From assembly GCA_937924525.1 (NCBI GenBank), contig CALDSU010000007.1:124001-188000 (forward strand): 64,000 bases of DNA, given 5' to 3'. Position 1 is the stretch's first letter. Each line of letters opens with the position of its first letter. Positions 1-64,000 of the stretch are shown here, in pieces. Source of the stretch: an uncultured Bryobacteraceae bacterium. Lineage in GTDB: Bacteria > Acidobacteriota > Terriglobia > Bryobacterales > Bryobacteraceae. Under the pieces are notes generated by a model, which had not been told where the DNA came from, did not search any database, and saw only the letters and a program-made list of their open reading frames with translations. The translations under genes were made by a program, and so were the position numbers.

Positions 1-2937
1 GGCGTGAACTGGCGCGGATCGCCGGAAGTCTCTATCGCTGGATCGGGCGGGCGAGCCGCGGAAGTGATGATCGACGGCGCGAGCCTGATCATCCCTGAGT
101 CGGGCGGCGTGGTGTTCAACTTCCCGGCGGCGGAGATGTTCGGCGAGTTCAAACTGCTAAACGGCACCTACGACGCCGAATATGGCCGCTTTGGCGGCGG
201 CGTGCAATTGTTCATCACCAAGTCGGGCACCAACGACCTGCACGGCACCGGCTTCCTGAATCTGCGGCGCGATATCTGGAACGCGAACGCCTGGGCCAAC
301 AACGCCCGCGGGTTGGTGCGTCCCAAAGAACGGTTCAATGAACTCGGCGGCGCCGGTGGTGGCCCGATCTACATTCCCAAAGTCTACGACGGGCGGAACC
401 GCTCGTTCTGGTATCTGACCTATTCCAAGGACAAGCGGCCCATTTCGACGACCCCTGTGCTAAATTCCGTACCCACGGTCCTCATGAAACAGGGCAACTT
501 CAGTCAAGTATCGCAGTTGGTTTACGATCCGCTGACGACCTCAGGGAATACGCGAACGCCGTTCCCCGGGAATATCATCCCGCAGTCGCGATTCAGCAAG
601 ATTTCGCGGAACCTGATCGCAGCCATCCCGGATCCCACCCGTACGACGCTGATCCAGAACTTCGACTTCATCAATCGGAGCGTCTTCGACCGCTACATCT
701 GGAACTTGAAGTTCGATCACGCCATCACGCAGAACAACCGAGTTGCGTTCACCGTCACCAAGGAGAATTTCTCCGATAACCTCGAATCGGCCTTTCCTGG
801 ACCTCTGGGCCAAGGACTGCACGGCTTCCAAAGGCCCGATAACTGGCGCGTGAACCACGACCTCGTACCGAAACCGACCTTCCTGATCCACACGACGTTC
901 GGTTACTCGCGCACGCGACAGTTGTGGGATAACCCCTTCCAGAAGGGCGGGGCATCCCGCTTCGGCTTCCCCGGCATCACGGGCAATTCCGACGCCACCC
1001 CACGCATCCAGTTCACGGGCGCGGACGGGCTGAGCCCCTGGGGCGTGCAGGACGGCAAAGTGGCCAATGGGAGCCAGATCAACATCACTTACCAATTGAC
1101 GCAGGGCATGACGTGGCTGCGAGGCAAGCACGAATTCAAGTTCGGCTGGGACCTCCGCCGGCTGCACACCACGTCGGACCCGGTGGACTTGGCCGGCACG
1201 AACGGCCGTTATGTGTTCGCTCGGGCCCAGACCGCGGTGCCGACCAACCTGGCCGGCACCGGCCATGCCTTTGCCAGCCTGCTGCTCGGCTTGCCGGACA
1301 CGGCGGACCGGGTCGCGCTGCCCGTGCTGATCGGCAACATCCGCTACGGCTATCACGCGGCGTATTTCCAGGACAACTGGCGGGTGACTCCCCGGCTCAC
1401 TCTCAATCTCGGCATGCGCTATGACGTGCCCATTGGCTGGCACGACAAATTCGGCGACATGTCGATGGTGGACGTGAAGCGGCCCAACCCCGCTGCCAAT
1501 GGCCTGCCGGGCGCGGTGGTGTTCGCCGGCAAAGGGGCGGGACGCACGGGCGACAAGCGCTTCTACCCGACCGATTGGTCGAACATTGGCCCCCGCGCCG
1601 GCTTCTCCTACCGGTTGTTGTCGAAGACGGTCCTTCGGGGCGGCTTCGGGATCTATTATCAGACGCTGGGCAACGGCGGCTGCGGCTGCCGGCTGGGTTT
1701 CTCGAACCCGATCACCCGTATCTCGGACGGTCTCGGCGGGGCGTTGCAGTGGGATGACGGCATCGCGCCGCCGCCCGGATTCCGGCCTCCGCCGCTGATC
1801 GATCCGACCGTCGGCATCCACGCCGGCGACATGGATGTGATGGGGCCCAACTTCGGCAAAGCTCCTCGTATCTACACCTGGAGTTTCAATATCCAGCATG
1901 AAGTGAAGAGCTTCCTGATTGATGTGGCGTATGTGGGCAACCGCGGCCGGGGCTTGAACTCCACCATCGAGCTGAACCAGTTGCCGGTGAGCAGGCTGGA
2001 ATTGGGCTCGCTGTTGCAGCAGCGGATCGATTCTCCGGCCGTGGTCGCGGCGGGCTTCACCAAGCCCTACCCGAGCTTCCCCAACAACTTCACGCTGGCG
2101 CAGGCCCTGCGCCCGTACCCGCAGTACTTCGGCGTGCTCGACCGCAACAGCGGCCTGGGCCGGACGTGGTACGATTCGCTGCAAACCAAGTTCGAACGGC
2201 GCTTCGGCGCGTGGCAGATGATGGCCGCCTACACGTGGTCGAAGTCGCTGGGCGCCAACCACTACCGGCAGATCTTCAGCCAGCACTTCAACGTCGGGGC
2301 GCAGGACGCCTACAACCCCGACGATATGAAGGCGATGCTGCCCTTCGATCAGCCGCACGTGTTCAATTTCCTGAACTCGTATGACCTGCCGTTCGGCAAA
2401 GGCAAGAAGCTGCTGAATACCGACAACTTCCTGGCGAACCTGCTGATCGCCAACTGGAACATCGGCGCGATCGTGCAGTACCGTTCGAGCGTGCCGCTCC
2501 AGATTTCCGCGCCCAACACCCTCGGGACCGGCGTGCTGTTCAGCCGGCTGAAGAAGGCCAACCGCGGTCCGGCGCCGATCCGGACGGGCGTGGACCGCAC
2601 CACGCTCGATCCGAACGACCCCAACGTGCGTTGGTTCAACCCGAACGCGTACGTGCTGCCCGGCCAGTTCGAACTCGGCACGGCCGCCATTTATGATTCC
2701 GCGTTCCGCAATCCGCGGGTGCTCGAGGAGAACATCTCGATCGTCAAGCGGCTGAAGTTCCCGATCTCGCAGGACCGCAGCGCGGATATGATTCTCCGCG
2801 CAGACGGGTTCAACGTGTTCAACCGGACCAACTTCGGCGGCGTCGTCTCCGCGGTCGGCAATCCGAACTTCGGACGGCCCACGGGCCCGATGAGCAGCGC
2901 ACGCTTGATCACACTGGGATTGCGCGTCGAGTTCTGA
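1..2937 (+). CDS. TonB-dependent receptor, Oar-like (5' truncated by window edge)
   Basis: Outer-membrane beta-barrel receptor, entering the window already inside the plug domain. The first visible residues include a 'VMIDGASL' plug motif and the 'DAEYGRFGGGVQL' segment that in this family ends the plug. The remaining ~900 residues are barrel strands with family landmarks such as 'FVVTKSGTN'-type, 'YFQDNWRVTPRLTLNLGMRYD' and 'TWSFNIQHEV' patterns. It ends with 'LITLGLRVEF', a C-terminal Phe typical of outer-membrane barrels. By family, these large acidobacterial receptors carry an N-terminal carboxypeptidase-regulatory domain, which would lie upstream of the window. The ligand is unknown; a carbohydrate or peptide oligomer is an inference from the family. 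The reading frame is open from base 1, so the true start is not visible. A strong hairpin follows the stop codon directly. Confidence 0.9.
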   Translation, partial: GVNWRGSPEVSIAGSGGRAAEVMIDGASLIIPESGGVVFNFPAAEMFGEFKLLNGTYDAEYGRFGGGVQLFITKSGTNDLHGTGFLNLRRDIWNANAWANNARGLVRPKERFNELGGAGGGPIYIPKVYDGRNRSFWYLTYSKDKRPISTTPVLNSVPTVLMKQGNFSQVSQLVYDPLTTSGNTRTPFPGNIIPQSRFSKISRNLIAAIPDPTRTTLIQNFDFINRSVFDRYIWNLKFDHAITQNNRVAFTVTKENFSDNLESAFPGPLGQGLHGFQRPDNWRVNHDLVPKPTFLIHTTFGYSRTRQLWDNPFQKGGASRFGFPGITGNSDATPRIQFTGADGLSPWGVQDGKVANGSQINITYQLTQGMTWLRGKHEFKFGWDLRRLHTTSDPVDLAGTNGRYVFARAQTAVPTNLAGTGHAFASLLLGLPDTADRVALPVLIGNIRYGYHAAYFQDNWRVTPRLTLNLGMRYDVPIGWHDKFGDMSMVDVKRPNPAANGLPGAVVFAGKGAGRTGDKRFYPTDWSNIGPRAGFSYRLLSKTVLRGGFGIYYQTLGNGGCGCRLGFSNPITRISDGLGGALQWDDGIAPPPGFRPPPLIDPTVGIHAGDMDVMGPNFGKAPRIYTWSFNIQHEVKSFLIDVAYVGNRGRGLNSTIELNQLPVSRLELGSLLQQRIDSPAVVAAGFTKPYPSFPNNFTLAQALRPYPQYFGVLDRNSGLGRTWYDSLQTKFERRFGAWQMMAAYTWSKSLGANHYRQIFSQHFNVGAQDAYNPDDMKAMLPFDQPHVFNFLNSYDLPFGKGKKLLNTDNFLANLLIANWNIGAIVQYRSSVPLQISAPNTLGTGVLFSRLKKANRGPAPIRTGVDRTTLDPNDPNVRWFNPNAYVLPGQFELGTAAIYDSAFRNPRVLEENISIVKRLKFPISQDRSADMILRADGFNVFNRTNFGGVVSAVGNPNFGRPTGPMSSARLITLGLRVEF

Positions 2938-2965
2938 CGCGCGGCGCCAACGGCATACCTTTCGG

Positions 2966-3004
2966 CGAACGGCCGGTCCTGCGGGACCGGCCGTTCGTCT
3001 TTTG
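2966..3004 (+). terminator. Rho-independent terminator of the TonB receptor gene
   Basis: A perfect 14-bp stem (2966-2979 with 2984-2997) closes a 4-nt loop and is followed by TCTTTT. It lies 28 nt after the receptor stop codon. Confidence 0.9.
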
Positions 3005-3044
3005 CGAGGGAGCTCGCCTATGAATGGGCTCCAGGGATCGATCG

Positions 3045-3414
3045 ATGTCCGCCGCTCTTCCGACGCCGCCCGCGCGGCGCCCCTTCGCACAAACGCTGGA
3101 CGCGCCAGGAGATAGACGTCCTGCTCGACGCGGGCTTGCTCGCGGGCCAGCGTGACGAGCTGACCGAGGGGGAGCTGATCGACCAGATGGGTCAGAAGCC
3201 TCCGCACGCGTATGCGATGCGCATGCGGAACCGCCGCCGGGTCGAGGTCTTCGGGGCCGGCTACGTGCAGCGCCAGCTCCCGGTGGAAGTCGCGGAACCG
3301 GACCGGGAGCACAGCGCCCCGCAACCGGATCTGGCCGTGCTGAACCTGCGCGCCGGAGACGCCATTCCGCGTCCGGGACTTCCTGGCTTGACTACAGCGT
3401 CCGGGTCACTTTAG
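3045..3414 (+). pseudogene. Uma2-family endonuclease remnant, frameshifted and 3'-truncated
   Basis: Uma2 (DUF820) proteins are PD-(D/E)XK-type nucleases present in many copies in Bryobacterales and Cyanobacteria. From ATG 3045 the frame reads 'MSAALPTPPARRPFAQ'. Homology then continues one frame over as 'RWTRQEIDVLLDAGLL', then 'ELTEGELIDQMGQKPPHAYA', 'VFGAGYVQRQLPVEVAEPDRE' and 'PQPDLAVL'. Removing one A from the AAA run at 3091-3093 fuses the two frames seamlessly ('PFAQRWTRQEID'), so a single-base insertion explains the break. After about 3350 the homology stops. The catalytic C-terminal half is missing and the open frame simply runs into the convergent SIS gene. No function is expected. 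Alternatively the frameshift is a sequencing error, but the missing C-terminus would remain. Confidence 0.75.
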
Positions 3415-4432
3415 TCAGCGTCCGCGGCTGATCCGGGTTCAGCCCCTTTTGCGTCGCCAGACAAGCGGCGAACAGTTGCGCCGGAATGATGTAGGGTATC
3501 GGCGTGTACCGTTCTTCCAAGCGCAAGGGCAGATGAATCATCCGCGAGCCCGCGGCGCCCACTTCGCGATTGGCCAGATCGGAAATCAGCAGCGTCTCGG
3601 CTCCCAGCCCCTGCACCTTCGCGATCAGTTCTTGCATCGCCGCCCAGGTCACGCCGGAGGGCGCGAACAGGAACACCGGAAACGCGGATTCCACCATCGC
3701 GATGGGACCGTGCAGAAAATCCGCCGAGGAAAACCGCTCCGCCACCACGTAGCACGTCTCCATCAGCTTCAGGGCGAACTCATAAGCGTTCGCGTAATTC
3801 AATCCGCGCCCGACCACCACGGCGTGGTCCATGAACCGGTAGCGCTCGCTGAGCCCGGCAATCACGGGCTCGATTTCCAGCGCGGCCGCTGCCTGCTCCG
3901 GCAGACGGCGCAACTCCTCCGGAGAGACGGGAGCCCCGAGGGCGTACGCCAGCAGGTACATCAACAGCAACTGGCCGGTGTACGTCTTGGTGGCGGCCAC
4001 GCTCTTTTCGCGGCCTGCCCGCACGTGAAGGACATGCTCCGCTAAGCCCGCCAGGCTGCTCCCGGGCTCATTGGTCACGCCAATGGTGAGCGCGCCTTGC
4101 GCCCGCGCCCGCTCGACCACCAGGTTGGTGTCCGTCGATTCGCCGGACTGCGAGATGCCCACCACCAGCGCCTCCCGGTAGTCCAGCCTGGCTCCGTACA
4201 GCGTGTGAATCGAAGGCGCCGCCAGCGAAACGGGAATCCCCGTGGCGATCTCCAGCAAATACCGCCCGAACATCGCGGCGTTGTCCGAGGTGCCCCGCGC
4301 CGCCAGGACGATCAGGCGCGGTCGCCGCTGTCCGATCAACTTCCGCAGCCGCTCGATTTTCCTGAGTTCCGACCGCAGCGTCCGTTCGAGCACCTGCGGC
4401 TGCTGCCGGATCTCCTTCAACATCAGGGACAT
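3392..4432 (-). CDS. SIS-domain sugar-phosphate isomerase/deaminase (GlmS C-domain/NagB-II type)
   Basis: Cytosolic protein of 346 aa built of two SIS domains, the fold that binds phosphosugars. SIS-1 (about residues 35-165) has 'LAARGTSDNAA' and the phosphate-binding 'SQSGEST' at 94-100. SIS-2 (about 200-330) ends with 'GLNPDQPRTLTKVT', a tail shared with GlmS isomerase domains and NagB-II deaminases. There is no N-terminal glutaminase domain, so it is not glucosamine-6-phosphate synthase. Conversion of glucosamine-6-P or a related amino sugar phosphate is the likely role, substrate unproven. Start: a GGAGGGG tract abuts ATG 4432 very closely; the second ATG at 4423 ('MLKEIRQQP', three codons in) has a longer spacer and matches usual N-termini, so either may be used. 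It is convergent with the Uma2 remnant and divergent from the small RHH gene. Confidence 0.85.
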   Translation of the reverse strand: MSLMLKEIRQQPQVLERTLRSELRKIERLRKLIGQRRPRLIVLAARGTSDNAAMFGRYLLEIATGIPVSLAAPSIHTLYGARLDYREALVVGISQSGESTDTNLVVERARAQGALTIGVTNEPGSSLAGLAEHVLHVRAGREKSVAATKTYTGQLLLMYLLAYALGAPVSPEELRRLPEQAAAALEIEPVIAGLSERYRFMDHAVVVGRGLNYANAYEFALKLMETCYVVAERFSSADFLHGPIAMVESAFPVFLFAPSGVTWAAMQELIAKVQGLGAETLLISDLANREVGAAGSRMIHLPLRLEERYTPIPYIIPAQLFAACLATQKGLNPDQPRTLTKVTRTL

Positions 4433-4531
4433 CCCCTCCAGTTTAAACCCGGCGCAGATTTTCGGTGCTGCTGTGCGGAGAATGCCCGGCCCAACCGGCG
4501 CTGAACACCGGCAGCCTGTATCCGTAGGCCG

Positions 4532-4714
4532 ATGGCGGAACGCAAGTCCTTCCTGTTGCGGACCGACGAGAAAACGCTCGAAGCGTGGAAGCGGTGGGCG
4601 GACGACGAGTTGCGCAGCGGGAACGGGCAGATCGAGTACCTGCTGCGAAGGGCGCCCAAGGATGCCGGACGAGCCAAGGATGTGGGTGAAATGCCCCGCG
4701 ATGCGGGCTCCTGA
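4532..4714 (+). CDS. Small Arc-like ribbon-helix-helix protein
   Basis: A 60-residue basic/acidic protein beginning 'MAERKSFLLRTDEKTLEAW' and continuing 'KRWADDELRSGNGQIEYLLRRA'. The pattern is one short beta strand (SFLLRTD) followed by two helices, with the 'RS-NGQIE-LL' second helix typical of Arc/MetJ-like ribbon-helix-helix DNA-binding proteins. This kind of stand-alone protein is common in acidobacterial genomes and is often labelled Arc-family or antitoxin-like. No toxin gene is next to it: the upstream gene is divergent and the downstream one is metabolic. It probably represses its own or a neighbour's promoter in the 100-bp divergent region before it, which is inference. The C-terminal 15 residues (from about 'KDAGRAK') look unstructured. 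Confidence 0.7.
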   Translation: MAERKSFLLRTDEKTLEAWKRWADDELRSGNGQIEYLLRRAPKDAGRAKDVGEMPRDAGS

Positions 4715-4863
4715 GGCCCGGCAGGGCGCCGGCGCCGGGTGAATTGACTCCCCCGGGGCAGCGCCGCAGGGCCTTTCTTATGTTTCGCATGCGAACCTTC
4801 CCCGGGCGGCGGGCGGCAAGTGGATCACAGCTTGCTACTTCCGGAGGGAGAGGTCGCGCCGAT

Positions 4864-7140
4864 ATGGACAAGACTCGTGTCAAACGCAACCCGAAACTGC
4901 CCCGGCAAGTGTTGCCTCTGCTAGACCCCCCCGAGCGGCAGGGACCGAGAGAAGTCGCCTGTGGCTTCCAGACCGAGCAAGCCCGCCAGGAGGCGCTGCG
5001 CTGCCTGGATTGTCGCGATCCCAAGTGTATTGACGCCTGCCCCATTCAAACGGATATCCGTGGCTTCATCGCCAAAGTGGTGGACGGGGACTACCTGGGC
5101 GCCTACCGGGTGCTGGAACAAACGAATCCGTTTCCGGGGATCTGTGGCCGGGTTTGCCAGCACGAACTGTATTGCGAGAAATCCTGTCTGCTGGGAAAAA
5201 AACTCGAATCGGTGGCGATCGGCTCGCTCGAGCGGTTCGTGGCGGACTTCCACCGGGAGTTCGGACCGAAGGACGAACGGATCGAGATGCCCGAGCCAAA
5301 CGGCTTGCGTGTGGCGCTGGTAGGCAGCGGTCCCGCCTCGCTGATGTGCGCCAACGACTTAGCCCGCAAAGGCTATCACGTGACGGTGTTCGAAGCGCTC
5401 CATGAGCTGGGCGGCGTGCTGGCCTATGGCATTCCGCCGTTCCGGCTGCCGCGCGAGATCATCCAGGAAGAGATCGGGCGGCTGCGGAGCCTCGGCGTCG
5501 AGTTCCGCACTAACTTCATCGTAGGCCGGACGCAAACCGTGGAGGAGTTGTTCGAGGAAGGCTACGCGGCGATCTTTGTGGGGACCGGCGCGGGGTTGCC
5601 GTACCTGCTCGGCATCCCCGGCGAGAATCTGATCGGCTGCTACACGGCGAATGAGTTCCTGACCCGCATCAACCTGATGCACGCCTACGAAGACACCGCG
5701 GACACGCCGGTGCGCGTGGGTGCGCGAACGGTGGTGATCGGGGGCGGCAATTCGGCGATGGATGCCGCGCGCTGGGCCAAGCGGTTCGGCAGCGACACGA
5801 CCATCCTGTTCCGGCGCGGGCGCGCGGAGTTGCGCGCGCGGCTGGAGGAGATCGAGCACGCCGAGGAAGAGGGCGTGCGGTTCGAGTTTCTGGCGGCGCC
5901 GGTGCGGCTGATCGGCGATGGCGAAAACCGGGTGGCGGCGATGGAGTGCATCCGCATGCGGCTGGGCGAGCCCGACGAGAGCGGACGCCCGTCGCCGATT
6001 CCAATTCCGGGGTCCGAGTACCTCATCCCGGTGGAGACGGTGGTGGCGGCCATCGGGCAGGCGCCCAACCCTACGTTGCAGCGGGCTACGCCGCAGTTGC
6101 TGACCAAGCGCGGCAAAATCGTCATTGACGAGACCGGCAAGACGAGCATGGAAGGCGTCTACGCCGGCGGCGACGTCGTGCGGGGCGGTTCCACCGTCAT
6201 CCTGGCCATGAAGGACGGCCGGCAATCCGCGGCCGCGATTGACCGTGCTTTGCGCCGGCAATTCCCCGAGAATTTCCTCGAGCCCGGCTACGCGGCGGGG
6301 GTGACGTTTGATCCCGAGCTCGACCCGTTCCGCATTGTCCGCCGCCGGGCGCTGACGCCGGAAATCACCCGGTTTGAAATTCACGCGCCCCGCATCGCGG
6401 CCAAGTGGCGGCCCGGTCAGTTCGTCATTGTCCGGCCCACGCCGGAGAGCGAGCGAATTCCGCTGACGCTGGTCGACAGCCACGCCGACACCGTCACCCT
6501 GATCGTGCAGGCGATCGGCAAAACCACGCGGGTGATGGCGGCGCTGCCGGAGGGCGCGGCTTTGGCGGATGTGCTCGGTCCCCTCGGGCGCGCCTGCCAT
6601 ATCGCCAAACTCGGCACGGTGATGTGCGTGGCGGGCGGCGTGGGTGTGGCTGAGGTGCTCCCGGTCGCGCGCGCGTTCCGCGAGGCCGGCAACCAGGTGG
6701 TGCTGTTGTGCGGCGCGCGCAGCAACGCCCACCGGATCCTGGACGAGGAACTGCGTCTGGCGGCCGACGATATGCGCTGGGCCACCGACGACGGTTCGTT
6801 CGGCTTCTGGGGCACTGTGGTCGACCTGATGCGCGCCTGGCGGGAGGAAAAGAACCTGGTCCCGGACCTGGTGCACGTGATCGGGCCGATTCCCATGATG
6901 AGCGCCGCGGCCAAGCTGACCCGCGAATGGGGCGCCCGGACCGTCGCCAGTCTGAACCCGATCATGGTCGACGGCACCGGGATGTGCGGCGGCTGCCGCG
7001 TTTCGGTGGGCAGCGAAGTCAAGTTCGCCTGTGTCGACGGCCCCGAATTCGACGCCCACGGCGTGGATTTCGACGAGCTCACGCTGCGCAATCGCGCGTA
7101 TCGAGACCGGGAAGCGCAAGCCTGTAAGATTGGCTTATAG
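4864..7140 (+). CDS. Fused NfnB-NfnA-type flavoprotein (NAD(P)H:ferredoxin transhydrogenase / glutamate synthase small-subunit-like)
   Basis: A 758-aa flavoprotein joining two proteins usually encoded separately. The N-terminal part (about 1-480) is NfnB/GltD-like. Its cysteine sets C47/C50/C55/C59 and C94/C98/C104/C108 can carry two [4Fe-4S] clusters, with E101 between them. An FAD motif 'GSGPAS' lies near 154 and an NAD(P) motif 'GGGNSA' near 293. The C-terminal part (about 483-758) is NfnA/PyrK-like: 'RPGQFVIVRP' for FAD, then 'VDGTGMCGGCR' and 'FACVDGPEF', giving D703, C708, C711 and C723 as [2Fe-2S] ligands, the Asp-plus-three-Cys pattern known for NfnA. In characterised Nfn the complex couples NADH, NADPH and ferredoxin by flavin-based electron bifurcation; whether this one does is inferred. 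The start at ATG 4864 follows GGAGGGAGAG. An upstream TTG at 4744 would add 40 residues without homology. Other known fusions put the NfnA part first; here it is last. Confidence 0.85.
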   Translation: MDKTRVKRNPKLPRQVLPLLDPPERQGPREVACGFQTEQARQEALRCLDCRDPKCIDACPIQTDIRGFIAKVVDGDYLGAYRVLEQTNPFPGICGRVCQHELYCEKSCLLGKKLESVAIGSLERFVADFHREFGPKDERIEMPEPNGLRVALVGSGPASLMCANDLARKGYHVTVFEALHELGGVLAYGIPPFRLPREIIQEEIGRLRSLGVEFRTNFIVGRTQTVEELFEEGYAAIFVGTGAGLPYLLGIPGENLIGCYTANEFLTRINLMHAYEDTADTPVRVGARTVVIGGGNSAMDAARWAKRFGSDTTILFRRGRAELRARLEEIEHAEEEGVRFEFLAAPVRLIGDGENRVAAMECIRMRLGEPDESGRPSPIPIPGSEYLIPVETVVAAIGQAPNPTLQRATPQLLTKRGKIVIDETGKTSMEGVYAGGDVVRGGSTVILAMKDGRQSAAAIDRALRRQFPENFLEPGYAAGVTFDPELDPFRIVRRRALTPEITRFEIHAPRIAAKWRPGQFVIVRPTPESERIPLTLVDSHADTVTLIVQAIGKTTRVMAALPEGAALADVLGPLGRACHIAKLGTVMCVAGGVGVAEVLPVARAFREAGNQVVLLCGARSNAHRILDEELRLAADDMRWATDDGSFGFWGTVVDLMRAWREEKNLVPDLVHVIGPIPMMSAAAKLTREWGARTVASLNPIMVDGTGMCGGCRVSVGSEVKFACVDGPEFDAHGVDFDELTLRNRAYRDREAQACKIGL

Positions 7141-7327
7141 GCCGGCCGCGGGTTCCGGCCGGAACGTTGCGCGCCCCCGGCTTGGGCGGGAGGGCGATGC
7201 GCGGCGCGACTTTCCGTTATGCTGGAGTTTCGGGTGAGTATGCGGCCGGCTGGCGCGTTCCGCCGGGAGTGAGGCGCGTGCCGGAGGTCGGCGGCGCGGG
7301 AAACGCTCGCCCTGTAGAGCCTGAACG

Positions 7328-8194
7328 ATGGAACCTGAAACGCCCGCTCCTGACGCTCACGCGGCCCCGGCGCTCACGCCCCTGCCCGCTCCGCCGCCTA
7401 GCAAGGCGTGGCAGCGGGTCCTGCTGGCCCGTCACGCCAAACGGCCCCATTCGCTGGACTACATCGAGCGGCTGTTCACGCACTTCCACGAGATCCACGG
7501 GGACCGCGCGTTCGCCGACGATCCGGCGATCGTGGCCGGCATGGGCTTCTTCGAGGAGCGTCCCCTGATGGTGGTGGCCGAGCAGAAGGGGCGCGACACC
7601 AAGCAGAAGCTGCTCCGCAACTTCGGCATGCCCAAACCGGAAGGGTACCGGAAGGCGTTGCGCGTGATGCAGATTGCCGCCAAGTTCGGGCGTCCGATCC
7701 TCACGCTGCTCGACACGCCGGGCGCCTACCCCGGCATCGACGCCGAGGAACGCGGCCAGGCCGAGGCGATCGCCCGCAACCTGCGCGAGATGTCCCGGCT
7801 CCCGGTGCCGGTAATCTGCGTCGTGATCGGCGAAGGCGGCAGCGGCGGCGCGCTGGCGCTGGGGGTGGGGAACTTCGTTTACATGATGGAGAACGCCGTG
7901 TACAGCGTGATCTCGCCGGAAAGCTGCGCCGCCATCATTTACCGGGACGCCTCCCGGGGAGAGGCGGCGGCGAACGCGCTGCGCCTTACCGCCGAGGACC
8001 TGCTGGAGTTTGGCTTGATCGACGGGATTATTCCCGAGCCGGGCGAAGGCGCGCACACCGATCCGGACGCCGCCGCCGGCGCGCTGCGCGAGACCCTGCG
8101 GTGGGCGCTGGATCAATTGACGCCCTTGACCGGAGCGCAACTGGTGGAGCACCGCTACGACAAGTTCCGCAAGATGGGCAACTTCTTTCTGTGA
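7328..8194 (+). CDS. accA: Acetyl-CoA carboxylase carboxyltransferase subunit alpha
   Basis: Carboxyltransferase alpha subunit (288 aa). With AccD it moves the carboxyl group from biotin to acetyl-CoA to give malonyl-CoA for fatty acid synthesis. The crotonase-like fold shows 'LARHAKRPHSLDYIERLF', 'IHGDRAFADDPAIV', 'GRDTKQKLLRNFGMPKPEGYRKA', 'DTPGAYPGIDAEERGQAEAIA' and 'IGEGGSGGALALGVG', followed by 'ENAVYSVISPESCAAI'. It is about 30 residues shorter than E. coli AccA. The usual N-terminal helical segment is replaced by a Pro/Ala-rich stretch of about 25 residues. accD is not in the window. The last 4 nt (GTGA) overlap the start of a small membrane-protein gene, suggesting coupled translation. 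ATG 7328 is the first start that keeps the conserved domain whole; no strong ribosome site precedes it. Confidence 0.95.
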   Translation: MEPETPAPDAHAAPALTPLPAPPPSKAWQRVLLARHAKRPHSLDYIERLFTHFHEIHGDRAFADDPAIVAGMGFFEERPLMVVAEQKGRDTKQKLLRNFGMPKPEGYRKALRVMQIAAKFGRPILTLLDTPGAYPGIDAEERGQAEAIARNLREMSRLPVPVICVVIGEGGSGGALALGVGNFVYMMENAVYSVISPESCAAIIYRDASRGEAAANALRLTAEDLLEFGLIDGIIPEPGEGAHTDPDAAAGALRETLRWALDQLTPLTGAQLVEHRYDKFRKMGNFFL

Positions 8195-8469
8195 AAAAAC
8201 ACGCTTTCTGGCTGGGAATGCTGTTTCTGGGGCTAGTGATCGGCGCGGTGGTGTACTCCACCATGGGCATTCAGGCGTACCGGGTGGAGGTCTGCGTCGA
8301 GTTTCAGGGCCGGTCCGCCTGCCGGACGGCCGCGGCGTCGACGGAGGAGCAGGCGCTGCGCGCCGCCAAGGAAAATGCTTGCGCGCTGGTGGCGTCCGGG
8401 GTCACCGACACCATCCAGTGCGGGTCGCACACCCCCCCGGCCAGCGTCCGGTGGCTGGCGCGCCCGTAG
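8191..8469 (+). CDS. Small single-span membrane protein translationally coupled to accA
   Basis: A 92-aa protein starting at a GTG that overlaps the accA stop codon (GTGA). The N-terminus has two lysines and then one hydrophobic segment ('FWLGMLFLGLVIGAVVY', about residues 6-22), so it is a membrane-anchored or signal-bearing protein. The ~65-residue tail contains four cysteines ('VCVEFQGRSAC', 'ENACALVASG', 'TIQCGSH'), which could form two disulfides outside the membrane. I do not recognise the family. Overlap with accA argues that it is a real gene and not chance, and it ends shortly before a convergent gene. No function is assigned. Confidence 0.65.
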   Translation: MKKHAFWLGMLFLGLVIGAVVYSTMGIQAYRVEVCVEFQGRSACRTAAASTEEQALRAAKENACALVASGVTDTIQCGSHTPPASVRWLARP

Positions 8470-8508
8470 CAGTTGCGCAACGAGTCCGGCGCGCCGGCCG
8501 GGCGACTT

Positions 8509-10293
8509 TCAGCGGAACTCCAATCCCCGGACGAGGCCGTGCGCAGCCGGATGCTCTCCGGCGCCTTCCGCGTAGACCGCCAGCACCCGAGCGCCGGCTT
8601 GGGGTCCGCAGACAAACTCGGGCGGACCGTTGCGGACCTGGACGCGGGCCGGGTCGGCAATGCGCAGGCGCAGTTTGCCCTCGATGGACTCCAACACGAA
8701 CGTGAATCCCTGCTCGTCGCATTCGATCTCCCGCAGGGCGGCTTCGACGCGGCGCACCTGGTCGCCGGCTTCGACGAACGGATTCCAATCGGCGGCTTCA
8801 AGGGGGATGCGGGTGGTCTGCAAGAGAACGCGGCCGTTCTCATCGCGGGTGAACCGCACCGCCAGTTCGGTGCGCGCCACGTAATCCAGCCGGGCGGCCT
8901 GGGCGCGCTCGTCGGTGGATGCGGCGTGGGCCGCGGCGGCTGCGGCGGCGGCGCGCGCTTCCTCCCGCTGGCCGAGTTGCAGGAAGGCATCCGCCAGACT
9001 GCTCCAGTAGCTGAAGGCGCGCGCGGGCTTCACTTGGCGCAGCGCGCGAAAATGGGCCACGGCGGCCGCCGGGCGGCCGTCATGGTTCTCCAGCAGCGCT
9101 AAGTGGTAACGTGCGTCCTCGAAAGCAGGGTCCAAGGCGAGAGCGCGTTCCAGCGCCGCGCGGATCTCGGCGGGCGGCGCCCCTGCCTCGCCGGCCAGCA
9201 CGGCGTACCGGAAACAGAGTCCGGCATCCGCGATCCCCCGCTGGAGGGCGAGCTTCCCGTAACGCCGCGCGCCCTCTGGATCGGCTTGCCGCAAGGCGAT
9301 CAAGCCCAGCGCAGCCGCCGTCGCCGCCGCCGGACTTTGCTGTTCCAGGGCGGCGAACCGGACCCGCGCGCGCTCCAAGTCGCCAGCCGCCAGCAGCAGG
9401 TCCGCCAGCATGAAATCAGCTTCCCCGGCGGGCACGTCCGCCACCTCGGGGACGGCAGCCTGCGTTTCCCGCAGCGGGAGGGACAGTCTGGCCCCGGCCC
9501 GCCTGCCGATCCACCGGCGTGCGTCCTCGCCCGCTTCCTCGGGCGACCGGCGATATACGCGGGCGAACGCGTCCCGGCTGGGTTCGCCGCGCAGGATCGC
9601 TTCCACCAGGTGTGGAAACCCCGGCCGGTATGCTGGCGCGAGGGTCAGCAGATGGACGAGCGCCCAGCTTTGCGCGTAGAACAGCGCCGCCTCGTCGCGG
9701 TTCAACCGGCCGGGCATCTCGCGTGGCGCGGCCAGCAGGCTCTCGACCGGCAGCCAGGGACGCCGCCGGAGGGTCTGCGTGTGCGCTGCGATCTCCCCGC
9801 CCAGCGTTCCGGTGTTGGCAGAGAACTCCAGGGTGGAATAAAACTCGGCCAGTCCTTCGCTCAGCCAGGCGGGAAGACGCGCGCCGGCGGCGTGCAGCGT
9901 CAGATGGGCGTATTCATGCGCCGCCATCCGGAACTCCCGGGGCGTCAGTCCGGGCAGTACGATGTAGTCCCGGTTGTCGGCGCCGATGTAGTAGGCGTCG
10001 GAAGCGGGGCGCAACCGATAAGGAGCGAATTCCTGCGTGGAGGCGAATCCGATTACCCGCAGCCTCGGCCGCCCGGAGACCGGGGCCCCGGTTTGCGCCG
10101 CGAAAAAGGCGCGCAATTGGGCAAACCACTGGTGCGCGGCCAGCGCTTCCCGCGGGCCAGCCTGGGCATAGATTTCGAAGTGCTCGCTGCGGGCCACGCT
10201 CCAGGCTAGCGCGGGGGACGCCGCGCTGAGGACGCACAACGCTCCCAGAATCGCCCGGCCAGGCGGGAAAGGGGGCCTTGGTTCGCGGGGCAT
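8509..10293 (-). CDS. Secreted gluzincin-type peptidase-like protein with TPR repeats
   Basis: A 594-aa exported protein. Residues 1-30 look like a signal peptide ending 'ASPALAWS'. A zinc peptidase-like domain follows, with H126-E127-x-x-H130 ('HEYAH') and a downstream 'WLSEGLAEF' whose E146 fits the third zinc ligand of gluzincins (DUF1570/peptidase MA-like). Residues about 280-450 are alanine-rich helical repeats of TPR type ('DARYHLALLENHDGRPAAAVAHF', 'AFSYWSSLADAFLQLGQREEA'). The last ~120 residues are beta-rich with two cysteines. It is the last gene of the sigma/anti-sigma unit, 56 nt after the Spy-like gene, so it may be one output of that regulon (inference). Peptidase activity is plausible because all three ligands are present, but the substrate is unknown. 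Confidence 0.75.
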   Translation of the reverse strand: MPREPRPPFPPGRAILGALCVLSAASPALAWSVARSEHFEIYAQAGPREALAAHQWFAQLRAFFAAQTGAPVSGRPRLRVIGFASTQEFAPYRLRPASDAYYIGADNRDYIVLPGLTPREFRMAAHEYAHLTLHAAGARLPAWLSEGLAEFYSTLEFSANTGTLGGEIAAHTQTLRRRPWLPVESLLAAPREMPGRLNRDEAALFYAQSWALVHLLTLAPAYRPGFPHLVEAILRGEPSRDAFARVYRRSPEEAGEDARRWIGRRAGARLSLPLRETQAAVPEVADVPAGEADFMLADLLLAAGDLERARVRFAALEQQSPAAATAAALGLIALRQADPEGARRYGKLALQRGIADAGLCFRYAVLAGEAGAPPAEIRAALERALALDPAFEDARYHLALLENHDGRPAAAVAHFRALRQVKPARAFSYWSSLADAFLQLGQREEARAAAAAAAAHAASTDERAQAARLDYVARTELAVRFTRDENGRVLLQTTRIPLEAADWNPFVEAGDQVRRVEAALREIECDEQGFTFVLESIEGKLRLRIADPARVQVRNGPPEFVCGPQAGARVLAVYAEGAGEHPAAHGLVRGLEFR

Positions 10294-10349
10294 GGGCGCA
10301 CCTGAATGCCGGATTCCTGGCGCCAGCAGGACGGAAAGGGTGGGCGGCC

Positions 10350-10712
10350 TTAGCGCGCCGAAGAGTCCAGCACCATTTTCTCGAATTTCTTCCGCTGGAC
10401 GTCGTTCAGGATGGTGAGAATCTTCGTGCGTCCGTCGCTCAGGACACTGCGGTAGTACATGGTGAAGTCGTCCAGGATGGATTCGATTTCACGCTCCTGC
10501 TCGGCGGTCAGGTTGAGCTCCTGCTTCCACTTTTGCAGGGAGTGCGCGCGGCCTGCCTCCGTCCAAAAGGGCTCGGGCTTCGCCGCGACAGTCCGCGCCC
10601 GATACGCGCGGTAGGTGGCGGCGCCGGCCAGACCACCCAGCAGGAATACCCCTACCAGCACAGCGAAGCCGATCAGGCGGCACTGTGCGCGGGATCTGCC
10701 ATGGGTGTTCAT
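10350..10712 (-). CDS. Spy/heavy-metal-sensor-like periplasmic protein
   Basis: A 120-aa protein starting at ATG 10712 ('MNTHGRSRAQCR'). One N-terminal transmembrane or signal segment ('LIGFAVLVGVFLLGGLAGAATY') precedes a helical domain reading 'WKQELNLTAEQEREIESILDDF' and 'RTKILTILNDVQRKKFEKM'. This 'LNLTxEQ...I..IL...ILNxxQRxKF' pattern is that of the LTXXQ/CpxP-Spy and CnrY/CnrX-like sensor family. Its place after a sigma factor and a zinc anti-sigma factor (13-nt gap) supports a role in sensing envelope stress or as a target of that response. An upstream in-frame ATG at 10808 would overlap the anti-sigma gene by about 80 nt and adds a non-conserved arginine/serine-rich segment, so it was not chosen. 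Confidence 0.75.
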   Translation of the reverse strand: MNTHGRSRAQCRLIGFAVLVGVFLLGGLAGAATYRAYRARTVAAKPEPFWTEAGRAHSLQKWKQELNLTAEQEREIESILDDFTMYYRSVLSDGRTKILTILNDVQRKKFEKMVLDSSAR

Positions 10713-10725
10713 GCGGCGCGATCCT

Positions 10726-11190
10726 TCACTGCTGGTAGCTGGCGAGCGTGTACAACATGTGCCCGCGGGAGGCATCCGGCGCCGGCGCGAACTGGCGGTA
10801 CCCTTCATCCATGGCGATCACCTGCTCGGCGCTCGGCAGCGTCATGTACTCCGGCTCTCCGGAGAGAAACGCGCCGCCCACCAATGCCAGAAACAACAGG
10901 GACGCCAGGGCCAGCCGGCGGGCAAACAGCGGCTGGATCAGCAACGACCAAAGGGAACTTTCTTCCTCCTGCTCGATGCGGGCCGACACCCGGGCGTAAA
11001 AGCCGGGGTCGGGAACCACCGGAGCGGGATCGCGCAAGGATTCGAAGAGGCTGGACATGCTTTGCATGGCCTCCACCTCTTCTCGGCAAGCCGGGCAGTT
11101 CGCCAGATGTGTTTCGAAGTTTGTGCGAGATGCCGAATCCAGGGAACCCGAAAGATAGTCTTCAAGACTGTCCTGAATCAGTTGGTGCAT
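10726..11190 (-). CDS. Anti-sigma factor with zinc-binding ZAS domain
   Basis: A 154-aa inner-membrane regulator. Starting at ATG 11190, preceded by AGAAGG at a 4-nt spacing, the cytoplasmic domain contains the zinc motif H28-x3-C32-x2-C35 ('HLANCPAC'), the signature of anti-sigma factors that hold ECF sigma factors inactive. A single transmembrane helix ('LALASLLFLALVGGAFL') lies around residues 93-109, followed by a ~45-residue extracytoplasmic tail. It follows the sigma gene by about 120 nt and precedes a Spy-like gene by 13 nt. In this family, signals outside the cytoplasm release the sigma factor. The longer reading from 11277 adds 29 charged residues without homology and lacks a ribosome site. 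Confidence 0.85.
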   Translation of the reverse strand: MHQLIQDSLEDYLSGSLDSASRTNFETHLANCPACREEVEAMQSMSSLFESLRDPAPVVPDPGFYARVSARIEQEEESSLWSLLIQPLFARRLALASLLFLALVGGAFLSGEPEYMTLPSAEQVIAMDEGYRQFAPAPDASRGHMLYTLASYQQ

Positions 11191-11311
11191 ACGACCTTCT
11201 TCCCAAGAATCTGCGCTTCTCCCCAAGCGCTTCGCCTCCCGCGGCTCGTGTGCCGGCCGCTTCGGAGTTTGAGCCATTTCCCTACCTTTATCACCTTACA
11301 ACAAAACATGG

Positions 11312-12001
11312 TCAGTCCGATGCCGCCACCGGGCGGCCAATGCGCTGAGCGGCCTTGATCAGCTTCTGGCGGGCTCGAAACAGCTTCACCTTGATGGTAT
11401 TCTCGTTCAAGCCCGTCATCTCGGCCAATTCCTCCACCGAGTGCCCTTCCACTTCCTTGAGCATCAACAGATTCCGCTCCTCTTCACTGACCTTGGAGAG
11501 GAGCTTGATCAAGTAATCCCGGTTCGCCAGGTGAGCGTCCGCCAGCGGTTGCTGGTCGGTTAACGGGTCGGTGTGCTCCACCCGCCGCACCTCGTCCTCG
11601 CTCAGATCGCTTTCATAAACCAGCTTGCGTACCTTCTTCTTCCGCAAGTAGTCGTAACACTCGTTCACGGTGATCTTGTAGATCCACGTGATCAGCGAAC
11701 TGCGGAAATCGAACTTGCCGATGGAAAAGTAAATTTTGGCAAACACCTGTTGGGCGATATCCTCCACATCATTGCGCTGCCGCACAATGCCGTGGATGAT
11801 GGAAAACACCTTGGACTGATAGCGTTCCACGATTTCGCGGAACGCGCGGTCCTCGCCCGCTTGCGCGCGCCTGACCAGCGCTCCTTCCTGGGAACTCTGA
11901 TAGTCCACTCGACTCTTGGTCGCGGCTGGTGGATTGAGCACGCTCGCCTTCCCGCCAGGGGTTAGCGCCGTTTGCGGAAACACGCCAGTCAGGAGTCCCA
12001 T
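11312..12001 (-). CDS. ECF-type RNA polymerase sigma factor (sigma-70 family)
   Basis: Sigma factor of about 229 aa with region 2 ('FREIVERYQSKVFSIIHGIV', 'DVEDIAQQVFAKIY', 'LITWIYKITVNECYDYLRKKK') and region 4 ('LSKVSEEERNLLMLKEVEGHS', 'ELAEMTGLNENTIKVKLFRAR'), joined by a ~45-residue acidic linker. Region 3 and region 1 are absent, as in the ECF group. A zinc anti-sigma gene follows on the same strand, the classical arrangement. It directs transcription of an envelope-related regulon, probably including its own unit. Start: ATG 12001 has AGGG three nt upstream; a GTG at 12031 extends it by ten residues but has no ribosome site. The first ~40 residues before region 2 are unusually long and Pro/Gly-rich. 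Confidence 0.88.
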   Translation of the reverse strand: MGLLTGVFPQTALTPGGKASVLNPPAATKSRVDYQSSQEGALVRRAQAGEDRAFREIVERYQSKVFSIIHGIVRQRNDVEDIAQQVFAKIYFSIGKFDFRSSLITWIYKITVNECYDYLRKKKVRKLVYESDLSEDEVRRVEHTDPLTDQQPLADAHLANRDYLIKLLSKVSEEERNLLMLKEVEGHSVEELAEMTGLNENTIKVKLFRARQKLIKAAQRIGRPVAASD

Positions 12002-12199
12002 ACACCCTGTCGGACGCGCTCTTTTCTCCACGGGTTTCAGAGGTTTTGCGCCTCCTGCACCCGGCCTAGCGATCTCCTGTATGAAGATAGCAGAATTGGA
12101 GCGCGAAACTTGCGCACGCTATCGGCCCCCGGCCTCAGGAGGAACGCGGGCCGATCGACGACTCCGCCCCTTCGCAACTTTTCGTTCCCGGCGGCATCG

Positions 12200-12205
12200 T
12201 ATACT
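12200..12205 (+). promoter_or_regulatory. Candidate -10 element for the erpA-like gene
   Basis: TATACT (one mismatch to TATAAT) lies 35 nt before ATG 12241. A GGTGGAG ribosome site sits between them. The -35 region is not clear. Confidence 0.4.
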
Positions 12206-12240
12206 GATGAGAGCAGCTTTGCCTGTGGTGGAGATGGATC

Positions 12241-12564
12241 ATGATTCAACTGACGGAACGTGCCGTAGATAAGGTGAAAGAGATTCTGGACCAGCAGGAT
12301 CCCAAGCCGGCTGGCCTGCGCATTGCCGTGGTGGGCGGCGGCTGCTCGGGATTCTCCTATTCCATGGCCTTCGAAGCGAGCCCGAACATGCTCGATAAGA
12401 CGTACGATTACAGTGGTTTGCGGGTCTTCGTGGACCAAGCCAGCCTGCTGTACCTGGACGGGTGCGAAGTCGACTACGTCGAAACGCTCGAAGGAGCGGG
12501 GTTTAAGTTCAATAACCCCAACGTAAAGTCGACCTGCGGTTGCGGCAGTTCCTTCAGCGCGTAA
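12241..12564 (+). CDS. erpA: Iron-sulfur cluster carrier/insertion protein, IscA/ErpA (HesB) family
   Basis: A-type Fe-S carrier of 107 aa, the normal size. It passes [4Fe-4S] or [2Fe-2S] clusters to apo-enzymes in the cytosol. The three canonical cysteines are present: C35 in 'VVGGGCSGFSY', and C99 and C101 in 'STCGCGSSFS'. C75 is an extra, non-canonical cysteine. Typical family features 'LTERAVDKVKEIL', 'LRIAVVGGGCSG' and 'GAGFKFNNPNVK' are all there. It stands alone between divergent sigma-factor and propeller genes, not in an isc or suf operon, which fits ErpA better than IscA. A good ribosome site and a candidate -10 box lie upstream, and a strong terminator follows. Clients in this window could be the Nfn-type flavoprotein, RimO and AddB (inference). 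Confidence 0.9.
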   Translation: MIQLTERAVDKVKEILDQQDPKPAGLRIAVVGGGCSGFSYSMAFEASPNMLDKTYDYSGLRVFVDQASLLYLDGCEVDYVETLEGAGFKFNNPNVKSTCGCGSSFSA

Positions 12565-12604
12565 AGAACGCCGGGGGTTCCCGGCCCGCATTCCGGATTG
12601 GAAG

Positions 12605-12646
12605 CCTCGGCGGACCACGAAAGCGTGGCCGCCGGGGTTTTCGTTT
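12605..12646 (+). terminator. Rho-independent terminator after erpA
   Basis: A 14-bp stem with one bulged A (12605-12619 with 12624-12637) and an AAAG loop is followed by TTTTCGTTTT. It separates erpA from the next operon. Confidence 0.9.
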
Positions 12647-12684
12647 TGTCGCGCCCCGACTGTCCCAAGCCGCGGACGGTGAGG

Positions 12685-12690
12685 TAGCCT
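12685..12690 (+). promoter_or_regulatory. TANNNT -10-like element 8 nt before the start of the propeller gene
   Basis: TAGCCT ends 8 nt before ATG 12699, which has no ribosome site. The geometry is that of a leaderless transcript heading the 12699-20032 operon. It is one of several such sites in the window. Confidence 0.4.
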
Positions 12691-12698
12691 AAGAGTTC

Positions 12699-13757
12699 AT
12701 GCGGCTCATCCTCTGGTGGAGTGTACTGGCTGCGGCAGGGATGGCCGCGTCGCCGCCTGGCGCTGCCCTGGATCGCGACGCGGTCGCTCTGCAACGGGAA
12801 ATCGCCGCCAAAGGTTGGATCGTCTACTCCGCGATTACCGACCGCGGCGACTGGGACCTGTTTCGCTCTCGCCCGGACGGCTCGGAGCGCCAAAACCTGA
12901 CGCGCACCGCCGAGACTCATGAAGTAGGAGGACGCTTTTCGCCGGACGGCCGGCGGGTCCTGTTCCGGCGTATCGCCAAAGACACCAAATTCAACCACGA
13001 CCGGTGGGGCGCGATGGGCCAGTTGGTGATTGCGAACGCCGACGGAACGAACCCCGTCGCGAAGGGAGCTGCCGGCGACTACCCCTGGGCGTCCTGGAGT
13101 CCGGACGGCAGGCAGGTGGCCTGCCTCACCAAGACTGGCATCGAGATCCGGGACCTTGCCAGCGGCCGCGTGACGCGCACGCTCGACCGGCGCGGCATTT
13201 ACCAGCAATTGTTCTGGTCTCCGGACGGCCGCTGGTTCACCGGAACGGCCAATACCTATGGCGAAAACTGGACCGTGATCCGGATCCACGCGGAAACCGG
13301 CGAAGCCAACCCCGTACACACGTTCCAGAATTGTACGCCGGACTGGTCCCCCGACTCGAAGCGGATCGTTTTTTCCTCACGCCCGGCGAACCAGGGAGAC
13401 GACGAAGGACTCTCCCAAGCCGCCGGACAGAAGCCGGAATACGGCTGGACCCAGTTGCTGATCGCGGACGGGGACGGCGCCAACCGGATGCTTGTCTACG
13501 GCGAGGACGGGCGGCACATTTATGGCGGCGCCTTGTCCCCCGACGGCAGGTACGTGCTGTTTACCCGCGCGGCGCGCGACGGCGGCATGGCCGACGCGAC
13601 CATTCACCTCATGCGCCTGCGCGACGCCCCCATCGTCGGCGGCGTCAGCGCGGCCCTTCGCAAGCGCTATCCCCAGGCGAAACGCGGTCCGGTGGCCCCC
13701 GTCGCCATGGGATGGGAACCCCACTGGAGTAGCGGCCCGGCGGCGGGAAGCAAATGA
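12699..13757 (+). CDS. Secreted TolB-like beta-propeller protein (PD40/WD40-like repeats)
   Basis: A 352-aa exported protein with a short signal peptide ('LILWWSVLAAAGMAAS'). Repeats of the TolB/PD40 kind are visible as 'GRFSPDGRRVLFRR', 'WASWSPDGRQVACL', 'QLFWSPDGRWF', 'PDWSPDSKRIVFSS' and 'GALSPDGRYVLFTRA', spaced about 45-50 residues, giving a six-bladed propeller. 'WDLFRSRPDGSERQNLT' is the strand pattern common to these folds. Propellers of this class bind proteins or glycans in the periplasm; the exact partner is unknown. It is the first gene of a tight operon and its ATGA overlaps the next start. The operon continues with acyltransferases, so a periplasmic scaffolding role in surface modification is possible (inference). 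Confidence 0.8.
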   Translation: MRLILWWSVLAAAGMAASPPGAALDRDAVALQREIAAKGWIVYSAITDRGDWDLFRSRPDGSERQNLTRTAETHEVGGRFSPDGRRVLFRRIAKDTKFNHDRWGAMGQLVIANADGTNPVAKGAAGDYPWASWSPDGRQVACLTKTGIEIRDLASGRVTRTLDRRGIYQQLFWSPDGRWFTGTANTYGENWTVIRIHAETGEANPVHTFQNCTPDWSPDSKRIVFSSRPANQGDDEGLSQAAGQKPEYGWTQLLIADGDGANRMLVYGEDGRHIYGGALSPDGRYVLFTRAARDGGMADATIHLMRLRDAPIVGGVSAALRKRYPQAKRGPVAPVAMGWEPHWSSGPAAGSK

Positions 13758-14197
13758 GAGCTTTGGTGGCGCCGATGTGTCTTGCCCTGGCCGCCTGCGC
13801 GACCGCGCCCGCCCCGGCAGATCCGGAATTGTCTTCGCTCGGCAAGCACGAGGTGACCGCCGAACTGGTGGAGATTCCTGGCCCCTTCCCCGCGAACGAC
13901 CTGTACAATTACGCCTTTGTGTTCAAGTACCGCGTACGGCAGGTACACCGCGGCAGCGTGCCGGCCGGAGAGATTCTCGTCGGTCACTACAACCCGCGCA
14001 AGGCGCGCGCCGCCGCCGCGGACGAAGAGTCCGGCAAGATCGGCGGGCGCCTGGAGCAGTTCCGCGCGGGCGACGTGCATCGCATGGCCCTGGAGGAACC
14101 GCTCGATCACCATTGGATAGGCGGGATCATCGACAAATACTTCGAGCAGAAAGGCACGCGGTATTGGGCGGTATGGACGAATCCAGCCTCCCGCTGA
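13754..14197 (+). CDS. Small lipoprotein of unknown function
   Basis: A 147-aa lipoprotein whose signal peptide ends in the lipobox 'LAAC' (C15). The mature part is hydrophilic, with 'HEVTAELVEIPGPFPANDLYNYAF' and 'VFKYRVRQVHRGSVPAGEILVGHYNP', which suggests a compact beta domain of OB-fold-like type. Its start overlaps the stop of the propeller gene by 4 nt (ATGA), and the MBOAT gene begins 3 nt after its stop, so all three are surely cotranscribed. The family was not recognised. The 'LVGHYNPRKA' segment recurs in acidobacterial proteins next to AlgI/AlgJ-like genes in my memory, but I cannot verify this here. Confidence 0.75.
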   Translation: MRALVAPMCLALAACATAPAPADPELSSLGKHEVTAELVEIPGPFPANDLYNYAFVFKYRVRQVHRGSVPAGEILVGHYNPRKARAAAADEESGKIGGRLEQFRAGDVHRMALEEPLDHHWIGGIIDKYFEQKGTRYWAVWTNPASR

Positions 14198-14200
14198 ACG

Positions 14201-15598
14201 ATGGTTTTTACTTCCCACGTCTTCCTGTTCTATTACCTGCCCCTTGTCCTGCTGATCTACTACCTGTTGCCGCGGGGCCGCAACGCCTTCCTGACCGCGG
14301 CCAGCTATGTCTTCTACGGCTGGTGGGAGCCCTGGTTCGTGTTGCTGATGCTGGCCTCGACGATTCTGGATTTCGTATGTGGCGGCATCATCGGCAATCC
14401 CGCTTCTTCGCCGGCGCGGCGCAAGAGCGCGCTGCTGGCCGCTATCTGCGGAGACTTGGGCCTGCTAGCGTTCTTCAAGTACTACACGTTCACCGCCGAG
14501 AACCTGAACCGGCTGGCGGGCGTTTTCGGCATGAATGCCCTGCCGGCGCTCGAGGTCGTCCTGCCGATCGGCATTTCCTTCTATACCTTCGAGAGCCTCA
14601 GCTACACGATCGACGTCTATCGGGGGACGGCGAAGCCGGCGCGCACGTTTTCCGATATTTCGTGCTTTGTGAGCCTGTTCCCCCACTTGGTGGCCGGACC
14701 GATCGTTCGGTACAACGTGCTGGCCGAACAGATCGCCCGCCGGGATCATACCTGGGAGAAATTCAGCTATGGCGTAGCGCTGTTTATGGCCGGGTTCGCC
14801 AAGAAGATCCTGCTGGCGAATCCGATGGGCGCCGTGGCTGACGAGATCTTCGGCGCAGCCTCGCCGCGCGCCCTGGAAGCCTGGTTTGGCGTGACCGCCT
14901 ACGCTTTTCAGATCTACTTCGATTTCTCCGGCTATTCGGATATGGCGATCGGCCTGGGCCGGATGTTCGGCTTTCTCATCCCGATCAACTTCGCTTCGCC
15001 GTACCGCTCGGAGAGTATCACGGAGTTCTGGCGGCGTTGGCACATCTCGCTGTCCACCTGGCTGCGCGACTATCTCTACATTCCTCTGGGCGGAAACCGG
15101 CGGGGTAGCCGGCGAACATACCTGAACCTGGCGCTGGTCATGCTGCTGGGAGGATTGTGGCACGGCGCCAACTGGACGTTCGTCGCCTGGGGCGCCTACC
15201 ATGGAGCGCTGCTGGCCTTCGAGCGGTGGATGGGCAAGACTTCGGCCTACTGGTTCCTGCCGCTTTGGGGACGCCGCGGCGTCACCTTCCTGCTGGTGCT
15301 GTTTTCCTGGGTGCTGTTCCGCGCGCCGGATTTCGCCCACGCGCAGCGGTTTTTCGCTAGTCTTTTCGGCTTGGGCGGCGATCCCAACGCGGGGTTGCTC
15401 GCCGGGCTCGTCTACAGCCCGTACACGCTGGCGGTGTTTGCGCTGAGCGCGTGGTTTGCGTTCCAGAAGACGGAGATTTACGAGTGGCTCGACGAATTGA
15501 CGTGGCCCAAGGCCGCCGTGCTCGCGCCTGCCTTTGCCGCGGCCGTCGCGGTGATGTGGACGCAGGCGTTCAATCCTTTTCTTTACTATCAATTCTGA
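14201..15598 (+). CDS. MBOAT-family O-acyltransferase (AlgI-like)
   Basis: A 465-aa multi-pass inner-membrane protein with about 10-12 hydrophobic segments. AlgI-like proteins move acetyl groups from a cytoplasmic donor across the membrane for O-acetylation of exported polysaccharide. The invariant MBOAT histidine is H321 in 'LWHGANW'. Other family marks are 'LPIGISFYTFESLSYTIDVYRG', 'FPHLVAGPIVRY', 'FDFSGYSDMAIGLGRMFGF', and 'NFASPYRSESITEFWRRWHISL' with 'WLRDYLYIPLGGNRRG'. Length matches AlgI (about 500 aa). An AlgJ/AlgX-like gene follows 4 nt later, the standard pairing. No alginate or cellulose synthase genes are nearby, so the acceptor is not alginate by context and remains unknown. The N-terminus begins with 'MVFTSHVFLFYYLPLVLLIYY', as usual for the family. 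Confidence 0.92.
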   Translation: MVFTSHVFLFYYLPLVLLIYYLLPRGRNAFLTAASYVFYGWWEPWFVLLMLASTILDFVCGGIIGNPASSPARRKSALLAAICGDLGLLAFFKYYTFTAENLNRLAGVFGMNALPALEVVLPIGISFYTFESLSYTIDVYRGTAKPARTFSDISCFVSLFPHLVAGPIVRYNVLAEQIARRDHTWEKFSYGVALFMAGFAKKILLANPMGAVADEIFGAASPRALEAWFGVTAYAFQIYFDFSGYSDMAIGLGRMFGFLIPINFASPYRSESITEFWRRWHISLSTWLRDYLYIPLGGNRRGSRRTYLNLALVMLLGGLWHGANWTFVAWGAYHGALLAFERWMGKTSAYWFLPLWGRRGVTFLLVLFSWVLFRAPDFAHAQRFFASLFGLGGDPNAGLLAGLVYSPYTLAVFALSAWFAFQKTEIYEWLDELTWPKAAVLAPAFAAAVAVMWTQAFNPFLYYQF

Positions 15599-15602
15599 GG
15601 CC

Positions 15603-16745
15603 ATGAAAAGCGGCTGGCGCCAGGCACAGATCGGCATCTTCCTGGCGGCGATCGCCGTTCCGCCCCTCGTGCAGACGGGCATTGAGGTGGCGAGCGGCCG
15701 GACGCCGCAGGTGCTCAGCCTGCTCCGCATCCGCCCGTCGGAGGCGAATTTGCGCGCGTTTGAGCGGGAGCTTGAGGAGGCCTCGTGGCTGGCGGGACCG
15801 GTGCGGCGCGCCGTCCAGGACGCGTGGTGGCGGGGGTTTGGCTACGCCGGCGACCAGGTCGCCGCCGGCCGCGACGGTTGGCTGTTCTACCGGCAGGACG
15901 TGCGGTACCTGGTGGAGCCCGCAGGGGGAGACCCGCCCCGTGACGCCTGGCGGGCGATCCTAGACTTTCGGGATCAACTCGCGGCGCGGGGCATCGCCTT
16001 GCTAGTGTGCCCGGCGCCGTCCAAAGCCTCGATTTACCCGGAGCGATTGACCCGGCACGCGCCCCGGAAAGTGGTGTCGCCCACCCTCGACACGCTGCGG
16101 CGCCTCCGCGAAGCGGGCGTCGAAACAATGGACTGGTTCCGGCTTTTTCAGGACGCGCGGCAGCGGCGCTCCGGCGAGCCTCACTATCTGCGGCTGGACA
16201 CACACTGGACCGCGGAAACCGCGCGGCTCGCCGCGGAAGCCACGGGCCGCCGCGTGCTGGAACTTGGTTGGCTGCCCGGAGGGATGGTAGATTATCACCT
16301 CCGTCCGGTCCACGTATCGCGCTCCGGGGACTTGGCCCGCATGCTGGGATGGGAGCATCCGGCGGTCGGCCTGGGCCGCGAAACCGTGGCGTGCCACCAG
16401 GTGGTCCGTTCCGATACCGGCGAGCGGTATCAGGATGACCCCGCCTCGCCGGTGCTGGTGCTCGGAGACAGTTTCCTCCAGGTCTTCCAGGCCGATGAGC
16501 CGCTGGCTGCGGGATGGATCGCGCAGTTGGCCCGGGTGCTGCGGCGGCCCGTGACTTCGCTGGTGCGCAACGGCGGCGGCGCCACGCTGGTCAGGCAGGA
16601 ACTGAGCCGGCGTCCCGCGCTGCTGACCGGCAAGCGGGTGGTCATCTGGGAGTTCGCCGAGCGCGACCTGCGGTTCGGGATGGAAGGCTGGCAGCGCGTG
16701 ACGCTTCCTCCGGCCGGTCCGCTGCCCTCCGCTCCGATACCATAA
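15603..16745 (+). CDS. AlgJ/AlgX-like SGNH O-acetyltransferase
   Basis: A 380-aa membrane-anchored periplasmic protein with one N-terminal hydrophobic segment. It has the AlgJ/AlgX catalytic set: D199 and H201 in 'LDTHWT', and a nucleophile S290 in 'LGDSFLQVF'. Further family marks are 'GRDGWLFYRQDVRYL' and 'CPAPSKASIYPERLT'. These enzymes accept the acetyl group delivered by an MBOAT partner and place it on a sugar hydroxyl of an exported glycan. It lies 4 nt after the MBOAT gene and 8 nt before the dioxygenase gene. No carbohydrate-binding module is seen after the SGNH domain, so substrate capture may rely on another protein. Confidence 0.88.
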   Translation: MKSGWRQAQIGIFLAAIAVPPLVQTGIEVASGRTPQVLSLLRIRPSEANLRAFERELEEASWLAGPVRRAVQDAWWRGFGYAGDQVAAGRDGWLFYRQDVRYLVEPAGGDPPRDAWRAILDFRDQLAARGIALLVCPAPSKASIYPERLTRHAPRKVVSPTLDTLRRLREAGVETMDWFRLFQDARQRRSGEPHYLRLDTHWTAETARLAAEATGRRVLELGWLPGGMVDYHLRPVHVSRSGDLARMLGWEHPAVGLGRETVACHQVVRSDTGERYQDDPASPVLVLGDSFLQVFQADEPLAAGWIAQLARVLRRPVTSLVRNGGGATLVRQELSRRPALLTGKRVVIWEFAERDLRFGMEGWQRVTLPPAGPLPSAPIP

Positions 16746-16753
16746 GAACACGT

Positions 16754-17617
16754 ATGCTGACGCAAGGACAGATGCGCCAATACCAGGAAGAAGGCTACAC
16801 GGTATATCCGGGTTTGGTGAGCGGCCCGCTGCTGGCCGCCATGCACGCGGAAATCGACCGCATCGGGGCCGGCCAGACGCGCGCGGCGCACGACGCGACC
16901 CGGGTGGAGATGGAGCCGGACCAGCCGCCGGACGGGACGCGCATCCGGCGTATCTATGAGCCGTGCACCTACTACCCGTTGTTCCGCGAGTTCTCCGAAT
17001 CGCCGGCGCTGCTGGCGTGCGTCGAACCGCTGATCGGGCCCGACATCGACTTCCACTACAGCAAGATCAATATGAAACCGCCGGCGATCGGGTCGGTGGT
17101 CGAGTGGCACCAGGACCTGATGTATTACCCGCTCACGAACCTGGATTCGGTGACGGTGCTGGTGTATCTCGACGATGCCGACCGCGGCAACGGCTGCCTG
17201 CAAGTCATCCCGGGACCGCCCGGCGCCACGCTGCTGCCGCATACCCGGGATGGCGTGTTTCAGGGCCGCGTCACGGCGCCGGTCGACGAGGGGAAAGCCG
17301 TGCCGCTCGAAGGCGCGGCCGGCACGGTGATTCTGATGCACGCCCTGACGCCGCACGCCTCTACGGTGAACCGGTCGCCGCGCTGGCGCAGGACGTTGAT
17401 TCTCAGCTATCGCGCCGCGGACGCCTTACCCTTGTTCTACGGCCCGGCCGTGGCCGAGTCGGAACAGCACGTGCGGCACGTCCGCGGCCGCGTCGCGGCC
17501 GAGGCCCGCTGCACGTGGACGCGATTTCCGGTGCCCCGCTACCCGCGCGCCGTCCGTTCGCTTTACGACTTGCAGGAGTATTCGCGCGCAGCGGCGGAAG
17601 AGCCGCGGGGCGCATAA
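16754..17617 (+). CDS. Phytanoyl-CoA dioxygenase-family Fe(II)/2-oxoglutarate oxygenase
   Basis: A soluble enzyme of 287 aa that uses Fe(II), O2 and 2-oxoglutarate to hydroxylate a small molecule. The facial triad is visible: H119-x-D121 in 'EWHQDLMYY' and H201 in 'LTPHAS', with arginines just after in 'NRSPRWRRTLI' to bind 2-oxoglutarate. 'GCLQVIPGP' and 'AGTVILMHALTPHAS' are typical PhyH strands. ATG 16754 starts the conserved 'MLTQGQMRQYQEEGYTVYPGL', a standard PhyH beginning. It is cotranscribed with the MBOAT/AlgJ pair (8-nt gap). This is unusual and suggests that a lipid, amino acid or sugar precursor is hydroxylated before, or beside, acylation (inference). Family substrates vary so widely that none can be named. 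Confidence 0.85.
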   Translation: MLTQGQMRQYQEEGYTVYPGLVSGPLLAAMHAEIDRIGAGQTRAAHDATRVEMEPDQPPDGTRIRRIYEPCTYYPLFREFSESPALLACVEPLIGPDIDFHYSKINMKPPAIGSVVEWHQDLMYYPLTNLDSVTVLVYLDDADRGNGCLQVIPGPPGATLLPHTRDGVFQGRVTAPVDEGKAVPLEGAAGTVILMHALTPHASTVNRSPRWRRTLILSYRAADALPLFYGPAVAESEQHVRHVRGRVAAEARCTWTRFPVPRYPRAVRSLYDLQEYSRAAAEEPRGA

Positions 17618-17662
17618 ACGCGCACTTCGCGCGGGACGCCGAGGGAAGATCGGCGTACGCTC

Positions 17663-20032
17663 ATGGAAAAGATCGCCATGTCTTCGTTGACCGCCTGGCT
17701 GGGGTTGCTGTTCTCACTCGGCCCGCTGTGGGCCGCCGAGCGGGTGCTCGACCGCTACGCGGTGGTCGAAGGCGACATCCTGGCGGAGCGCGACGCCATC
17801 GCGGTGGCGGACCCCAACCGGCGCTGGCCCGAAGGCGTGATCCCCTACGTGATTGATCCCGGCATCGCAAACCCGTCGCGGGTTCTGGCCGCCGTGCGGC
17901 ATTGGAACGAAGCGACGCCGGTCCGGCTGGTGGAGCGGGAAGGCCAGCGGAACTACGTGGTGTTCCGGCCGGTGGATTCGGGCTGCTTCTCCGCCATCGG
18001 CATGACCGGCGGCGAACAGTCCATTCTGCTGGCCTCCGGCTGTAGCACGGGAACGATCATCCACGAAATCGGTCACACCGCCGGAATGTGGCATACGCAG
18101 TCGAGGCAGGATCGCGACCGGTACGTGCTCGTCCGGCTGAGCCAGATTACGCCCGACCTCCGCTCGCAATACGCGCAACCGTTTGCCGCCGGAGAGGACA
18201 TCGGACCCTACGACTACATGTCGATCATGCACTACGGCGCAGGGGGAAATCCGCCCAGCATGGAATCGATTCCCCCCGGAATTCCCTTTGGGCAGCGCAG
18301 CACTTTGTCGGCGGGCGACGTCGACGTGATCCGGCGCCTGTACCGCGGCCCGCCGGAGGAGACCGTGATCACGACCAATCCCGAGGGGTTGGCAATCGTG
18401 GTGGACGGCGAGACCGTGGTGACTCCGGTCGTCCGGACGTGGGCGCCGGGATCGCGCCACACCATCGAAGCGCCCGAGTCCGTGATCGAGGGCGACCGCC
18501 GGGTCACCTTTGCCCGGTGGAGCAACGAGGGCGCCCGCCGTCAGAACTTCACCGCGTCCGAGGACGAGACGGTGTTGGTGGCGAACTATCAGGTGTGGTG
18601 GCGGTTGGATGTGATCAGCGAGGCCCCGTCCCGGGGAACCGTGGGTTTTCAAGGCCCTGTGGAAGGTGGTTATGCGCTGTCGGGCACGCAAGTCCGGCTC
18701 GTGGCCGAGCCGGCGCCTGGCCAAGCGTTCCGGGGTTGGGCGAGCGTGCCCGGACGCGCAAGGATCGGCGCCAATCCCTACCCGCTGGTGCTCTATGCGG
18801 GGCGCGCGTCGTTTCGGGCCGAGTTCACGGCCGGCCCCACCGTCACGGTCACCACCGATCCCCCGAACCTGGCGTTGCGGGTGGACGGCGCGCAGTACGT
18901 CTCGCCAGCCATCTTCGAATGGGCGCCCGGAACCACCCACACCATTTCCGCCGAGCAGTCTCGTGATCTGACGCCTGCCGGACGCCGCCTGCGGTTCGAA
19001 CGCTGGAGCGATGGCGGCGCGATTCAGCACACCATCACCGCGCCCGCCGGCGCCGCCGTGTTCACTGCCACGTTCGCCGACGAGCGGCAAGTGCGGGTAA
19101 CCTGGAACCGCAACCTGGGAGCGGTGACGACGGAACCGGAGGCGTCGGATTTCTTCTTCCGGGCGGGGACCAAACTCAAGATCCGCGCCTCGCCTGCGGC
19201 GGGTGCGCTGTTCTACGGATTCTTCGGAGACCGGGTGCACCCCGGTCCCGAGGTGGAGTGGGAGGTGGACGAACCGCTCACGGTCGAGGCGCGTTTCGCC
19301 GCACCACTGACGATTTTCTCCGATGCCGTGCGCAACGCGGCCAGCCTGCTGGGCACGGCGCTGTCGCCGGGCCAAATCGTGACGATCTTCACCGCGGGAG
19401 CCGGTCCGGAAAATGGGACTGTTGCGGCGCCCGACGCCGCGGCTCGCTACCCCACCCGGCTGGATGGCACGGAGCTGCGAGTCAACGGCGTTCCCGCTCC
19501 CCTGCTGTTTGTATCCTCGCGGCAAGTCAATTTCGTCATGCCGTTTGGTCTGCCGTTGGATTCCCGCGCCCCGCGCCTGCAACTGATACGCGACGCCGTG
19601 ACGGGACCGGAAATGCAGCGATTGCTGGCGCGCGCGACCGCCCCTTCGCTGTTTACGCGGAACGGCTCCGGACGCGGGCAAGGCGCCATCCTGAATCAAG
19701 ACGGGACGATCAACGGTCCCACCAATCCGGCATCTCGCGGATCGGTGGTGGTTCTCTATGCCAATGGTTTGGGCCAGACGCGCATTCCGCTGGAGGACGG
19801 GCGGGTGACCAGCGGCCCGCTCTCGCCGCCGGAGGCTCCCATCCGCGTGCGCATCGGCGGGCGAGACGCCGCGGTCGAGTACGCGGGACCGGCGCCCGGA
19901 TTGATCGCGGGCGCTTTCCAGATCAATGTGCGCGTGCCGCCCGAGGTGACACCGTCTTCGGAGACCCCCGTGGTGATTCGCGCCGGTCAGTACGGGAGTC
20001 CGAACGTGGTAACCCTCGCGGTGGGCGAGTAA
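17663..20032 (+). CDS. Secreted astacin-like metallopeptidase with repeat domains and Solibacter-type C-terminal domain
   Basis: A 789-aa secreted protein with a signal peptide ending near 'LGPLWAAE'. The catalytic domain (about 45-230) has the M12A zinc motif H134-E135-x-x-H138-x5-H144 ('HEIGHTAGMWH') and a Met-turn 'SIMHY' (M189). Astacins normally have Glu after the third His; here it is Thr145 ('WHTQSRQDRDRY'). Two related repeats begin near residues 235 ('VTTNPEGLAIVVDGE') and 394 ('VTVTTDPPNLALRVDGAQ'), PEGA/surface-repeat-like. The last ~230 residues carry a TIGR03437-type domain ('VRNAASLLGTALSPGQIVTIF', 'QVNFVMPF', 'VVLYANGLGQT', 'FQINVRVP') known from Solibacter secreted proteins. 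It follows the dioxygenase by 45 nt. A second ATG at 17678 is an equally good start. The physiological substrate is unknown; extracellular protein degradation is likely. Confidence 0.88.
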   Translation: MEKIAMSSLTAWLGLLFSLGPLWAAERVLDRYAVVEGDILAERDAIAVADPNRRWPEGVIPYVIDPGIANPSRVLAAVRHWNEATPVRLVEREGQRNYVVFRPVDSGCFSAIGMTGGEQSILLASGCSTGTIIHEIGHTAGMWHTQSRQDRDRYVLVRLSQITPDLRSQYAQPFAAGEDIGPYDYMSIMHYGAGGNPPSMESIPPGIPFGQRSTLSAGDVDVIRRLYRGPPEETVITTNPEGLAIVVDGETVVTPVVRTWAPGSRHTIEAPESVIEGDRRVTFARWSNEGARRQNFTASEDETVLVANYQVWWRLDVISEAPSRGTVGFQGPVEGGYALSGTQVRLVAEPAPGQAFRGWASVPGRARIGANPYPLVLYAGRASFRAEFTAGPTVTVTTDPPNLALRVDGAQYVSPAIFEWAPGTTHTISAEQSRDLTPAGRRLRFERWSDGGAIQHTITAPAGAAVFTATFADERQVRVTWNRNLGAVTTEPEASDFFFRAGTKLKIRASPAAGALFYGFFGDRVHPGPEVEWEVDEPLTVEARFAAPLTIFSDAVRNAASLLGTALSPGQIVTIFTAGAGPENGTVAAPDAAARYPTRLDGTELRVNGVPAPLLFVSSRQVNFVMPFGLPLDSRAPRLQLIRDAVTGPEMQRLLARATAPSLFTRNGSGRGQGAILNQDGTINGPTNPASRGSVVVLYANGLGQTRIPLEDGRVTSGPLSPPEAPIRVRIGGRDAAVEYAGPAPGLIAGAFQINVRVPPEVTPSSETPVVIRAGQYGSPNVVTLAVGE

Positions 20033-20043
20033 CCGCCACGCGG

Positions 20044-20463
20044 TCAGGAGCCTTCCTGGTCGCGGGTGGCTTTCTTGCCGGACGGCTGGCGCGGCTCCGG
20101 CTTCAGCAACGAAAAGCGCTCGCCCGCCTTGCTATCGGCGCCCTGCCACAACCACGTGCGGTCGGAGGCAAGCAACAGCGTATTGATCGCCGCGCGGACC
20201 TCGTCAGGATTTTCCGCCTGCAAGTCCATGCTGAGGATGCACCCCTGCGTGGAGGAAGCCGCTCCGCGCTGGCCCGCCGGGAACACATAGGACACCGCCT
20301 CCGCCGTGGCCGGCGCCGCGCCCACAAAAACCGACTGGTAGCCTTCCTCAATCCAACGCCAGATCGTCCGGCAGGCCTCGCACGTCCAGTGGCTGCGGAG
20401 GCCAGGCGCAAGCAGACAGCGCCGGTCGCAATCTTGCAGGCAACGCAAATCCTCGTGCGCCAT
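20044..20463 (-). CDS. Hypothetical cysteine-rich N-terminus protein
   Basis: A 139-aa protein I do not recognise. The N-terminus has five cysteines in about 31 residues ('LRCLQDCDRRCLLAPG', 'SHWTCEACRTIW'), arranged CxxxC and CxxC, which could bind one metal ion. The middle ('VFVGAAPATAEAVSYVFPAG', 'GCILSMDLQAENPDEVRAA') looks like an alpha/beta domain. The end is lysine/arginine-rich and unstructured. No signal peptide is seen. It is convergent with the protease gene (11 nt between stops), and its frame shows none of the disorder expected of a chance antisense frame. Confidence that it is coding is moderate. Confidence 0.5.
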   Translation of the reverse strand: MAHEDLRCLQDCDRRCLLAPGLRSHWTCEACRTIWRWIEEGYQSVFVGAAPATAEAVSYVFPAGQRGAASSTQGCILSMDLQAENPDEVRAAINTLLLASDRTWLWQGADSKAGERFSLLKPEPRQPSGKKATRDQEGS

Positions 20464-20649
20464 ACTCGCTTAGATCGGATGGTCAGGTAGTTGTTTGAGT
20501 AGGCGGAATGCCGTAAGTGGCGCTGGCAAGTCCTAATACGCAAGATGTGCGCAGTCAACACCCTACCTGGGTTCCGCCGGACCCCGCGATGCCACCCGCG
20601 CGGCTCCCGAGCATTGTCGTACTCGCCCTGGGCGTGCGAGAATCGGCCC

Positions 20650-21213
20650 GTGAACCTCTGGCTGTGCCTCCTGCTATGGCTGGCGGCGCCGTTCTGGGAA
20701 ACGAAGGCGCCCGCCGATTGGACGGACGCGGAAGCCCGGGCGCTGTTGCAGCACTCTCCCTGGGCGGAGCCCTCCTCCGGCAATGTCCAGACCTACCTGG
20801 CTACGGCGCGCCCGGCGATCGAGGCGGAGGCCCGTTGGTTCCGCACCGGACGCCAGCTCCGCGAGGGGGCGGCGCTCGCCGACGAATATCTTGAATATCG
20901 TGACCGGCACGCCGGCAAAGTGATCATCCTGGCGGTGCACCTTCCCGACTGGCAGGCGCTGGCCGACGCGGCCGAATCCCGGAGAATGGAGGAGGCCACG
21001 GCGCTGCGCGTCGGCCGCCGGAAATATGCTTTGCAAGGGCACTTCCCGCCGGCGCCCGGCGATCCCTTCCTGCGCCTGGTGTTCCCGCGCGCCGTGACCG
21101 AGGCGGATCGAAAACTGCTCTTCGAGATCTATCTGCCCAACGCTTCCCCGCCATTCCAGGAGGCCGAGTACGAGGTGAAGAAGTTGCGGTGGCGTGGCGC
21201 GCTGGAAATGTGA
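20650..21213 (+). CDS. Acidobacterial secreted protein of unknown function
   Basis: A 187-aa exported protein starting at GTG 20650 with the signal peptide 'NLWLCLLLWLAAPF'. The mature N-terminus 'FWETKAPADWTDAEARALLQHSPWA' matches a motif ('FWE.K...WSE.E...LL..SPWA') seen in many acidobacterial secreted proteins, some also having GWxTD or VWFA-like domains. The rest ('IILAVHLPDWQALADAAES', 'YALQGHFPPAPGDPFLRLVFPRA', 'LFEIYLPNASPPFQEAEYEVKKL') is a beta-rich domain. Function is unknown. An upstream extension to ATG 20545 lacks homology and would put the signal peptide inside the protein, so GTG was chosen. It is convergent with the TPR lipoprotein gene, with only 7 nt between the stops. Confidence 0.7.
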   Translation: MNLWLCLLLWLAAPFWETKAPADWTDAEARALLQHSPWAEPSSGNVQTYLATARPAIEAEARWFRTGRQLREGAALADEYLEYRDRHAGKVIILAVHLPDWQALADAAESRRMEEATALRVGRRKYALQGHFPPAPGDPFLRLVFPRAVTEADRKLLFEIYLPNASPPFQEAEYEVKKLRWRGALEM

Positions 21214-21220
21214 AATCCGC

Positions 21221-22417
21221 TTACGGCAGAGCCGGTGGGGGCTTCGTCTCCAGCGTCGCTTTCAGTTGCCGCCACGCGTCCTCTTCGTAGTTCCGTTTCA
21301 ACCGCTCCAGACCGTCGGACCGCGGATCGTTGGCGCGCGGTCCCGTGCCCTTGAGGCAGCGGCCCAGGAACAGCGTCGCCTCCGGATCGTCCGCGTTTCG
21401 CTCCAGCACATTGCGGAACGCCGTGGCGGCTTCCTCGAAACGCTGCTGTTTCCACAGGGCATAGCCAAGGTTAAAGTGGTAGTCGGGATCCGCGTCGTCG
21501 CCGGCCACGGCCTTTTGCAGGTGCTCAATCGCTTCCGGCCGCTTCAGGCGCGAGATGGCCGCGCCCAGGTTGTTCCACACTTCGTTCAACGGCACGCGCG
21601 CGCTGACTTCGCGGAAGGCTGCGGCGGCCTTTTCGAAATCACCCGTGTAGTAGAGCGAAACGCCCAGCCAGAATTGGGCCTCCGCATAGCGCGATTCGTC
21701 CGGCTTCACCCGTTGCAGCCACTCCGGCGCAAACCGATAGTCGCCCTGCCGGGCATACAGGCGGCCTACCTCGAAGCAAGGCGCGGAGAAGCGCTCGTCC
21801 AGGCGGGCGGCCTGGGTGAACAACTGCAATTTTTGCTCGGGAGCGGGCGCCAGCAGGCCGCGGGTATAAGCCTCCAGCGCGTCGACCCGGAGGGGCGGAC
21901 GCCGCCGGCGGAACTCCTCTTCGGGCGGGGCTTGCGCTCCCGCCACTTGCCGCAGCATGAGCCACGCCACGCGGGATTGCAGCCCGGCCAGGTCGCCGAA
22001 GGCGCCGATCTCCAGCAGGTCGGAACCCTGGCGCATCTCGTGACGGTTCAACACCCGCCCGACAATGCGCAGGACTCGCTTTTCGGGCGGATCCGCCTCC
22101 GCGCCCGGCGCGATTTCAAACTGGCCGTAGACGATGTGCGTCGCGTCCACGATGCCGCCCAATTTGATCACCGAAGCCTTGGTCAGCAAGGCGTAAGGCC
22201 TCATCGCCAGGCGGCGGTACGCCTCCTCGCGGTCCTCCCGGCTCAGCGTCACCACCCCGGCTTCATGCAGCGCGTCGCGCACGGTTTCGCCGATGGATTC
22301 ACCCACCCAATCCAGGCTGGCGTCTGCCGTAGTGTTGAAGAACGGCAGCACCAGGACGTTGTCCGCCGCCGCGCAACCAGGCAGCAAGAGCGAGGCCGCG
22401 AGCCAAATAAACCGCAT
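21221..22417 (-). CDS. TPR-repeat lipoprotein
   Basis: A 398-aa lipoprotein with lipobox 'LLPGC' (C15). Residues 20-160 resemble the domain of TolB/FlgO-like or adenylate-cyclase-type TPR proteins that start 'VLVLPFFNTTADASLDWVGESIGETVRDALHE', where 'LDWVGESI' is the usual landmark. From about residue 190 to 380, TPR helices appear as 'AQFWLGVSLYYTGDFEKAAAAF', 'EVWNNLGAAISRL', 'PDYHFNLGYALWKQQRFEEAATAF' and 'PEATLFLGRCLKG'. Probably a periplasmic assembly or scaffold protein. The start ATG 22417 has no ribosome site but has a TACACT box 7 nt upstream. A longer open reading upstream of this start is antisense to the permease gene and is noncoding. Confidence 0.82.
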   Translation of the reverse strand: MRFIWLAASLLLPGCAAADNVLVLPFFNTTADASLDWVGESIGETVRDALHEAGVVTLSREDREEAYRRLAMRPYALLTKASVIKLGGIVDATHIVYGQFEIAPGAEADPPEKRVLRIVGRVLNRHEMRQGSDLLEIGAFGDLAGLQSRVAWLMLRQVAGAQAPPEEEFRRRRPPLRVDALEAYTRGLLAPAPEQKLQLFTQAARLDERFSAPCFEVGRLYARQGDYRFAPEWLQRVKPDESRYAEAQFWLGVSLYYTGDFEKAAAAFREVSARVPLNEVWNNLGAAISRLKRPEAIEHLQKAVAGDDADPDYHFNLGYALWKQQRFEEAATAFRNVLERNADDPEATLFLGRCLKGTGPRANDPRSDGLERLKRNYEEDAWRQLKATLETKPPPALP

Positions 22418-22424
22418 GCGTTCG

Positions 22425-22430
22425 AGTGTA
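22425..22430 (-). promoter_or_regulatory. TANNNT -10-like element 7 nt before the TPR lipoprotein start
   Basis: TACACT on the minus strand ends 7 nt before ATG 22417, which lacks a ribosome site. Candidate leaderless promoter. Confidence 0.4.
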
Positions 22431-22674
22431 ACAAGCGGCTTTAGACGGCCGTCGCGCCGGCGCCAGCCTGGGCCCCGCCGCGTTGCGAGTGCGCGTTTTG
22501 CCCATGCGAAGTGCTGGCCGATCAGATCCCTCCGCAGTGCCCGGAGAGACTCGCGCATTTCTTGTTCCGCCAGGACCCAGGTAAGGCAATCGGAAGAAGC
22601 GGTCCTCCCCTGCGGTTTGTTATTCAGGCTCGCTGCGCCTGCAAGATAACGTGTCCCCCACCGGGAGGCGGTGA

Positions 22675-22680
22675 TACAAT
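22675..22680 (+). promoter_or_regulatory. TANNNT -10-like element 7 nt before the permease start
   Basis: TACAAT (one mismatch to TATAAT) ends 7 nt before TTG 22688. A GGGAGG tract lies upstream of the box and so probably outside the transcript. Candidate leaderless or near-leaderless promoter. Confidence 0.4.
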
Positions 22681-22687
22681 CCAAAGC

Positions 22688-24013
22688 TTGCCGCCGCCAA
22701 AACTGAAGCGCGCCCTGCGCCTGTGGGACCTGCTGTTTTACGGCATTCTGGTCATCCAGCCCACTGCCCCGATGCCGCCGTTCGGCGTGGTCAGTCAACT
22801 GTCGCAGGGACACGCCGCCACGGCGATCGCCCTGGCCATGGTGGCCATGCTGCTGACCGCCGTGAGCTACGGCCGAATGGCTGCGGCCTATCCCAACGCG
22901 GGTTCGGCGTTTACGTACGTCAGCCGGGAGATTCATCCCACGCTCGGCTTCCTGACCGGCTGGGTGCTTGCCCTGGACTACCTGCTGAATCCGCTGATCT
23001 GCACCATCTGGTGTTCCAAGGCGGCGATGAACGCGTTTCCGCAAACGCCCTACGTCGTGTGGGCGGTGCTGTTCGCGGGTCTGTTTACCTGGCTGAATCT
23101 GCACGGGATCCGCTTCAGCGCCCGGACTGGAGAGTTGCTGGTGGGGGTGATGAGCATCGCCATCGTGGCCTTCTTCCTCATGGCCCTGCGGTATCTGTCC
23201 GGCACGCCGCCGTCGCTGTGGATGCGGCCGTTTTACAACCCCGAGACATTCTCCTGGACCGTGGTTTCCGCGGGGGCGTCGGTGGCGGTGCTGACCTACA
23301 TCGGATTTGACGCGGTGTCGACGTTGTCGGAGGAAGTGGAGAACCCGAGGCGGAACGTGCTGCTGGCGACGGTGCTGACCTGCCTGGTCACGGGGGTGCT
23401 CTCGGTGACGCAAGTGGGACTGGCGCAGATGGTGTGGCCTGACTGGAACAGCTACCCGGACGTCGACACCGCCTTTGTGCACGTGGCCGGCCGCGCCGGC
23501 GGCGAGTGGATGTTTCATGTGCTGAACCTCACGCTGCTGGTGGCGACGGTGGGTTCGGGCACGGGCGCGATGCTGGCCGGCGCGCGGATGCTCTATGGCA
23601 TGGGGCGCGACCGGGCGCTGCCGGCGCGCTTTTTCGGCGTCCTCGATCCGGTGCGGCGCATCCCGCGAAACAACGTTCTGTTCGCGGGCGGAGTGGCGCT
23701 GGCGGGGGCGACGACGATCAGTTTTCAACTGGGCGCAGAGTTGCTGAACTTCGGCGCGATCGCGGGATTCATGGGCGTGAACGCGGCGGCGTTTCTGCGC
23801 TACTTCTGGCGGGCGCCGGCGCGCCGCTGGTTTGACGGCGCGCCGCCGCTGGCGGGCTTCGTGGTGTGCCTCGGCCTGTGGCTCCGGTTGCGGCCGCTGG
23901 CGCTGGGCGCGGGGGCCTGCTGGCTGGTCGCCGGCCTCGCGTACGCGGCCTGGAAAAGCGGCGGCTTCCGGCGGCCGCTCGCGCTAGGGGATCCGCCGGT
24001 TGAGGAGGAGTAA
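22688..24013 (+). CDS. APC-superfamily amino acid permease
   Basis: A 441-aa inner-membrane transporter with about 12 hydrophobic segments. The first segment 'LWDLLFYGILVIQPTAPMPPFG' resembles the substrate-binding TM1 of APC transporters, 'AYPNAGSAFTYVSREIHPTLGFLTGWVLALDYL' is the usual TM2-TM3 link, and 'IGFDAVSTLSEEVENPRRNV' is the conserved TM6-TM7 motif. It imports an amino acid or a related amine by proton coupling; the substrate cannot be told. No ATG lies upstream of TM1 in frame. TTG 22688 is the only plausible start and gives a ten-residue cytoplasmic lead. It is divergent from the TPR lipoprotein and followed 58 nt later by a sugar isomerase-like gene. Confidence 0.85.
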   Translation: MPPPKLKRALRLWDLLFYGILVIQPTAPMPPFGVVSQLSQGHAATAIALAMVAMLLTAVSYGRMAAAYPNAGSAFTYVSREIHPTLGFLTGWVLALDYLLNPLICTIWCSKAAMNAFPQTPYVVWAVLFAGLFTWLNLHGIRFSARTGELLVGVMSIAIVAFFLMALRYLSGTPPSLWMRPFYNPETFSWTVVSAGASVAVLTYIGFDAVSTLSEEVENPRRNVLLATVLTCLVTGVLSVTQVGLAQMVWPDWNSYPDVDTAFVHVAGRAGGEWMFHVLNLTLLVATVGSGTGAMLAGARMLYGMGRDRALPARFFGVLDPVRRIPRNNVLFAGGVALAGATTISFQLGAELLNFGAIAGFMGVNAAAFLRYFWRAPARRWFDGAPPLAGFVVCLGLWLRLRPLALGAGACWLVAGLAYAAWKSGGFRRPLALGDPPVEEE

Positions 24014-24071
24014 GCTGGCGGCCGCTTCTGTTTCTCCGCCAGCCGCAGTACAGTACCCGTCAGGAATCACT

Positions 24072-24977
24072 ATGTTGGCGAATCCGCAATCCACCCGGCG
24101 CCGGGTGCTGCTGGCAGGCGGCGTGCTGCTTGGCCGCGCGGCCGGCCAGCCAGCGTCCGCGCTGCACGTGGCGGGCAATCAATACCCCTGGGGTACTTAC
24201 TACCGCCGCGAGAACCGCGACCCGGCCCGCGAGTTGGACGCCGCCTTGCGCGAGGCCGCCGCGGCCGGACTCAACGGTTTCGAACCGCTGGCCCGCTCCG
24301 CCGGGGACGTTCGCACGCTGGCGCCCCTGCTGCGGAAACACCAGCTCGAGATGCGGTCGTTGTATGTCAACTCGACGCTCCATGACCCGGCCTGGGCGGA
24401 CCAGAGCATCGCCGAGGTGCTCGGCATCGCGGCGGAGGCGCGCGTGGCCGGCGTGCGCATCGTGGTCACCAATCCCAGCCCGCTCGGCGACGCGGAAGCG
24501 AAAACCGATGAGCAGTTGCGGTTTCAGGCGCGGGCGCTGGGCAGACTTGGCGCGGCCTTGCGCGCGCAGGGCCTGACGTTGGCATATCACAACCATGCCC
24601 CCGAACTCCGCCATGCGGCGCGCGAATTCCATCACATGATGCTGGCGACCGATCCCAAAGTGGTGCGCCTGTGCCTGGACGCGCACTGGATCTACCGGGG
24701 TTCCGGAAACTCGTCAGTCGCCTTGTTCGACATTGTCGAAATGTACGCTCCACGCATCGCCGAGGTGCACTTGCGCCAGTCGCGGAACGGTGTCTGGACA
24801 GAAACTTTCGGTGAGGGAGACATCGACTATGGCGCGCTGGCGCGGCGGCTGGCCGCGCTGCGCGTCCGGCCGCACCTGGTGCTGGAGCAAGCGGTGGAAG
24901 AGGGTACGCCGCACACCATGACCGGCCTGGAGGCGCACCGCATCGGCCAGGCGTACGTACGCAAGCTGTTTGGATAG
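24072..24977 (+). CDS. Sugar phosphate isomerase/epimerase-like TIM-barrel protein with twin-arginine-type leader
   Basis: A 301-aa protein of the xylose isomerase-like TIM barrel family (AP endonuclease 2 fold). The leader 'STRRRVLLAGGVLLGRAAG' contains twin arginines and a hydrophobic stretch, so it is probably exported folded by the Tat system, as many acidobacterial relatives are. Barrel strands include 'AAGLNGFEPLARSAGDV', 'GVRIVVTNPSPLG', 'LTLAYHNHAPEL' (the metal-site His region), 'VVRLCLDAHWIYRG' and 'RIAEVHLRQSRNGVW'. These residues (H and D/E ligands) fit a divalent metal centre. Substrate unknown; sugars released in the periplasm are likely. ATG 24072 is preceded by AGGAA at a 6-nt spacing. 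Confidence 0.82.
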   Translation: MLANPQSTRRRVLLAGGVLLGRAAGQPASALHVAGNQYPWGTYYRRENRDPARELDAALREAAAAGLNGFEPLARSAGDVRTLAPLLRKHQLEMRSLYVNSTLHDPAWADQSIAEVLGIAAEARVAGVRIVVTNPSPLGDAEAKTDEQLRFQARALGRLGAALRAQGLTLAYHNHAPELRHAAREFHHMMLATDPKVVRLCLDAHWIYRGSGNSSVALFDIVEMYAPRIAEVHLRQSRNGVWTETFGEGDIDYGALARRLAALRVRPHLVLEQAVEEGTPHTMTGLEAHRIGQAYVRKLFG

Positions 24978-25072
24978 CCCGACTTCGGTGGGACGGGCGC
25001 GAGGGCGCGGCGGTGGCCTCGCGCGAGGTTGCGGGACACCCGACCTTGACGCAACCGCGGCGCGGTGGCGCC

Positions 25073-25756
25073 TCATCGCCGTGCCGGCGGGGGACGCGGC
25101 GGCGAAGCGCCGGACGCCCCGGGTGGTTGGGCCGTCGTTGGTTTCAACTTCTCCAGGATCCTGGCCACATAGTCCTGGGTTTCCGGCAGCGCCGGCACGC
25201 CGCCGGATTCCTGCACGCGCGCCGCTCCCGCGTTGTAGGCGCTCAGCGCCAGTTTCAGGTCGCCCTTGTGCTCGTCGAGCAGCCGCTTCAGATGCCGCAC
25301 TCCGGCGAACAGATTCTGGCGCGCGTCAAAGGGGTCGCTGACGTCCAGTTCCTCCTGGACCGCCGGCATCAATTGCATCAGCCCCTCGGCGCCTTTTGGG
25401 GAGACCGCGCAGGAATCGTACGCCGATTCCACCTCCACCACGGCTTCGATCACGTTCCGCGCGACACCCTCCTTGGCGGCGGCTTCCGCGATCCACTTCC
25501 CAATCTGCTCTTTCGAAGCGGGAGCGCACGAAGCCGGCGCTGCGAACGACGGCAGCACGGGCGCCGGGTACGAGAAAGGGACCAGGAAGAACGATTCGCC
25601 GCCCCCGTCCCGGACACCAGCCTGGAGCCGGGCGGCCGCCCGCTGTTTTTCCACCGCCGTGCGATGGTCCGTTTCCGGCTTTTCGTCCGGCTGCGCCTGC
25701 CCGAAACACGGCGCGGCGGGACCCCAGATCATCAACAGCACGAGCCAGCGGCTCAT
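25073..25756 (-). CDS. Lytic transglycosylase (SLT, goose-lysozyme-like fold)
   Basis: A 227-aa exported enzyme that cleaves peptidoglycan glycan strands between MurNAc and GlcNAc, forming 1,6-anhydro ends. A signal peptide ('WLVLLMIWGPAAPCFG') is followed by a ~60-residue linker. The SLT domain is at about 82-205: catalytic E110 in 'VEVESAYDSCAVSPKGAEGLMQLMP', and then 'DPFDARQNLFAGVRHLKRLLDEHKGDLKLALSAYNAG' and 'TQDYVARIL'. These are the classic family-1 transglycosylase motifs (ES, GLMQ, NI..G, AYNAG). The C-terminal 25 residues are Pro/Ala-rich. It lies 39 nt downstream of the carboxylase beta gene on the same strand and may share its transcript, although the functions do not match. Confidence 0.92.
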   Translation of the reverse strand: MSRWLVLLMIWGPAAPCFGQAQPDEKPETDHRTAVEKQRAAARLQAGVRDGGGESFFLVPFSYPAPVLPSFAAPASCAPASKEQIGKWIAEAAAKEGVARNVIEAVVEVESAYDSCAVSPKGAEGLMQLMPAVQEELDVSDPFDARQNLFAGVRHLKRLLDEHKGDLKLALSAYNAGAARVQESGGVPALPETQDYVARILEKLKPTTAQPPGASGASPPRPPPARR

Positions 25757-25795
25757 GCCTTCTCATCGGCGGATGCGGGAGCGATCGCGATATCT

Positions 25796-27337
25796 CTACA
25801 GGGGTATATTGCCGTGTTTCTTGCGCGGCATCGTATCCACCTTGTTTTCCAGCATCCGCAAGGCGCGAATGAGGCGCGGACGGGTCTCCCGCGGCTCAAT
25901 CACGTCGTCGAGGAAACCGCGCTCGGCGGCGATGAACGGGCTGGCAAAGCGCTCCCGGAATTCGGCGGTTTTCCGCTCCCGCAACCCGGCGGGGTCCTGG
26001 GCGGCGGCGAGTTCCTTGCGATAAATGATGTTTACCGCGCCTTCGGGGCCCATCACCGCGATTTCCGCCGTGGGATATGCGAGGTTCACGTCCGTCCGGA
26101 CGTGCTTCGAGCCCATGACACAATACGCCCCGCCGTACGCCTTGCGCGTGATGATGGTGACCTTTGGCACGGTCGCTTCGGCAAACGCGTACAGCAGTTT
26201 CGCCCCATGGCGAATGATGCCGCCGTACTCCTGATCGGTTCCCGGAAGGAAACCGGGCACGTCCACCAGGGTCACGATGGGGAGGTTGAAGGCGTCGCAG
26301 AACCGCACGAAACGCGCCCCCTTGACGGAGGAATTGATGTCGAGGCAGCCGGCCAGGTGAGCCGGTTGATTCGCGACGATGCCCACCGCCTGTCCGCCGT
26401 AGCGCGCGAAACCGACCACGATGTTCTTGGCCCAGTGCGCGTGGACCTCGAAAAACACGCCGTCGTCCACTGTCCAGTGGATGATGTCCTTGATGTCGTA
26501 AGGAAGGTTGGACTCCTCGGGGACAACCGTGTCCAGCCGTGGATCCATGCGGTTCTCCGGGTCGTTGGTCGCCAGGCGGGGCGGATCTTCCCGGTTGTTA
26601 GACGGCAGGTACGCCAGCAGAGCGCGGATCATGCGCAGGCATTCGGCGTCGTCGCTGGCGATGAAATGGCCCACCCCGCTGATGGCATTGTGCGTCTCCG
26701 ATCCGCCCAGTTTTTCCTTGGTCACGTCCTCGTGCGTCACGGTCCGGATCACGTCGGGTCCGGTGACGAACATATAGCTGGTCCGGTCGACCATGAACAC
26801 GAAGTCGGTGATGGCGGGGGAGTAGACCGCGCCGCCCGCGCAGGGGCCCATGATGGCCGAGATCTGCGGCACCACGCCGCTGGCCAACGTGTTGCGCAGA
26901 AAGATATCGGCGTAGCCGCCCAGGGAAACCACCCCCTCCTGAATACGCGCCCCTCCGGAATCGTTCAGTCCGATCACGGGGGCCCCGTTCTTCAGGGCCA
27001 AGTCCATGATTTTGCAAATCTTCTGTGCGTTGGTTTCGGACAACGAGCCGCCGAACACGGTGAAGTCCTGCGCGAAGACATAGACCAGCCGGCCCTCGAT
27101 GTAGCCGTAGCCGGTGACAAACCCGTCGCCCGGCACGATCTGGGAATCCATGCCGAAATCGCGGCAGCGGTGGACCACGAGTTTGTCCACTTCCTCGAAG
27201 GTTCCCTCGTCGAGCAGCAATTCGATCCGCTCCCTGGCGGAAAGCTTGCCTTCCTCATGTTGCCGGCGCCGGCGTTCCGGGCCACCTCCTTCCTCCGCCG
27301 CGCGGCGCCTGCGCCGCAATTCCTCGAGTCTGCTCAT
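25796..27337 (-). CDS. pccB: Acyl-CoA carboxylase subunit beta (propionyl/methylmalonyl-CoA carboxyltransferase)
   Basis: Carboxyltransferase of 513 aa, the normal size, in the cytosol. With a biotinylated alpha subunit it carboxylates propionyl-CoA, or a similar acyl-CoA, to methylmalonyl-CoA. Two crotonase-like halves are evident: the N-half with '[20 protein letters not shown]', '[21 protein letters not shown]', '[22 protein letters not shown]' and '[16 protein letters not shown]'; the C-half with '[30 protein letters not shown]', '[26 protein letters not shown]' and '[16 protein letters not shown]'. The biotin-carrying subunit is not in the window. A methylmalonyl-CoA decarboxylase role is also possible in this family. 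The start ATG 27337 has a TACCCT box 7 nt upstream and no clear ribosome site. Confidence 0.93.
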
Positions 27338-27344
27338 TCGACCT

Positions 27345-27350
27345 AGGGTA
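27345..27350 (-). promoter_or_regulatory. TANNNT -10-like element 7 nt before the pccB start
   Basis: TACCCT on the minus strand ends 7 nt before ATG 27337. Candidate leaderless promoter, divergent with the site at 27394. Confidence 0.35.
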
Positions 27351-27393
27351 TCGCACCGAGTCCAAATCCTACCGCCTGTGGATGGACAATCGT

Positions 27394-27399
27394 TAAACT
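27394..27399 (+). promoter_or_regulatory. TANNNT -10-like element 6 nt before the plug-less barrel gene
   Basis: TAAACT ends 6 nt before ATG 27406, which lacks a ribosome site (only GAAAG). Candidate leaderless promoter. Confidence 0.4.
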
Positions 27400-27405
27400 G
27401 AAAGT

Positions 27406-30156
27406 ATGCAGGTATTGAGATGTGCAGCGGCGCTCATAGCCCTGGGAGGAAGCGCCGTGGCTCAGTCTCAGGCCACGGAAACCGAACTCGACCGGGCCAC
27501 CGAGGAGTTCAAGGTGCAAACCCGCAATCTGGGGCTCCGGCCGGACAGCCCGCGCAAAGAAGCGAATGGAGGCCCGAAGAACCGCTGGCACGGCCGCGTG
27601 TTCGAGTATTTCCGCAACAACTTTCTCGACGCGGTCCCGCACGAAATCCGGCAGCGGGGCGGAACCCAGGGCTTCCTGCGGCGGAATCAGTTCGGGTTTA
27701 ACGTAGCCGGCCCGGTGGTGATCCCCAAGGTGTACGACGGTGGGAAGAACACCTTTTTTTCCCTGTCGTACGAAGGCGTCCGCGAGCGGATCGCGCGAAC
27801 GTTCCTCCGCACCATTCCCACCGAACAGGAGCGCACGGGCGACTGGTCGCACGTGGTGGACCTGGCGGGAAATCCCCTCCCCATTTTCGATCCGGCATCC
27901 ACCGCCCGGAATCCCGATTTCGACCCCTCCCGCCCCATCTCGCTCGACAACCTGGAATACCGCCGCGCACAGTTTCCAGGCAACGTCATGCCCGCCTCCC
28001 GGCTCGATTCGGTGGCGCAGGAGGCGCTGGCTTTCTATCCGAACCCGAACGAAGACGAAGGTCCTTTTTTCCGAAATAACTATTTCATCCAGCAGCCCGA
28101 AACCAATACCGCGAACGGCGTGATCGCCAAGGTTGACCAGGTACTGGGAGACAAACACCGCCTGACCCTGGATACCACCCTGTCGAACGGAACCCAACTG
28201 GCGGCACAGTGGTTCCCAACCCCGGCCAACCCTGGGCCGCCGGACCGGCTGTTTTCCACGCGGCGCGGGTCGCTCGAACACGTCTACACCGCGACGCCGC
28301 AGATCGTCAACAATCTACAGTTCGTGGCGAATTCTTCGCGCAACGAGACCGTGGCCGCGCAGTTCCCCGTCTACACGTTCTTGCCCTACTTGTCGATGGG
28401 CCGGTCCTGGCCGGTCTCCCGGAACGCCAATAACCGGTACACCTGGTCGGACGGGCTGTCGGTGCGCCGCGGCAAGCACGCCTTGCGCGGCGGTGGCCAA
28501 TACGGACGGCAGGAGGTGAACACGTTCTGGCCGCAATACCCGTACGGTTTCTATCGGTTCGGCGCCGGTTTGACCAGCCTGCCCGGCATTGTCAATACGG
28601 GCCACGCTTTCGCCAGTTTCCTGCTGGGGATGGCCGAGTACGCTGAGATCAGCGTGGTGCCGCAGCCGTCTTATTTCCGGCGCGGGTCCTGGGAATTCTG
28701 GGCGCGGGACCAATATGAGGTCCGCAAGGGGCTCATGCTCACGGTTGCCCTCTCGGCGGACCGCTGGGGCACGCGGTACGAGAAGTACGACCGCCAGTCG
28801 ACCATCGACCTGGAGGCGATCAATCCCGTCAACGGCCGTCCGGGCGCCCTGGCCGCCGCCAATCGGGGGCGCTGGGGCCGGGCGTTTCAGCCGATCTTCT
28901 GGCGGTTCTCCCCGAGCGCCAGCGTGGCGTGGAATCCGCGCGGCAACGCCAAGACGGTGGTGCGGGCGGGTTATTCGCGCGGCTATTCCCCCCTGCCGAT
29001 TTATACCGGCCAGTGGGGCACCCAGGGGTTCAGCGGCTATCCCACGTTCTTCCCCAGCAATCCGCAACTGGAGCCTGCGGTGGTCCTCTCCCGGGGTTTG
29101 CCTCCGCTGCCCTCCTTTCCGGACCTCCGGCCCGAGGCCGCCAACGACACCGTGGCCGACCTGATCGACACCAGCAGCCGCCAGCCGCTCTACCAGTCCG
29201 CCTCCCTCACCTTGGAGCGGGAGGCGCCCGGTGCGGTGGTGCTCTCCGTCGGCACGACTTACTCCGGCGGCAGAAACCTGCTGGTCAGCAATTCCGCCGC
29301 GGACCCGAACGCCATCCATCCGGATGACCTGATCTTTCGCGATCTGCTGAACAACGAATTGTTCAACCGTTCGCGGCGTCCCTACCCGCAGTTTCGCGGC
29401 TTCGACGTGTATTCGTCTTACCCTATCGGCCGCTACCGCCGCGATGCGGGTTTCCTGCGCGTGGAAAAGCGCGCCTCGGCCGGCCTGTCGCTCAGCGCCT
29501 ATTACGAATGGTCCAAACAGCGCGACGATTACTCCGGGCCTTATGGCAAGCAGGATTTCTTCAACCGCGACAACGAGTGGTCGCTGACCGCGGGCAACGA
29601 ACCCCACCGTTTTCAGATGACCTATGCGTACGAACTGCCGATCGGCGCCAACAAGCCTTTTCTGCGGACGACCGAGTGGTGGCGGTACGTGGTCGACGGC
29701 TGGAGCGTGACCGGAGTCGCGGTGCTGCAATCGGGCAATCCGCTGGCGTTGCGGCCCCAGTTCAACAACACCGGAGGCGCCATTCGCACCCTGAACGTGA
29801 ACGTGGTGCCCGGCGTGGACCCGCGCGTGCCGAACCAGGGTCCGGAGTTGTGGTTCAACCCCGCGGCGTTCGCGCATCCGGACGACTTCGAGATCGGCAA
29901 CGCCTCGCGCACGCACCCCTCGCTGCGCAATCCCGGCAGTTCCAATTACGACCTGACTCTGGCCAAGCGGGTCAGCCTGGCGCCGGACCGCACCTTGGAG
30001 TTCAGCGCCGCCGCGTTCAACGCGCTTAACCACGGCGTGTGGACCGACCCGGATACCGTCATCGGTCCGGCGCACGCGCCTAACGTGAACGCCGGCAGGA
30101 TCATCGGCTCGCGCGGGGGGCGCGTGATTCAGCTAGGCTTGAAAGTCAGCTTCTGA
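27406..30156 (+). CDS. Oar-like outer-membrane beta-barrel protein lacking regulatory and plug domains
   Basis: A 916-aa outer-membrane protein. After a signal peptide ('[14 protein letters not shown]') only about 40 residues remain before the barrel begins at '[19 protein letters not shown]'. In ordinary relatives, such as the gene at 49180-52374, that point lies near residue 235, after a carboxypeptidase-regulatory domain and the TonB plug. Here both are missing. The barrel itself is complete and typical: '[34 protein letters not shown]', '[22 protein letters not shown]', '[23 protein letters not shown]' and the C-terminal '...[11 protein letters not shown]'. Without a plug it cannot act as a normal TonB-gated transporter; a pore, an adhesin or an anchoring platform is possible. 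Its stop codon overlaps the next ATG (TGATG), linking it to a VWFA-type protein. ATG 27406 is the first codon after the promoter-like site. Confidence 0.85.
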
Positions 30157-31085
30157 TGCGCTTGCTGAGTCTGGTTGCGTTGGCATGCGCGGCGATCGCG
30201 TCCGCTCCGCCCCCGCCCGGCAAGCCTCGCATCCACCTGCCCGTCTGGGCGGGAGACGGCCGTCCACTCGAGCCAGGAGAACTGGCGGCCACCCTGAACG
30301 GCCAGCCCGCCACGGTGCTCGAGGTGCGCGCGCCGGAGAGCGAACTGCTGCTGGTGCTGGTGCTCGACTTTACCGAGGACTTAGCCTGGGTGGAACCGGC
30401 CAAGGAGGCGCTGGTGCAACACCTGGCGCGGGTGCCGGAGGGTACACGGGTCGCGGTCATGCGCGCCCAGGACGGGCTGAGCGTCATTCAAGATCCCACG
30501 GCCGACCCCGAGGCCATCGCGGCCGCTATCCGCGGCGTTCCCGTTTCGGGCAAAGCCGGCCTGCTGGAGGCCGTGGAGGCGGTGGCGCGCCTGGGCGATT
30601 CCATCCTCACCCGCCACCGCGTGCGGACCGCCGTCCTGTTCGTCACCGACAGCGACATTTACAACTACCGCGAGGACTTCACGAATCCGGTCATCAACAC
30701 GAGCGATGCGAGCGACCTGAGCCGCCGCTTTCCGGAAGCTCTGATTCAGGATAAGATAGCTCGATTAAAGGAGCGGCTGTCCTTCCGGCAGACGCCGCTG
30801 TTCGTGGTGCACCTGCGCTACCGAAACGACCGGTTGAACGAGGCGTACCAGAACGGTCTGAAGCAACTGGCGGAAGTGATGGCGGGCAGCAGCGATTTTT
30901 GCCGTACCGTCGCCGATATTCCCGCCAGCGTGGGTGCGGCGCTGGAGCGCATCCGGTCGCATTACAGCGTAACCCTGGAGGTAGCCGAGAAGCCAAAGAA
31001 GGCGCTGGAGATCGACTTGAAGGTGAACGGCGGCGAGCGGACCAGCCTGGTTTTCCGCCGGCGGCTCGCCTGGAAACGGGAGTGA
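30156..31085 (+). CDS. VWFA-related secreted protein with altered MIDAS motif
   Basis: A 309-aa exported protein ('LLSLVALACAAIASA' leader) of the acidobacterial VWFA-related type (TIGR03436-like). A short beta domain ('IHLPVWAGDGRPLEPGELAATLNGQPATVLEV') leads into a von Willebrand A domain: 'LLLVLVLDFTEDLAW', then 'GTRVAVMRAQDGLSVIQDPT' and 'TAVLFVTDSDIYNYRED'. The metal-ion-dependent adhesion site normally reads DxSxS; here it is D71-x-T73-x-D75, which may still bind a cation. The C-terminal 'IRSHYSVTLEVAEKPKKALEIDLKV' is the usual end of this family. The gene overlaps the plug-less barrel gene by 1 nt (TGATG) and is followed 3 nt later by a lipoprotein gene. Protein-protein contacts at the cell surface are inferred, the barrel being the obvious partner. 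Confidence 0.82.
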   Translation: MRLLSLVALACAAIASAPPPPGKPRIHLPVWAGDGRPLEPGELAATLNGQPATVLEVRAPESELLLVLVLDFTEDLAWVEPAKEALVQHLARVPEGTRVAVMRAQDGLSVIQDPTADPEAIAAAIRGVPVSGKAGLLEAVEAVARLGDSILTRHRVRTAVLFVTDSDIYNYREDFTNPVINTSDASDLSRRFPEALIQDKIARLKERLSFRQTPLFVVHLRYRNDRLNEAYQNGLKQLAEVMAGSSDFCRTVADIPASVGAALERIRSHYSVTLEVAEKPKKALEIDLKVNGGERTSLVFRRRLAWKRE

Positions 31086-31088
31086 GCA

Positions 31089-31898
31089 ATGCGCAGAGGA
31101 ATCTTTGTCCTGGGGGCGGCGCTGCTCTGGACGGGCTGCCAAAACAAGACCGTCACCGAGCAAGCCCGGCAGATCGAACTGCTCACGGCGGAGAACCGCG
31201 AACTGAAAGCCAAAGTGGAGCGGCAGGCCGCGGAGATTCAGCGGCTGGCGGAAGCGGCGCAGGTGATGCCGGTGGAATCCTTGCCCCGGCCGGCGGGCTC
31301 GAAAGAGCCGTTCCTGCGTGTCGAGGATACGCCCGCGTACCGGAGTCTGAGCCAGTCCCTCGACGAGTCCAACAAGCTGCTGGCTAAGCTGCAACCGCGG
31401 GTCAGAGCCCTCGAGGAACAGATCCAGGTGACCACGGCGGAGAACCAGAAACTGGCCGCGGCCCAAAACGAACTGACGGCGCAACTGGAGAGCGCCCAGG
31501 CCAGTTTGGAGGCTGCCCGGAAAGAAGTGCAGGCGCGGGAGGCCAGACTGGCTGAGTTTGAGGCCACCCTGCGCAAGTTGCGTTCCGAAGCTTCGGCGCA
31601 AGCCCAGAAGTCGGCACAAATCGCGCGCGTCTTGCGGGAGATCGAGGAGATCGAACGCCGCCGCGATACCGCCGCCAATTCGATCCTGGGCCGGTACCGC
31701 GACGTGACCGAGCAGTTCCGCAACCTGGCGGTGGGGTTGGACGGCCAGCGCGGCACCGAGGGCGTGATGAACACCCCGGTGGACCTGTCGCGGATCCAGC
31801 AGTTGATGGCGCTGGCCGACGAGGATCTTCGCAACCTGCGCGCGCTCTCGGCGCAGGCGGCGCAAGCCCAGCGCCGGCTCACCGCGGCGCTGAAGTGA
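31089..31898 (+). CDS. Coiled-coil lipoprotein
   Basis: A 269-aa lipoprotein with lipobox 'WTGC' (C17). Nearly all of the mature protein is heptad-like: 'ARQIELLTAENRELKAKVERQAAEIQRLAEAAQ' (about residues 25-57), a ~40-residue break, then 'NKLLAKLQPRVRALEEQIQVTTAENQKLAAAQNEL' through 'ARLAEFEATLRKL' and a final helix pair ('DLSRIQQLMALADEDLRNLRALSAQAAQAQRRL'). It could form a long helical rod attached to a membrane. It begins 3 nt after the VWFA-type gene, so it is the third member of the barrel module. No enzymatic motif is seen. The closing segment is alanine-rich and may bundle back on itself. Confidence 0.8.
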   Translation: MRRGIFVLGAALLWTGCQNKTVTEQARQIELLTAENRELKAKVERQAAEIQRLAEAAQVMPVESLPRPAGSKEPFLRVEDTPAYRSLSQSLDESNKLLAKLQPRVRALEEQIQVTTAENQKLAAAQNELTAQLESAQASLEAARKEVQAREARLAEFEATLRKLRSEASAQAQKSAQIARVLREIEEIERRRDTAANSILGRYRDVTEQFRNLAVGLDGQRGTEGVMNTPVDLSRIQQLMALADEDLRNLRALSAQAAQAQRRLTAALK

Positions 31899-31928
31899 GC
31901 GGGCGCCGTGCCCGGCGTTCGGGGAGCA

Positions 31929-32858
31929 CTACCCGAGCGTGACGCGGGCCCGTAAGTTCGCCACCCCCGCGGTGAAGCGGTCATCGACGACGGTGATCGC
32001 CACCGCATCCTCCAGCCAGTCGTGCCGCCTGCCGTCCGGGTCGTGCGAGGCGGCGGTCAAGGTGTAGTCTCCCTGGCAAAGGTCGCAATGAAAATGGAAC
32101 CGCAGGCGCAGTTGCTGTCCCGCCGCGCAGGGACCCAGCCGTAGGCCCTCGAGCTGGGTGTTGGTGCCGTAGACGTCCAGGCCGATCCGGTTGCGCAGGA
32201 GGATGCCGATCACCGGATCACCTACCGGTTCGTGGAACAACACGGAGAGCCGCACTTCCACCTGTTCTCCGCTGCGCCAGACCGCCGTCGGCCGTCCTTG
32301 CGCGCCCAGGGTCTCGATCGCGGTCAGCTCCGCGCGGCGGTCGCCCTGGCGCTCGACGGGACTCACCGGCAGCGAGATCGTCTCGCCCCACTCGCGGAGC
32401 CGCTGGGCGATGTATCCGCGATATCTCGCCAGGACGGTCGCCGGGTCGCCACGGAACCCAAGCGTGCCTTCCTGCAACCACCACACCTCATCGCAAACAC
32501 GCAGCAGCAGATCTTCGTCATGCGATGAAAGCAGCACGGTGGCTCCGCCCCGCCGGAGCCGGTCGAGTGCGATCACCGCGCGCGCTTTCACTGCCGCGTC
32601 GTGCCGGGCCAGCGTCTGGTCGATCGCCAGCAGGTCCGCCGCCGCGAAGTTCAGGGCGTCGTCCGGACCCAGCCAGCGGCGGATCTTGCCGGCCGACACC
32701 GAGCCGCTGGAAGGTTTCCACAGCCCCGCCGCGATCCGCAACAGCTCGCCCTTTCCCGCGCCGTCTTCGCCGAGCACCCCCACCACCGCGCCGTCGGGCG
32801 CGCTGGCGGTAAAGCCCTGGAGCGGCAACGCCGTCACCTTCTTAAACGCAATCGCCAT
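31929..32858 (-). CDS. Degenerate Wzt-like ABC protein with C-terminal glycan-binding-type domain
   Basis: A 309-aa protein related to polysaccharide-export ABC ATPases (Wzt). The N-terminal ~160 residues are a shrunken nucleotide-binding domain. The Walker A is 'GEDGAGKGE' (K36 followed by Gly37, not Ser/Thr). The whole helical region with the LSGGQ/'YSSGM' signature is missing between about residues 60 and 72. Walker B 'LLAIDQ' has Q81 where the catalytic Glu should be, and a H-loop 'SSHDED' (H112) remains. The C-terminal half (about 165-300: 'TAIETLGAQGRPTAVWRSGEQVEVRLSVLF', 'VIGILLRNRIGLDVYGTNTQLEGL', 'DYTLTAASHD') is the Wzt_C beta-sandwich that in characterised Wzt proteins recognises the capped end of an O-antigen. 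No permease gene is near. It probably binds a glycan without hydrolysing ATP (inference). A TATTCT box ends 8 nt before ATG 32858. Divergent from the methyltransferase gene, 58 bp away. Confidence 0.8.
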   Translation of the reverse strand: MAIAFKKVTALPLQGFTASAPDGAVVGVLGEDGAGKGELLRIAAGLWKPSSGSVSAGKIRRWLGPDDALNFAAADLLAIDQTLARHDAAVKARAVIALDRLRRGGATVLLSSHDEDLLLRVCDEVWWLQEGTLGFRGDPATVLARYRGYIAQRLREWGETISLPVSPVERQGDRRAELTAIETLGAQGRPTAVWRSGEQVEVRLSVLFHEPVGDPVIGILLRNRIGLDVYGTNTQLEGLRLGPCAAGQQLRLRFHFHCDLCQGDYTLTAASHDPDGRRHDWLEDAVAITVVDDRFTAGVANLRARVTLG

Positions 32859-32866
32859 TAAACGAT

Positions 32867-32872
32867 AGAATA
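32867..32872 (-). promoter_or_regulatory. TANNNT -10-like element 8 nt before the Wzt-like gene start
   Basis: TATTCT on the minus strand ends 8 nt before ATG 32858, with no ribosome site between. Candidate leaderless promoter. Confidence 0.4.
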
Positions 32873-32916
32873 AGCCAAGGAACGGAAGCGATCGATCCGC
32901 CCCGTCCCACCGCCGG

Positions 32917-34239
32917 ATGCCTGACCACTGCTCGCCCCTTCCCGACCTTAGCCGGCAGATGCGCGACGACTGGAATGCGCGCGCGCGGGAAGACGCCTAC
33001 TATTACGTCGCCTTCGGCGCCCGCGGCCAAACCGACGCCGAGTTCCGGGCCACCAGTTACGACGTCATGCATGGCCTGGAAGCCGAGCTGAAACGCCTGC
33101 CCCCAGGCGACCGGCGCCAGTTCCGCGCGCTCGAGATCGGGTGCGGCCCGGGCCGCCTGATGGCCCCCATGAGCTGGAACTTCGGCGAAATCCACGGCGT
33201 GGACGTATCGGACGAAATGATCCGGCTGGCCCTGCGCGGACTGCATGACGTGCCCAACGCGTTCCCGCGCCTGACGCAAGGCGCCGGCCTGGAGAACTTC
33301 GGCGATGAAATGTTCGATTTCGTCTATTCCTACGCCGTTTTCCAGCACATCCCCAGCCGCGAAGTGGTGCTGCGCTACCTGGAAGAAGCGCGCCGCGTCC
33401 TCAAGGCGGGCGGCATCTTGCGGGCCCAGGTGAACGGCCTGCCGAAAACGGCCAAGGAATACACCACGTGGGAAGGCGTGCGCCTCGACGTGGCCGAACT
33501 GGCGGAGTTCGCCTGTGCGCACGACATGCAGTTGCTCGCGCTCGAGGGAGTGCACACGCAGTACTTGTGGACGACGCTGCGCAAGCGCCCGGCGGGGTGG
33601 TTCGCCGATCTCGCCGAACGGCAGCCGGACGCGCACGTGCGTTTGCGCCGGGCGACCAATTCCCACAGCGGCGAACCGGCCGTTCCCGCGGCGGGGCGCT
33701 TCGCCAGCTTCTCGCTGTGGACGGACGGCCTGCCCGAGGATGCCGACCTCAATACCATCAACGTCCTGGTCGACGAACAGGAAGCCCCGCCGGTCTACAT
33801 CGGACCGCGCACCGCGGACGGTGTGCAGCAGATCAACGCGATGATGCCGTCCGGCGTCCGGACCGGCCTGGTGCCGGTGGAGCTGTATTGGTTTGGCAAA
33901 GCGGTGGCCGAGCCGGTCTGGCTGCGCGTGATCCCGCCGGGTCCCGCGGTGCCGCGCATCGTCGCGGTGTCCGACGGCGTCAACCTTTGTTCGCGTCAGC
34001 GGATCGTTTCCCGGTCGGTGAAACTGTGCCTGGAGGAACTCGCCGCGCCGGAACAAACCGCGATCCTGCTGGACGGTTCCCCCGTCCCGGACGTCGACCG
34101 GTTCTGTACCGACCCGGTCAACCAGTCGTTCGAGTTCAATTTCACGCTCCCGCCCGGGACCCGCGCCGGCGAGCATCGCGTGGAAGTCCACATCGGACGG
34201 CGGCGTCTTTCCGCGCTGCCGCTCGAGGTGGTGGATTGA
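32917..34239 (+). CDS. SAM-dependent methyltransferase fused to C-terminal Ig-like/TIGR03437-like domains
   Basis: A 440-aa protein with no signal peptide. Residues about 20-235 form a class I methyltransferase: motif I 'LEIGCGPG' at 72-79, 'IHGVDVSDEMIRLA' (acidic loop), 'FDFVYSYAVFQHI' and 'YLEEARRVLKAGGILRAQVNG' follow in the right order. Residues about 260-440 are two beta domains. The first ('LNTINVLVDEQEAPPVYIGPRTADGVQQINAMMP' with 'VRTGLVPVELY') resembles the strand order of the Solibacter secreted C-terminal domain, whose QINxxxP-like signature is here 'QQINAMMP'. The second ends 'GEHRVEVHIGRRRLSALPLEV'. The methyl acceptor is unknown. With a Wzt-like glycan-binding protein divergent 58 bp away, methylation of a surface glycan end is plausible (inference). 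The gene overlaps the next start by 4 nt (TTGA). Confidence 0.8.
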   Translation: MPDHCSPLPDLSRQMRDDWNARAREDAYYYVAFGARGQTDAEFRATSYDVMHGLEAELKRLPPGDRRQFRALEIGCGPGRLMAPMSWNFGEIHGVDVSDEMIRLALRGLHDVPNAFPRLTQGAGLENFGDEMFDFVYSYAVFQHIPSREVVLRYLEEARRVLKAGGILRAQVNGLPKTAKEYTTWEGVRLDVAELAEFACAHDMQLLALEGVHTQYLWTTLRKRPAGWFADLAERQPDAHVRLRRATNSHSGEPAVPAAGRFASFSLWTDGLPEDADLNTINVLVDEQEAPPVYIGPRTADGVQQINAMMPSGVRTGLVPVELYWFGKAVAEPVWLRVIPPGPAVPRIVAVSDGVNLCSRQRIVSRSVKLCLEELAAPEQTAILLDGSPVPDVDRFCTDPVNQSFEFNFTLPPGTRAGEHRVEVHIGRRRLSALPLEVVD

Positions 34240-35648
34240 ACGAGCCCGCGCGGAAACGGCCGGCGCGGGCGGGAACGGGCGTGGCCGCGCTCTGGTTGGC
34301 GTTGACGTGCGCATCCTGCCGCCCGGCCGGGCCCCCCACCATCCGGGTCGGCGATGAAGCCGCTTTGCGCGCCGCATTGCGCAGCGGCGTCCGCATCCAG
34401 CTGGCCTCCGGCGTGTTCCCTCTGCGGGCGGAGATCCAGATTCCCCGGGGCGTCCACGATGTGGAAATCACCGGGGCAGGAACCGTGGTGCGCGCCGCGG
34501 ACGGCTTCTCCGGCACGGCATTGTTTCGCGCGGAAGAGGCGCGCCGCATCCGCCTGGCGCACCTGGCGCTCGAAGGGAACCGCGCGGCGCTGGAGCAGCG
34601 CGGCGGGCTGCCCCCTTCGGACGTGCCTTTTATCCGCTACACGCACGGCAACGGCATCGTGTTCGAGCGCTGCGCGGACGTCTCCGTCCGCGGAGTGCGG
34701 CTGCGCGAGATCGCCGGTTTCGCGGTGCTCGCCGCTGCCAGCCGCGGCGTCCGGATCGAGCGGCTCACCGTGGAAGACAGCGGCTCGCGCAACCCGGAAG
34801 GCCGCAACAACACGACCGGCGGCGTGCTGTTCGAAGAGGGCACGCGGGACTTCGAGGTCACGGCGTCGCTTTTCCGCCACATCCTCGGCAACGCCGTCTG
34901 GACGCACTCCCGTTACACCTCGCCCCGCAACGCCAATGGGCTGATCTGGGGCAACCGCTTCCAGACGGTCGGCCGCGACGCGATTCAGGTGGGGCATGCC
35001 ACCCGGGTGCGGGTGGAGGGCAACGTGATCCGGGAGGTGGGCTTCCCGCCCGAAGCCGTCGATGTGGAAAATCTCGCGATCCCCGTCGGCATCGACACCG
35101 CGGGCAACGTGGATCATTCGACGTATGCCGGCAATCGGATCGAGGAGTACAACGGCAAATGCATCGACCTGGACGGGTTTCACCACGGCGAGGTCCGGCG
35201 GAACACCTGCGTCAACCGCCGGGACGTCGACGCCTACCCCCACGGCGGCTTCGCCATCGTGATGAACAACACCAATCCGGATATGGAGTCCGAAGCGGTC
35301 ATCATCGAGCGGAATGACATAGACGGCGTCCGTTACGGCGGCATTTTTGTGATCGGCGAACGGAACCTGGTAGCGGACAACCGCCTTCGCAACCTGAATC
35401 TGGCGCGCTGCGGTTCGGCGGCGGAACGGGCCGACTGCCGCTGGGCGGCCGGCCAGCCGGATCTGCCGCGCGCCGGCATCTATCTTGGGCCCGGCGCGGA
35501 ACGTCCCGCCCCCGCGCGCCATAACCGGATCGAGGGCAACCGGGTGAGCGGCTTCGGCATGGACCGCCACTGTGTGGTCGCCGCCCCGGGAGTCGAGGCG
35601 GAGGCCAACCGCATCGTGGGCAATCGCTGCCACGACGGGGCGCGCTGA
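34236..35648 (+). CDS. Right-handed parallel beta-helix lipoprotein-like secreted protein
   Basis: A 470-aa exported protein starting at TTG 34236, which overlaps the methyltransferase stop (TTGA). The leader has basic residues ('ARKRPARAG') then 'VAALWLALTCASC', a lipoprotein-like signal peptide; GTG 34281 is an alternative start. Residues 40-460 show parallel beta-helix repeats of about 22-25 residues: 'VRIQLASGVFPLRAEIQIPRGV', 'RIRLAHLALEGNR', 'NGIVFERCADVSVRGVRLREI', 'DAIQVGHATRVRVEGNVIREVG', 'EVRRNTCVNRR' and 'RHNRIEGNRVSGFGMD'. This is the NosD/pectate-lyase-like fold, often used to bind or cleave polysaccharides. No catalytic residues could be assigned. With its methyltransferase and Wzt-like neighbours it suggests glycan handling at the surface. 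Confidence 0.8.
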   Translation: MNEPARKRPARAGTGVAALWLALTCASCRPAGPPTIRVGDEAALRAALRSGVRIQLASGVFPLRAEIQIPRGVHDVEITGAGTVVRAADGFSGTALFRAEEARRIRLAHLALEGNRAALEQRGGLPPSDVPFIRYTHGNGIVFERCADVSVRGVRLREIAGFAVLAAASRGVRIERLTVEDSGSRNPEGRNNTTGGVLFEEGTRDFEVTASLFRHILGNAVWTHSRYTSPRNANGLIWGNRFQTVGRDAIQVGHATRVRVEGNVIREVGFPPEAVDVENLAIPVGIDTAGNVDHSTYAGNRIEEYNGKCIDLDGFHHGEVRRNTCVNRRDVDAYPHGGFAIVMNNTNPDMESEAVIIERNDIDGVRYGGIFVIGERNLVADNRLRNLNLARCGSAAERADCRWAAGQPDLPRAGIYLGPGAERPAPARHNRIEGNRVSGFGMDRHCVVAAPGVEAEANRIVGNRCHDGAR

Positions 35649-35788
35649 CGCCGTCCCGGCGCCCAGCCTCGCGCCAGTCCGCGATCGCTTCCTCGTCGTC
35701 CGCTGCGATGTCAGGGAAGCGGGCGCTTCACCCGCCTTGAGAGGTGCGCGGTTGGCGGCGAGTTAGAGAGGGGAACCACCCGGCGCGC

Positions 35789-37066
35789 CTACACGTTCTT
35801 CGGCGTCGACCAGTGCGCGCGGTAGACCCGCTTCACGTACTGGTTGGCTGCTTCGTCGGCGAGGACGGTTTCCCGCTCCGGATCGAAGCGGAAGCCCCGG
35901 CCGGCGCGGGCGACGATATTCCCCAGATGGGCGAGCGAGGTCGCCAGGTGGCCCTCTTCGATGTCCACGCGCGGGCGTTTGCGGCTGCGGATGCAATCGA
36001 GAAAGTCACGCACGTGCGGCGCGTCGATGGACGAGCCGTCATGCGCGTCGGTCAGAATGATCCGCCGCTTGTCATCCATCACCCGGAACCCGAACTTTCC
36101 TTCGAACAGTCTCCCGATCTGCGCGCAGCCCGCGTCGCCATAGATGGCGACGCCGTTATCGCAACCCTCCAGGCCGTAGGGGTTCCACAGGCGATGTTCG
36201 TAGGAGATCAGCTTGTCCGGATAGTGGTAGGTGATGTTCATGGTGTCCGGCGTCTGCTGATCGTCATCGAAGTACATCTTGCGTCCCATGCCGGAGACCT
36301 CCGCGGGCAGCGGCAGGCCGAGGGCGGTGCGCGCCAGGTCGAGTTGATGGACGCCGTCGTTGCCGATGTCGCCCGCGCCGTAGTGCCAGTGCCAGTTCAC
36401 CGTGCCATGAAAACGATTCCGGTTGAAGGGCAGCGGCGGCAGGGGACCGGTCCAGGTGTCGTAGTCGATGCCGGGCGGGACCGGCTCATCTTCCTGGTGG
36501 CCGATGTGGCGGCGGAGTTGGACGTTCCAGGCCTTGGCCATCAGGACGCGCCCCAGCTTTCCCGAGCGCACGTATTCGAAGAAACGCTGGGTGACCGGCA
36601 GGCTGCGCAACTGCGTGCCCACCTGCACGACGCGCTGGTTGCGGCGCGCCGCTTCCACCATCAGGCGTCCTTCGCGGATATTGTGCGAAATGGGTTTCTC
36701 GACATAGACATCCTTGCCGGCGTCGCAGGCCAGGATGGTTCCCGGGGCGTGCCAGTGGAGCGGCGTACCCATCACGATCGCGTCGACCGAACGGTCGTCC
36801 AGGCAGCGGCGGATGTCGGAGACCAGCGGCGGGCGCTTGCGGCCCGCATCGGCGATGATCCGGTAGGCTGCGTCGACCACGTTCTGGTCGACGTCGCAGA
36901 CGTAGGCGACATTCACGTCCGGCATGTCGCAGAAAGCTTTGGTAAGGCCTCGCCCGCGGCCGCGGACGCCCATGAGCGCGATGGTGATCTTGTCGGCGGC
37001 GGCCGCCCGGCGCCGCGCGACGCCGAGCGCGCCCGCGGCCAGCGGCAGGAAGAATCGTCGGCGCAC
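35789..37066 (-). CDS. Gfo/Idh/MocA-family oxidoreductase with Tat-like leader
   Basis: A 425-aa oxidoreductase. The N-terminal 'RRRFFLPLAAGALGVARRRAA' is a twin-arginine-type export leader, a common trait of this subfamily in Acidobacteria and Planctomycetes. A Rossmann fold follows ('ITIALMGVRGRGRG', 'VNVAYVCDVDQN', 'VDAIVMGTPLHWHAPGTILACDAGKDVYVEKPI'), where 'EKP' is the catalytic lysine motif. The C-domain includes 'HWHYGAGDIGNDGVHQLDLARTALG' and 'RDFLDCIRSRKRPRVDIEEGH'. By family it oxidises or epimerises a sugar using NAD(P). GTG 37066 is the start, with a near-perfect AAGGAGGT ribosome site four nt upstream. It stands alone, and a second enzyme of this family lies at 52680. Confidence 0.88.
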   Translation of the reverse strand: MRRRFFLPLAAGALGVARRRAAAADKITIALMGVRGRGRGLTKAFCDMPDVNVAYVCDVDQNVVDAAYRIIADAGRKRPPLVSDIRRCLDDRSVDAIVMGTPLHWHAPGTILACDAGKDVYVEKPISHNIREGRLMVEAARRNQRVVQVGTQLRSLPVTQRFFEYVRSGKLGRVLMAKAWNVQLRRHIGHQEDEPVPPGIDYDTWTGPLPPLPFNRNRFHGTVNWHWHYGAGDIGNDGVHQLDLARTALGLPLPAEVSGMGRKMYFDDDQQTPDTMNITYHYPDKLISYEHRLWNPYGLEGCDNGVAIYGDAGCAQIGRLFEGKFGFRVMDDKRRIILTDAHDGSSIDAPHVRDFLDCIRSRKRPRVDIEEGHLATSLAHLGNIVARAGRGFRFDPERETVLADEAANQYVKRVYRAHWSTPKNV

Positions 37067-37137
37067 TCCACCTCCTTGCGGATCTCCCGCGGACCGGGTG
37101 TATCACAATCGGTCCCGCCGAGGCAAGGGCGGAGGGG

Positions 37138-38379
37138 CTACGACGCGCTCAGCAGGCGCCGCCGCAGCAGGTCCAGAGCCGTCTGGGCGGCGAATTGCCG
37201 GACCCGCCCGCGGTCCCCCGGGAACTGCCGCCGCACGACCTCGCAGCTCAGGTGATCGGCGATGGCCAGGAAGACGGTTCCGGGAGGCACGGATTCGCCG
37301 CCGGTCGAAGGTCCTGCCACGCCGGTCACCGCCAGCGCGTAGTTGGCCCCGGCGCGAAACCGGGCGCCGCTCGCCATGGCCTGGGCCACCGGTTCGCTCA
37401 CCGCGCCATGCCGCGCCAGCAGTGCTTCGCTGACGCCCAACAGATCGATCTTCGTACGGCGGCTGTAGGTCACGAATCCGCCGGCAAAATAGTCGGACGC
37501 CCCTGGCACGGAGGTGATCCGCTCCGCCAGCAGGCCTCCGGTGCAGCTTTCGGCGACGGCCAGCGTCGCACGCCGGTCGCGCAGCAGGCGCCCCACCACC
37601 GTCTCCAGGGGGGCGCCGTCCCGCGAGTAGATCCGGTCGCCCAGGAGCGCTTCGATCGGGGCGGCGACCGCCTCCAGCAGCGCCAGCGCCTCCGGTTCGG
37701 TTTCCGCGTGCGCGCGAAAGTGCACCTCGATGTCGCCGGCTTTGGCCAGGATCGTCGTGACGGGATTGGAATACTTCCGGTAGATCGGCGCAATCAACTG
37801 GTCGACGTCGGATTCACCCATGCCGGCGATCCGCAACTGCAAGGTGCGAATCAACCGCGGAGGTACGCAACGAGCCAGGCGCGGCTGGCAGAAGCGCTCG
37901 AACATCGGCTTCAGCTCGCCGGGCGGCCCGGGGAGCAACATCAGGTAACGGCCGGCATCTTCGACCCATTGCCCGGGAGCCGTGCCCCGGTCGTTGGCCA
38001 GCGCTTCCGCGCCTTCGATCAGGAACGCCTGCCGGCGGTTGATCTCGGCCATTTTGCGTCCGAGCCGGCGGAAACGCTCTTCGATGGCGCTCAGGATGGC
38101 GGGCTGGAACACCAACCGGCGGTCCAGCGCCAGCGCCACGGCTTCCCGGGTAACGTCATCTTCGGTGGGTCCCAAGCCGCCGGTCAGGATGACGATGGGA
38201 GAGCGGGCGGCGGCCTGGCGCACCATTTCGGCGAGCCGGTCGCGGTCATCGCCCACCACCGCTTTGGCCACCACCTCCACGCCCAGCGTGTTGAGTTCCG
38301 CGGTGAGGTACAGCGAGTTCGTATCGACCCGGCTGGGAGTCAGCATTTCCGACCCGACCGCAATGATCTCGGCGTTCAT
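37138..38379 (-). CDS. cinA: CinA family nicotinamide-nucleotide amidohydrolase / competence-damage protein
   Basis: A cytosolic protein of 413 aa, the usual size for two-domain CinA. The N-domain (about 1-170) is a MoCF/molybdopterin-binding fold with 'AEIIAVGSEMLTPSRVDTNSLYLTAEL', 'ILTGGLGPTEDDVTREAVA' and 'LMLLPGPPGELKPMF'; members hydrolyse ADP-ribose in some species. The C-domain (about 250-405) is the NMN deamidase: 'LAVAESCTGGLLAERITSVPGASDYFAGGFVTYS', 'VSEPVAQAMASGAR' and 'YALAVTGVAGPSTGG'. It removes the amide from nicotinamide mononucleotide to recycle NAD. It is followed 39 nt downstream of its start... by no tight partner upstream, and its stop lies 71 nt before the oxidoreductase start on the same strand. 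Confidence 0.93.
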   Translation of the reverse strand: MNAEIIAVGSEMLTPSRVDTNSLYLTAELNTLGVEVVAKAVVGDDRDRLAEMVRQAAARSPIVILTGGLGPTEDDVTREAVALALDRRLVFQPAILSAIEERFRRLGRKMAEINRRQAFLIEGAEALANDRGTAPGQWVEDAGRYLMLLPGPPGELKPMFERFCQPRLARCVPPRLIRTLQLRIAGMGESDVDQLIAPIYRKYSNPVTTILAKAGDIEVHFRAHAETEPEALALLEAVAAPIEALLGDRIYSRDGAPLETVVGRLLRDRRATLAVAESCTGGLLAERITSVPGASDYFAGGFVTYSRRTKIDLLGVSEALLARHGAVSEPVAQAMASGARFRAGANYALAVTGVAGPSTGGESVPPGTVFLAIADHLSCEVVRRQFPGDRGRVRQFAAQTALDLLRRRLLSAS

Positions 38380-38418
38380 AGAAAGTAATCGTTGAGAAGA
38401 CGGCCAGCCCGAGGCTGT

Positions 38419-39465
38419 TTACAGCGGCGAGTAGCCGGCCACGTCCACGTCCACGCGGTAAATGGCATTGGAGGTGGCCACCACCATGGCCCGCGACGGC
38501 GAGAACGCCAGGCCGACGATGCCGGGGCCCGAAAGGAAGGGTTCGGCCTTGCCCTGCGGATCGATCCGGACCACACCCTTACGCCCTCCCAGCGACGCGG
38601 CCACGTACAGGTTGCCATCCGCGTCGAACGCGAGGCCCTGGGGACGCCCCAGGCCGCGATAGAACACGGTGACCTCGCCCGCCGGCGACACCCGGTAAAC
38701 CGAGTCGAAGCTCGACGTGGTCGGCCCGGTCACGTACAGGTTTCCATCGGGACCCCACGCCAGGTGATAAGCCGCAATCGAGGGTTCCAGCGTGGTGAAG
38801 ACAAAGATTTGGCGGTCGGGACTGATCTTGAAAATCGTGCCGCTCCGGTCGCCCACGTACAGATTCTGTTCCGGGTCGAACGCCAGGCCGGTCGCCACGC
38901 CCATGCCTTCCACGAAAACCGAAAGGTTCCCGCCCGCGGTCGCCTGGTACACAATGCCGTCATAGCGGCTGCTGATGTACAACAATCCTCCGGGGCCAAA
39001 AGCCAGCCCGGTGGCGTTCATCAACTCGTTGATGAACGGCTTCACGCCGAAGTTCAGGTCGATCTTGTACACGGCCACGGGAACCTTCTGGCCGCGGGAA
39101 CCGCTGAAGGTGGTGAAGATGTTGCCCTGGGCGTCGATCGCGGGATTCGCCACCGGATGCAGGCTGTCGGCGACGGACACGCCGATCGCGCACTCCCAGG
39201 CGCGGGACGAGAGAGCGCCGCTGGAGATCACCAGATCGCCCGACGCGCCTTCCGGCACCCGCACGATGCACAGCGAGTTTGACCCGATGGTCAACGGCGC
39301 GGCGGTGTCTCCGATGGTGACGCGGGGCCATTCACCCGCGGCAAACCGCCGGCCCCGGATCTGTAACTCGCCCCCTGCGATGGCCGCCTGCGGGACCACC
39401 TGAAGGATCTCCGGACGGCCGTCGGCCTCCTTCTTCAATGCCATACTCAATAAAGATTGAAACAT
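38419..39465 (-). CDS. NHL/SMP-30-like beta-propeller protein with N-terminal IPT/TIG domain
   Basis: A 348-aa protein. The N-terminal ~90 residues ('PEILQVVPQAAIAGGELQIRGRRF', 'RVTIGDTAAPLTIGSNSLCIVRVPEGASGDLVI') form an IPT/TIG immunoglobulin-like domain. Then come NHL/SMP-30-type repeats: 'ATGLAFGPGGLLYISSRYDGIVYQ', 'ATGLAFDPEQNLYVGDRSGTIFKI', 'HLAWGPDGNLYVTGPTTSSFDSVYRV', 'PQGLAFDADGNLYVAASLGGRKGVVRI' and 'VGLAFSPSRAMVVATSNAIYRV', about 45 residues apart, giving a propeller. No clear signal peptide is seen although relatives are secreted. The start at ATG 39465 has GGGGAG nearby and overlaps the pgpA end by 19 nt. A binding or lactonase-like role is possible but active-site residues were not identified. 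An internal in-frame ATG at 39444 lies just after the pgpA stop. Confidence 0.78.
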   Translation of the reverse strand: MFQSLLSMALKKEADGRPEILQVVPQAAIAGGELQIRGRRFAAGEWPRVTIGDTAAPLTIGSNSLCIVRVPEGASGDLVISSGALSSRAWECAIGVSVADSLHPVANPAIDAQGNIFTTFSGSRGQKVPVAVYKIDLNFGVKPFINELMNATGLAFGPGGLLYISSRYDGIVYQATAGGNLSVFVEGMGVATGLAFDPEQNLYVGDRSGTIFKISPDRQIFVFTTLEPSIAAYHLAWGPDGNLYVTGPTTSSFDSVYRVSPAGEVTVFYRGLGRPQGLAFDADGNLYVAASLGGRKGVVRIDPQGKAEPFLSGPGIVGLAFSPSRAMVVATSNAIYRVDVDVAGYSPL

Positions 39466-39920
39466 CCCGCTCCCCATAACACAAGTGCGGCATAGCATCC
39501 GGCGGCCACGTCGTCGGCGACGATTCCCCATCCGCCACCTAGGCGCTCCAGGCGGCGGCAGGGCGGGGGTTTCCAGATGTCGAAAAGCCGGAACAGCCCG
39601 AACGCCGCGAACCAGGAAACCGGATGGTCCAGGTTCGCGCCGAGCAAGGCGACCCACTGCCCCAACATTTCATCGATGACAACGAAGCCGGGATCCTTCT
39701 GTTCCCGGCGGGCCGCCGCCACCTGCGACGACCAGACAGCCAAAGGAGCGGCCAACAACGCCAACAAGGCCAGCGAACATTTGCCGCCAGCGGCGTAGCG
39801 TGCGAGCGCCCACGCCGGCAGCAACGCCGCCGCCGCGCCCACGGTTCCGGGCGCCCACCGGACGTGACCACACCCGAAGCCGCTGGCCAGCAGCAGGGCC
39901 AGTTTTTCACTCTTCGGCAT
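39447..39920 (-). CDS. pgpA: Phosphatidylglycerophosphatase A
   Basis: An integral membrane phosphatase of 157 aa that removes phosphate from phosphatidylglycerophosphate to give phosphatidylglycerol. The conserved '[26 protein letters not shown]' start, '[16 protein letters not shown]' (the acidic catalytic motif, with D and E), '[25 protein letters not shown]' and '[20 protein letters not shown]' are family signatures in order. Four hydrophobic stretches are present. ATG 39920 ('[12 protein letters not shown]') matches family N-termini and overlaps the yacG end by 14 nt; a longer frame upstream is inside yacG and was rejected. It belongs to the rimO-yacG-pgpA-propeller run. Confidence 0.9.
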
Positions 39921-40092
39921 GGGGATTCGGACCGGGTCTGCCCGGGACCGGCCCCGCCGGTTCTCCGGGAATCGCATACGCGCCCGAAGCCCACTGGCCG
40001 AGGTCGATCAGCCGGCACCGATCGCTGCAAAACGGGAAATGGGACTCCTGCGCCGGGACGGGCCTCCGGCAAATGGGGCAGCGAACGGTCAT
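39907..40092 (-). CDS. yacG: Zinc-binding DNA gyrase inhibitor YacG
   Basis: A 61-residue zinc protein. The four ligands are in '[10 protein letters not shown]' and '[20 protein letters not shown]', a CxxC-x14-CxxxC arrangement typical of YacG, which in E. coli binds GyrB and blocks gyrase. The tail after '[11 protein letters not shown]' is Pro-rich and unstructured, also normal. Its ATG overlaps the rimO stop (ATGA), and its end overlaps the pgpA start, so it is translated as part of a tight operon. Short genes like this are easily missed. Confidence 0.88.
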
Positions 40093-41498
40093 ACCGTGGC
40101 CAGCAACGGTTGAATATTGATGAGCGAGGAGTGGGCCGCCACCCCGGGGCGCTGCGGCTCTCCCGGCTCCAACGGCAAGGCGACGCCCACCACATCGTAG
40201 TCGTGGGTTTCCGTAATCCGGAGGCGGCGCATCTGTCCCGCCGCCAGCGCTTCCCCCTGCAAATCGTTGATCAGCGTCACCCCGTCGATTTCCGGCGCCT
40301 GCGTGGCCATGCGGGCTACCCACAACAGTTCCGTTTCGGGCGAAGGCCCTTCCACCAGCACGGTGACTTCCTCGCCGGCGAGCGCCCGGTTCTTCGCGCG
40401 CGCCACTTTCCGCTGCACGGCCAGCAGCCGCCGTTTCCGGTTGTAGATGGTGCGGGCGTCCACTTTTCCGTCCAAATGGTAAGCGGCGCTGGTGTCTTCA
40501 TCGGAATACGAGAAAACGCCCAGGCGGTCGAACTGCGCCTCCCGCACAAACTGACAAAGCAGTTCGAAGTCCGCTTCCGTCTCGCCCGGAAAACCGACAA
40601 TCATGCTGGTGCGGATGGCCACGCCGGGCACGGTGCGGCGGATCTTTTCGATCAGGCGCAGGAAGATGTCTCCAGACGCGCCGCGCCGCATCCGCTTCAG
40701 CACCGCGGGACTGGCATGCTGGAGCGGCATGTCGAGGTACTTGACCAGCGCAGGGTGCTCCGCCAGGGTATCGATCAGCCGCGTAGTCACCCGATTCGGG
40801 TAGGCGTAGAGGAAGCGGATCCACTTGGCCTGTGGCGTCTCAATGCGCGCCAGCCGGCCGAGCAGGTGCGCCAGGCCGTCGCGCAGTCCCAAATCCTCGC
40901 CGTAGGACGTCGTGTCCTGCCCGACCAGGTTGATTTCGCGAATCCCCCGCTCAAACAGCCGTGTGCATTCGCTCACCAGCGACTCAAACCTGCGGCTACG
41001 AAACCGGCCGCGGTAATGGGGGATGACGCAGAACGTGCAGGGATGGTCGCAGCCCTCGGCGATCTTCACATACGCGTAGTGCTTTGGCGTGGACAGCACC
41101 CGGGGCGTCAGGTCGTGGTAGAGATATGGCTCCGGAGATCCGGTCTGGCCGGGCTGGTCTTCACAGACCGCAATGATCCGGTCCAGTTCATTGGTGCCGA
41201 TCACCGCGTCCACTTCGGGCATTTGCTCCCGGATCTGAGCGCCATACCGTTCAACCAGACAGCCGGCGACGACCAGTTTGCGGGCGCGCCCGGTTTCCTT
41301 GTACCGGGCCATCTCGAGGATGGCATTGACGGACTCTTCCTTGGCCGGGTCGATGAAGCTGCACGTGTTGACCACCAGCGCATCCGCCTCTTCCGGCAGG
41401 TGCGTCAGTTCATGTCCGCGCGCCACCAGCGCGCCCATCATGACTTCGCTGTCGACCAGGTTCTTGGGACAACCCAAGCTCACGAATCCGATTTTCAA
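40089..41498 (-). CDS. rimO: Ribosomal protein S12 methylthiotransferase
   Basis: Radical-SAM enzyme of 469 aa that adds a methylthio group to an Asp of ribosomal protein S12. The UPF0004 domain starts at once ('[20 protein letters not shown]') with cluster cysteines C10, C46 and C80. The radical-SAM motif C150-x3-C154-x2-C157 is '[22 protein letters not shown]'-like, and the C-terminal TRAM domain ('[10 protein letters not shown]', '[10 protein letters not shown]'-like region) binds RNA or substrate. '[14 protein letters not shown]' and '[17 protein letters not shown]' are RimO signatures separating it from MiaB. The end ('[23 protein letters not shown]') is a little longer than usual. ATGA overlap with yacG. 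The two clusters it needs are supplied by Fe-S assembly factors such as the ErpA-like protein at 12241. Confidence 0.95.
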
Positions 41499-41606
41499 GC
41501 GGAGCGCTACCTTTGCGGGAGATCTTCTTCAGGATACCATCGGGCGCGGCGGAAACGGCCTCCGGGGCGGTGCGAAACGGGGGAAGGGCGGAGCCCACGC
41601 CCCTGT

Positions 41607-41906
41607 TCACGCCTGCGCCAGGGTTTCCAGAATCCCGGAAATCCGCAGCCGGTTCGCATGAAAGCCATGATGGGCGAGCACGCGCCGGACTTCGTCCAGG
41701 TCTCCCGCGTAGGCCGGGAACTCGACCAGGGTGGGGCCGGCCCCGTGAGGATGGAAAATCTCCGGATTGATGGGGAAGCGGGCTCCCGCCAGCGCTTCCA
41801 GCAGTTCTTCCAGTTCGTGCGCGGGCACTTCCACGGATACGGAAACCAACTCTCCGCTCTCTCCGTAAACAGCGCGGTGGACAGGAAGATTGCGCCAGAC
41901 GCTCAT
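41607..41906 (-). CDS. Conserved hypothetical protein with ACT-like strand pattern
   Basis: A 99-aa soluble protein I do not recognise. 'LVSVSVEVPAHELEELLEALAGARFPINPEIFHP' followed by 'TLVEFPAYAGDLDEVRRVLAHHGFHANRLRI' has the beta-alpha-beta-beta-alpha-beta order of small ferredoxin-like (ACT-type) domains. There are no cysteines and no signal peptide. It lies 108 nt upstream of rimO on the same strand, so it may be the first gene of that operon. A hairpin with a T-rich tail sits in its leader region (41945-41990). Coding is supported by even, structured composition and by the clean fit between neighbours. Confidence 0.6.
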   Translation of the reverse strand: MSVWRNLPVHRAVYGESGELVSVSVEVPAHELEELLEALAGARFPINPEIFHPHGAGPTLVEFPAYAGDLDEVRRVLAHHGFHANRLRISGILETLAQA

Positions 41907-41944
41907 TCAGGTCCTCCAGCATCCGGCGTATCGGCCGTAAAAGA

Positions 41945-41990
41945 ACAAAAAGCCCTGAGACTTTGGTCAACGCATCCAAAGGCCTCAGGG
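41945..41990 (-). terminator. Terminator-like hairpin in the leader of the rimO unit
   Basis: On the minus strand CCCTGAG and CCTTTGG at 41990-41976 pair with CCAAAG and CTCAGGG at 41966-41953 around a 9-nt loop (one bulge), followed by CTTTTTGTTCTT. It lies upstream of the first gene (41906) and not after a gene, so it could be an attenuator or the end of a small RNA. Confidence 0.55.
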
Positions 41991-42245
41991 TCTTCGCAAA
42001 AGCCAGTTTCGACCGATCGCCTTTAGCACTTTTTTACGTGGTTGCAAGTAGCCGGGCCTGACGAACAGACCCTAAATCAATCCACGACACCTAGAGGCTA
42101 ACATGGCGAGGAGGGCGTTGGCAAGGATTTTCTGGACCGGGAGCGAGGCGCTGCGAACCGGGTCCAGCCCCTGGCCACGGTCCGCGCGGCAGGCTTTCCC
42201 GGAACCGATCCATCCCGCACTCGAACGGGAACCGTTCCGGTGCCG

Positions 42246-42251
42246 TACCAT
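42246..42251 (+). promoter_or_regulatory. TANNNT -10-like element upstream of the mini-ORF
   Basis: TACCAT ends 9 nt before ATG 42261, the mini-ORF start. Candidate promoter of the membrane spermidine-synthase-like gene. Confidence 0.35.
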
Positions 42252-42260
42252 AGAGAGTTG

Positions 42261-42281
42261 ATGCCAAGTCCAGCCCCATGA
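42261..42281 (+). CDS. Six-codon leader ORF overlapping the next start codon
   Basis: ATG 42261 begins a reading frame encoding MPSPAP that stops at TGA 42279-42281. The stop overlaps ATG 42278 of the following gene (ATGA). The main gene has no ribosome site of its own ('AGTCCAGCCCC' precedes it), so translation may be handed on from this mini-ORF. Very short, therefore uncertain. Confidence 0.35.
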   Translation: MPSPAP

Positions 42282-44644
42282 GTCATCCCACCCCGAGCTG
42301 GCCGCATCTCTACCTGGCGGTCGCCCTCACCACCCTGGCCACGCTATTGCTGGAGTTGTCCCTGACGCGCGTGTTCTCCGTGGTCTTCTATTACCACTTC
42401 GCGTTCCTGGCCATTTCCATCGCCTTGTTCGGGCTGGGCGCGGGCGGCGTATTTTCGTACGCGATGGCCGCGCGCCGGGACCGGTTCGCCGGACGGCTGG
42501 GCTGGCTAAGCGCCGGGAATGGGCTCTTGGTGCTGGTCTCTCTCGCGGTGGTTCTGGGGCAGCACGGGGAACTCTCCAACCAGCGCCTCGCCTTGATCTA
42601 CTTCACGACGGCGCTGCCGTTCTTCGTGTCGGGCATCGTGGTTTCCACGGCCATCGCCGAGACGGTGGAACGCGTGCATCGCGTCTATTTCTTCGACCTG
42701 CTCGGCGCCGCGGCGGGTTGCCTGCTGCTGGTGCCCTTGCTGAATCAGCTTGGCGGGCCGAATACCGTCATCGCCGCCGGGGTGCTGTTTGCCGCGGCCG
42801 GCGCGGTGTGGCACCACATGGCGGGCTCCGGGCCGGGGCGCGCGGCCACGGTAGCCCTGGCGCTGGGGCTGGTGCTGCTGGCCGCGTTGAACATCAAGCT
42901 CAAAGTGTTGGACGTCAAGTACGCCAAGGGCCAGAAGCTGGAAAAGGAAGTCATGGTGCGCTGGAACAGTTTCTCGCGCATCGCCGTCGCGCCCGAACGC
43001 GAATCGGGAGTCCCGCTGATCTTCATCGACGCCGACGCCTCGACCGGCATCGCGAACTTCGACTTCGACCGCCTGACCGAGCGCGAGCGCCGCGATCTGT
43101 TGTGGCAGGGGCCCGGCCTGCCGTATGGCATCCGGCCTGGCGCCAAGACCCTGATCATCGGGCCGGGAGGTGGTTGGGATGTCGCGCGCGCGCTGGCCGG
43201 CGGCAGCCGGGATGTGACGGGCGTCGAGATCAATCCGCTCATTGGCCGCGTGATCATGGGCGAACGCTACCGCGAACTCGGCCAACACTTCCCCGGCCTG
43301 GTCCACAACGTCTTCACGCGTCCCGAAGTGAGCCTGCACGTGGAGGAGGGGCGCAGTTTCATCCGGCGCAGCCGGGAGAAGTACCAAGTCTTGCAGGCCA
43401 CCCTGGTGGACACCTGGGCGTCCACCGCCGCCGGCGCCTTCGCGCTTTCGGAGAACAACCTCTACACCATCGAGGCATTCCAGGATTACCTGAGCCACCT
43501 CACCGACGACGGGCTGCTCGCCTTCACGCGGTGGGGATTCGATCCGCCCCGCGAGTCGCTTCGCCTGGTCTCGCTGGCCATGGAGGCGCTCGCGCGCCTC
43601 GGCGAACGCGAGCCCTGGCGGCACGTCATTATCGCCCGGGAGGGGTCGGTCCGAGGATGGGGCGCCCGGGATACGGTGATCTTTGCCCGCAAGCCTCTTT
43701 CCCACGGCGACCTGGCGCGCGCCCGCCAGGTGATCGAAGCCGGGCGCCTGGAGGCGGTCTACCTGCCCGACGAGCCGGGCGATTCCCCCTTTGCGCAACT
43801 GCTGAAAGCGCCCGACCCGACCGCCTTTCGCGCGCGCTACCCCTTCGATATTTCGCCGGTTTCCGATAATCGGCCTTTCTTCTTCTACACCGTGCAGCCG
43901 CGGGATGTGCTGGAGTTCATCCGCTCGGCCTCCACCCTCAGCGCGGATTACAAGATCAATCGCGCCGTGCCGTTGCTGTTCGGGCTGCTGCTGACCAGCC
44001 TGCTGGCCACGCTGGTGATGCTGGCGCTGCCGCCCCTGGTCCTCCGCACCCGCCTGCCCCGGGACCGGAACGCCCTCGCGTTCCTGGCGTACTTCCTGCT
44101 CGTCGGCATCGGTTACATCCTGGTGGAAATCGCGCTGATTCAGCGGTTCGTCTTGTTTCTCGGCCACCCGACCTATGCTTTGACGGTGGTGATCTTCTCC
44201 ATGCTGGTGTCCAGTGGCTTGGGCAGTGCGTATAGCCGGCGGCTTTTGCGGGAGCAGGATGCGCGCCTGGCGGCCGCGCTGGCGGGGGTTTGCGTGCTGG
44301 TCGCCGTGCTGGCGGCGGTGACAGGCCCCCTGTTCACCACCGCGGTGGGATGGCCCCTTCCCTGGAAAATGGTCATCGCGGTCCTGGTCCTGTTCCCGCC
44401 GGGTTTCCTGATGGGGATGCCGTTTCCCGCCGGCCTGGCGAGACTCACCCGTCTGCACGAGCCGTCGGTACGCTGGGCCTGGTCGCTGAATGCGGCGGCC
44501 AGCGTGCTTGGCTCCGTCCTCGCGATGGCGCTGGCGATCTTTCTTGGGCTGCTGCAAACGCTCCTGATCGGCGCGGGCGCCTACCTGCTGGCGATCGTAT
44601 TGCTGCGCGCGTCCCGGACGGGAACCGCGGCCGCCCGCGCCTAA
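42278..44644 (+). CDS. Membrane-embedded spermidine-synthase-like protein
   Basis: A 788-aa inner-membrane protein with about 6 N-terminal and 8 C-terminal hydrophobic segments flanking a soluble Rossmann domain (about 225-540). That domain resembles spermidine synthase/SAM-type aminopropyltransferases: 'TLIIGPGGGWDVARALAGGSRDVTGVEINPLIG' is the nucleotide-binding glycine motif with the acidic loop 'VEIN', and 'EEGRSFIRRSREKYQVLQATLVDTWAS' corresponds to the catalytic region, where the usual D-x-x-D/'DAFDP'-like pair is poorly conserved. Its membrane parts ('LATLLLELSLTRVFSVVFYYHFAFLAISIALFGLGAGG' first) are the SpeE-like fused transporter type. Function is unknown; polyamine synthesis in the membrane is doubtful because of the altered active site. 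Translation probably depends on the mini-ORF at 42261. Confidence 0.82.
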   Translation: MSHPTPSWPHLYLAVALTTLATLLLELSLTRVFSVVFYYHFAFLAISIALFGLGAGGVFSYAMAARRDRFAGRLGWLSAGNGLLVLVSLAVVLGQHGELSNQRLALIYFTTALPFFVSGIVVSTAIAETVERVHRVYFFDLLGAAAGCLLLVPLLNQLGGPNTVIAAGVLFAAAGAVWHHMAGSGPGRAATVALALGLVLLAALNIKLKVLDVKYAKGQKLEKEVMVRWNSFSRIAVAPERESGVPLIFIDADASTGIANFDFDRLTERERRDLLWQGPGLPYGIRPGAKTLIIGPGGGWDVARALAGGSRDVTGVEINPLIGRVIMGERYRELGQHFPGLVHNVFTRPEVSLHVEEGRSFIRRSREKYQVLQATLVDTWASTAAGAFALSENNLYTIEAFQDYLSHLTDDGLLAFTRWGFDPPRESLRLVSLAMEALARLGEREPWRHVIIAREGSVRGWGARDTVIFARKPLSHGDLARARQVIEAGRLEAVYLPDEPGDSPFAQLLKAPDPTAFRARYPFDISPVSDNRPFFFYTVQPRDVLEFIRSASTLSADYKINRAVPLLFGLLLTSLLATLVMLALPPLVLRTRLPRDRNALAFLAYFLLVGIGYILVEIALIQRFVLFLGHPTYALTVVIFSMLVSSGLGSAYSRRLLREQDARLAAALAGVCVLVAVLAAVTGPLFTTAVGWPLPWKMVIAVLVLFPPGFLMGMPFPAGLARLTRLHEPSVRWAWSLNAAASVLGSVLAMALAIFLGLLQTLLIGAGAYLLAIVLLRASRTGTAAARA

Positions 44645-44748
44645 TCGCCGGAAGCGAAAGCCCGCAGAGGCCCGTGCGCTTCGCGCGCAGCGCTCTGACC
44701 GGTGACGGGGCGAGTTCAGGGAAGGCGCGCTGGGAGTCCAGACGGGAA

Positions 44749-45285
44749 TTACACTCCGCTTTCCAGCAGCGCGCGGTATTTTCTCAGCAGTTCGTAGATC
44801 AGCACGCCACCCGCGGTTGCGACATTGAGAGAGTGCTTGACGCCCAGCATGGGAATGCGCACGTGGGTATCGCAGCGGGCCGCGACCCCGGGCGAGACGC
44901 CGTCCACTTCGTTGCCGAACACCACGCACACGGGAAAACGCGGCTGCCAGTCGAACAGGTCCACGGCGTGCGCGGTGGTTTCGACCGCCGCCAGTTCATA
45001 ACCCGCGTGGGCGAGGCCGTCCAGCGCCGGCAGCGCGTCCGGGCGGTGTTCCCAGCGCACGGTCCCTTCCGCGCCGAGCGACGTCTTGGCGATGCCGGGC
45101 GAGGGCGGAAACGCGGTGATGCCGCAGAGCCATACCTTCGCTACCGCCGCCGCATCCGCCGTGCGAAAGAACGCCCCCACGTTGTACTGGCTCCGGACGT
45201 TCTCCAGCATCACCTCGACGGGCAGCGATCGGATCCGTTCGTACGCCCGTCCGCCGGCGGTGACCTGAAAGGGAATGCGCTCCAC
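44749..45285 (-). CDS. SpoU/TrmH-family RNA 2'-O-methyltransferase
   Basis: A 178-aa cytosolic RNA methyltransferase with the trefoil-knot (SPOUT) fold. Motif 1 'VMLENVRSQYNVGAFFRTADAAAV', motif 2 'CVVFGNEVDGVSP' and motif 3 'IPMLGVKHSLNVATAGGVLIYELLRKY' are complete. Here the Asn in 'NVRSQYNVG', Arg in 'FRTAD' and Glu in 'GNEVDG' match the catalytic and dimer residues. It lacks the N-terminal RNA-binding extension of TrmH, so it resembles short family members that act on tRNA or rRNA. It is divergent from xdhC with only 24 bp between starts. GGAG sits 3 nt before ATG 45285. Confidence 0.9.
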   Translation of the reverse strand: MERIPFQVTAGGRAYERIRSLPVEVMLENVRSQYNVGAFFRTADAAAVAKVWLCGITAFPPSPGIAKTSLGAEGTVRWEHRPDALPALDGLAHAGYELAAVETTAHAVDLFDWQPRFPVCVVFGNEVDGVSPGVAARCDTHVRIPMLGVKHSLNVATAGGVLIYELLRKYRALLESGV

Positions 45286-45295
45286 GTTACAAGGG

Positions 45296-45301
45296 TATAA
45301 T
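45296..45301 (+). promoter_or_regulatory. Consensus TATAAT -10 element 8 nt before xdhC
   Basis: A perfect TATAAT ends 8 nt before ATG 45310, placing the expected transcription start at or within 3 nt of the start codon. No ribosome site lies between. Strongest of the leaderless candidates. Confidence 0.6.
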
Positions 45302-45309
45302 CAGGTCGC

Positions 45310-46146
45310 ATGGACGTTTACACGGAGATGATGCGGCTGCGGGCGCAGGGCCGGAAGTGCGCGCTCGCCACCATCGTCCAGGTGCGCGGTTCCATCCCTT
45401 CCTATGAAAGCGCCAAGCTGCTGGTGCGCGATGACGGCTCCCTGTTCGGCACCATCGGCGGCGGCTGCGTCGAGGCCGAGGTCTGGAACGCGGCACGCGA
45501 AGTGATCGCTACCGAAAAACCCCGCCATTTGAGCTTCAACCTGAGTCAGGACGCGGCGTCCGACAACGGCCTGATTTGCGGCGGCCAGTTGGATGTGTTT
45601 GTCGAACCCATTGTTCCGCCGCCGCACGCGTTCCTCTTCGGCGCCGGCCACATCTCGAAAAGCTTGTGCAAGGTAGCGTCGCTGGCGGGTTTCGCCACCA
45701 CCGTGGTGGACGACCGCGAGATGTTCGCCAACCGGGAGCGTTTCCCCGATGCCGATGAGGTGATTGCGGGCGAGTACGAAGAGGTTTTTCCCCGCCTGCA
45801 CGTCAACGAGACCAGCTACCTGATCATCGTCACGCGCGGCCACCGCGACGATCTGCGCGTGTTGCGCTGGGCGGTGACCACGCCGGCTCGCTACCTTGCC
45901 ATGATCGGCAGCAAACGCAAGGTCATTGGCGTGGTGAAGGAGCTGGAAAAGGAAGGTGTTTCCCCCGAGGCCTTCACCCGCCTGCACGCGCCCATGGGAT
46001 TGGATATCGGCGCGATTTCCCCGGAGGAAATCGCCATCGCGGTGGCCGCCGAGATGATCGCGGTGCGCCGCAATCCGGAGTCCGGTTGGAAGACAGTGTC
46101 CAAATCGATTTTCGCCGCGGGCCTGCCTCGCGTCCTCCAGCAGTGA
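45310..46146 (+). CDS. xdhC: XdhC-family molybdenum cofactor insertion/maturation protein
   Basis: A 278-aa cytosolic chaperone that binds molybdopterin cofactor, protects its sulfuration and inserts it into xanthine-dehydrogenase-type enzymes. The N-domain has 'ALATIVQVRGSIPSYESAKLLVRDDGSLFGTIGGGCVEAEVW', with the family's G-S-x-P and GGGC-E motifs. The Rossmann C-domain has 'AFLFGAGHISKSLCKVASLAGFATTVVDDR', 'TSYLIIVTRGHRDDLRVL' and 'IGSKRKVIGVVKELEKEG', ending 'PMGLDIGAISPEEIAIAVAAEMIAVRR'. Structural xdhA/B genes are absent here. GTGA overlap with the downstream MocA-like gene means coupled expression. The start ATG 45310 is right after a TATAAT box. Confidence 0.93.
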   Translation: MDVYTEMMRLRAQGRKCALATIVQVRGSIPSYESAKLLVRDDGSLFGTIGGGCVEAEVWNAAREVIATEKPRHLSFNLSQDAASDNGLICGGQLDVFVEPIVPPPHAFLFGAGHISKSLCKVASLAGFATTVVDDREMFANRERFPDADEVIAGEYEEVFPRLHVNETSYLIIVTRGHRDDLRVLRWAVTTPARYLAMIGSKRKVIGVVKELEKEGVSPEAFTRLHAPMGLDIGAISPEEIAIAVAAEMIAVRRNPESGWKTVSKSIFAAGLPRVLQQ

Positions 46147-46730
46147 TCTTTCCCGCGGTCATTCTCGCGGCCGGTGAATCGCGGCGCATGGGTTCGCCCA
46201 AGGCGCTGCTCGACCTGGGGGGAGAGACTTTCCTCGACCGGCTGATCCGCGTGTTGGGGGCGTGCTGCGCGCCCGTGGTGGTGGTGCTCGGCCACGAGGC
46301 GGACACGATCCGGAGCGGCGTCCGGCGGGCGGCGGGGACCGATTGGATCGTTAACCGCGACTACCGGCGGGGGCAGTTGTCGTCGCTCCAGGCGGGGCTG
46401 CGGGCGCTGTCCCCCGCTTCCCCCTACGCCCTGTTCACCCTGGTGGACCACCCGGCCGTGGCCGAAGCCACTGTCCGGGCGCTGGTGGATGCGCCGGCCG
46501 CGCCCGTGGTCGTCGCCAGTTGCGGAGGACGCCGCGGCCACCCGGTGCGCGTGCGCGCCGACGTGATCGGGCAGATCCTGGCGCTGCCGCCGGACCGCCA
46601 GGCGAAGACGCTGCTGCGGGAGGGCGCCGTCTGCCTGGAAACCGGCGACCCCGGCGTGCTGGAGGATATCGACGACCCGGAGGCCTATCGGCAGCTTCGG
46701 CGGCGGCTGGCCGGTGGAGAAGGCCGGTGA
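46143..46730 (+). CDS. MocA/MobA-like molybdenum-cofactor nucleotidyltransferase
   Basis: A 195-aa nucleotidyltransferase that would attach CMP or GMP to molybdopterin. The GTP/CTP-binding start 'FPAVILAAGESRRMGSPKALLDLGGETFLDRLIRVL' has the family 'LAAGxSxRMGxPK' motif; 'VNRDYRRGQLSSLQAGLRAL' and 'LFTLVDHPAVAEATVRALV' (the metal-binding acidic loop) follow, then 'GHPVRVRADVIGQIL'. MocA-type (CTP, for xanthine dehydrogenases) fits the XdhC context. GTG 46143 overlaps the xdhC stop (GTGA) and begins the homologous region at once. An ATG at 46086 would lie inside xdhC and adds unrelated residues. Its end overlaps the AsmA-like start in the same way. Confidence 0.88.
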   Translation: MIFPAVILAAGESRRMGSPKALLDLGGETFLDRLIRVLGACCAPVVVVLGHEADTIRSGVRRAAGTDWIVNRDYRRGQLSSLQAGLRALSPASPYALFTLVDHPAVAEATVRALVDAPAAPVVVASCGGRRGHPVRVRADVIGQILALPPDRQAKTLLREGAVCLETGDPGVLEDIDDPEAYRQLRRRLAGGEGR

Positions 46731-49075
46731 CTCGGCCGCGCCTGCGCCCCGTTCGCCTCCTGCTGGCGGGGCTGGCGCTGTTCGGCGTCGCGGGCCTGGC
46801 CGCGCCGTACTTTCGCCTCGACCAGTACGGCGAAGCGGTGCGGTCGGCGATCGAGGCGTCGCTCGGACGGCGCGTGCAAATCGGCGCGGTCCGCCTGCAC
46901 CTGTTTCGCGGCCCGGGAGTCACCATTCAGGAAGTCTTGATCGCCGAGGATCCGGCGTTCGGCATCGAGCCATTCGCCTGGGTCGAGTCCCTGGAAGCCA
47001 GCCCGGAGTGGTGGTCGCTGTGGTTGGGCCGGCTGCGGTTCTCCTCCCTGCGCTGGAACCAGCCGGTCGTCAATCTGGTCAAAGAGCGAGGCCAGTGGAA
47101 CGTCGAAAAACTGCTGGCCGGGGATGGCGTCGCCGGCCTGCCGCGCATCGAAGTGCGCCAGGGGCGCGTCAACTTCAAGACGGGCGAAACCAAGTCGGTC
47201 TTCTACCTCACCAACACCGATTTGGACCTGGAACTGGAGGATGCCAGCCGGCCGCGGTGGCGGTTCACCTTTACCAGCGAACCGGCCCGCACGGACCGGG
47301 TGATGGTGGGTGGCGCCGGCCGGGGCATGGGTGTGTTCACGGGGCGCGGCCGCCGGGACAACCGGGAGGTGACTGCGGAGATTCAGCTTGATAGGAGCCC
47401 GCTGGGCGACTTGATTGCGCTGATTCAGGGCCGGGACCTAGGCATGCATGGCGTGGTCTCTTCGCGCGCCCGGGTGAAGGGGCCCCCGGACGCCCTCGAG
47501 TTCACCGGACGCCTTGAAATCGAGCAATTGCACCGCTGGGACCGCATGCCGCTGTGGGACCGCTCGTTTCCCATCGTCTACCGGGGGCGGCTGGATCTGG
47601 AACAGCAGCGCCTGGAGCTGGAATCGGAATCGCAGGCCAGAGGAGCGCCGCCACTGGCTGTGCGGTACCAGGTGGCGAACTATCTGTCCGTGCCGGTATG
47701 GAACGCCAGCTTTCAGTTCAGCCGGATGCCGGTGGCTTCCGTGCTGCCGCTGGCGCGGCACGTGGGCATGGCTATCCCCGAAGATTTTGACGTCGCCGGC
47801 GCGCTGGACGGAGACTTGGCCTACGCGGGCGACAAAGGACTGGAAGGACGGGTCACGTTGCGGGATGGAATTCTGCGCCTGCCCGGCCGGCCGGTCTTGC
47901 GCGCCTCCCGCGCGGATCTGACCCTGGCGCCCGAGGGGGGGCGGCTGACCGCGCAGGAACTGGTGGCGGAACCCAGAACCGGCCCGCCCGGCACGGCGAG
48001 GGTGGACGCCGCGTTCGGCTGGCGTTCGGACGATCTGTCGTTGCAACTGGCGGCGAACGCCCTCCCCCTCGATGCGCTGCCGCTCGAAACGGTGGCGCTG
48101 GCGCTGCCGTTTCCCGCGGCGGGCGGGCGCTGGTCCGGCGCCCTGCGTTACCGGCGCGCCAGCGGAGCCGTGCGGGACTGGGAAGGCGCCGCAGATCTGG
48201 AAGCCGCCACCGCTACGGTGGAGGGCTTGGCGCAGCCCGTGGTCCTGGATGCGGCCCGCCTGCGGATGCAAGGCCCCCGCATGTCGGTGGAACGGATGGA
48301 AGGCAAGCTCGGGAAACTGGCTTTCCGCGGCCAGTACACCTACGACCCGTCCGCGCCCGTTCCGAACCAGTTCCGTCTCGAATTCGACGAGCTTGACCTG
48401 GCCGAATTGGAAGACCTCTTCCTGCCTTCCCTTCGCCGGGGCGGTTTCTTCCGGCGCGCGCTGGGACGCACCGTGTTGCCTCGCTGGCTGGCGTCGCGGC
48501 GAACCGAGGCCCGGGTCCGCGCGGCCGAGGTCCGCCTGGGCGAATGGACGCTGAGCAAGGCCGCCGCCATGGTGGCGTGGCGCGGCCCCCGGGTAGAGTT
48601 CCGCGACGTGCAGGGCCGGGCCTTTCAGGGCATCGTCACGGCTGAAGCCGATGCGGACCTGGCCGGGGCCATTCCCCGGTATCGCCTGCGCTTCGCCTGG
48701 GAGCACGTGCAATGGAACGGAATCGAGTCCTCCGGCGATGGCATCCTCGACACGGCGGGCCTCGGATCGGCCCTGTACGCCAACCTGCGCGCCGAAGGTT
48801 CTTTTGTCGCCCGCGCCCTGGATCCTGACGCGCTCCTTGGTCTCGAGCAGGCGGCGGGATGTTACCAAACCGAACGCCAGGCGCGGGGCCTGCTGGTGCG
48901 GTTCCCCGCCATCCAGGCTACGGCGGACGGAGAGGCGTTCCATGGCGCCGGCGTCACCCTGGCCGACGGCAGTCTCTCTTTACAATTGGCCAACCGGGGG
49001 CGGCGTATGCAATTGACCGGTTCGCTGGCTCGGGCGGCCGCGCGGGCGACGGATGCCGACGAAACGAAACCCTGA
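46727..49075 (+). CDS. AsmA-family inner-membrane-anchored protein
   Basis: A 782-aa protein with one N-terminal transmembrane helix ('VRLLLAGLALFGVAGLAAPYF', about 8-28) and a long periplasmic part. The first ~120 residues ('VRSAIEASLGRRVQIGAVRLHLFRGPGVTIQEVLIAEDP', 'LRWNQPVVNLVKERGQWNVEKLLAG') are typical AsmA: an elongated beta groove that in relatives moves phospholipids to the outer membrane. Later repeats ('AADLEAATATVEGLAQPVVLDAARLRMQGPRMSVERMEGKLGKLAFRGQY') continue the groove pattern. GTG 46727 overlaps the MocA-like stop (GTGA), so the three genes form one coupled unit despite unrelated roles. The convergent receptor gene follows after a hairpin-containing gap of 104 bp. Confidence 0.85.
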   Translation: MTRPRLRPVRLLLAGLALFGVAGLAAPYFRLDQYGEAVRSAIEASLGRRVQIGAVRLHLFRGPGVTIQEVLIAEDPAFGIEPFAWVESLEASPEWWSLWLGRLRFSSLRWNQPVVNLVKERGQWNVEKLLAGDGVAGLPRIEVRQGRVNFKTGETKSVFYLTNTDLDLELEDASRPRWRFTFTSEPARTDRVMVGGAGRGMGVFTGRGRRDNREVTAEIQLDRSPLGDLIALIQGRDLGMHGVVSSRARVKGPPDALEFTGRLEIEQLHRWDRMPLWDRSFPIVYRGRLDLEQQRLELESESQARGAPPLAVRYQVANYLSVPVWNASFQFSRMPVASVLPLARHVGMAIPEDFDVAGALDGDLAYAGDKGLEGRVTLRDGILRLPGRPVLRASRADLTLAPEGGRLTAQELVAEPRTGPPGTARVDAAFGWRSDDLSLQLAANALPLDALPLETVALALPFPAAGGRWSGALRYRRASGAVRDWEGAADLEAATATVEGLAQPVVLDAARLRMQGPRMSVERMEGKLGKLAFRGQYTYDPSAPVPNQFRLEFDELDLAELEDLFLPSLRRGGFFRRALGRTVLPRWLASRRTEARVRAAEVRLGEWTLSKAAAMVAWRGPRVEFRDVQGRAFQGIVTAEADADLAGAIPRYRLRFAWEHVQWNGIESSGDGILDTAGLGSALYANLRAEGSFVARALDPDALLGLEQAAGCYQTERQARGLLVRFPAIQATADGEAFHGAGVTLADGSLSLQLANRGRRMQLTGSLARAAARATDADETKP

Positions 49076-49113
49076 AGCCCGTATCGCCCACCGTTGCGCA
49101 CTTTTCCGCTCCC

Positions 49114-49146
49114 CGGCCACCGCCCCGGGAAACGGGGAGGTGGCCG
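49114..49146. other. Strong hairpin in convergent gap (possible bidirectional terminator)
   Basis: An 8-bp plus 5-bp stem (49114-49121 with 49139-49146; 49123-49127 with 49133-49137) separated by one G-A mismatch, with a GGAAA loop. It lies between the converging asmA-like and receptor genes. No T-tract follows on either strand, so termination is only suggested. Confidence 0.4.
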
Positions 49147-49179
49147 CGAGGGAGCGTCTCCTTCCGCGGCGGCTTGGAC

Positions 49180-52100
49180 TTAGAAGCGAATCCGCGCACT
49201 GAACAGCATGGTACGCCCGCCGGGGTCGGTCGTGTTCTGCCCGAAGATCGGGCTGTTCATCGTCGCAACCGGATTGCCGAAATTCCGGTGGTTGAAACCA
49301 TTGATCCAGTCGGCGCGAATGCCGATTTTCCACCGTTCGGTCACGTCGAACATCTTGGCCAGCGAGAAGTTGAATAGTTGGATCCCCGGTCCTCGGAACG
49401 TGTTGCGGCCCAGGTTGTCCGGCCCGACCGGAAAGGCGCGGGAGTTGGCCAGCGGTAAACCGTTCGGGGCCAAAAAGGTGGTCACAATGCCCGAACCGCT
49501 GATGGAAGTGGTAAATGTGCGGTAGTTTCCAGTCACTGGATCGAGAGTAATCGAACCGTTGGGATTGTAACTCGGGCGGTGGGGCGCCGCCGTGCCGGTG
49601 CCTGCGGTGTCGACGTTGGTCCGGATCGTGAACGGTTGTCCGCTTTGAAATTCGGTAAATCCGTTGAACTTCCAACCGTCAGTGACCTGTTTCCAGACGG
49701 CTTTGCCCCTCACGCCGGGCAAGTCCCAACTGTAGTAGAACGCCAGCCGATGCGGGACATCGAACGCCGCGCGGCTCCACTCGTTACGGTAATTCTTGTA
49801 GTCCTGCGGAACCTGCGGACTGGAACTGGTAATCGCGGCAACACCCAGCGACTCGTCGTTGTCGCTGAAATTTGCGCTCCAGGTGTAGTTTCCGCCAATG
49901 GCGAAGCCATGGGACAGCCGTTTGTCGAGCTTCAGGTACATCCCGTGGTACTCACCCTTGGCCGTCGATTCGATGGTGACCCGGCTGCCATAAGCGGGAT
50001 TCTCCCGGCGGCTAACCGGGAACGCGGCGCTGGGCACCAGACCCGCGATGCTGTTCGGATTGCCGGTGCTGCGCACGGTGGCTGCCTGAGCCTCCGTCAA
50101 GATGCCGGGGTTCAACTGGCCCTGCCGAATCGCGGCGTAGGCGGAAGAACCTGTATAGCCGATCTCGAAGAGATAGTGCCGGGCAAACTGCCGTTGGATC
50201 GTCAGGCTCCAGAAGCGGGTGGTGGGGCTCTGGAGGTCCGAAGGGCTGTTCACGTAAGTAGCGTAAGGGTTGAAGACGGGCGCGGTTACCACGGGCGGCA
50301 AGAGGGTGGGCCACGCTCCGGCCACGGCGGCGCGGTCAAGCTCGCTGACTACCACGCGAGGGTAGTTGCTCTGGTTGACAGTCAGGATGTTGTAAAACAG
50401 GACATCGTACGTCATCCCAAAGCCGCCGCGGATCACGGTCTGGCCTTGCCCAAGCAGTTTGCCCGACGGGCTCCAGGCGAACCCGATCCTCGGCGCCCAG
50501 TTGTTGGTATCCTTCTGCACCGGTCCGGGCACCCCGGCGTTCAGGCTTTCTTGATCCCTGGCGCCGAAGAACCCGAACGGCACGCCGTTCAACTCGTACC
50601 GCATCCCGATGTTTAAGGTCAGATCCTTGGTGACCTTGAAGTCATCCTGGATAAAGTAGAACTGCGATGTCTGGCGCGCGTCCCAGGTGGCGGTGTTGAC
50701 CGCCTGCCGAAGCGAGGTGGGCCGGTTGTTCAGGAAAAGTTCCAGATTGTCGAAAGTCCAGGTGCCTTTACTGTCAAAGGCCGAGTTATTGAACAGGCGC
50801 AGGCGGCGGATGTCCGCCCCGAACTTGATCGAATGCTTGCCGCGCAGGTAGGTGGCTACATCCTGAAACTGAAAGGTATTCTGAATGCGCCCCTGCGGGA
50901 AGTTGCTCAGGCCGCCAATGGTGAACAGCCCGCTGATGGTCGTGGTGGGGGTCTTGGGATCGTTCTCGGGGAAAGCCAGGTTACGGCGGATGTAAGCCGA
51001 CCGGAACTCGTTGACGAAGGTGGGCGAGACCGTACGGGTGTGGCTGACGGCATGATTCTGGCCCAGAATCGTCTGTGCTCCGGAGAACTTACTGCCAAAC
51101 TGCAGGTTGCTAACGTAGTCCGGATTGTTGCGCTTATCGATTTGCATCCGGTAGTTCAGCTGGTCCTTCTGCGTGAGAAGGTGATCCACGCGATGGGTGG
51201 TGTACCAAAAATCGTGGGGGTTGGCCAACGGGAGATTGATGGTGCCGACCTGAATAGGCACACCATTCGCGGTGATGTTGCGGACGTTCGTATAGTTGGC
51301 GACTTTCGGGTGAATTTCATCCCGCAGGAACGCAATGCCATCCAAAGCGGCCTGGCGTTGCGCCGGCGTCACGCCCGGGGGAAGCGGCACGGAGGCCAAC
51401 GCCGCAAAGCCCGTCGGCGTCGGGATCGTCGCGTTCGAGGAGTTTCGTCCGTCGGGCGCTTCCCGCCGTCGGTTGGCTTCAATCAAGCTGAAGAAGAACG
51501 TGCGGTTCTTCACGATGGGTCCGCCGATGAGGCCGCCAGCCTGGTTTTGCACAAACCGAGGCGTGCTGTTCACGCCCGCGCGCTTGTTGATCAGGCTCAC
51601 CGGCTCCATCCAATTGGCGCGGTAGTAATCGAACACTTCCCCCGTCCAGCGGTTGCTGCCGCTGCGGGTAAACGCCTGGATCTGGGCGCCGCTGTTGCGC
51701 CCGAACTCTGCCGAGTATGCCTGGGTCTGGACCTGGAATTCCGCCAAGGCTTCCGGAATCACCCGGTTGCTGGCCAGCGTCACGCTGGCGTCGTTGTTGT
51801 CCGCACCGTCCAGCATGAAATTGTTATTCCTCGCGCGCTGGCCATTTACGGCAATGCCGGTGGACCCCGGGGCGCGATTCGCCGTCGGGGCGAGCAGCGC
51901 CAGTACGTTGACGTCGCGCGTGTTCCCGGTGAGCGGAACCTGCTGGAGGATGCGCATATCGATCTTGCGCTCAATGGTCGCGGAAGCCTTGGACAACTCG
52001 ATCCCCGCAGGTGCTTCCACTACTTCGACTGTGGTGGCCGCGGTGGCTACCGCGAGGGTCTGGTTGAGGACCACCTCTTGCGTCCCGGTGACCACCACCC

Positions 52101-52374
52101 CGCCCACGATCTTGGTCTCGAAACCGGGCCGGGTGAACTCCACGTTGTACGTCCCCGGTTCGACCGCGACAAAACGGTAGACGCCGACCTGGTTGGATTC
52201 CACCTCGCGCGCGATGTTGGTCTGCGTGTTCGTAATCTTGACCTTGGCGCCGGTAATCACAGCGCCGGTGGCGTCCGTCACCGTGCCGGAAATGAACCCA
52301 CGTGTCAATTGGCTGTAAGCGCCCGCCGCTAGAGCCAGCCCCAATACGACGAACCGAACTCTCGATAACGTCAT
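49180..52374 (-). CDS. TonB-dependent receptor, Oar-like, complete
   Basis: A 1064-aa outer-membrane receptor and the only full-length one here. It has a signal peptide ('FVVLGLALAAGAYSQ') and a carboxypeptidase-regulatory domain at about 22-115 ('GFISGTVTDATGAVITGAKVKI', 'VGVYRFVAVEPGTYNVEF'). The plug lies at about 130-240 ('STGIAVNGQRARNNNFMLDGADNND', 'ALAEFQVQTQAYSAEFGRNSGAQIQ') and the barrel runs from 'NRWTGEVFDYYRANW' to 'GGRTMLFSARIRF'. Such receptors take up large oligomers with energy from TonB-ExbB-ExbD, which are not in the window. An AGGAG ribosome site lies 8 nt before ATG 52374, in a 305-bp leader region shared with no other start. The oxidoreductase gene at 52680 is upstream on the same strand, so they could be one transcription unit. 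Confidence 0.95.
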   Translation of the reverse strand: MTLSRVRFVVLGLALAAGAYSQLTRGFISGTVTDATGAVITGAKVKITNTQTNIAREVESNQVGVYRFVAVEPGTYNVEFTRPGFETKIVGGVVVTGTQEVVLNQTLAVATAATTVEVVEAPAGIELSKASATIERKIDMRILQQVPLTGNTRDVNVLALLAPTANRAPGSTGIAVNGQRARNNNFMLDGADNNDASVTLASNRVIPEALAEFQVQTQAYSAEFGRNSGAQIQAFTRSGSNRWTGEVFDYYRANWMEPVSLINKRAGVNSTPRFVQNQAGGLIGGPIVKNRTFFFSLIEANRRREAPDGRNSSNATIPTPTGFAALASVPLPPGVTPAQRQAALDGIAFLRDEIHPKVANYTNVRNITANGVPIQVGTINLPLANPHDFWYTTHRVDHLLTQKDQLNYRMQIDKRNNPDYVSNLQFGSKFSGAQTILGQNHAVSHTRTVSPTFVNEFRSAYIRRNLAFPENDPKTPTTTISGLFTIGGLSNFPQGRIQNTFQFQDVATYLRGKHSIKFGADIRRLRLFNNSAFDSKGTWTFDNLELFLNNRPTSLRQAVNTATWDARQTSQFYFIQDDFKVTKDLTLNIGMRYELNGVPFGFFGARDQESLNAGVPGPVQKDTNNWAPRIGFAWSPSGKLLGQGQTVIRGGFGMTYDVLFYNILTVNQSNYPRVVVSELDRAAVAGAWPTLLPPVVTAPVFNPYATYVNSPSDLQSPTTRFWSLTIQRQFARHYLFEIGYTGSSAYAAIRQGQLNPGILTEAQAATVRSTGNPNSIAGLVPSAAFPVSRRENPAYGSRVTIESTAKGEYHGMYLKLDKRLSHGFAIGGNYTWSANFSDNDESLGVAAITSSSPQVPQDYKNYRNEWSRAAFDVPHRLAFYYSWDLPGVRGKAVWKQVTDGWKFNGFTEFQSGQPFTIRTNVDTAGTGTAAPHRPSYNPNGSITLDPVTGNYRTFTTSISGSGIVTTFLAPNGLPLANSRAFPVGPDNLGRNTFRGPGIQLFNFSLAKMFDVTERWKIGIRADWINGFNHRNFGNPVATMNSPIFGQNTTDPGGRTMLFSARIRF

Positions 52375-52679
52375 GTTTCGACTCCTGGAAATGTCCTCTG
52401 TGAATCTTGGCCGCCTCCCGGCGGCTTCACACCCTGGTTGGAGACACGGTAAGCAATCTGTATTCCAAATGCGACGTGTTTGTGTCAGCTAAGATGCGAG
52501 GCAGAGTCCTCCTGGTTGCCAGGTGGTTCGTGAGCCATTTGGCGCTCTGGTGCGGTGGAGGCGTGCGTGAAAAGCCGAAGTCGCAGGCAGCGTCGCCAGG
52601 GCGCGGCCCCGCGGCGCAACTCAGGGTCCCAAGGGTAGCAACGGCGCTCGGCTCGCTTCGGAGCGGGCCGGTTCCGCTC
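52375..52679. other. Intergenic leader between the oxidoreductase and receptor genes
   Basis: A 305-bp gap between two minus-strand genes. It contains the receptor ribosome site (AGGAG) and a small GCCGCC/GGCGGC stem-loop with a GGGA loop about 40 nt upstream of the receptor start. A weak minus-strand promoter-like CTGACA/AATACA pair with an 18-nt spacer is also present. Nothing else stands out. Confidence 0.35.
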
Positions 52680-53861
52680 TCACGCGGAACGCAGCAGCTC
52701 GTCCCAGGTCACCTCTCGCCTGGTTTCGTAAGCCATGCGGCCGAGCAGGCTGGTCAACGTGCTGTTGGCCGCGTCCAGGTAGTGGTTGTACGGCTTCTGG
52801 TCCACAATGCTCGTGAAGAACGCTTCCACGGCGTCGATCGTAATCTCCCGCTTCGATTCTCCCTTCTCGATCAGGCTGCGGTCGCGGAGGTCATCGGCGT
52901 TCTTGAGCGGCGCCGTCTGGGTCGGGCCGTGCCAGCGGTAGTAGGTCCGGGCCGTTTCCAGCATGCCTTTGGATCCGTAGAACTGCTCTTTGACGTCCCG
53001 GAACCCGGATGTGTGCTTGATGCTGATCAGCCATCCTTCCAGCCCGTCGGGGTAGGTGTAAATGATGTCGTGATAGTCGGAAGTCCAATCACCGAATGGC
53101 AGCGGGAAACGCACGCCGCCGCGGCCGACGGCTTTCACGGGGTGAGCCCGGGCGAACCAATTGATGGTGTCTACGCCATGACAATCCTGTTCGACGATCG
53201 GGCTGCCGGAATAGTCGTGCCAGAGCGCCCAGTGGCGAAGCTTCCGCTCCTCGGGAGGGTAGGGCGACTGGAACTCCGTCATCGGTTGGCTGCCAATCAC
53301 CCAGTACGTCATCATCAGGGTGAGCCGCCCGATCTTTCCCTCGCGCAGGATCGCCTCCGCCTTGAGGTATTCCGGACTGAAGCGCTGCTGGAAGCCGAAT
53401 TGGACGGTCTTCGCCTTGCTGGCGCGTTCGCCCGCGCGCATCAGCCGCTTCACTCCCGCCACGTCGGCGCCGGCCGGCTTTTCACAGTAGATGTGTTTGT
53501 TGGCCTGGACCGCGGCTTCAAAGTGCTCGGGATGGAGGAAAACCGGCGTCGCAATCAGCACCGCGTCCAGGTCCGGCTGCGCCAGCAGTTCCTGATAGTT
53601 CCGGTAGGTCCGCGCCTGATCGGCCCCCGGCACCTGCGTTTTGGCCAGGTCAATCCGGTCGGGGAACAGGTCGCAGATGGCCGCGAGCCGCGCGCGAGGG
53701 TCCCGGGCCATGTGCGTGCCGACGTAACGGCCGCGCCCTCCGGTGCCAATAATTCCAAAAGCAACCGCGGAATTCGCTTGGGATCCAAAAGCTGTTTCCG
53801 GCTTCACCAGGAGCAGGCCGGCGGTCCCGGCGATCGCGTTGCGGCGGTTGATGGGATCCAT
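52680..53861 (-). CDS. Gfo/Idh/MocA-family oxidoreductase with Tat-like leader
   Basis: A 393-aa sugar oxidoreductase. 'DPINRRNAIAGTAGLLLVK' is a twin-arginine-type leader. The Rossmann domain shows 'VAFGIIGTGGRGRYVGTHMA', 'LAAICDLFPDRIDLAK' and 'DAVLIATPVFLHPEHFEAAVQANKHIYCEKPAG' with the catalytic EKP motif. The C-domain carries 'ALWHDYSGSPIVEQDCHGVDTINWF', 'VRFPLPFGDWTSDYHDIIYTYPDGLEGWL' and 'DAVEAFFTSIVDQKPYNHYLDAANSTL', normal for secreted members that act on carbohydrate-derived alcohols. ATG 53861 is preceded by AAGGGAGAG; a longer frame upstream is noncoding. It differs clearly from the other family member at 35789. The substrate is unknown. Confidence 0.88.
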   Translation of the reverse strand: MDPINRRNAIAGTAGLLLVKPETAFGSQANSAVAFGIIGTGGRGRYVGTHMARDPRARLAAICDLFPDRIDLAKTQVPGADQARTYRNYQELLAQPDLDAVLIATPVFLHPEHFEAAVQANKHIYCEKPAGADVAGVKRLMRAGERASKAKTVQFGFQQRFSPEYLKAEAILREGKIGRLTLMMTYWVIGSQPMTEFQSPYPPEERKLRHWALWHDYSGSPIVEQDCHGVDTINWFARAHPVKAVGRGGVRFPLPFGDWTSDYHDIIYTYPDGLEGWLISIKHTSGFRDVKEQFYGSKGMLETARTYYRWHGPTQTAPLKNADDLRDRSLIEKGESKREITIDAVEAFFTSIVDQKPYNHYLDAANSTLTSLLGRMAYETRREVTWDELLRSA

Positions 53862-53886
53862 GACGTGACTCTCCCTTCTTTCCAGA

Positions 53887-54633
53887 CTATACACCGGCGG
53901 CCGCGAGCGCGGCCTCCACCTCGGCGGCCAGCACCAGGAAACGCCGCACGTGCGGGGCGCGGGTCTCCGCCGGCAGATCGGCCAACACCACACCGCACGG
54001 CGCCAGTTCCGCGGCGATCCGGGTGAGATCGGCCCGCATGTCTTCCGGGGTGGCTTCGATCACGCGGCGCGGATCGTAGAGCACGGCGCGTCGCGCCTGC
54101 GGAAACCGTTCCCGGGCGCGGCGGAAATCGGAATCGATGCCCATATCCAGATAGCCGATCTTCGGCAGCGCCCGCAACTCCTCCCGGTAGGGCGTCACGT
54201 TCCAAGTGCACGTGTGCACCCCGAACAAAGCGAAGCTTGCGGCGATGCGCCGGTCGCGCGGGGCGACGAACCGCCCGTACCCGCGAGGCGAAATCATGTT
54301 GACCACGCAGTTGCTGACGTCCATCTGATCGATGGCGAAACCCGAAGCGCGCCGTCGCGCCTGCACCCGGTGCCCCAACCGGATCATGACTTCGGCAATC
54401 ACGTCCAGCGGCCTTTCTGCTAACGCGGGCGCCTCCGCCAAGGTCGAGCAGGATCTGCTCGCCCCGCAGGTGAAAAGCATGATTGAGCACGCCCTGCCAA
54501 TTCAGGTAACCGTGCACCGCGCCGAACTCGGCCTCCATCCGGTCCCTTTGCGCGAACAGTTCCTCCACGAAGGGCGCCTGGAGCAGCCGGTCCACGTCCA
54601 GCCGTTCGATCTCCGCGATGCTCAGCCGGAGTC
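53887..54633 (-). pseudogene. Uroporphyrinogen-decarboxylase-like gene, 5'-truncated and frameshifted
   Basis: The minus strand encodes, in one frame, 'LRLSIAEIERLDVDRLLQAP', then 'FVEELFAQRDRMEAEFGAVH' and 'GYLNWQGVLNHAFHLRGEQI' up to 'LLDL'. The homology then resumes one frame over as 'AEAPALAERPLDVIAEVMIRLG', 'SNCVVNMISPRGYGRFVAPRD', 'FALFGVHTCTWNVTPYREEL', 'IGYLDMGIDSDFRRARERFP' and 'ELAPCGVVLADLPAETRAPH'. Deleting one G of the GG pair at 54438-54439 joins them into a single frame ('LLDLAEAP'). These segments look like the middle and C-terminal parts of the UroD/methyltransferase superfamily common in Acidobacteria. The first ~100 residues of the family are missing because addB begins where they should be. 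A two-piece pseudogene is the simplest reading; sequencing error could account for the frameshift but not for the missing 5' part. Confidence 0.65.
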
Positions 54634-54642
54634 CCGGTGCTG

Positions 54643-54648
54643 TACGAT
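54643..54648 (+). promoter_or_regulatory. TANNNT -10-like element 10 nt before addB
   Basis: TACGAT ends 10 nt before ATG 54659. A weak AGAAG lies in between, so the gene may be leaderless or have a very short leader. Confidence 0.3.
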
Positions 54649-54658
54649 AGAAGCTCGC

Positions 54659-57600
54659 ATGCCCGGTCTCTTCGTCTCGCCTTCGAGCGAAGCCCGCCAG
54701 CGTTGGGCCTGGGCGCAGATCCAGCCGCGCGTCCGCCAGACGGGGATGCTGGTGCTGGCGTCTTCCCGCCTGGTTGCGGATGATTTTCTGCGCGCGTGGG
54801 CGTCCGCCGGCGATCCGCCCGGGCTGCTCGGAATCCATCGCTATTCGGTTTCCCAATTCGCCGCGGCGCTGGCCGCTTCCGAACTCGCCGCGCGGCAATA
54901 CAGCGCCGCCAGCCGTTTGGCCCGCGAGGCCCTGGCCGCGCGGGCGGTGTTCGCTTCCCGGCGGACGCGCTCGCTGGCCTATTTCTCTGCGATTGCCGAT
55001 ACGCCAGGATTCCCAAGGGCCGTGGCCGCCACGCTGGACGAACTGCGCCTGGCCGGCGTCACGCCCGCGCAATTGGCGCCGGCCGCGGGCGCCGGCGAGG
55101 ATCTGGCGCGGCTGCTCACCCACTACCTGGAGGAGATGGACCGTCACCGCCTGGCCGACCTGGCGATGATCTACGAGTTCGCCACGCAAGGACTCCGCCC
55201 CGCGCCGATGCCGGCGCTGTGGCTGGACCTGCGGCCACGCTCGCTCGCCGAACGGCGCTTCCTCGAACGGCTGGCCGGCCTGACGCCGTCGCTGTCCGCC
55301 ACGGCTCTGGCCGCCGATCACGACACGGTCGCCTGGCTGCACGGGCTCGCGCCGCGTGCGGAAACGCCTTCGCTCTCCCCCGCCACTTCGCTGCAACGCA
55401 TCCGGCAGCGTCTGTTCTCCTACGAAGAACTCACCACGGCTCCGTCCGATTCCACCTTCGACTTCTTCTCCGCGGGCACGGAAGCGCTCGAATGCGCCGA
55501 GATCGCCCGCCGGATCCGGAAACTGGCCGTCGCCGGGACGCCTTTCGATCGCGTGGCGGTGCTGCTGCGCAACGTGGACCTCTATACCCCACTGCTGGAG
55601 GACGCCCTGCGCCGCGCGCGGATCCCCGCGTATTTCACCGGTGGGGCTCTCCGTCCCGATCCAGCGGGCCGGGCGTTTCTGGCGTTGCTCGAATGCGCGC
55701 TCGAAGGGCTGCCCGCTACGCGCTTCGCCGAATATCTCTCCCTGGGCCAGGTCCCCATGGGAGACGCCGCGCCCCCGGACGCCTGGACGCCCGCCGCGGA
55801 CGAACTCGCGCGGACGCCGTTCACCGGAGAGGAGACCGGGACGGGGGAGGCCGGCGAATCCATCCCGGTCGAAGCGCCGTGGGCCTGGGAGCGGCTGCTG
55901 GTGGACGCCGCCGTGGTGGGCGGCTACGACCGCTGGGTGCGGCGTCTGCGTGGGCTGGAGGCCGAACTGCGCGCGCAGACCGCCGAGATCCCGGAAGAGA
56001 CGCCCCGCCGCGTTGCGTTGGAACGCCAACTCGAACGGCTCCGGTCGCTCGAGTCCTTCTGCCTGCCGCTGATCGAACGCCTGCATGGCCTGCCGCGTCA
56101 GGCACCCTGGAACGAGTGGCTGGCCGCGTTGCGCGCGCTCGCCCTGGCCGCCCTCAAGAATCCCCACACCGTCCTGCCGCTGCTGGATGAACTCGAAGTG
56201 ATGGGCGACGTCGGTCCCGTCAGTCTGGACGAAGTCGCCGCCGTGCTCCGCGAGCGCCTGCGCTTCTTGCGCGTGCCTCCGCCGGACCGCCGCTACGGCC
56301 GCGTGTTCGTTGCTTCGCTCGAGGAGACGGAGATCCGGTCGTTCACCGTCGTCTTTCTGCCGGGTCTGGCGGAAGGGCAGTTTCCCCGCAAACCGTTCGA
56401 GGACCCGCTGCTGCTCGACGCCGCGCGCCAGCGGATCTCCGCGGCGCTCGCCACCCAGCCGGACCGCCTCTTCACCGAGCGGCTGCGGCTCCACCGGGCG
56501 GCCAGCGCCGCCGAGCGCTGCCTGGTAGTGTCGTATCCGCGCATCGACCTGGCGACCAGCCGCCCGCGGGTGCCTTCGTTCTATGCGCTGGAAGTGCTTC
56601 GCGCGGCCGAAGGGCAACTGCCCGATTTGCGCGTACTGGAAAAGCGCGCGGCAGCCGCCGCCACCACCCGGCTGGGCTGGCCCGCTCCGGTCGATTCGGG
56701 GGAGGCTCTCGATGAGACCGAGCACGACCTCTCCGTGCTGGGTCCGCTGATGGCCCGCCCCGAGCAGGCGCGCGGCCGGGCCCGGTATATGCTGCGCGCC
56801 AACCCGCACCTGGCGCGCTCCCTGCGCGCCCGCGGCCGCCGCTGGCGCAGCGCCTGGCACGACGCGGACGGCTTGGTCCTGGCCGAGGAGGCGGGCGCGC
56901 TGGCCCCGTTCCTCCCCGCCGCGTCCACGTACTCGGCGTCGTCGTTACAGACCTTCGCGGATTGCCCGTATCAGTTCTTCCTGCATGCCATTCAGCAGCT
57001 GCGGCCGCGGGAGGAATCGGCGCCCCTGTCGCAGATGGACCCGCTCACCCGCGGCAGTCTGATTCACCAAGTTCAGTTTCGCTTTCTGAGCCGCCTGGCC
57101 GCGGATGGCCAACTTCCGCTGCATCCCCTGCGGTGGCAGGAACGGTACGACCCGCTGGACGCCACGCTGGACGAAGTCGCGCGCGAGTACGCGGAGGAAC
57201 TTGCGCCGGCCATCCCGCGAGTCTGGCGCAACGAAGTGGAGGCGATCCGCGCCGATCTCCGCGCCTGGCTGCGCGACAGCGCGTTGCACGCCCATCCCTG
57301 GAAGCCGCTCCACTTTGAGTATTCGTTCGGACTGACGCGCCGGGGCCGGGATGCCGATGCGGCCAGCGCGGCGGAACCGGTGACGCTGCTGGACGGCGCG
57401 CTGCGCCTGTGCGGTTCAGTGGACGTCGTCGAGTCCGACGGGCAGAAACTTCGGGTGGTGGATTACAAGACCGGCAAGCCGCCGGAGACGGCGCCCGCCG
57501 GCATTGGCGGGGGCCAGGTGCTGCAACCCGCCCTCTACGCGCTGGCCGCCGAGCAACTCCTGAAGCTGCCTGCCGAGTCCGGTCTGCTGTATTTCTGCAC

Positions 57601-57844
57601 CCAGCGCGGGGAGTACCGGCGGGTGGAGATTCCCCTGACGGACCAGGTGCGGGCCAGCGTCCGCCGCGCGGTGGAGGTGATCAGCGAGGCTATCGGGCAG
57701 GGTTTCCTGCCGGCCGCGCCCCGGAAGGGCGCCTGCGACCGGTGCGACTACCGTCCCGTCTGCGGCCCTTATGAGGAGATTCGGGTGCGCCGGAAACGGC
57801 GCGACCGGCTGGCCGCCCTCGACAGCTTGCGGAACCTGCCATGA
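54659..57844 (+). CDS. addB: AddB-like subunit of the AddAB double-strand-break nuclease
   Basis: A 1061-aa protein of the AddB type that with AddA resects DNA double-strand ends for RecA-dependent repair. The N-terminal helicase-like part has no usable Walker A ('MLVLASSRLVADDFLRAW' at the place), as in non-ATPase AddB proteins. 'EALECAEIARRIRKLAV' with 'FDRVAVLLRNVDLYTPLLEDAL' and 'VVFLPGLAEGQFPRK' are family marks. The C-terminal PD-(D/E)XK nuclease shows 'GSVDVVE' and 'LRVVDYKTGKPPET' (catalytic D and K). Four cysteines placed as in AddB iron-sulfur clusters are present: one in 'TFADCPYQFFLHAI' and three in 'CDRCDYRPVC'. ATG 54659 fits homology ('MPGLFVSPSSEARQRW'). ATGA overlap with addA. 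Confidence 0.88.
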   Translation: MPGLFVSPSSEARQRWAWAQIQPRVRQTGMLVLASSRLVADDFLRAWASAGDPPGLLGIHRYSVSQFAAALAASELAARQYSAASRLAREALAARAVFASRRTRSLAYFSAIADTPGFPRAVAATLDELRLAGVTPAQLAPAAGAGEDLARLLTHYLEEMDRHRLADLAMIYEFATQGLRPAPMPALWLDLRPRSLAERRFLERLAGLTPSLSATALAADHDTVAWLHGLAPRAETPSLSPATSLQRIRQRLFSYEELTTAPSDSTFDFFSAGTEALECAEIARRIRKLAVAGTPFDRVAVLLRNVDLYTPLLEDALRRARIPAYFTGGALRPDPAGRAFLALLECALEGLPATRFAEYLSLGQVPMGDAAPPDAWTPAADELARTPFTGEETGTGEAGESIPVEAPWAWERLLVDAAVVGGYDRWVRRLRGLEAELRAQTAEIPEETPRRVALERQLERLRSLESFCLPLIERLHGLPRQAPWNEWLAALRALALAALKNPHTVLPLLDELEVMGDVGPVSLDEVAAVLRERLRFLRVPPPDRRYGRVFVASLEETEIRSFTVVFLPGLAEGQFPRKPFEDPLLLDAARQRISAALATQPDRLFTERLRLHRAASAAERCLVVSYPRIDLATSRPRVPSFYALEVLRAAEGQLPDLRVLEKRAAAAATTRLGWPAPVDSGEALDETEHDLSVLGPLMARPEQARGRARYMLRANPHLARSLRARGRRWRSAWHDADGLVLAEEAGALAPFLPAASTYSASSLQTFADCPYQFFLHAIQQLRPREESAPLSQMDPLTRGSLIHQVQFRFLSRLAADGQLPLHPLRWQERYDPLDATLDEVAREYAEELAPAIPRVWRNEVEAIRADLRAWLRDSALHAHPWKPLHFEYSFGLTRRGRDADAASAAEPVTLLDGALRLCGSVDVVESDGQKLRVVDYKTGKPPETAPAGIGGGQVLQPALYALAAEQLLKLPAESGLLYFCTQRGEYRRVEIPLTDQVRASVRRAVEVISEAIGQGFLPAAPRKGACDRCDYRPVCGPYEEIRVRRKRRDRLAALDSLRNLP

Positions 57845-60800
57845 CCCCGGCCTGGTTTCCCTCTGCCGCCCCCGACGCGGAAGCCCGCCGCCTGATTCGC
57901 GAGTCGCTCGGCGAGTCGATGATCGTCGAGGCCGCCGCCGGCACCGGCAAAACGACGGTGCTGGTGGAGCGGATTGCCGCCGTCCTGGCCGAGGGCCTGA
58001 CCACCATCGACCGCGTCGTCGCGGTGACCTTTACTCGCAAGGCCGCCGGCGAGCTGAAATTGCGGCTGCGTGTGGAATTGGACCGCCAGCGCCGCACGGC
58101 CGCCCCCGCGGCCCGCCGCTGTCTGGAAGCCGCCCTCGAACATCTTGAAGAAGCCAGCATCGGCACCATCCACTCCTTCTGCGCGGAGATCCTGCGCACC
58201 CGCCCCACCGAAGCCCAGATCGACCCGGCCTTTACCGAGTTGAGTGAAACGCAGGCGGCTCGTCTTCTCCGCCGGGTGTTCGACCGCTGGATCCAGGACA
58301 AGCTCAACCAGGACTCTCCCGTGCTGCGCCGCGTCCTGACCCGCGCCACGCTGGCGGAAAGCCAGGATGACCGCTCGCCCCTCGAGGGCTTGTTTTACGC
58401 GGTCCGAGAACTCGCCGAATGGCGCGATTTTCCCGCGCCCTGGCGGCGATCCGGCAAGGACTACCGCGCCTGGACGGACGAACTGGCCGCCTGCGCCTGC
58501 CAACTGGAGGAGAACAGCCGCCATCCGAGGAATCCCATGGACCCGCTGCGCGCCGCGCTGCGGCCGCTCACCAGTTTCGTCACCTGGCTGGAGCGCGCCG
58601 AGGCCCACGCGCCGCGCGACTACGATGCGGTGGAAGCCATGCTGCTGCGGACGCAGCGCGAACTGCGCCGCAACCGGCAAACCGGCCGCGGGTTTTACAG
58701 CGACTCCGCGTCCCGCGAGCAAATCATCGCCTCGCGGGACCTGTTGCTGGAGGCGCTGGAGCAGTTCCGCGCGGAAACTGGCGCCGATCTGGCCGCCGCC
58801 CTCCGCGACGAACTGGGGGAAGTGGTCGAGCTTTACCAGCAGGCCAAGCGCCGCCTGGGCGCGCTGGACTTTCTGGACCTGCTGATCGCGGTGCGCGAAC
58901 TGGTGCGCGGCAATGCCGGCGTCCGCGCCTACCTGGCCGGCGAACGGTTCTCCCATATCTTTGTCGACGAATTCCAGGACACCGATCCGCTGCAAGCGGA
59001 GATTCTCCTGCTGCTGGCCGCGCGCGATCCCGCCGTCAGCGACTGGCGGCAGGCCGTGCCCGCGCCCGGCAAGCTGTTCCTGGTGGGCGACCCGAAACAA
59101 TCCATCTACCGGTTCCGCCGCGCGGACGTTTTGTTTTACCAGGAGGTCACCCGCGCGCTGCACGGCCACGGCGTGCGCGTGCTGTTTCTCAATCGCAGCT
59201 TTCGCGCGGTGTCGTTCATCCAGCGGGCGGTCAACGCGGCCTTCGCGACGCGCATGACGGGCGACGAAGAAACCGGGCAGCCCGGCTACGTGCCGCTGGC
59301 CGAACACCGGGATTCCCCGGCAGATCAGCCTGCGGTGGTGGTGCTGCCCGCGCCGCGGCCGTACGGAAAGGGCGGCGTCACCGCGAAGGCGATCAACGAG
59401 AGTCTACCCGAAGCCGTCGCGGCGTTTTTGGACTGGCTGCTGCGCCGCAGCGGCTGGACGGTGGCCGACCCCGAAGACCCCGGCCGCCGCGTGCCGCTGG
59501 CCCCCCGCCACGTCTGCCTCCTATTCCGGCGCTTTGTCAACTGGGGCGACGATATCTCCCTACCGTACGTCCGCAAGCTGGAGGCCCGCGGGATTGCGCA
59601 TCTGCTGATCGCCGCGAAGTCATTCCAGGAGCGGGAAGAGGTGGAAACGCTGCGCGCGGCGCTGGCCGCGATCGAGTGGCCGCACGACGAACTGGCGGTG
59701 TATGCGACCCTGCGCGGCTCCCTGTTCGCCTTCTCTGACGCGCTGCTGTTCCGGTTCCGGCAGGCGGGCGGTTCCTGGAACCCGCTGCGCCCCCGCCCCG
59801 ACGGTCTGCCTGGCGAGTACGCGCCCCTTGGCGAAGCGCTCGACCTGCTCGCCTCCCTGCATCGCCGGCGCAATCATCAACCGGTGGTCTCCACGCTGAG
59901 CGCGCTGCTGGAGGCGACCCGGGCGCACGCGGGCTTTGCCTGGCGGCCGGGCGGGCACCAAGTGCTCACCAACGTCCACCGGCTGCTCGACCTGGCCCGC
60001 AATTACGAGGCGGACGGCGGCCTTTCGTTTCGCGGATTCGTCGACGAACTCGACGCGCGCGCCGGGGCGGCGGACTCGGCCGAAGCGCCAATCGTCGAAG
60101 AGGGCGCGGAGGGCGTTCGCCTGATGACGGTGCACAGCGCCAAGGGACTCGAGTTCCCCGTCGTCGTGCTGGCCGACCTGACCGCGAACCTGGCCAACCG
60201 CCAGGCGGACCGCCACCTGGACCCGCGCCGTGGCCTGTGCGCGATGCGGCTGGGACCGTATCGTCCGTGGGAACTGCTGGACCACCATCAGCTGGAAACC
60301 GCGCGCGATCAGGCCGAAGGAGTCCGGCTGGCCTACGTGGCCGCGACGCGCGCCCGCGACCTGCTGGTGATTCCCGCCGTCGGCGATGAAGCATACGACG
60401 GATGGCTCGCGCCGCTCAACGAGGCCATCTACCCGCCCGGTCCCCTGCGCCGCGCCGCGCGTCCGGCGCCGGGGTGTCCCGCCTTTGGGCCGGACAGTGT
60501 GTGCGACCGGGTGCGCGGCGGTTCGCGGGACTCTGTCCAGCCTGGGCTCCACCACCTTCCGGGAGACTACCCGGTGGTGTGGTGGGACCCGCACATTCTC
60601 GATCTCGACCGCGAGGAGACCTTTGGCCTGATTCATGAGAGCCTGCTCGAGGATGCCGGTGAAACCGATGACGAGCGGCGCTACGAAGCCTGGAAGCAGT
60701 CGGTCGAATCCGCCGCCGCCGCGGGCGCCCGCCCCCAGTTCGACATCTTCACCGCCACGGACCCGCTTCCCCTGCCGGCCGACGCGCGGGCGCCCGTCGC

Positions 60801-61257
60801 CACCGCCGAGGTGGAGCGCGCGGCGGGGCGGCCGGGCGGGCGCCGTTTCGGTACGCTGGTCCACGCCCTGCTGCGCGACGTGCCGCTGGACGCGGGCGAA
60901 CGGCAGCTCGAGTTGGCGGCCCGCGCGCGCGGCCGTCTGCACGGCGCGACGGAGGAGGAAATCGCCGCCGCGCGCGTGAGCGCCGCCCGGGCGCTGGCGC
61001 ACCCGCTGCTTCAGCGCGCCCGCCGAGTCTCTCGCGTGCTGCGCGAAGCCCCGGTTCTGCTGGCGCTCGACGGCCAGCGCCTGTTTGAGGGCATTATCGA
61101 CCTGGCGTTTGAAGAGCCCGAGTGCTGGGTGATCGTCGATTACAAGACCGACGAGGGCGCGCTGCCCGCCCCGTACCGCCAGCAGCTAGGCTGGTATGTA
61201 TATGCGGTGGCCCGCCTCACCGGTAAACCCGCCGAAGGCTGGCTGCTGCACGTGTGA
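57841..61257 (+). CDS. addA: AddA-like helicase-nuclease subunit
   Basis: A 1138-aa UvrD-type superfamily 1 helicase with a C-terminal nuclease, partner of AddB. Walker A is 'EAAAGTGKTT' (31-39 region). 'VVAVTFTRKAAGELKLRLR' is motif Ia, 'HIFVDEFQDTDPLQAEIL' motif II with DEFQ, 'LFLVGDPKQSIYRFRRAD' motif III, 'LMTVHSAKGLEFPVVVLADL' motif V and 'RLAYVAATRARDLLVI' motif VI. The C-terminal PD-(D/E)XK core is 'LFEGIIDLAFEEPECWVIVDYKTDEG' (D and DYKT). It unwinds DNA 3'-5' from broken ends. Length is normal for AddA (about 1150-1250). ATG 57841 overlaps the addB stop, and its own stop overlaps the next start (TGATG). No frameshift was seen. Confidence 0.92.
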   Translation: MTPAWFPSAAPDAEARRLIRESLGESMIVEAAAGTGKTTVLVERIAAVLAEGLTTIDRVVAVTFTRKAAGELKLRLRVELDRQRRTAAPAARRCLEAALEHLEEASIGTIHSFCAEILRTRPTEAQIDPAFTELSETQAARLLRRVFDRWIQDKLNQDSPVLRRVLTRATLAESQDDRSPLEGLFYAVRELAEWRDFPAPWRRSGKDYRAWTDELAACACQLEENSRHPRNPMDPLRAALRPLTSFVTWLERAEAHAPRDYDAVEAMLLRTQRELRRNRQTGRGFYSDSASREQIIASRDLLLEALEQFRAETGADLAAALRDELGEVVELYQQAKRRLGALDFLDLLIAVRELVRGNAGVRAYLAGERFSHIFVDEFQDTDPLQAEILLLLAARDPAVSDWRQAVPAPGKLFLVGDPKQSIYRFRRADVLFYQEVTRALHGHGVRVLFLNRSFRAVSFIQRAVNAAFATRMTGDEETGQPGYVPLAEHRDSPADQPAVVVLPAPRPYGKGGVTAKAINESLPEAVAAFLDWLLRRSGWTVADPEDPGRRVPLAPRHVCLLFRRFVNWGDDISLPYVRKLEARGIAHLLIAAKSFQEREEVETLRAALAAIEWPHDELAVYATLRGSLFAFSDALLFRFRQAGGSWNPLRPRPDGLPGEYAPLGEALDLLASLHRRRNHQPVVSTLSALLEATRAHAGFAWRPGGHQVLTNVHRLLDLARNYEADGGLSFRGFVDELDARAGAADSAEAPIVEEGAEGVRLMTVHSAKGLEFPVVVLADLTANLANRQADRHLDPRRGLCAMRLGPYRPWELLDHHQLETARDQAEGVRLAYVAATRARDLLVIPAVGDEAYDGWLAPLNEAIYPPGPLRRAARPAPGCPAFGPDSVCDRVRGGSRDSVQPGLHHLPGDYPVVWWDPHILDLDREETFGLIHESLLEDAGETDDERRYEAWKQSVESAAAAGARPQFDIFTATDPLPLPADARAPVATAEVERAAGRPGGRRFGTLVHALLRDVPLDAGERQLELAARARGRLHGATEEEIAAARVSAARALAHPLLQRARRVSRVLREAPVLLALDGQRLFEGIIDLAFEEPECWVIVDYKTDEGALPAPYRQQLGWYVYAVARLTGKPAEGWLLHV

Positions 61258-61553
61258 TGGCGATGCCGCGTTCCCCGCGTCTGGAAATCGAGTATTGTAC
61301 GCAGTGCCGCTGGCTGCTCCGCGCCGCCTGGATGGCCCAGGAACTGCTCACCACCTTCTCCGCGCAGCTTGGAGAAGTCGCGCTGGTGCCCGGCTCCGGC
61401 GGCATCTTCGAAGTCCGCGTGGACGGCGAAACCCTCTGGTCGCGACGAGAACAGGGGCGCTTCCCTGAGATCAAGGAACTCAAGCAGCGCGTTCGGGACC
61501 GCGTCGCGCCCGGCCTCCCGCTCGGCCACTCCGACGCGCCGCCGCCGCCGTAG
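61257..61553 (+). CDS. SelW/Rdx-like thioredoxin-fold protein
   Basis: A 98-aa small redox protein of the SelT/SelW/SelH (Rdx) family. The redox motif near the start is 'IEYCTQCRWLLRAAWMAQELL', with Cys in both positions (animal SelW has selenocysteine in the second). 'VALVPGSGGIFEVRVDGETLWSRREQGRFPEIKELKQRVRDRV' is the matching C-terminal part. It is presumed to be a cytosolic thiol oxidoreductase. Its start overlaps the addA stop by 1 nt (TGATG), so it is cotranscribed with addAB although no function in recombination is known. GTG 61254 is an alternative start. The tail ('SDAPPPP') is proline-rich. Confidence 0.85.
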   Translation: MAMPRSPRLEIEYCTQCRWLLRAAWMAQELLTTFSAQLGEVALVPGSGGIFEVRVDGETLWSRREQGRFPEIKELKQRVRDRVAPGLPLGHSDAPPPP

Positions 61554-61699
61554 GGGACGGAGCGTGTGCCCCCGGCGAGGTCCGCCAGCGAACGTCCCCA
61601 TGATCCCGGCTGGCGCGGTCTGCCAGGACGCGCATGCCGGTCGCCGTCATTGAAGAATCCGTTGCGTTGGGATCTTCCAGAGAGAGGCCGGGAGGGAGG

Positions 61700-62845
61700 T
61701 TACTGGTGCTGGAGGATATCGAGGGCGATTCGGGCGTCGCGGTCTTCGGGATCGAGTTGCCGGGCTAACTGCAATTCGGTTCTGGCGGCGGCGAGGTCGC
61801 CGGCTTGGGCGAGGATGAGGCCGAGGTTGCGATGGAGGGCGGCGCGGTCGGGACAGTCGCCGCAGACCGAGATGGCCTCGCGGAGCTGGGTGGTGGCAGT
61901 GGGCCAATCCCGCTGTTCCGCGGCCTGAACCGCGGCATTGGCCAGGAGGCGGGCGCGGGATACGGCCATGGCCGATGCGCGGGCGGATTGAAGCTGCTGC
62001 TGGAGGCGGCGGGCCTGGGCGGGATCGGTGGAGGCCAGGGCGCGCATGAGGGCATAAAGCGCCTGGCGGTTGGCGGGGTCGCGTTCGACGGCGCGCTGAA
62101 GCTGGACGATGCCATCGTCGCGGCGGCCTGCATCCAAGAGGGCCTTCCCGTACTTAAAGAGGGTGTCGGAGTCCTGGGCTCCGGCGGTGACCGCGCGGCC
62201 GTAAGCCGCGGCCGCGTCCTGGGGCTTTCCGGCGAGCGATTCGAGCAGGCCGAGTTGCCGCAGCGCGACGATATCGTCGGGTTTGAGCGCGAGCGCCTTC
62301 CGGTGAGCGGCGCGGGCATCGTCCAGGCGGCGCAGTTCGAGCAGCGCGCGGCCAAGCTGCCGCCAAGCCTCGAAAAGCTTGGGATCCAGTTCGGCAGCCT
62401 GACGGAATTTTTCGGCGGCGGGCAGCAGCTGAGAGGCGTCGGCGAGGGCCACGCCGGTGTTCAAGCGTGCGACGGCGGAGGATGGGGACAAGCGTTCCAC
62501 GCGTTCGAACAGGGGGACCGCTTCCGCGGCGCGCTTTTGCCGGACGAGCGTCATGCCCAGCGCGGTGAGCACGGGAGGGCGGTCCGGTTGGTGGACGAGG
62601 ACCTGGCGCAGTTCAGTTTCGGCGTCGGAGAAGCGATTCAGGTTGATGAGGGCGAGGGCGAGTTGGTAGCGGACCGAAGGAGAATCGGGAGTTTTCGCCA
62701 GGTAGGCGCGAAAGGCGTCGGCGGCGCCCTGCCAGTCGCGTTCACGCAGGCGCTGCTGCGCGAGCGTAACGAGGGAATCGGGCGCCGGCTGAACAGGTTG
62801 GCTGGACGCAGAATAGCAGACGGCGAGCCCCCAGGCTGACACCAT
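61700..62845 (-). CDS. TPR-repeat protein, probably exported
   Basis: A 381-aa protein whose first ~20 residues ('MVSAWGLAVCYSASSQPVQ') may be a signal peptide, or a shorter start may be used; the exact start is uncertain. From about residue 25 on it is built of TPR units of 34 residues: 'QRLRERDWQGAADAFRAYLAKTPDSPSVRYQLALALINLNRFSDAETEL', 'AWRQLGRALLELRRLDDARAAHRKALAL', 'LFKYGKALLDAGRRDDGIVQLQRAVE' and 'LHRNLGLILAQAGDLAAARTEL'. About ten repeats make up almost the whole protein. By family it is a scaffold for multi-protein complexes; partners are unknown. It is convergent with the SelW-like gene (146 bp apart, without recognisable features) and lies 41 nt downstream of the receptor gene on the same strand. 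Confidence 0.82.
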   Translation of the reverse strand: MVSAWGLAVCYSASSQPVQPAPDSLVTLAQQRLRERDWQGAADAFRAYLAKTPDSPSVRYQLALALINLNRFSDAETELRQVLVHQPDRPPVLTALGMTLVRQKRAAEAVPLFERVERLSPSSAVARLNTGVALADASQLLPAAEKFRQAAELDPKLFEAWRQLGRALLELRRLDDARAAHRKALALKPDDIVALRQLGLLESLAGKPQDAAAAYGRAVTAGAQDSDTLFKYGKALLDAGRRDDGIVQLQRAVERDPANRQALYALMRALASTDPAQARRLQQQLQSARASAMAVSRARLLANAAVQAAEQRDWPTATTQLREAISVCGDCPDRAALHRNLGLILAQAGDLAAARTELQLARQLDPEDRDARIALDILQHQ

Positions 62846-62886
62846 CAGCCTACAGGCCAGGAAGGGTCGCCGTCTGCCAGGTGGGA

Positions 62887-64000
62887 TCAGAAAAGGATCT
62901 TACCTCCCAATTGCAACTGCCTGGGCGGGACTTGCAAGCCGGTGACCAGTCCAAAATTGGGACTGGCGAGGTTGGCAATCGGAGCGGCGAACATGGGCGT
63001 GTTCAAGGCGTTGAAAGCCTCCAGGCGCAGTTCCATTCTCAGGTTATCGCCGCGGAGATTGAAGCGGCGGAACAGAGAGAGGTCGAAGCGGCGGACCCAA
63101 TCCGGGTAGAGGGAGTTCCGGCCCAGGTTACCGAAGGTATAGGGAGCCGGTTCCCGGAAAGCGGTGGTGTTGATCCAGCGTTCGGGCCTGGGGTTGGAAA
63201 GCCGGTGGTCGCCGACGAGGTTGGCGCGGATGTAGGTGCCGCTGTTGAAGATATTGGCGATATCGCCGGGCACGGTGACATGGTAGGGAATGCCAGTGCG
63301 AATGTTGACCAGGCCATTGACCTGCCAGCCGCCGAGGAGATGGTCAACGGGGGAATTGGTCATCATGCGCTTGCCCCGTCCGAAGGGAAGATCATAGTTC
63401 CAACTGACGACCAGGTTATGGGGGACGTTAAAGGCGGAGACGCTCCGGTCGGCGTTGAGGTTGTATTCGTTCTGGATGGAACAGGCTTCGGCGCCGAAGA
63501 AGCCGGAGCAAGCCAGGTCGATAGACTTAGCCCAGGTGTAGGCGAGGGTGCTGGCGAAACCGTTCCGGAAGCTCCGCTTGAGGGACACTTGCATACTGTG
63601 ATAGTTGCTGCGACCGATGGACTTTTCGAAGAAGGTCGGACGCATGTAGGGGAAGCGCATTCGCTGGCGGGGGTCTCCCGGGCCGGGAGTAACCGCGGTA
63701 TTGAAGCGGCCTCCGAGAGAAAGGTCGCGGCTGCCGGAGCCGACGTAGTTGACTTCGAGGACCGTGGCCACGGCGATTTCGTGTTGAATGCCGAAGTTCC
63801 ATTGCATGGAATAGGCCTGTTCGAAGTTGGGGTCGACAAACCACCATTCCTGGTTGAATGGGGTGGGCGCGGGCAGTCCGGTCGCGCCGAGGGACGGATC
63901 CTGGGCGGTAACGCCGGGGAACGGGCGGGCGGGGGTGGGATCGTTCAGGCTGCCCAGGCGCGTCACCGAAACATCGGGCCAGGTTCCTCCGATGCCGCGC
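62887..64000 (-). CDS. TonB-dependent receptor, Oar-like (5' part beyond window)
   Basis: The C-terminal ~370 residues of another outer-membrane receptor. Barrel landmarks are 'YSMQWNFGIQHEIAVATVLEVNYVG', 'NYHSMQVSLKRSFRNGFASTLAYTWAKS', 'AFNVPHNLVVSWNYDLPFGRGKRMM', 'HLLGGWQVNGLVNIRTGIPYHV' and a final 'PRQLQLGGKILF' with the expected C-terminal Phe. The frame stays open to the window end, so the start, signal peptide, regulatory domain and plug lie outside. A GTG at 63966 is in frame but is not a plausible start because the barrel continues upstream of it. A TPR-protein gene follows 41 nt downstream. Ligand unknown. Confidence 0.92.
   Translation of the reverse strand, partial: RGIGGTWPDVSVTRLGSLNDPTPARPFPGVTAQDPSLGATGLPAPTPFNQEWWFVDPNFEQAYSMQWNFGIQHEIAVATVLEVNYVGSGSRDLSLGGRFNTAVTPGPGDPRQRMRFPYMRPTFFEKSIGRSNYHSMQVSLKRSFRNGFASTLAYTWAKSIDLACSGFFGAEACSIQNEYNLNADRSVSAFNVPHNLVVSWNYDLPFGRGKRMMTNSPVDHLLGGWQVNGLVNIRTGIPYHVTVPGDIANIFNSGTYIRANLVGDHRLSNPRPERWINTTAFREPAPYTFGNLGRNSLYPDWVRRFDLSLFRRFNLRGDNLRMELRLEAFNALNTPMFAAPIANLASPNFGLVTGLQVPPRQLQLGGKILF

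Follow-up and report, generated by a model that had tools for sequence, protein, structure and literature searches.

A plug-less barrel of the TonB-receptor type and a VWA-fold protein form a conserved gene pair in Acidobacteriota

TonB-dependent receptors are defined by a plug domain and by coupling to TonB. In a 64,000-nucleotide stretch of DNA from an uncultured Bryobacteraceae bacterium (hereafter the window), we identified a gene for a receptor-type barrel that lacks the plug, followed directly by a gene for a protein with a predicted VWA fold, and found that both the domain loss and the pairing are conserved in other Acidobacteriota. This conserved pair suggests an unnamed envelope complex that is no longer driven by TonB; searches of the open-licence literature for the system or for plug-less receptors listed no description of this operon. 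The barrel stop overlaps the VWA start by 1 nt, and 3 nt separate the VWA gene from a third gene, encoding a coiled-coil protein (Table 1), as an earlier note on this DNA had stated. The three-gene order, which that note had proposed to look for elsewhere, recurs in other Acidobacteriota.

Table 1. Features of the barrel-VWA locus, in window coordinates
Feature	Positions	Strand	Description
Gap between divergent carboxyltransferase start and barrel start	27338-27405	.	68 nt; presumed promoter region
Barrel gene	27406-30156	+	916 aa; only PF25183 found; 22 predicted strands; C-terminal Phe
Barrel residues 1-20, signal-peptide-like	27406-27465	+	Hydrophobic; model helix 3-15
Barrel residues 21-61, replacing regulatory domain and plug	27466-27588	+	Predicted helix 27-41; family motif ELxxAxEEFKxxTRxLGLRxDSP
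VWA-fold protein gene	30156-31085	+	309 aa; signal peptide; without lipobox
VWA residues 171-194, top conservation in the protein	30666-30737	+	YREDFTNPVIN-S-D--DLSRRFPE
Coiled-coil protein gene	31089-31898	+	269 aa; lipobox LLWTGC in the window; accessory third gene

The Pfam match of the barrel protein spans residues 59-909 (E 5e-138), while a comparison receptor encoded at 49180-52374 on the minus strand matches PF25183 plus CarboxypepD_reg plus, weakly, Plug (16.6 bits, under its cut-off). Profile alignment of the two begins at barrel residue 22 and receptor residue 200, so that about 180 N-terminal residues are absent, close to the loss of some 190 residues of regulatory and plug domains that the note had claimed. 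A regulatory domain lies upstream in 64 of the 65 PF25183 proteins of this genome, the exception being this barrel; the count used 66 of 103 CarboxypepD_reg matches, and none of the 37 omitted lies near the barrel gene. In the same type of alignment, the residues A-x-x-EF-x-x-x-T of the N-terminal segment fall on the plug end of the plugged paralogs. Orthologous barrels also start with a hydrophobic stretch, their starts having been picked partly by hydropathy. By eye, the N-terminal linker shows no conserved TonB-box-like segment, TonB boxes being variable between receptors.

What remains is predicted to be a receptor barrel. An AF2 model (pLDDT 86, pTM 0.79) has 22 strands by manual count, and all 50 matches listed by Foldseek are TonB-dependent receptors or transporters (best 6ofr, E 1e-16, TM 0.44 by query), so the modelled fold resembles that of a TonB receptor. 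Searching solved structures with the barrel sequence profile gave no match, and the fold search was used instead. Residues 1-60 of the model are of lower confidence (pLDDT 42-72 in ten-residue blocks). The inner face of the barrel is polar, and conservation of inward versus outward strand residues (0.64 versus 0.60) was uninformative.

Several lines of evidence indicate that a plug was not overlooked. The carboxyltransferase gene, which starts at 27337 and runs on the opposite strand, leaves no space in which a barrel start could have been missed. Neither Plug nor CarboxypepD_reg was matched at E<=0.1 in any of 40 family members, which besides PF25183 gave one weak unrelated match and no POTRA domain. 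Because the starts of these 40 were chosen by script, we searched upstream with a regulatory-plus-plug profile, which had recovered all 15 receptors withheld as positive controls, the weakest of them at 132 bits. On the barrel strand it found nothing upstream at any of 139 loci, a set that includes the window, some copies and four loci with less than 700 nt upstream. Its sole match, at locus L168, was to a distinct receptor gene encoded on the opposite strand. With regard to redundancy, 120 of the loci reduce to 93 distinct 200-residue core segments, as named loci overlap other genomes, and 19 distant loci fall outside this comparison. A missed start, a frameshift and an upstream plug are therefore rejected, and the domain loss is real and fixed: neither an exon-like upstream start or frameshift nor full-length barrels at the same locus were found.

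Since two domains are gone that 64 paralogs retain, the gene could be read as a decayed receptor or an assembly artefact without function. However, its reading frame is open, the mean column identity across 54 sequences is 62%, and at E<=1e-150 the barrel has orthologs in 52 of the 80 other family genomes, versus 5 of 80 for a full-length control receptor (P0001). This conservation refutes truncation or decay, and we give a functionless locus virtually no chance.

The pairing is equally consistent. Among 81 family genomes (orthologs called at a best E<=1e-160), 50 carry both genes and 28 carry neither; the VWA gene never occurs by itself, and the three genomes with only the barrel each have a contig end interrupting the barrel locus. 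Of 41 family loci, 39 have the VWA gene next after the barrel, as do 74 of the 80 named loci; the family exceptions are L089, where a second barrel follows in tandem, and L098, where the barrel start is absent. At loci whose contig continues, the VWA gene follows in nearly all, the exception being the first tandem barrel of L089. The two genes are at most 5 nt apart in 32/39 family and 61/74 named loci, counts that are approximate because starts were chosen by script (signal-peptide hydropathy and start codon, plus ribosome site for family loci), and the spacing in distant families frequently exceeds that in Bryobacteraceae, reaching roughly 0.8 kb in L139. For the wider survey, a single-sequence scan of genome contigs found no relatives, and an alignment-based scan kept the best 80 of 316. 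Two of the records with the operon, KBS 96 and Bryobacterales F-183, seem to come from isolates. Chance neighbourhood is rejected, as the pair persists while other neighbours change. Outside the pair, the gene found most often nearby (17 of 40 loci) is divergently oriented, lies about 1.9 kb upstream and is taken by us to be LOG-like, and another upstream gene set recurs at up to 9 of 40.

In the barrel tree, the 44 plug-less barrels that were sampled group in a single clade apart from 31 plugged paralogs (SH-aLRT 99). The plugged set comprised 30 paralogs and P0001 from a single genome, one of its members (L252) having a very long branch; the plug-less sample left out copies and named barrels of at most 880 residues and took 24 random family loci plus the window. 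(L143, a cut barrel, was left out of N-terminal counts.) The backbone of the VWA tree matches that of the barrel tree (families f8, f49/f82, f2 and f1+f5). A single plug-less clade with a matching VWA backbone indicates that barrel and VWA protein are an old, co-inherited pair. These findings bear on the idea that the barrel is a permanently open, large, ligand-selective porin of receptor origin, the VWA protein being co-transcribed with it but otherwise unrelated. Such a porin would have no plug, and none was found at any locus tested, and its conserved loops would carry selectivity, but an unrelated passenger fits poorly with a VWA gene never seen without the barrel in the 81 family genomes, barrel-only cases that are contig-end cuts, and agreeing trees; we consider it quite improbable.

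The VWA protein was modelled with high confidence (AF2, mean pLDDT 92.8) and aligned with 4fx5 in VIA-align (Z 18.6, rmsd 2.6, 178 aligned), giving a predicted VWA Rossmann-type fold. PF13519 matches 42 of 52 orthologs at E<=0.01 (window protein 25.2 bits, cut-off 27), and a sequence-profile search of solved structures gave weak matches only. The acidobacterial VWFA family TIGR03436, which has the VWA fold in common, matches 36 of 52 at E<=0.01, yet the window protein, at 22.9 bits, is under its curated cut-off of 81.25. The MIDAS metal site of VWA domains has the motif DxSxS. The canonical motif occurs in none of the 52 orthologs, unlike TIGR03436: D71 is kept in all, and serine never occupies the motif's fifth position, where 45 orthologs have D, five have E, one has Y and one has G. 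A different metal site may be present. A second departure from TIGR03436 is an invariant FTNPVIN loop, in a segment that shortly follows a TD motif at 164-165; N177, P178, N181, D184, D187, S189 and R190 are identical in 52/52. Residues 171-190 form a low-confidence loop in the lone model (pLDDT 65). The protein has no lipobox in 51 of 52 orthologs. There are 20 VWA_2 matches in the genome itself, and Acidobacteriota VWA proteins form divergent paralog groups (PMC3174227).

The third protein is accessory and dispensable. No copy of its gene turned up in three family genomes and a tandem-barrel genome (L073, L084, L090, L089/L098), or in the 13 regions examined in families f2, f8, f49 and f82. 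The earlier note had called it a lipoprotein, a term that suits the protein here and in the genome most closely related, whereas in the family at large the protein is mostly transmembrane-anchored: the lipobox pattern occurs in 6 of 66 named orthologs, of which only that of L151 seems genuine, the other five lying inside long hydrophobic helices. Mean hydropathy over 19 residues is at least 1.6 at 61 of the 66 named loci, suggesting that the protein is anchored in a membrane and that its coiled coil lies in the periplasm. The transmembrane helix of TonB/TolA-type proteins shows an SHLS spacing, S-x3-H-x6-L-x3-S, which was found in 0/66 third proteins. In this the system differs from motor-coupled vWA force transducers. 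These likewise couple an envelope VWA protein to other envelope parts, as proposed here, but are membrane-tethered and encoded beside tolQ-like motor genes (PMC12204202), while the window VWA protein has a signal peptide.

An anchored coiled coil, the missing plug and long, heavily conserved loops would all suit a barrel that transports nothing: sealed by its loops, it would hold the VWA and coiled-coil proteins and bridge the outer membrane to the periplasm and inner membrane. We regard this as unlikely; several lineages that keep the barrel-VWA pair were not found to have the coiled-coil gene, and a polar-lined 22-strand barrel would be a costly anchor.

In order to locate what is specific to the plug-less group, we counted group-specific positions along the barrel, with loops and turns labelled by strand order in one model, not by coordinates. 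Conservation of this kind lies mainly in the predicted extracellular loops, not at the periplasmic rim: 77 of 377 aligned loop positions are group-specific, compared with 31/321 in strands, 0/43 in periplasmic turns and 1/41 in the N-terminal segment. An initial count, which took positions unaligned to paralogs as specific (loops 105/474, strands 32/324, turns 2/56, N-terminal segment 1/42), gave the same result with larger numbers. Conservation in the plug-less group (six sequences) is higher in loops than in strands (0.68 versus 0.57), an excess not shown by the only receptor group used as a control (five sequences; 0.62 versus 0.63). As the loops, which are predicted to be long, and not the periplasmic rim are conserved, a barrel closed by its own loops is no less likely than one closed by a partner, for which the note had suggested the VWA domain or the rod, and the near absence of group-specific positions at the rim and in the N-terminal segment counts against a periplasmic gate.

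Conservation on the predicted outer face, and its excess in loops, could also reflect a secretion or adhesin pair, with the VWA protein as cargo that the barrel exports or displays at the surface via its loops and the N-terminal helix as a resting plug. VWA surface adhesins are known, among them CglB, which is held by outer-membrane barrels. Two-partner secretion systems of the FhaC/TpsB type have a two-gene arrangement like that of the barrel-VWA pair. FhaC also has a helix and linker before the barrel, and the helix is a dynamic plug (PMC4490367), and secretion of PopC requires Oar (PMC6434023). On the other hand, FhaC/TpsB proteins are Omp85 barrels of 16 strands with POTRA domains, and here 22 strands are predicted and no POTRA was found. 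Moreover, an energy source is not evident, the VWA protein almost always lacks a lipobox, its invariant loop resembles a site for a fixed partner rather than a variable adhesin, and the third protein is left unexplained. We judge export or display rather unlikely.

The explanation that we favour, tentatively and at a little short of an even chance, is a TonB-uncoupled barrel in which the loops, the short N-terminal helix and a VWA partner in the periplasm have taken over the role of the plug. Close relatives among known systems are Oar-type TonB-dependent transporters, which share the PF25183 (OMP_b-brl_4) barrel and the predicted 22-strand receptor fold, and whose homology to the window barrel reaches the last plug residues. 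They have CarboxypepD_reg and a plug, whereas the window barrel has neither and no recognised TonB box; the plug-less barrels also differ in being more conserved in loops than in strands and in being nearly always followed by a VWA gene. We propose that an Oar-type receptor shed its regulatory domain and plug in a single event; with the plug and any TonB box lost together, the barrel would no longer be TonB-driven. The 22-strand barrel would have been retained, its closure shared by its own unusually conserved loops, by the N-terminal helix as a remnant of the plug end (compare the FhaC plug helix), and by the VWA protein, docking through its invariant loop as a plug in trans or a gate. The result would be a two-protein envelope module, old in Acidobacteriota, which the coiled-coil protein joined in the Bryobacteraceae lineage and which, where present, it would tether across the periplasm.

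Separate polypeptides for barrel and closing part have an engineered parallel: a soluble FpvAI plug supplied in trans partly complements a plug-less FpvAI barrel (PMC10994204). In that case the native plug closes the barrel, and here the proposed closing part is the VWA protein. Against a plug in trans, the barrel lumen may be too small to take an entire VWA domain. The wider gene spacing in distant families likewise counts against the favoured explanation. In Myxococcus, Oar without both plug and N-terminal extension failed to accumulate (PMC6434023), and so such barrels are not always viable without these parts.

A receptor barrel thus persists without its plug across several Acidobacteriota families and classes, and has been retained even as a typical neighbouring receptor comes and goes, as judged from the one full-length control receptor tested. 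This provides a natural test case of what besides a plug can close a 22-strand barrel, and the VWA protein gains an operon partner and a candidate conserved interface. It is possible, though on balance doubtful, that the locus specifies a new outer-membrane machine, a receptor barrel free of plug and TonB that is closed and gated by a separate VWA protein together with its own loops and linked, in Bryobacteraceae, to the inner membrane through a coiled-coil protein. If the proposal is true, barrel and plug would here be naturally divided between two proteins, the gate having an unrelated fold.

In the window, the barrel gene, the VWA gene and the gene for a coiled-coil protein lie where the earlier note had described them, with the VWA start overlapping the stop of the barrel gene by 1 nt and a 3-nt gap separating the VWA gene from the third gene. 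The note's further claim, that the barrel has lost its plug, withstood a check for a missed upstream start: a carboxyltransferase gene on the opposite strand starts at 27337, so there is no space for a hidden plug upstream of the barrel. PF25183 is the sole Pfam domain matched in the plug-less barrel, and the receptor at 49180 matches CarboxypepD_reg, weakly Plug, and PF25183. In the window's genome, CarboxypepD_reg lies upstream in 64 of the 65 PF25183 proteins (69 matches, with 4 proteins split), 118-244 residues ahead of the listed barrel match, and the sole exception is the plug-less barrel. This count used 66 of the genome's 103 CarboxypepD_reg matches, and none of the remaining ones falls near the plug-less barrel gene.

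Features of the window discussed in the text
Feature	Position	Strand	Remark
Astacin-family metalloprotease	17663-20032	+	InlB B-repeat-like match further along
Plug-less barrel	27406-30156	+	
VWA protein	30156-31085	+	
Third (coiled-coil) protein	31089-31898	+	
Wzt-type protein, short ABC ATPase part	31929-32858	-	Pfam match covers profile positions 2-44 of 137 only
Two adjoining open frames, ~800 aa each	39624-42026, 42278-44644	+	may or may not be genes
Full-length receptor	49180-52374		
PD-(D/E)XK nuclease protein	54332-57844	+	4-nt overlap with UvrD-type helicase gene
UvrD-type helicase with nuclease domain	57841-61257	+	

Elsewhere in the window, the Wzt-type protein, in which we could not make out the usual ATPase signature segment by eye, is probably a degenerate ATPase fused to a Wzt C-terminal domain. 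The nuclease and helicase genes are, by appearance, what we take to be an ordinary AddAB-type repair pair, and neither adjoining open frame has a Pfam match at E≤1e-5.

Because the Pfam Plug model is weak for PF25183 proteins (at E≤0.1 it matches 49 times in the genome), we built our own plug profile, which detected 15 of 15 held-out receptors. We examined 40 regions from the family (Bryobacteraceae) together with the window, 20 distant regions and the 80 named loci that ranked best among 316 found. Among 139 loci, the window's included, this profile found no plug on the barrel strand; its single match was to an adjacent receptor encoded on the other strand. Every barrel whose start is present has a hydrophobic N-terminus, then a linker a few tens of residues long and then the first barrel motif, which falls at residue 57-83 in 79 of the 80 named loci (the pattern missed L207). 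The domain loss is fixed.

The pairing with the VWA gene is conserved as well. Orthologs of the barrel (best E≤1e-160) and of the VWA protein occur in 53 and 50 of the 81 family genomes, respectively, with both in 50, the barrel only in 3, the VWA protein only in none and neither in 28 (Fisher p 1e-18, ignoring the kinship of the genomes); all three barrel-only genomes reach a contig end there. At E≤1e-150 the barrel is matched in 52 of the 80 other family genomes, versus 5 of 80 for a single full-length control receptor. The six named loci lacking a VWA match stop at the barrel or shortly past it, and the one exception in the family set is the first of two tandem barrels in L089, where the second barrel takes the place of a VWA gene. 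In that genome the second of the tandem plug-less barrels (L089:9357-12149 and G024:C4:175200-177731) runs to a contig end, and a separate contig (L098) opens with a barrel end and a VWA gene. Approximately 1.9 kb upstream of the barrel, 17 of 40 family loci (L085, for example) carry a divergent gene, presumably LOG-like by motif; we read this as conserved synteny, with no functional link evident.

Of 250 genomes of the class, 59 contain a match to a VWA profile, as do 4 of 396 in a draw from the phylum; two of those four lie outside the class. In all 20 distant regions fetched, the VWA gene follows the barrel in the same orientation (approximate gap <350 nt in 19, ~0.8 kb in L139). The third gene was found in 0 of 13 regions from families f2, f8, f49 and f82. 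Two loci titled Arcobacter sp. (L200) and Acidimicrobiia (L172) carry Bryobacteraceae-like operons and are probably mislabelled metagenome bins.

In a tree with 31 plugged paralogs, all from the window's genome, the plug-less barrels of 44 loci group together as a single clade (SH-aLRT 99). They branch in the order f8, f49/f82, f2 and then Bryobacteraceae, and the midpoint-rooted VWA tree (43 rows) shows the same backbone. The barrel tree places family f5 within Bryobacteraceae; in the VWA tree the two make up a joint, unresolved group in which f5 is one branch among several. The third gene was found in 35 of 41 Bryobacteraceae loci (not found in L073, L084, L090 or the two G024 contigs L089 and L098, with L096 cut by a contig end) and in 7 of 7 f5 regions (L142-L147, L150). 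The nesting of f5, together with its third gene, suggests horizontal transfer of the three-gene operon as a whole to f5; we infer from these sequences that the third gene was gained in the Bryobacteraceae lineage before that move.

In a model of the barrel built with 54 sequences (pLDDT 86, pTM 0.79) we count 22 strands; residues 27-41 form a helix, and residues 1-60 are poorly determined. The hits listed by Foldseek are TonB-dependent receptors (best E 1e-16, TM ~0.44 by query length). An N-terminal A-x-x-EF-x-x-x-T segment aligns to the plug end of plugged paralogs and is therefore probably a plug remnant, now predicted to be helical. With loops assigned by strand order, extracellular loops hold 105 of 140 group-specific conserved positions when positions unaligned to paralogs are included; among aligned positions only, such positions number 77/377 in loops, 31/321 in strands, 0/43 in periplasmic turns and 1/41 in the N-terminal part. 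In a matched comparison of six sequences, loops are more conserved than strands (0.68 versus 0.57), and in a single control receptor group of five the values are 0.62 and 0.63. This outer-face conservation is also compatible with display of the VWA protein on the cell surface, which weighs against a gate; display or secretion of the VWA protein is a reading that we consider rather unlikely.

The VWA protein model (pLDDT 92.8) shows a VWA domain with flanking strands, and the DxSxS site is changed in 52 of 52 VWA proteins. The most conserved stretch, YREDFTNPVIN-S-D--DLSRRFPE, lies shortly past the TD motif and takes in the two ten-residue blocks that the model places with least confidence (pLDDT 65); a partner-binding loop would be expected to look like this, and we infer that it may be one. 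Of 66 named orthologs of the third protein, 61 contain a hydrophobic helix (19-residue mean ≥1.6). The description of this protein as a lipoprotein holds for the window and its nearest relative (L059/L151, one contig) but not for the other third proteins read, which lack a convincing signal.

The sequence data establish the domain loss and its fixation, the pairing, the predicted folds and the places where conservation lies; the mechanism goes beyond them. We tentatively favour, as possible rather than probable, a barrel that would be uncoupled from TonB, since the plug that bears the TonB box is gone, and that would be closed by its own loops, the short helix and the VWA partner, with the coiled-coil protein as a putative tether. 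An engineered plug-less FpvAI barrel regained partial function when the plug was given as a separate protein (PMC10994204), so closure by a split-off part can work, and an N-terminal helix can plug a barrel, as in FhaC (PMC4490367). Oar without both N-terminal parts fails to accumulate (PMC6434023), which counts against such a gate. That the barrel is a sealed anchor is unlikely, and that it is a free porin very improbable.

The barrel, VWA domain and coiled coil are individually of known kinds. Open-licence papers yielded no description of the barrel-VWA combination or of a conserved natural plug-less receptor barrel. The barrel lacks two defining features of TonB-dependent transporters, so we treat it as a derived relative rather than a member of that class; together with its VWA partner it may constitute a new kind of machine.
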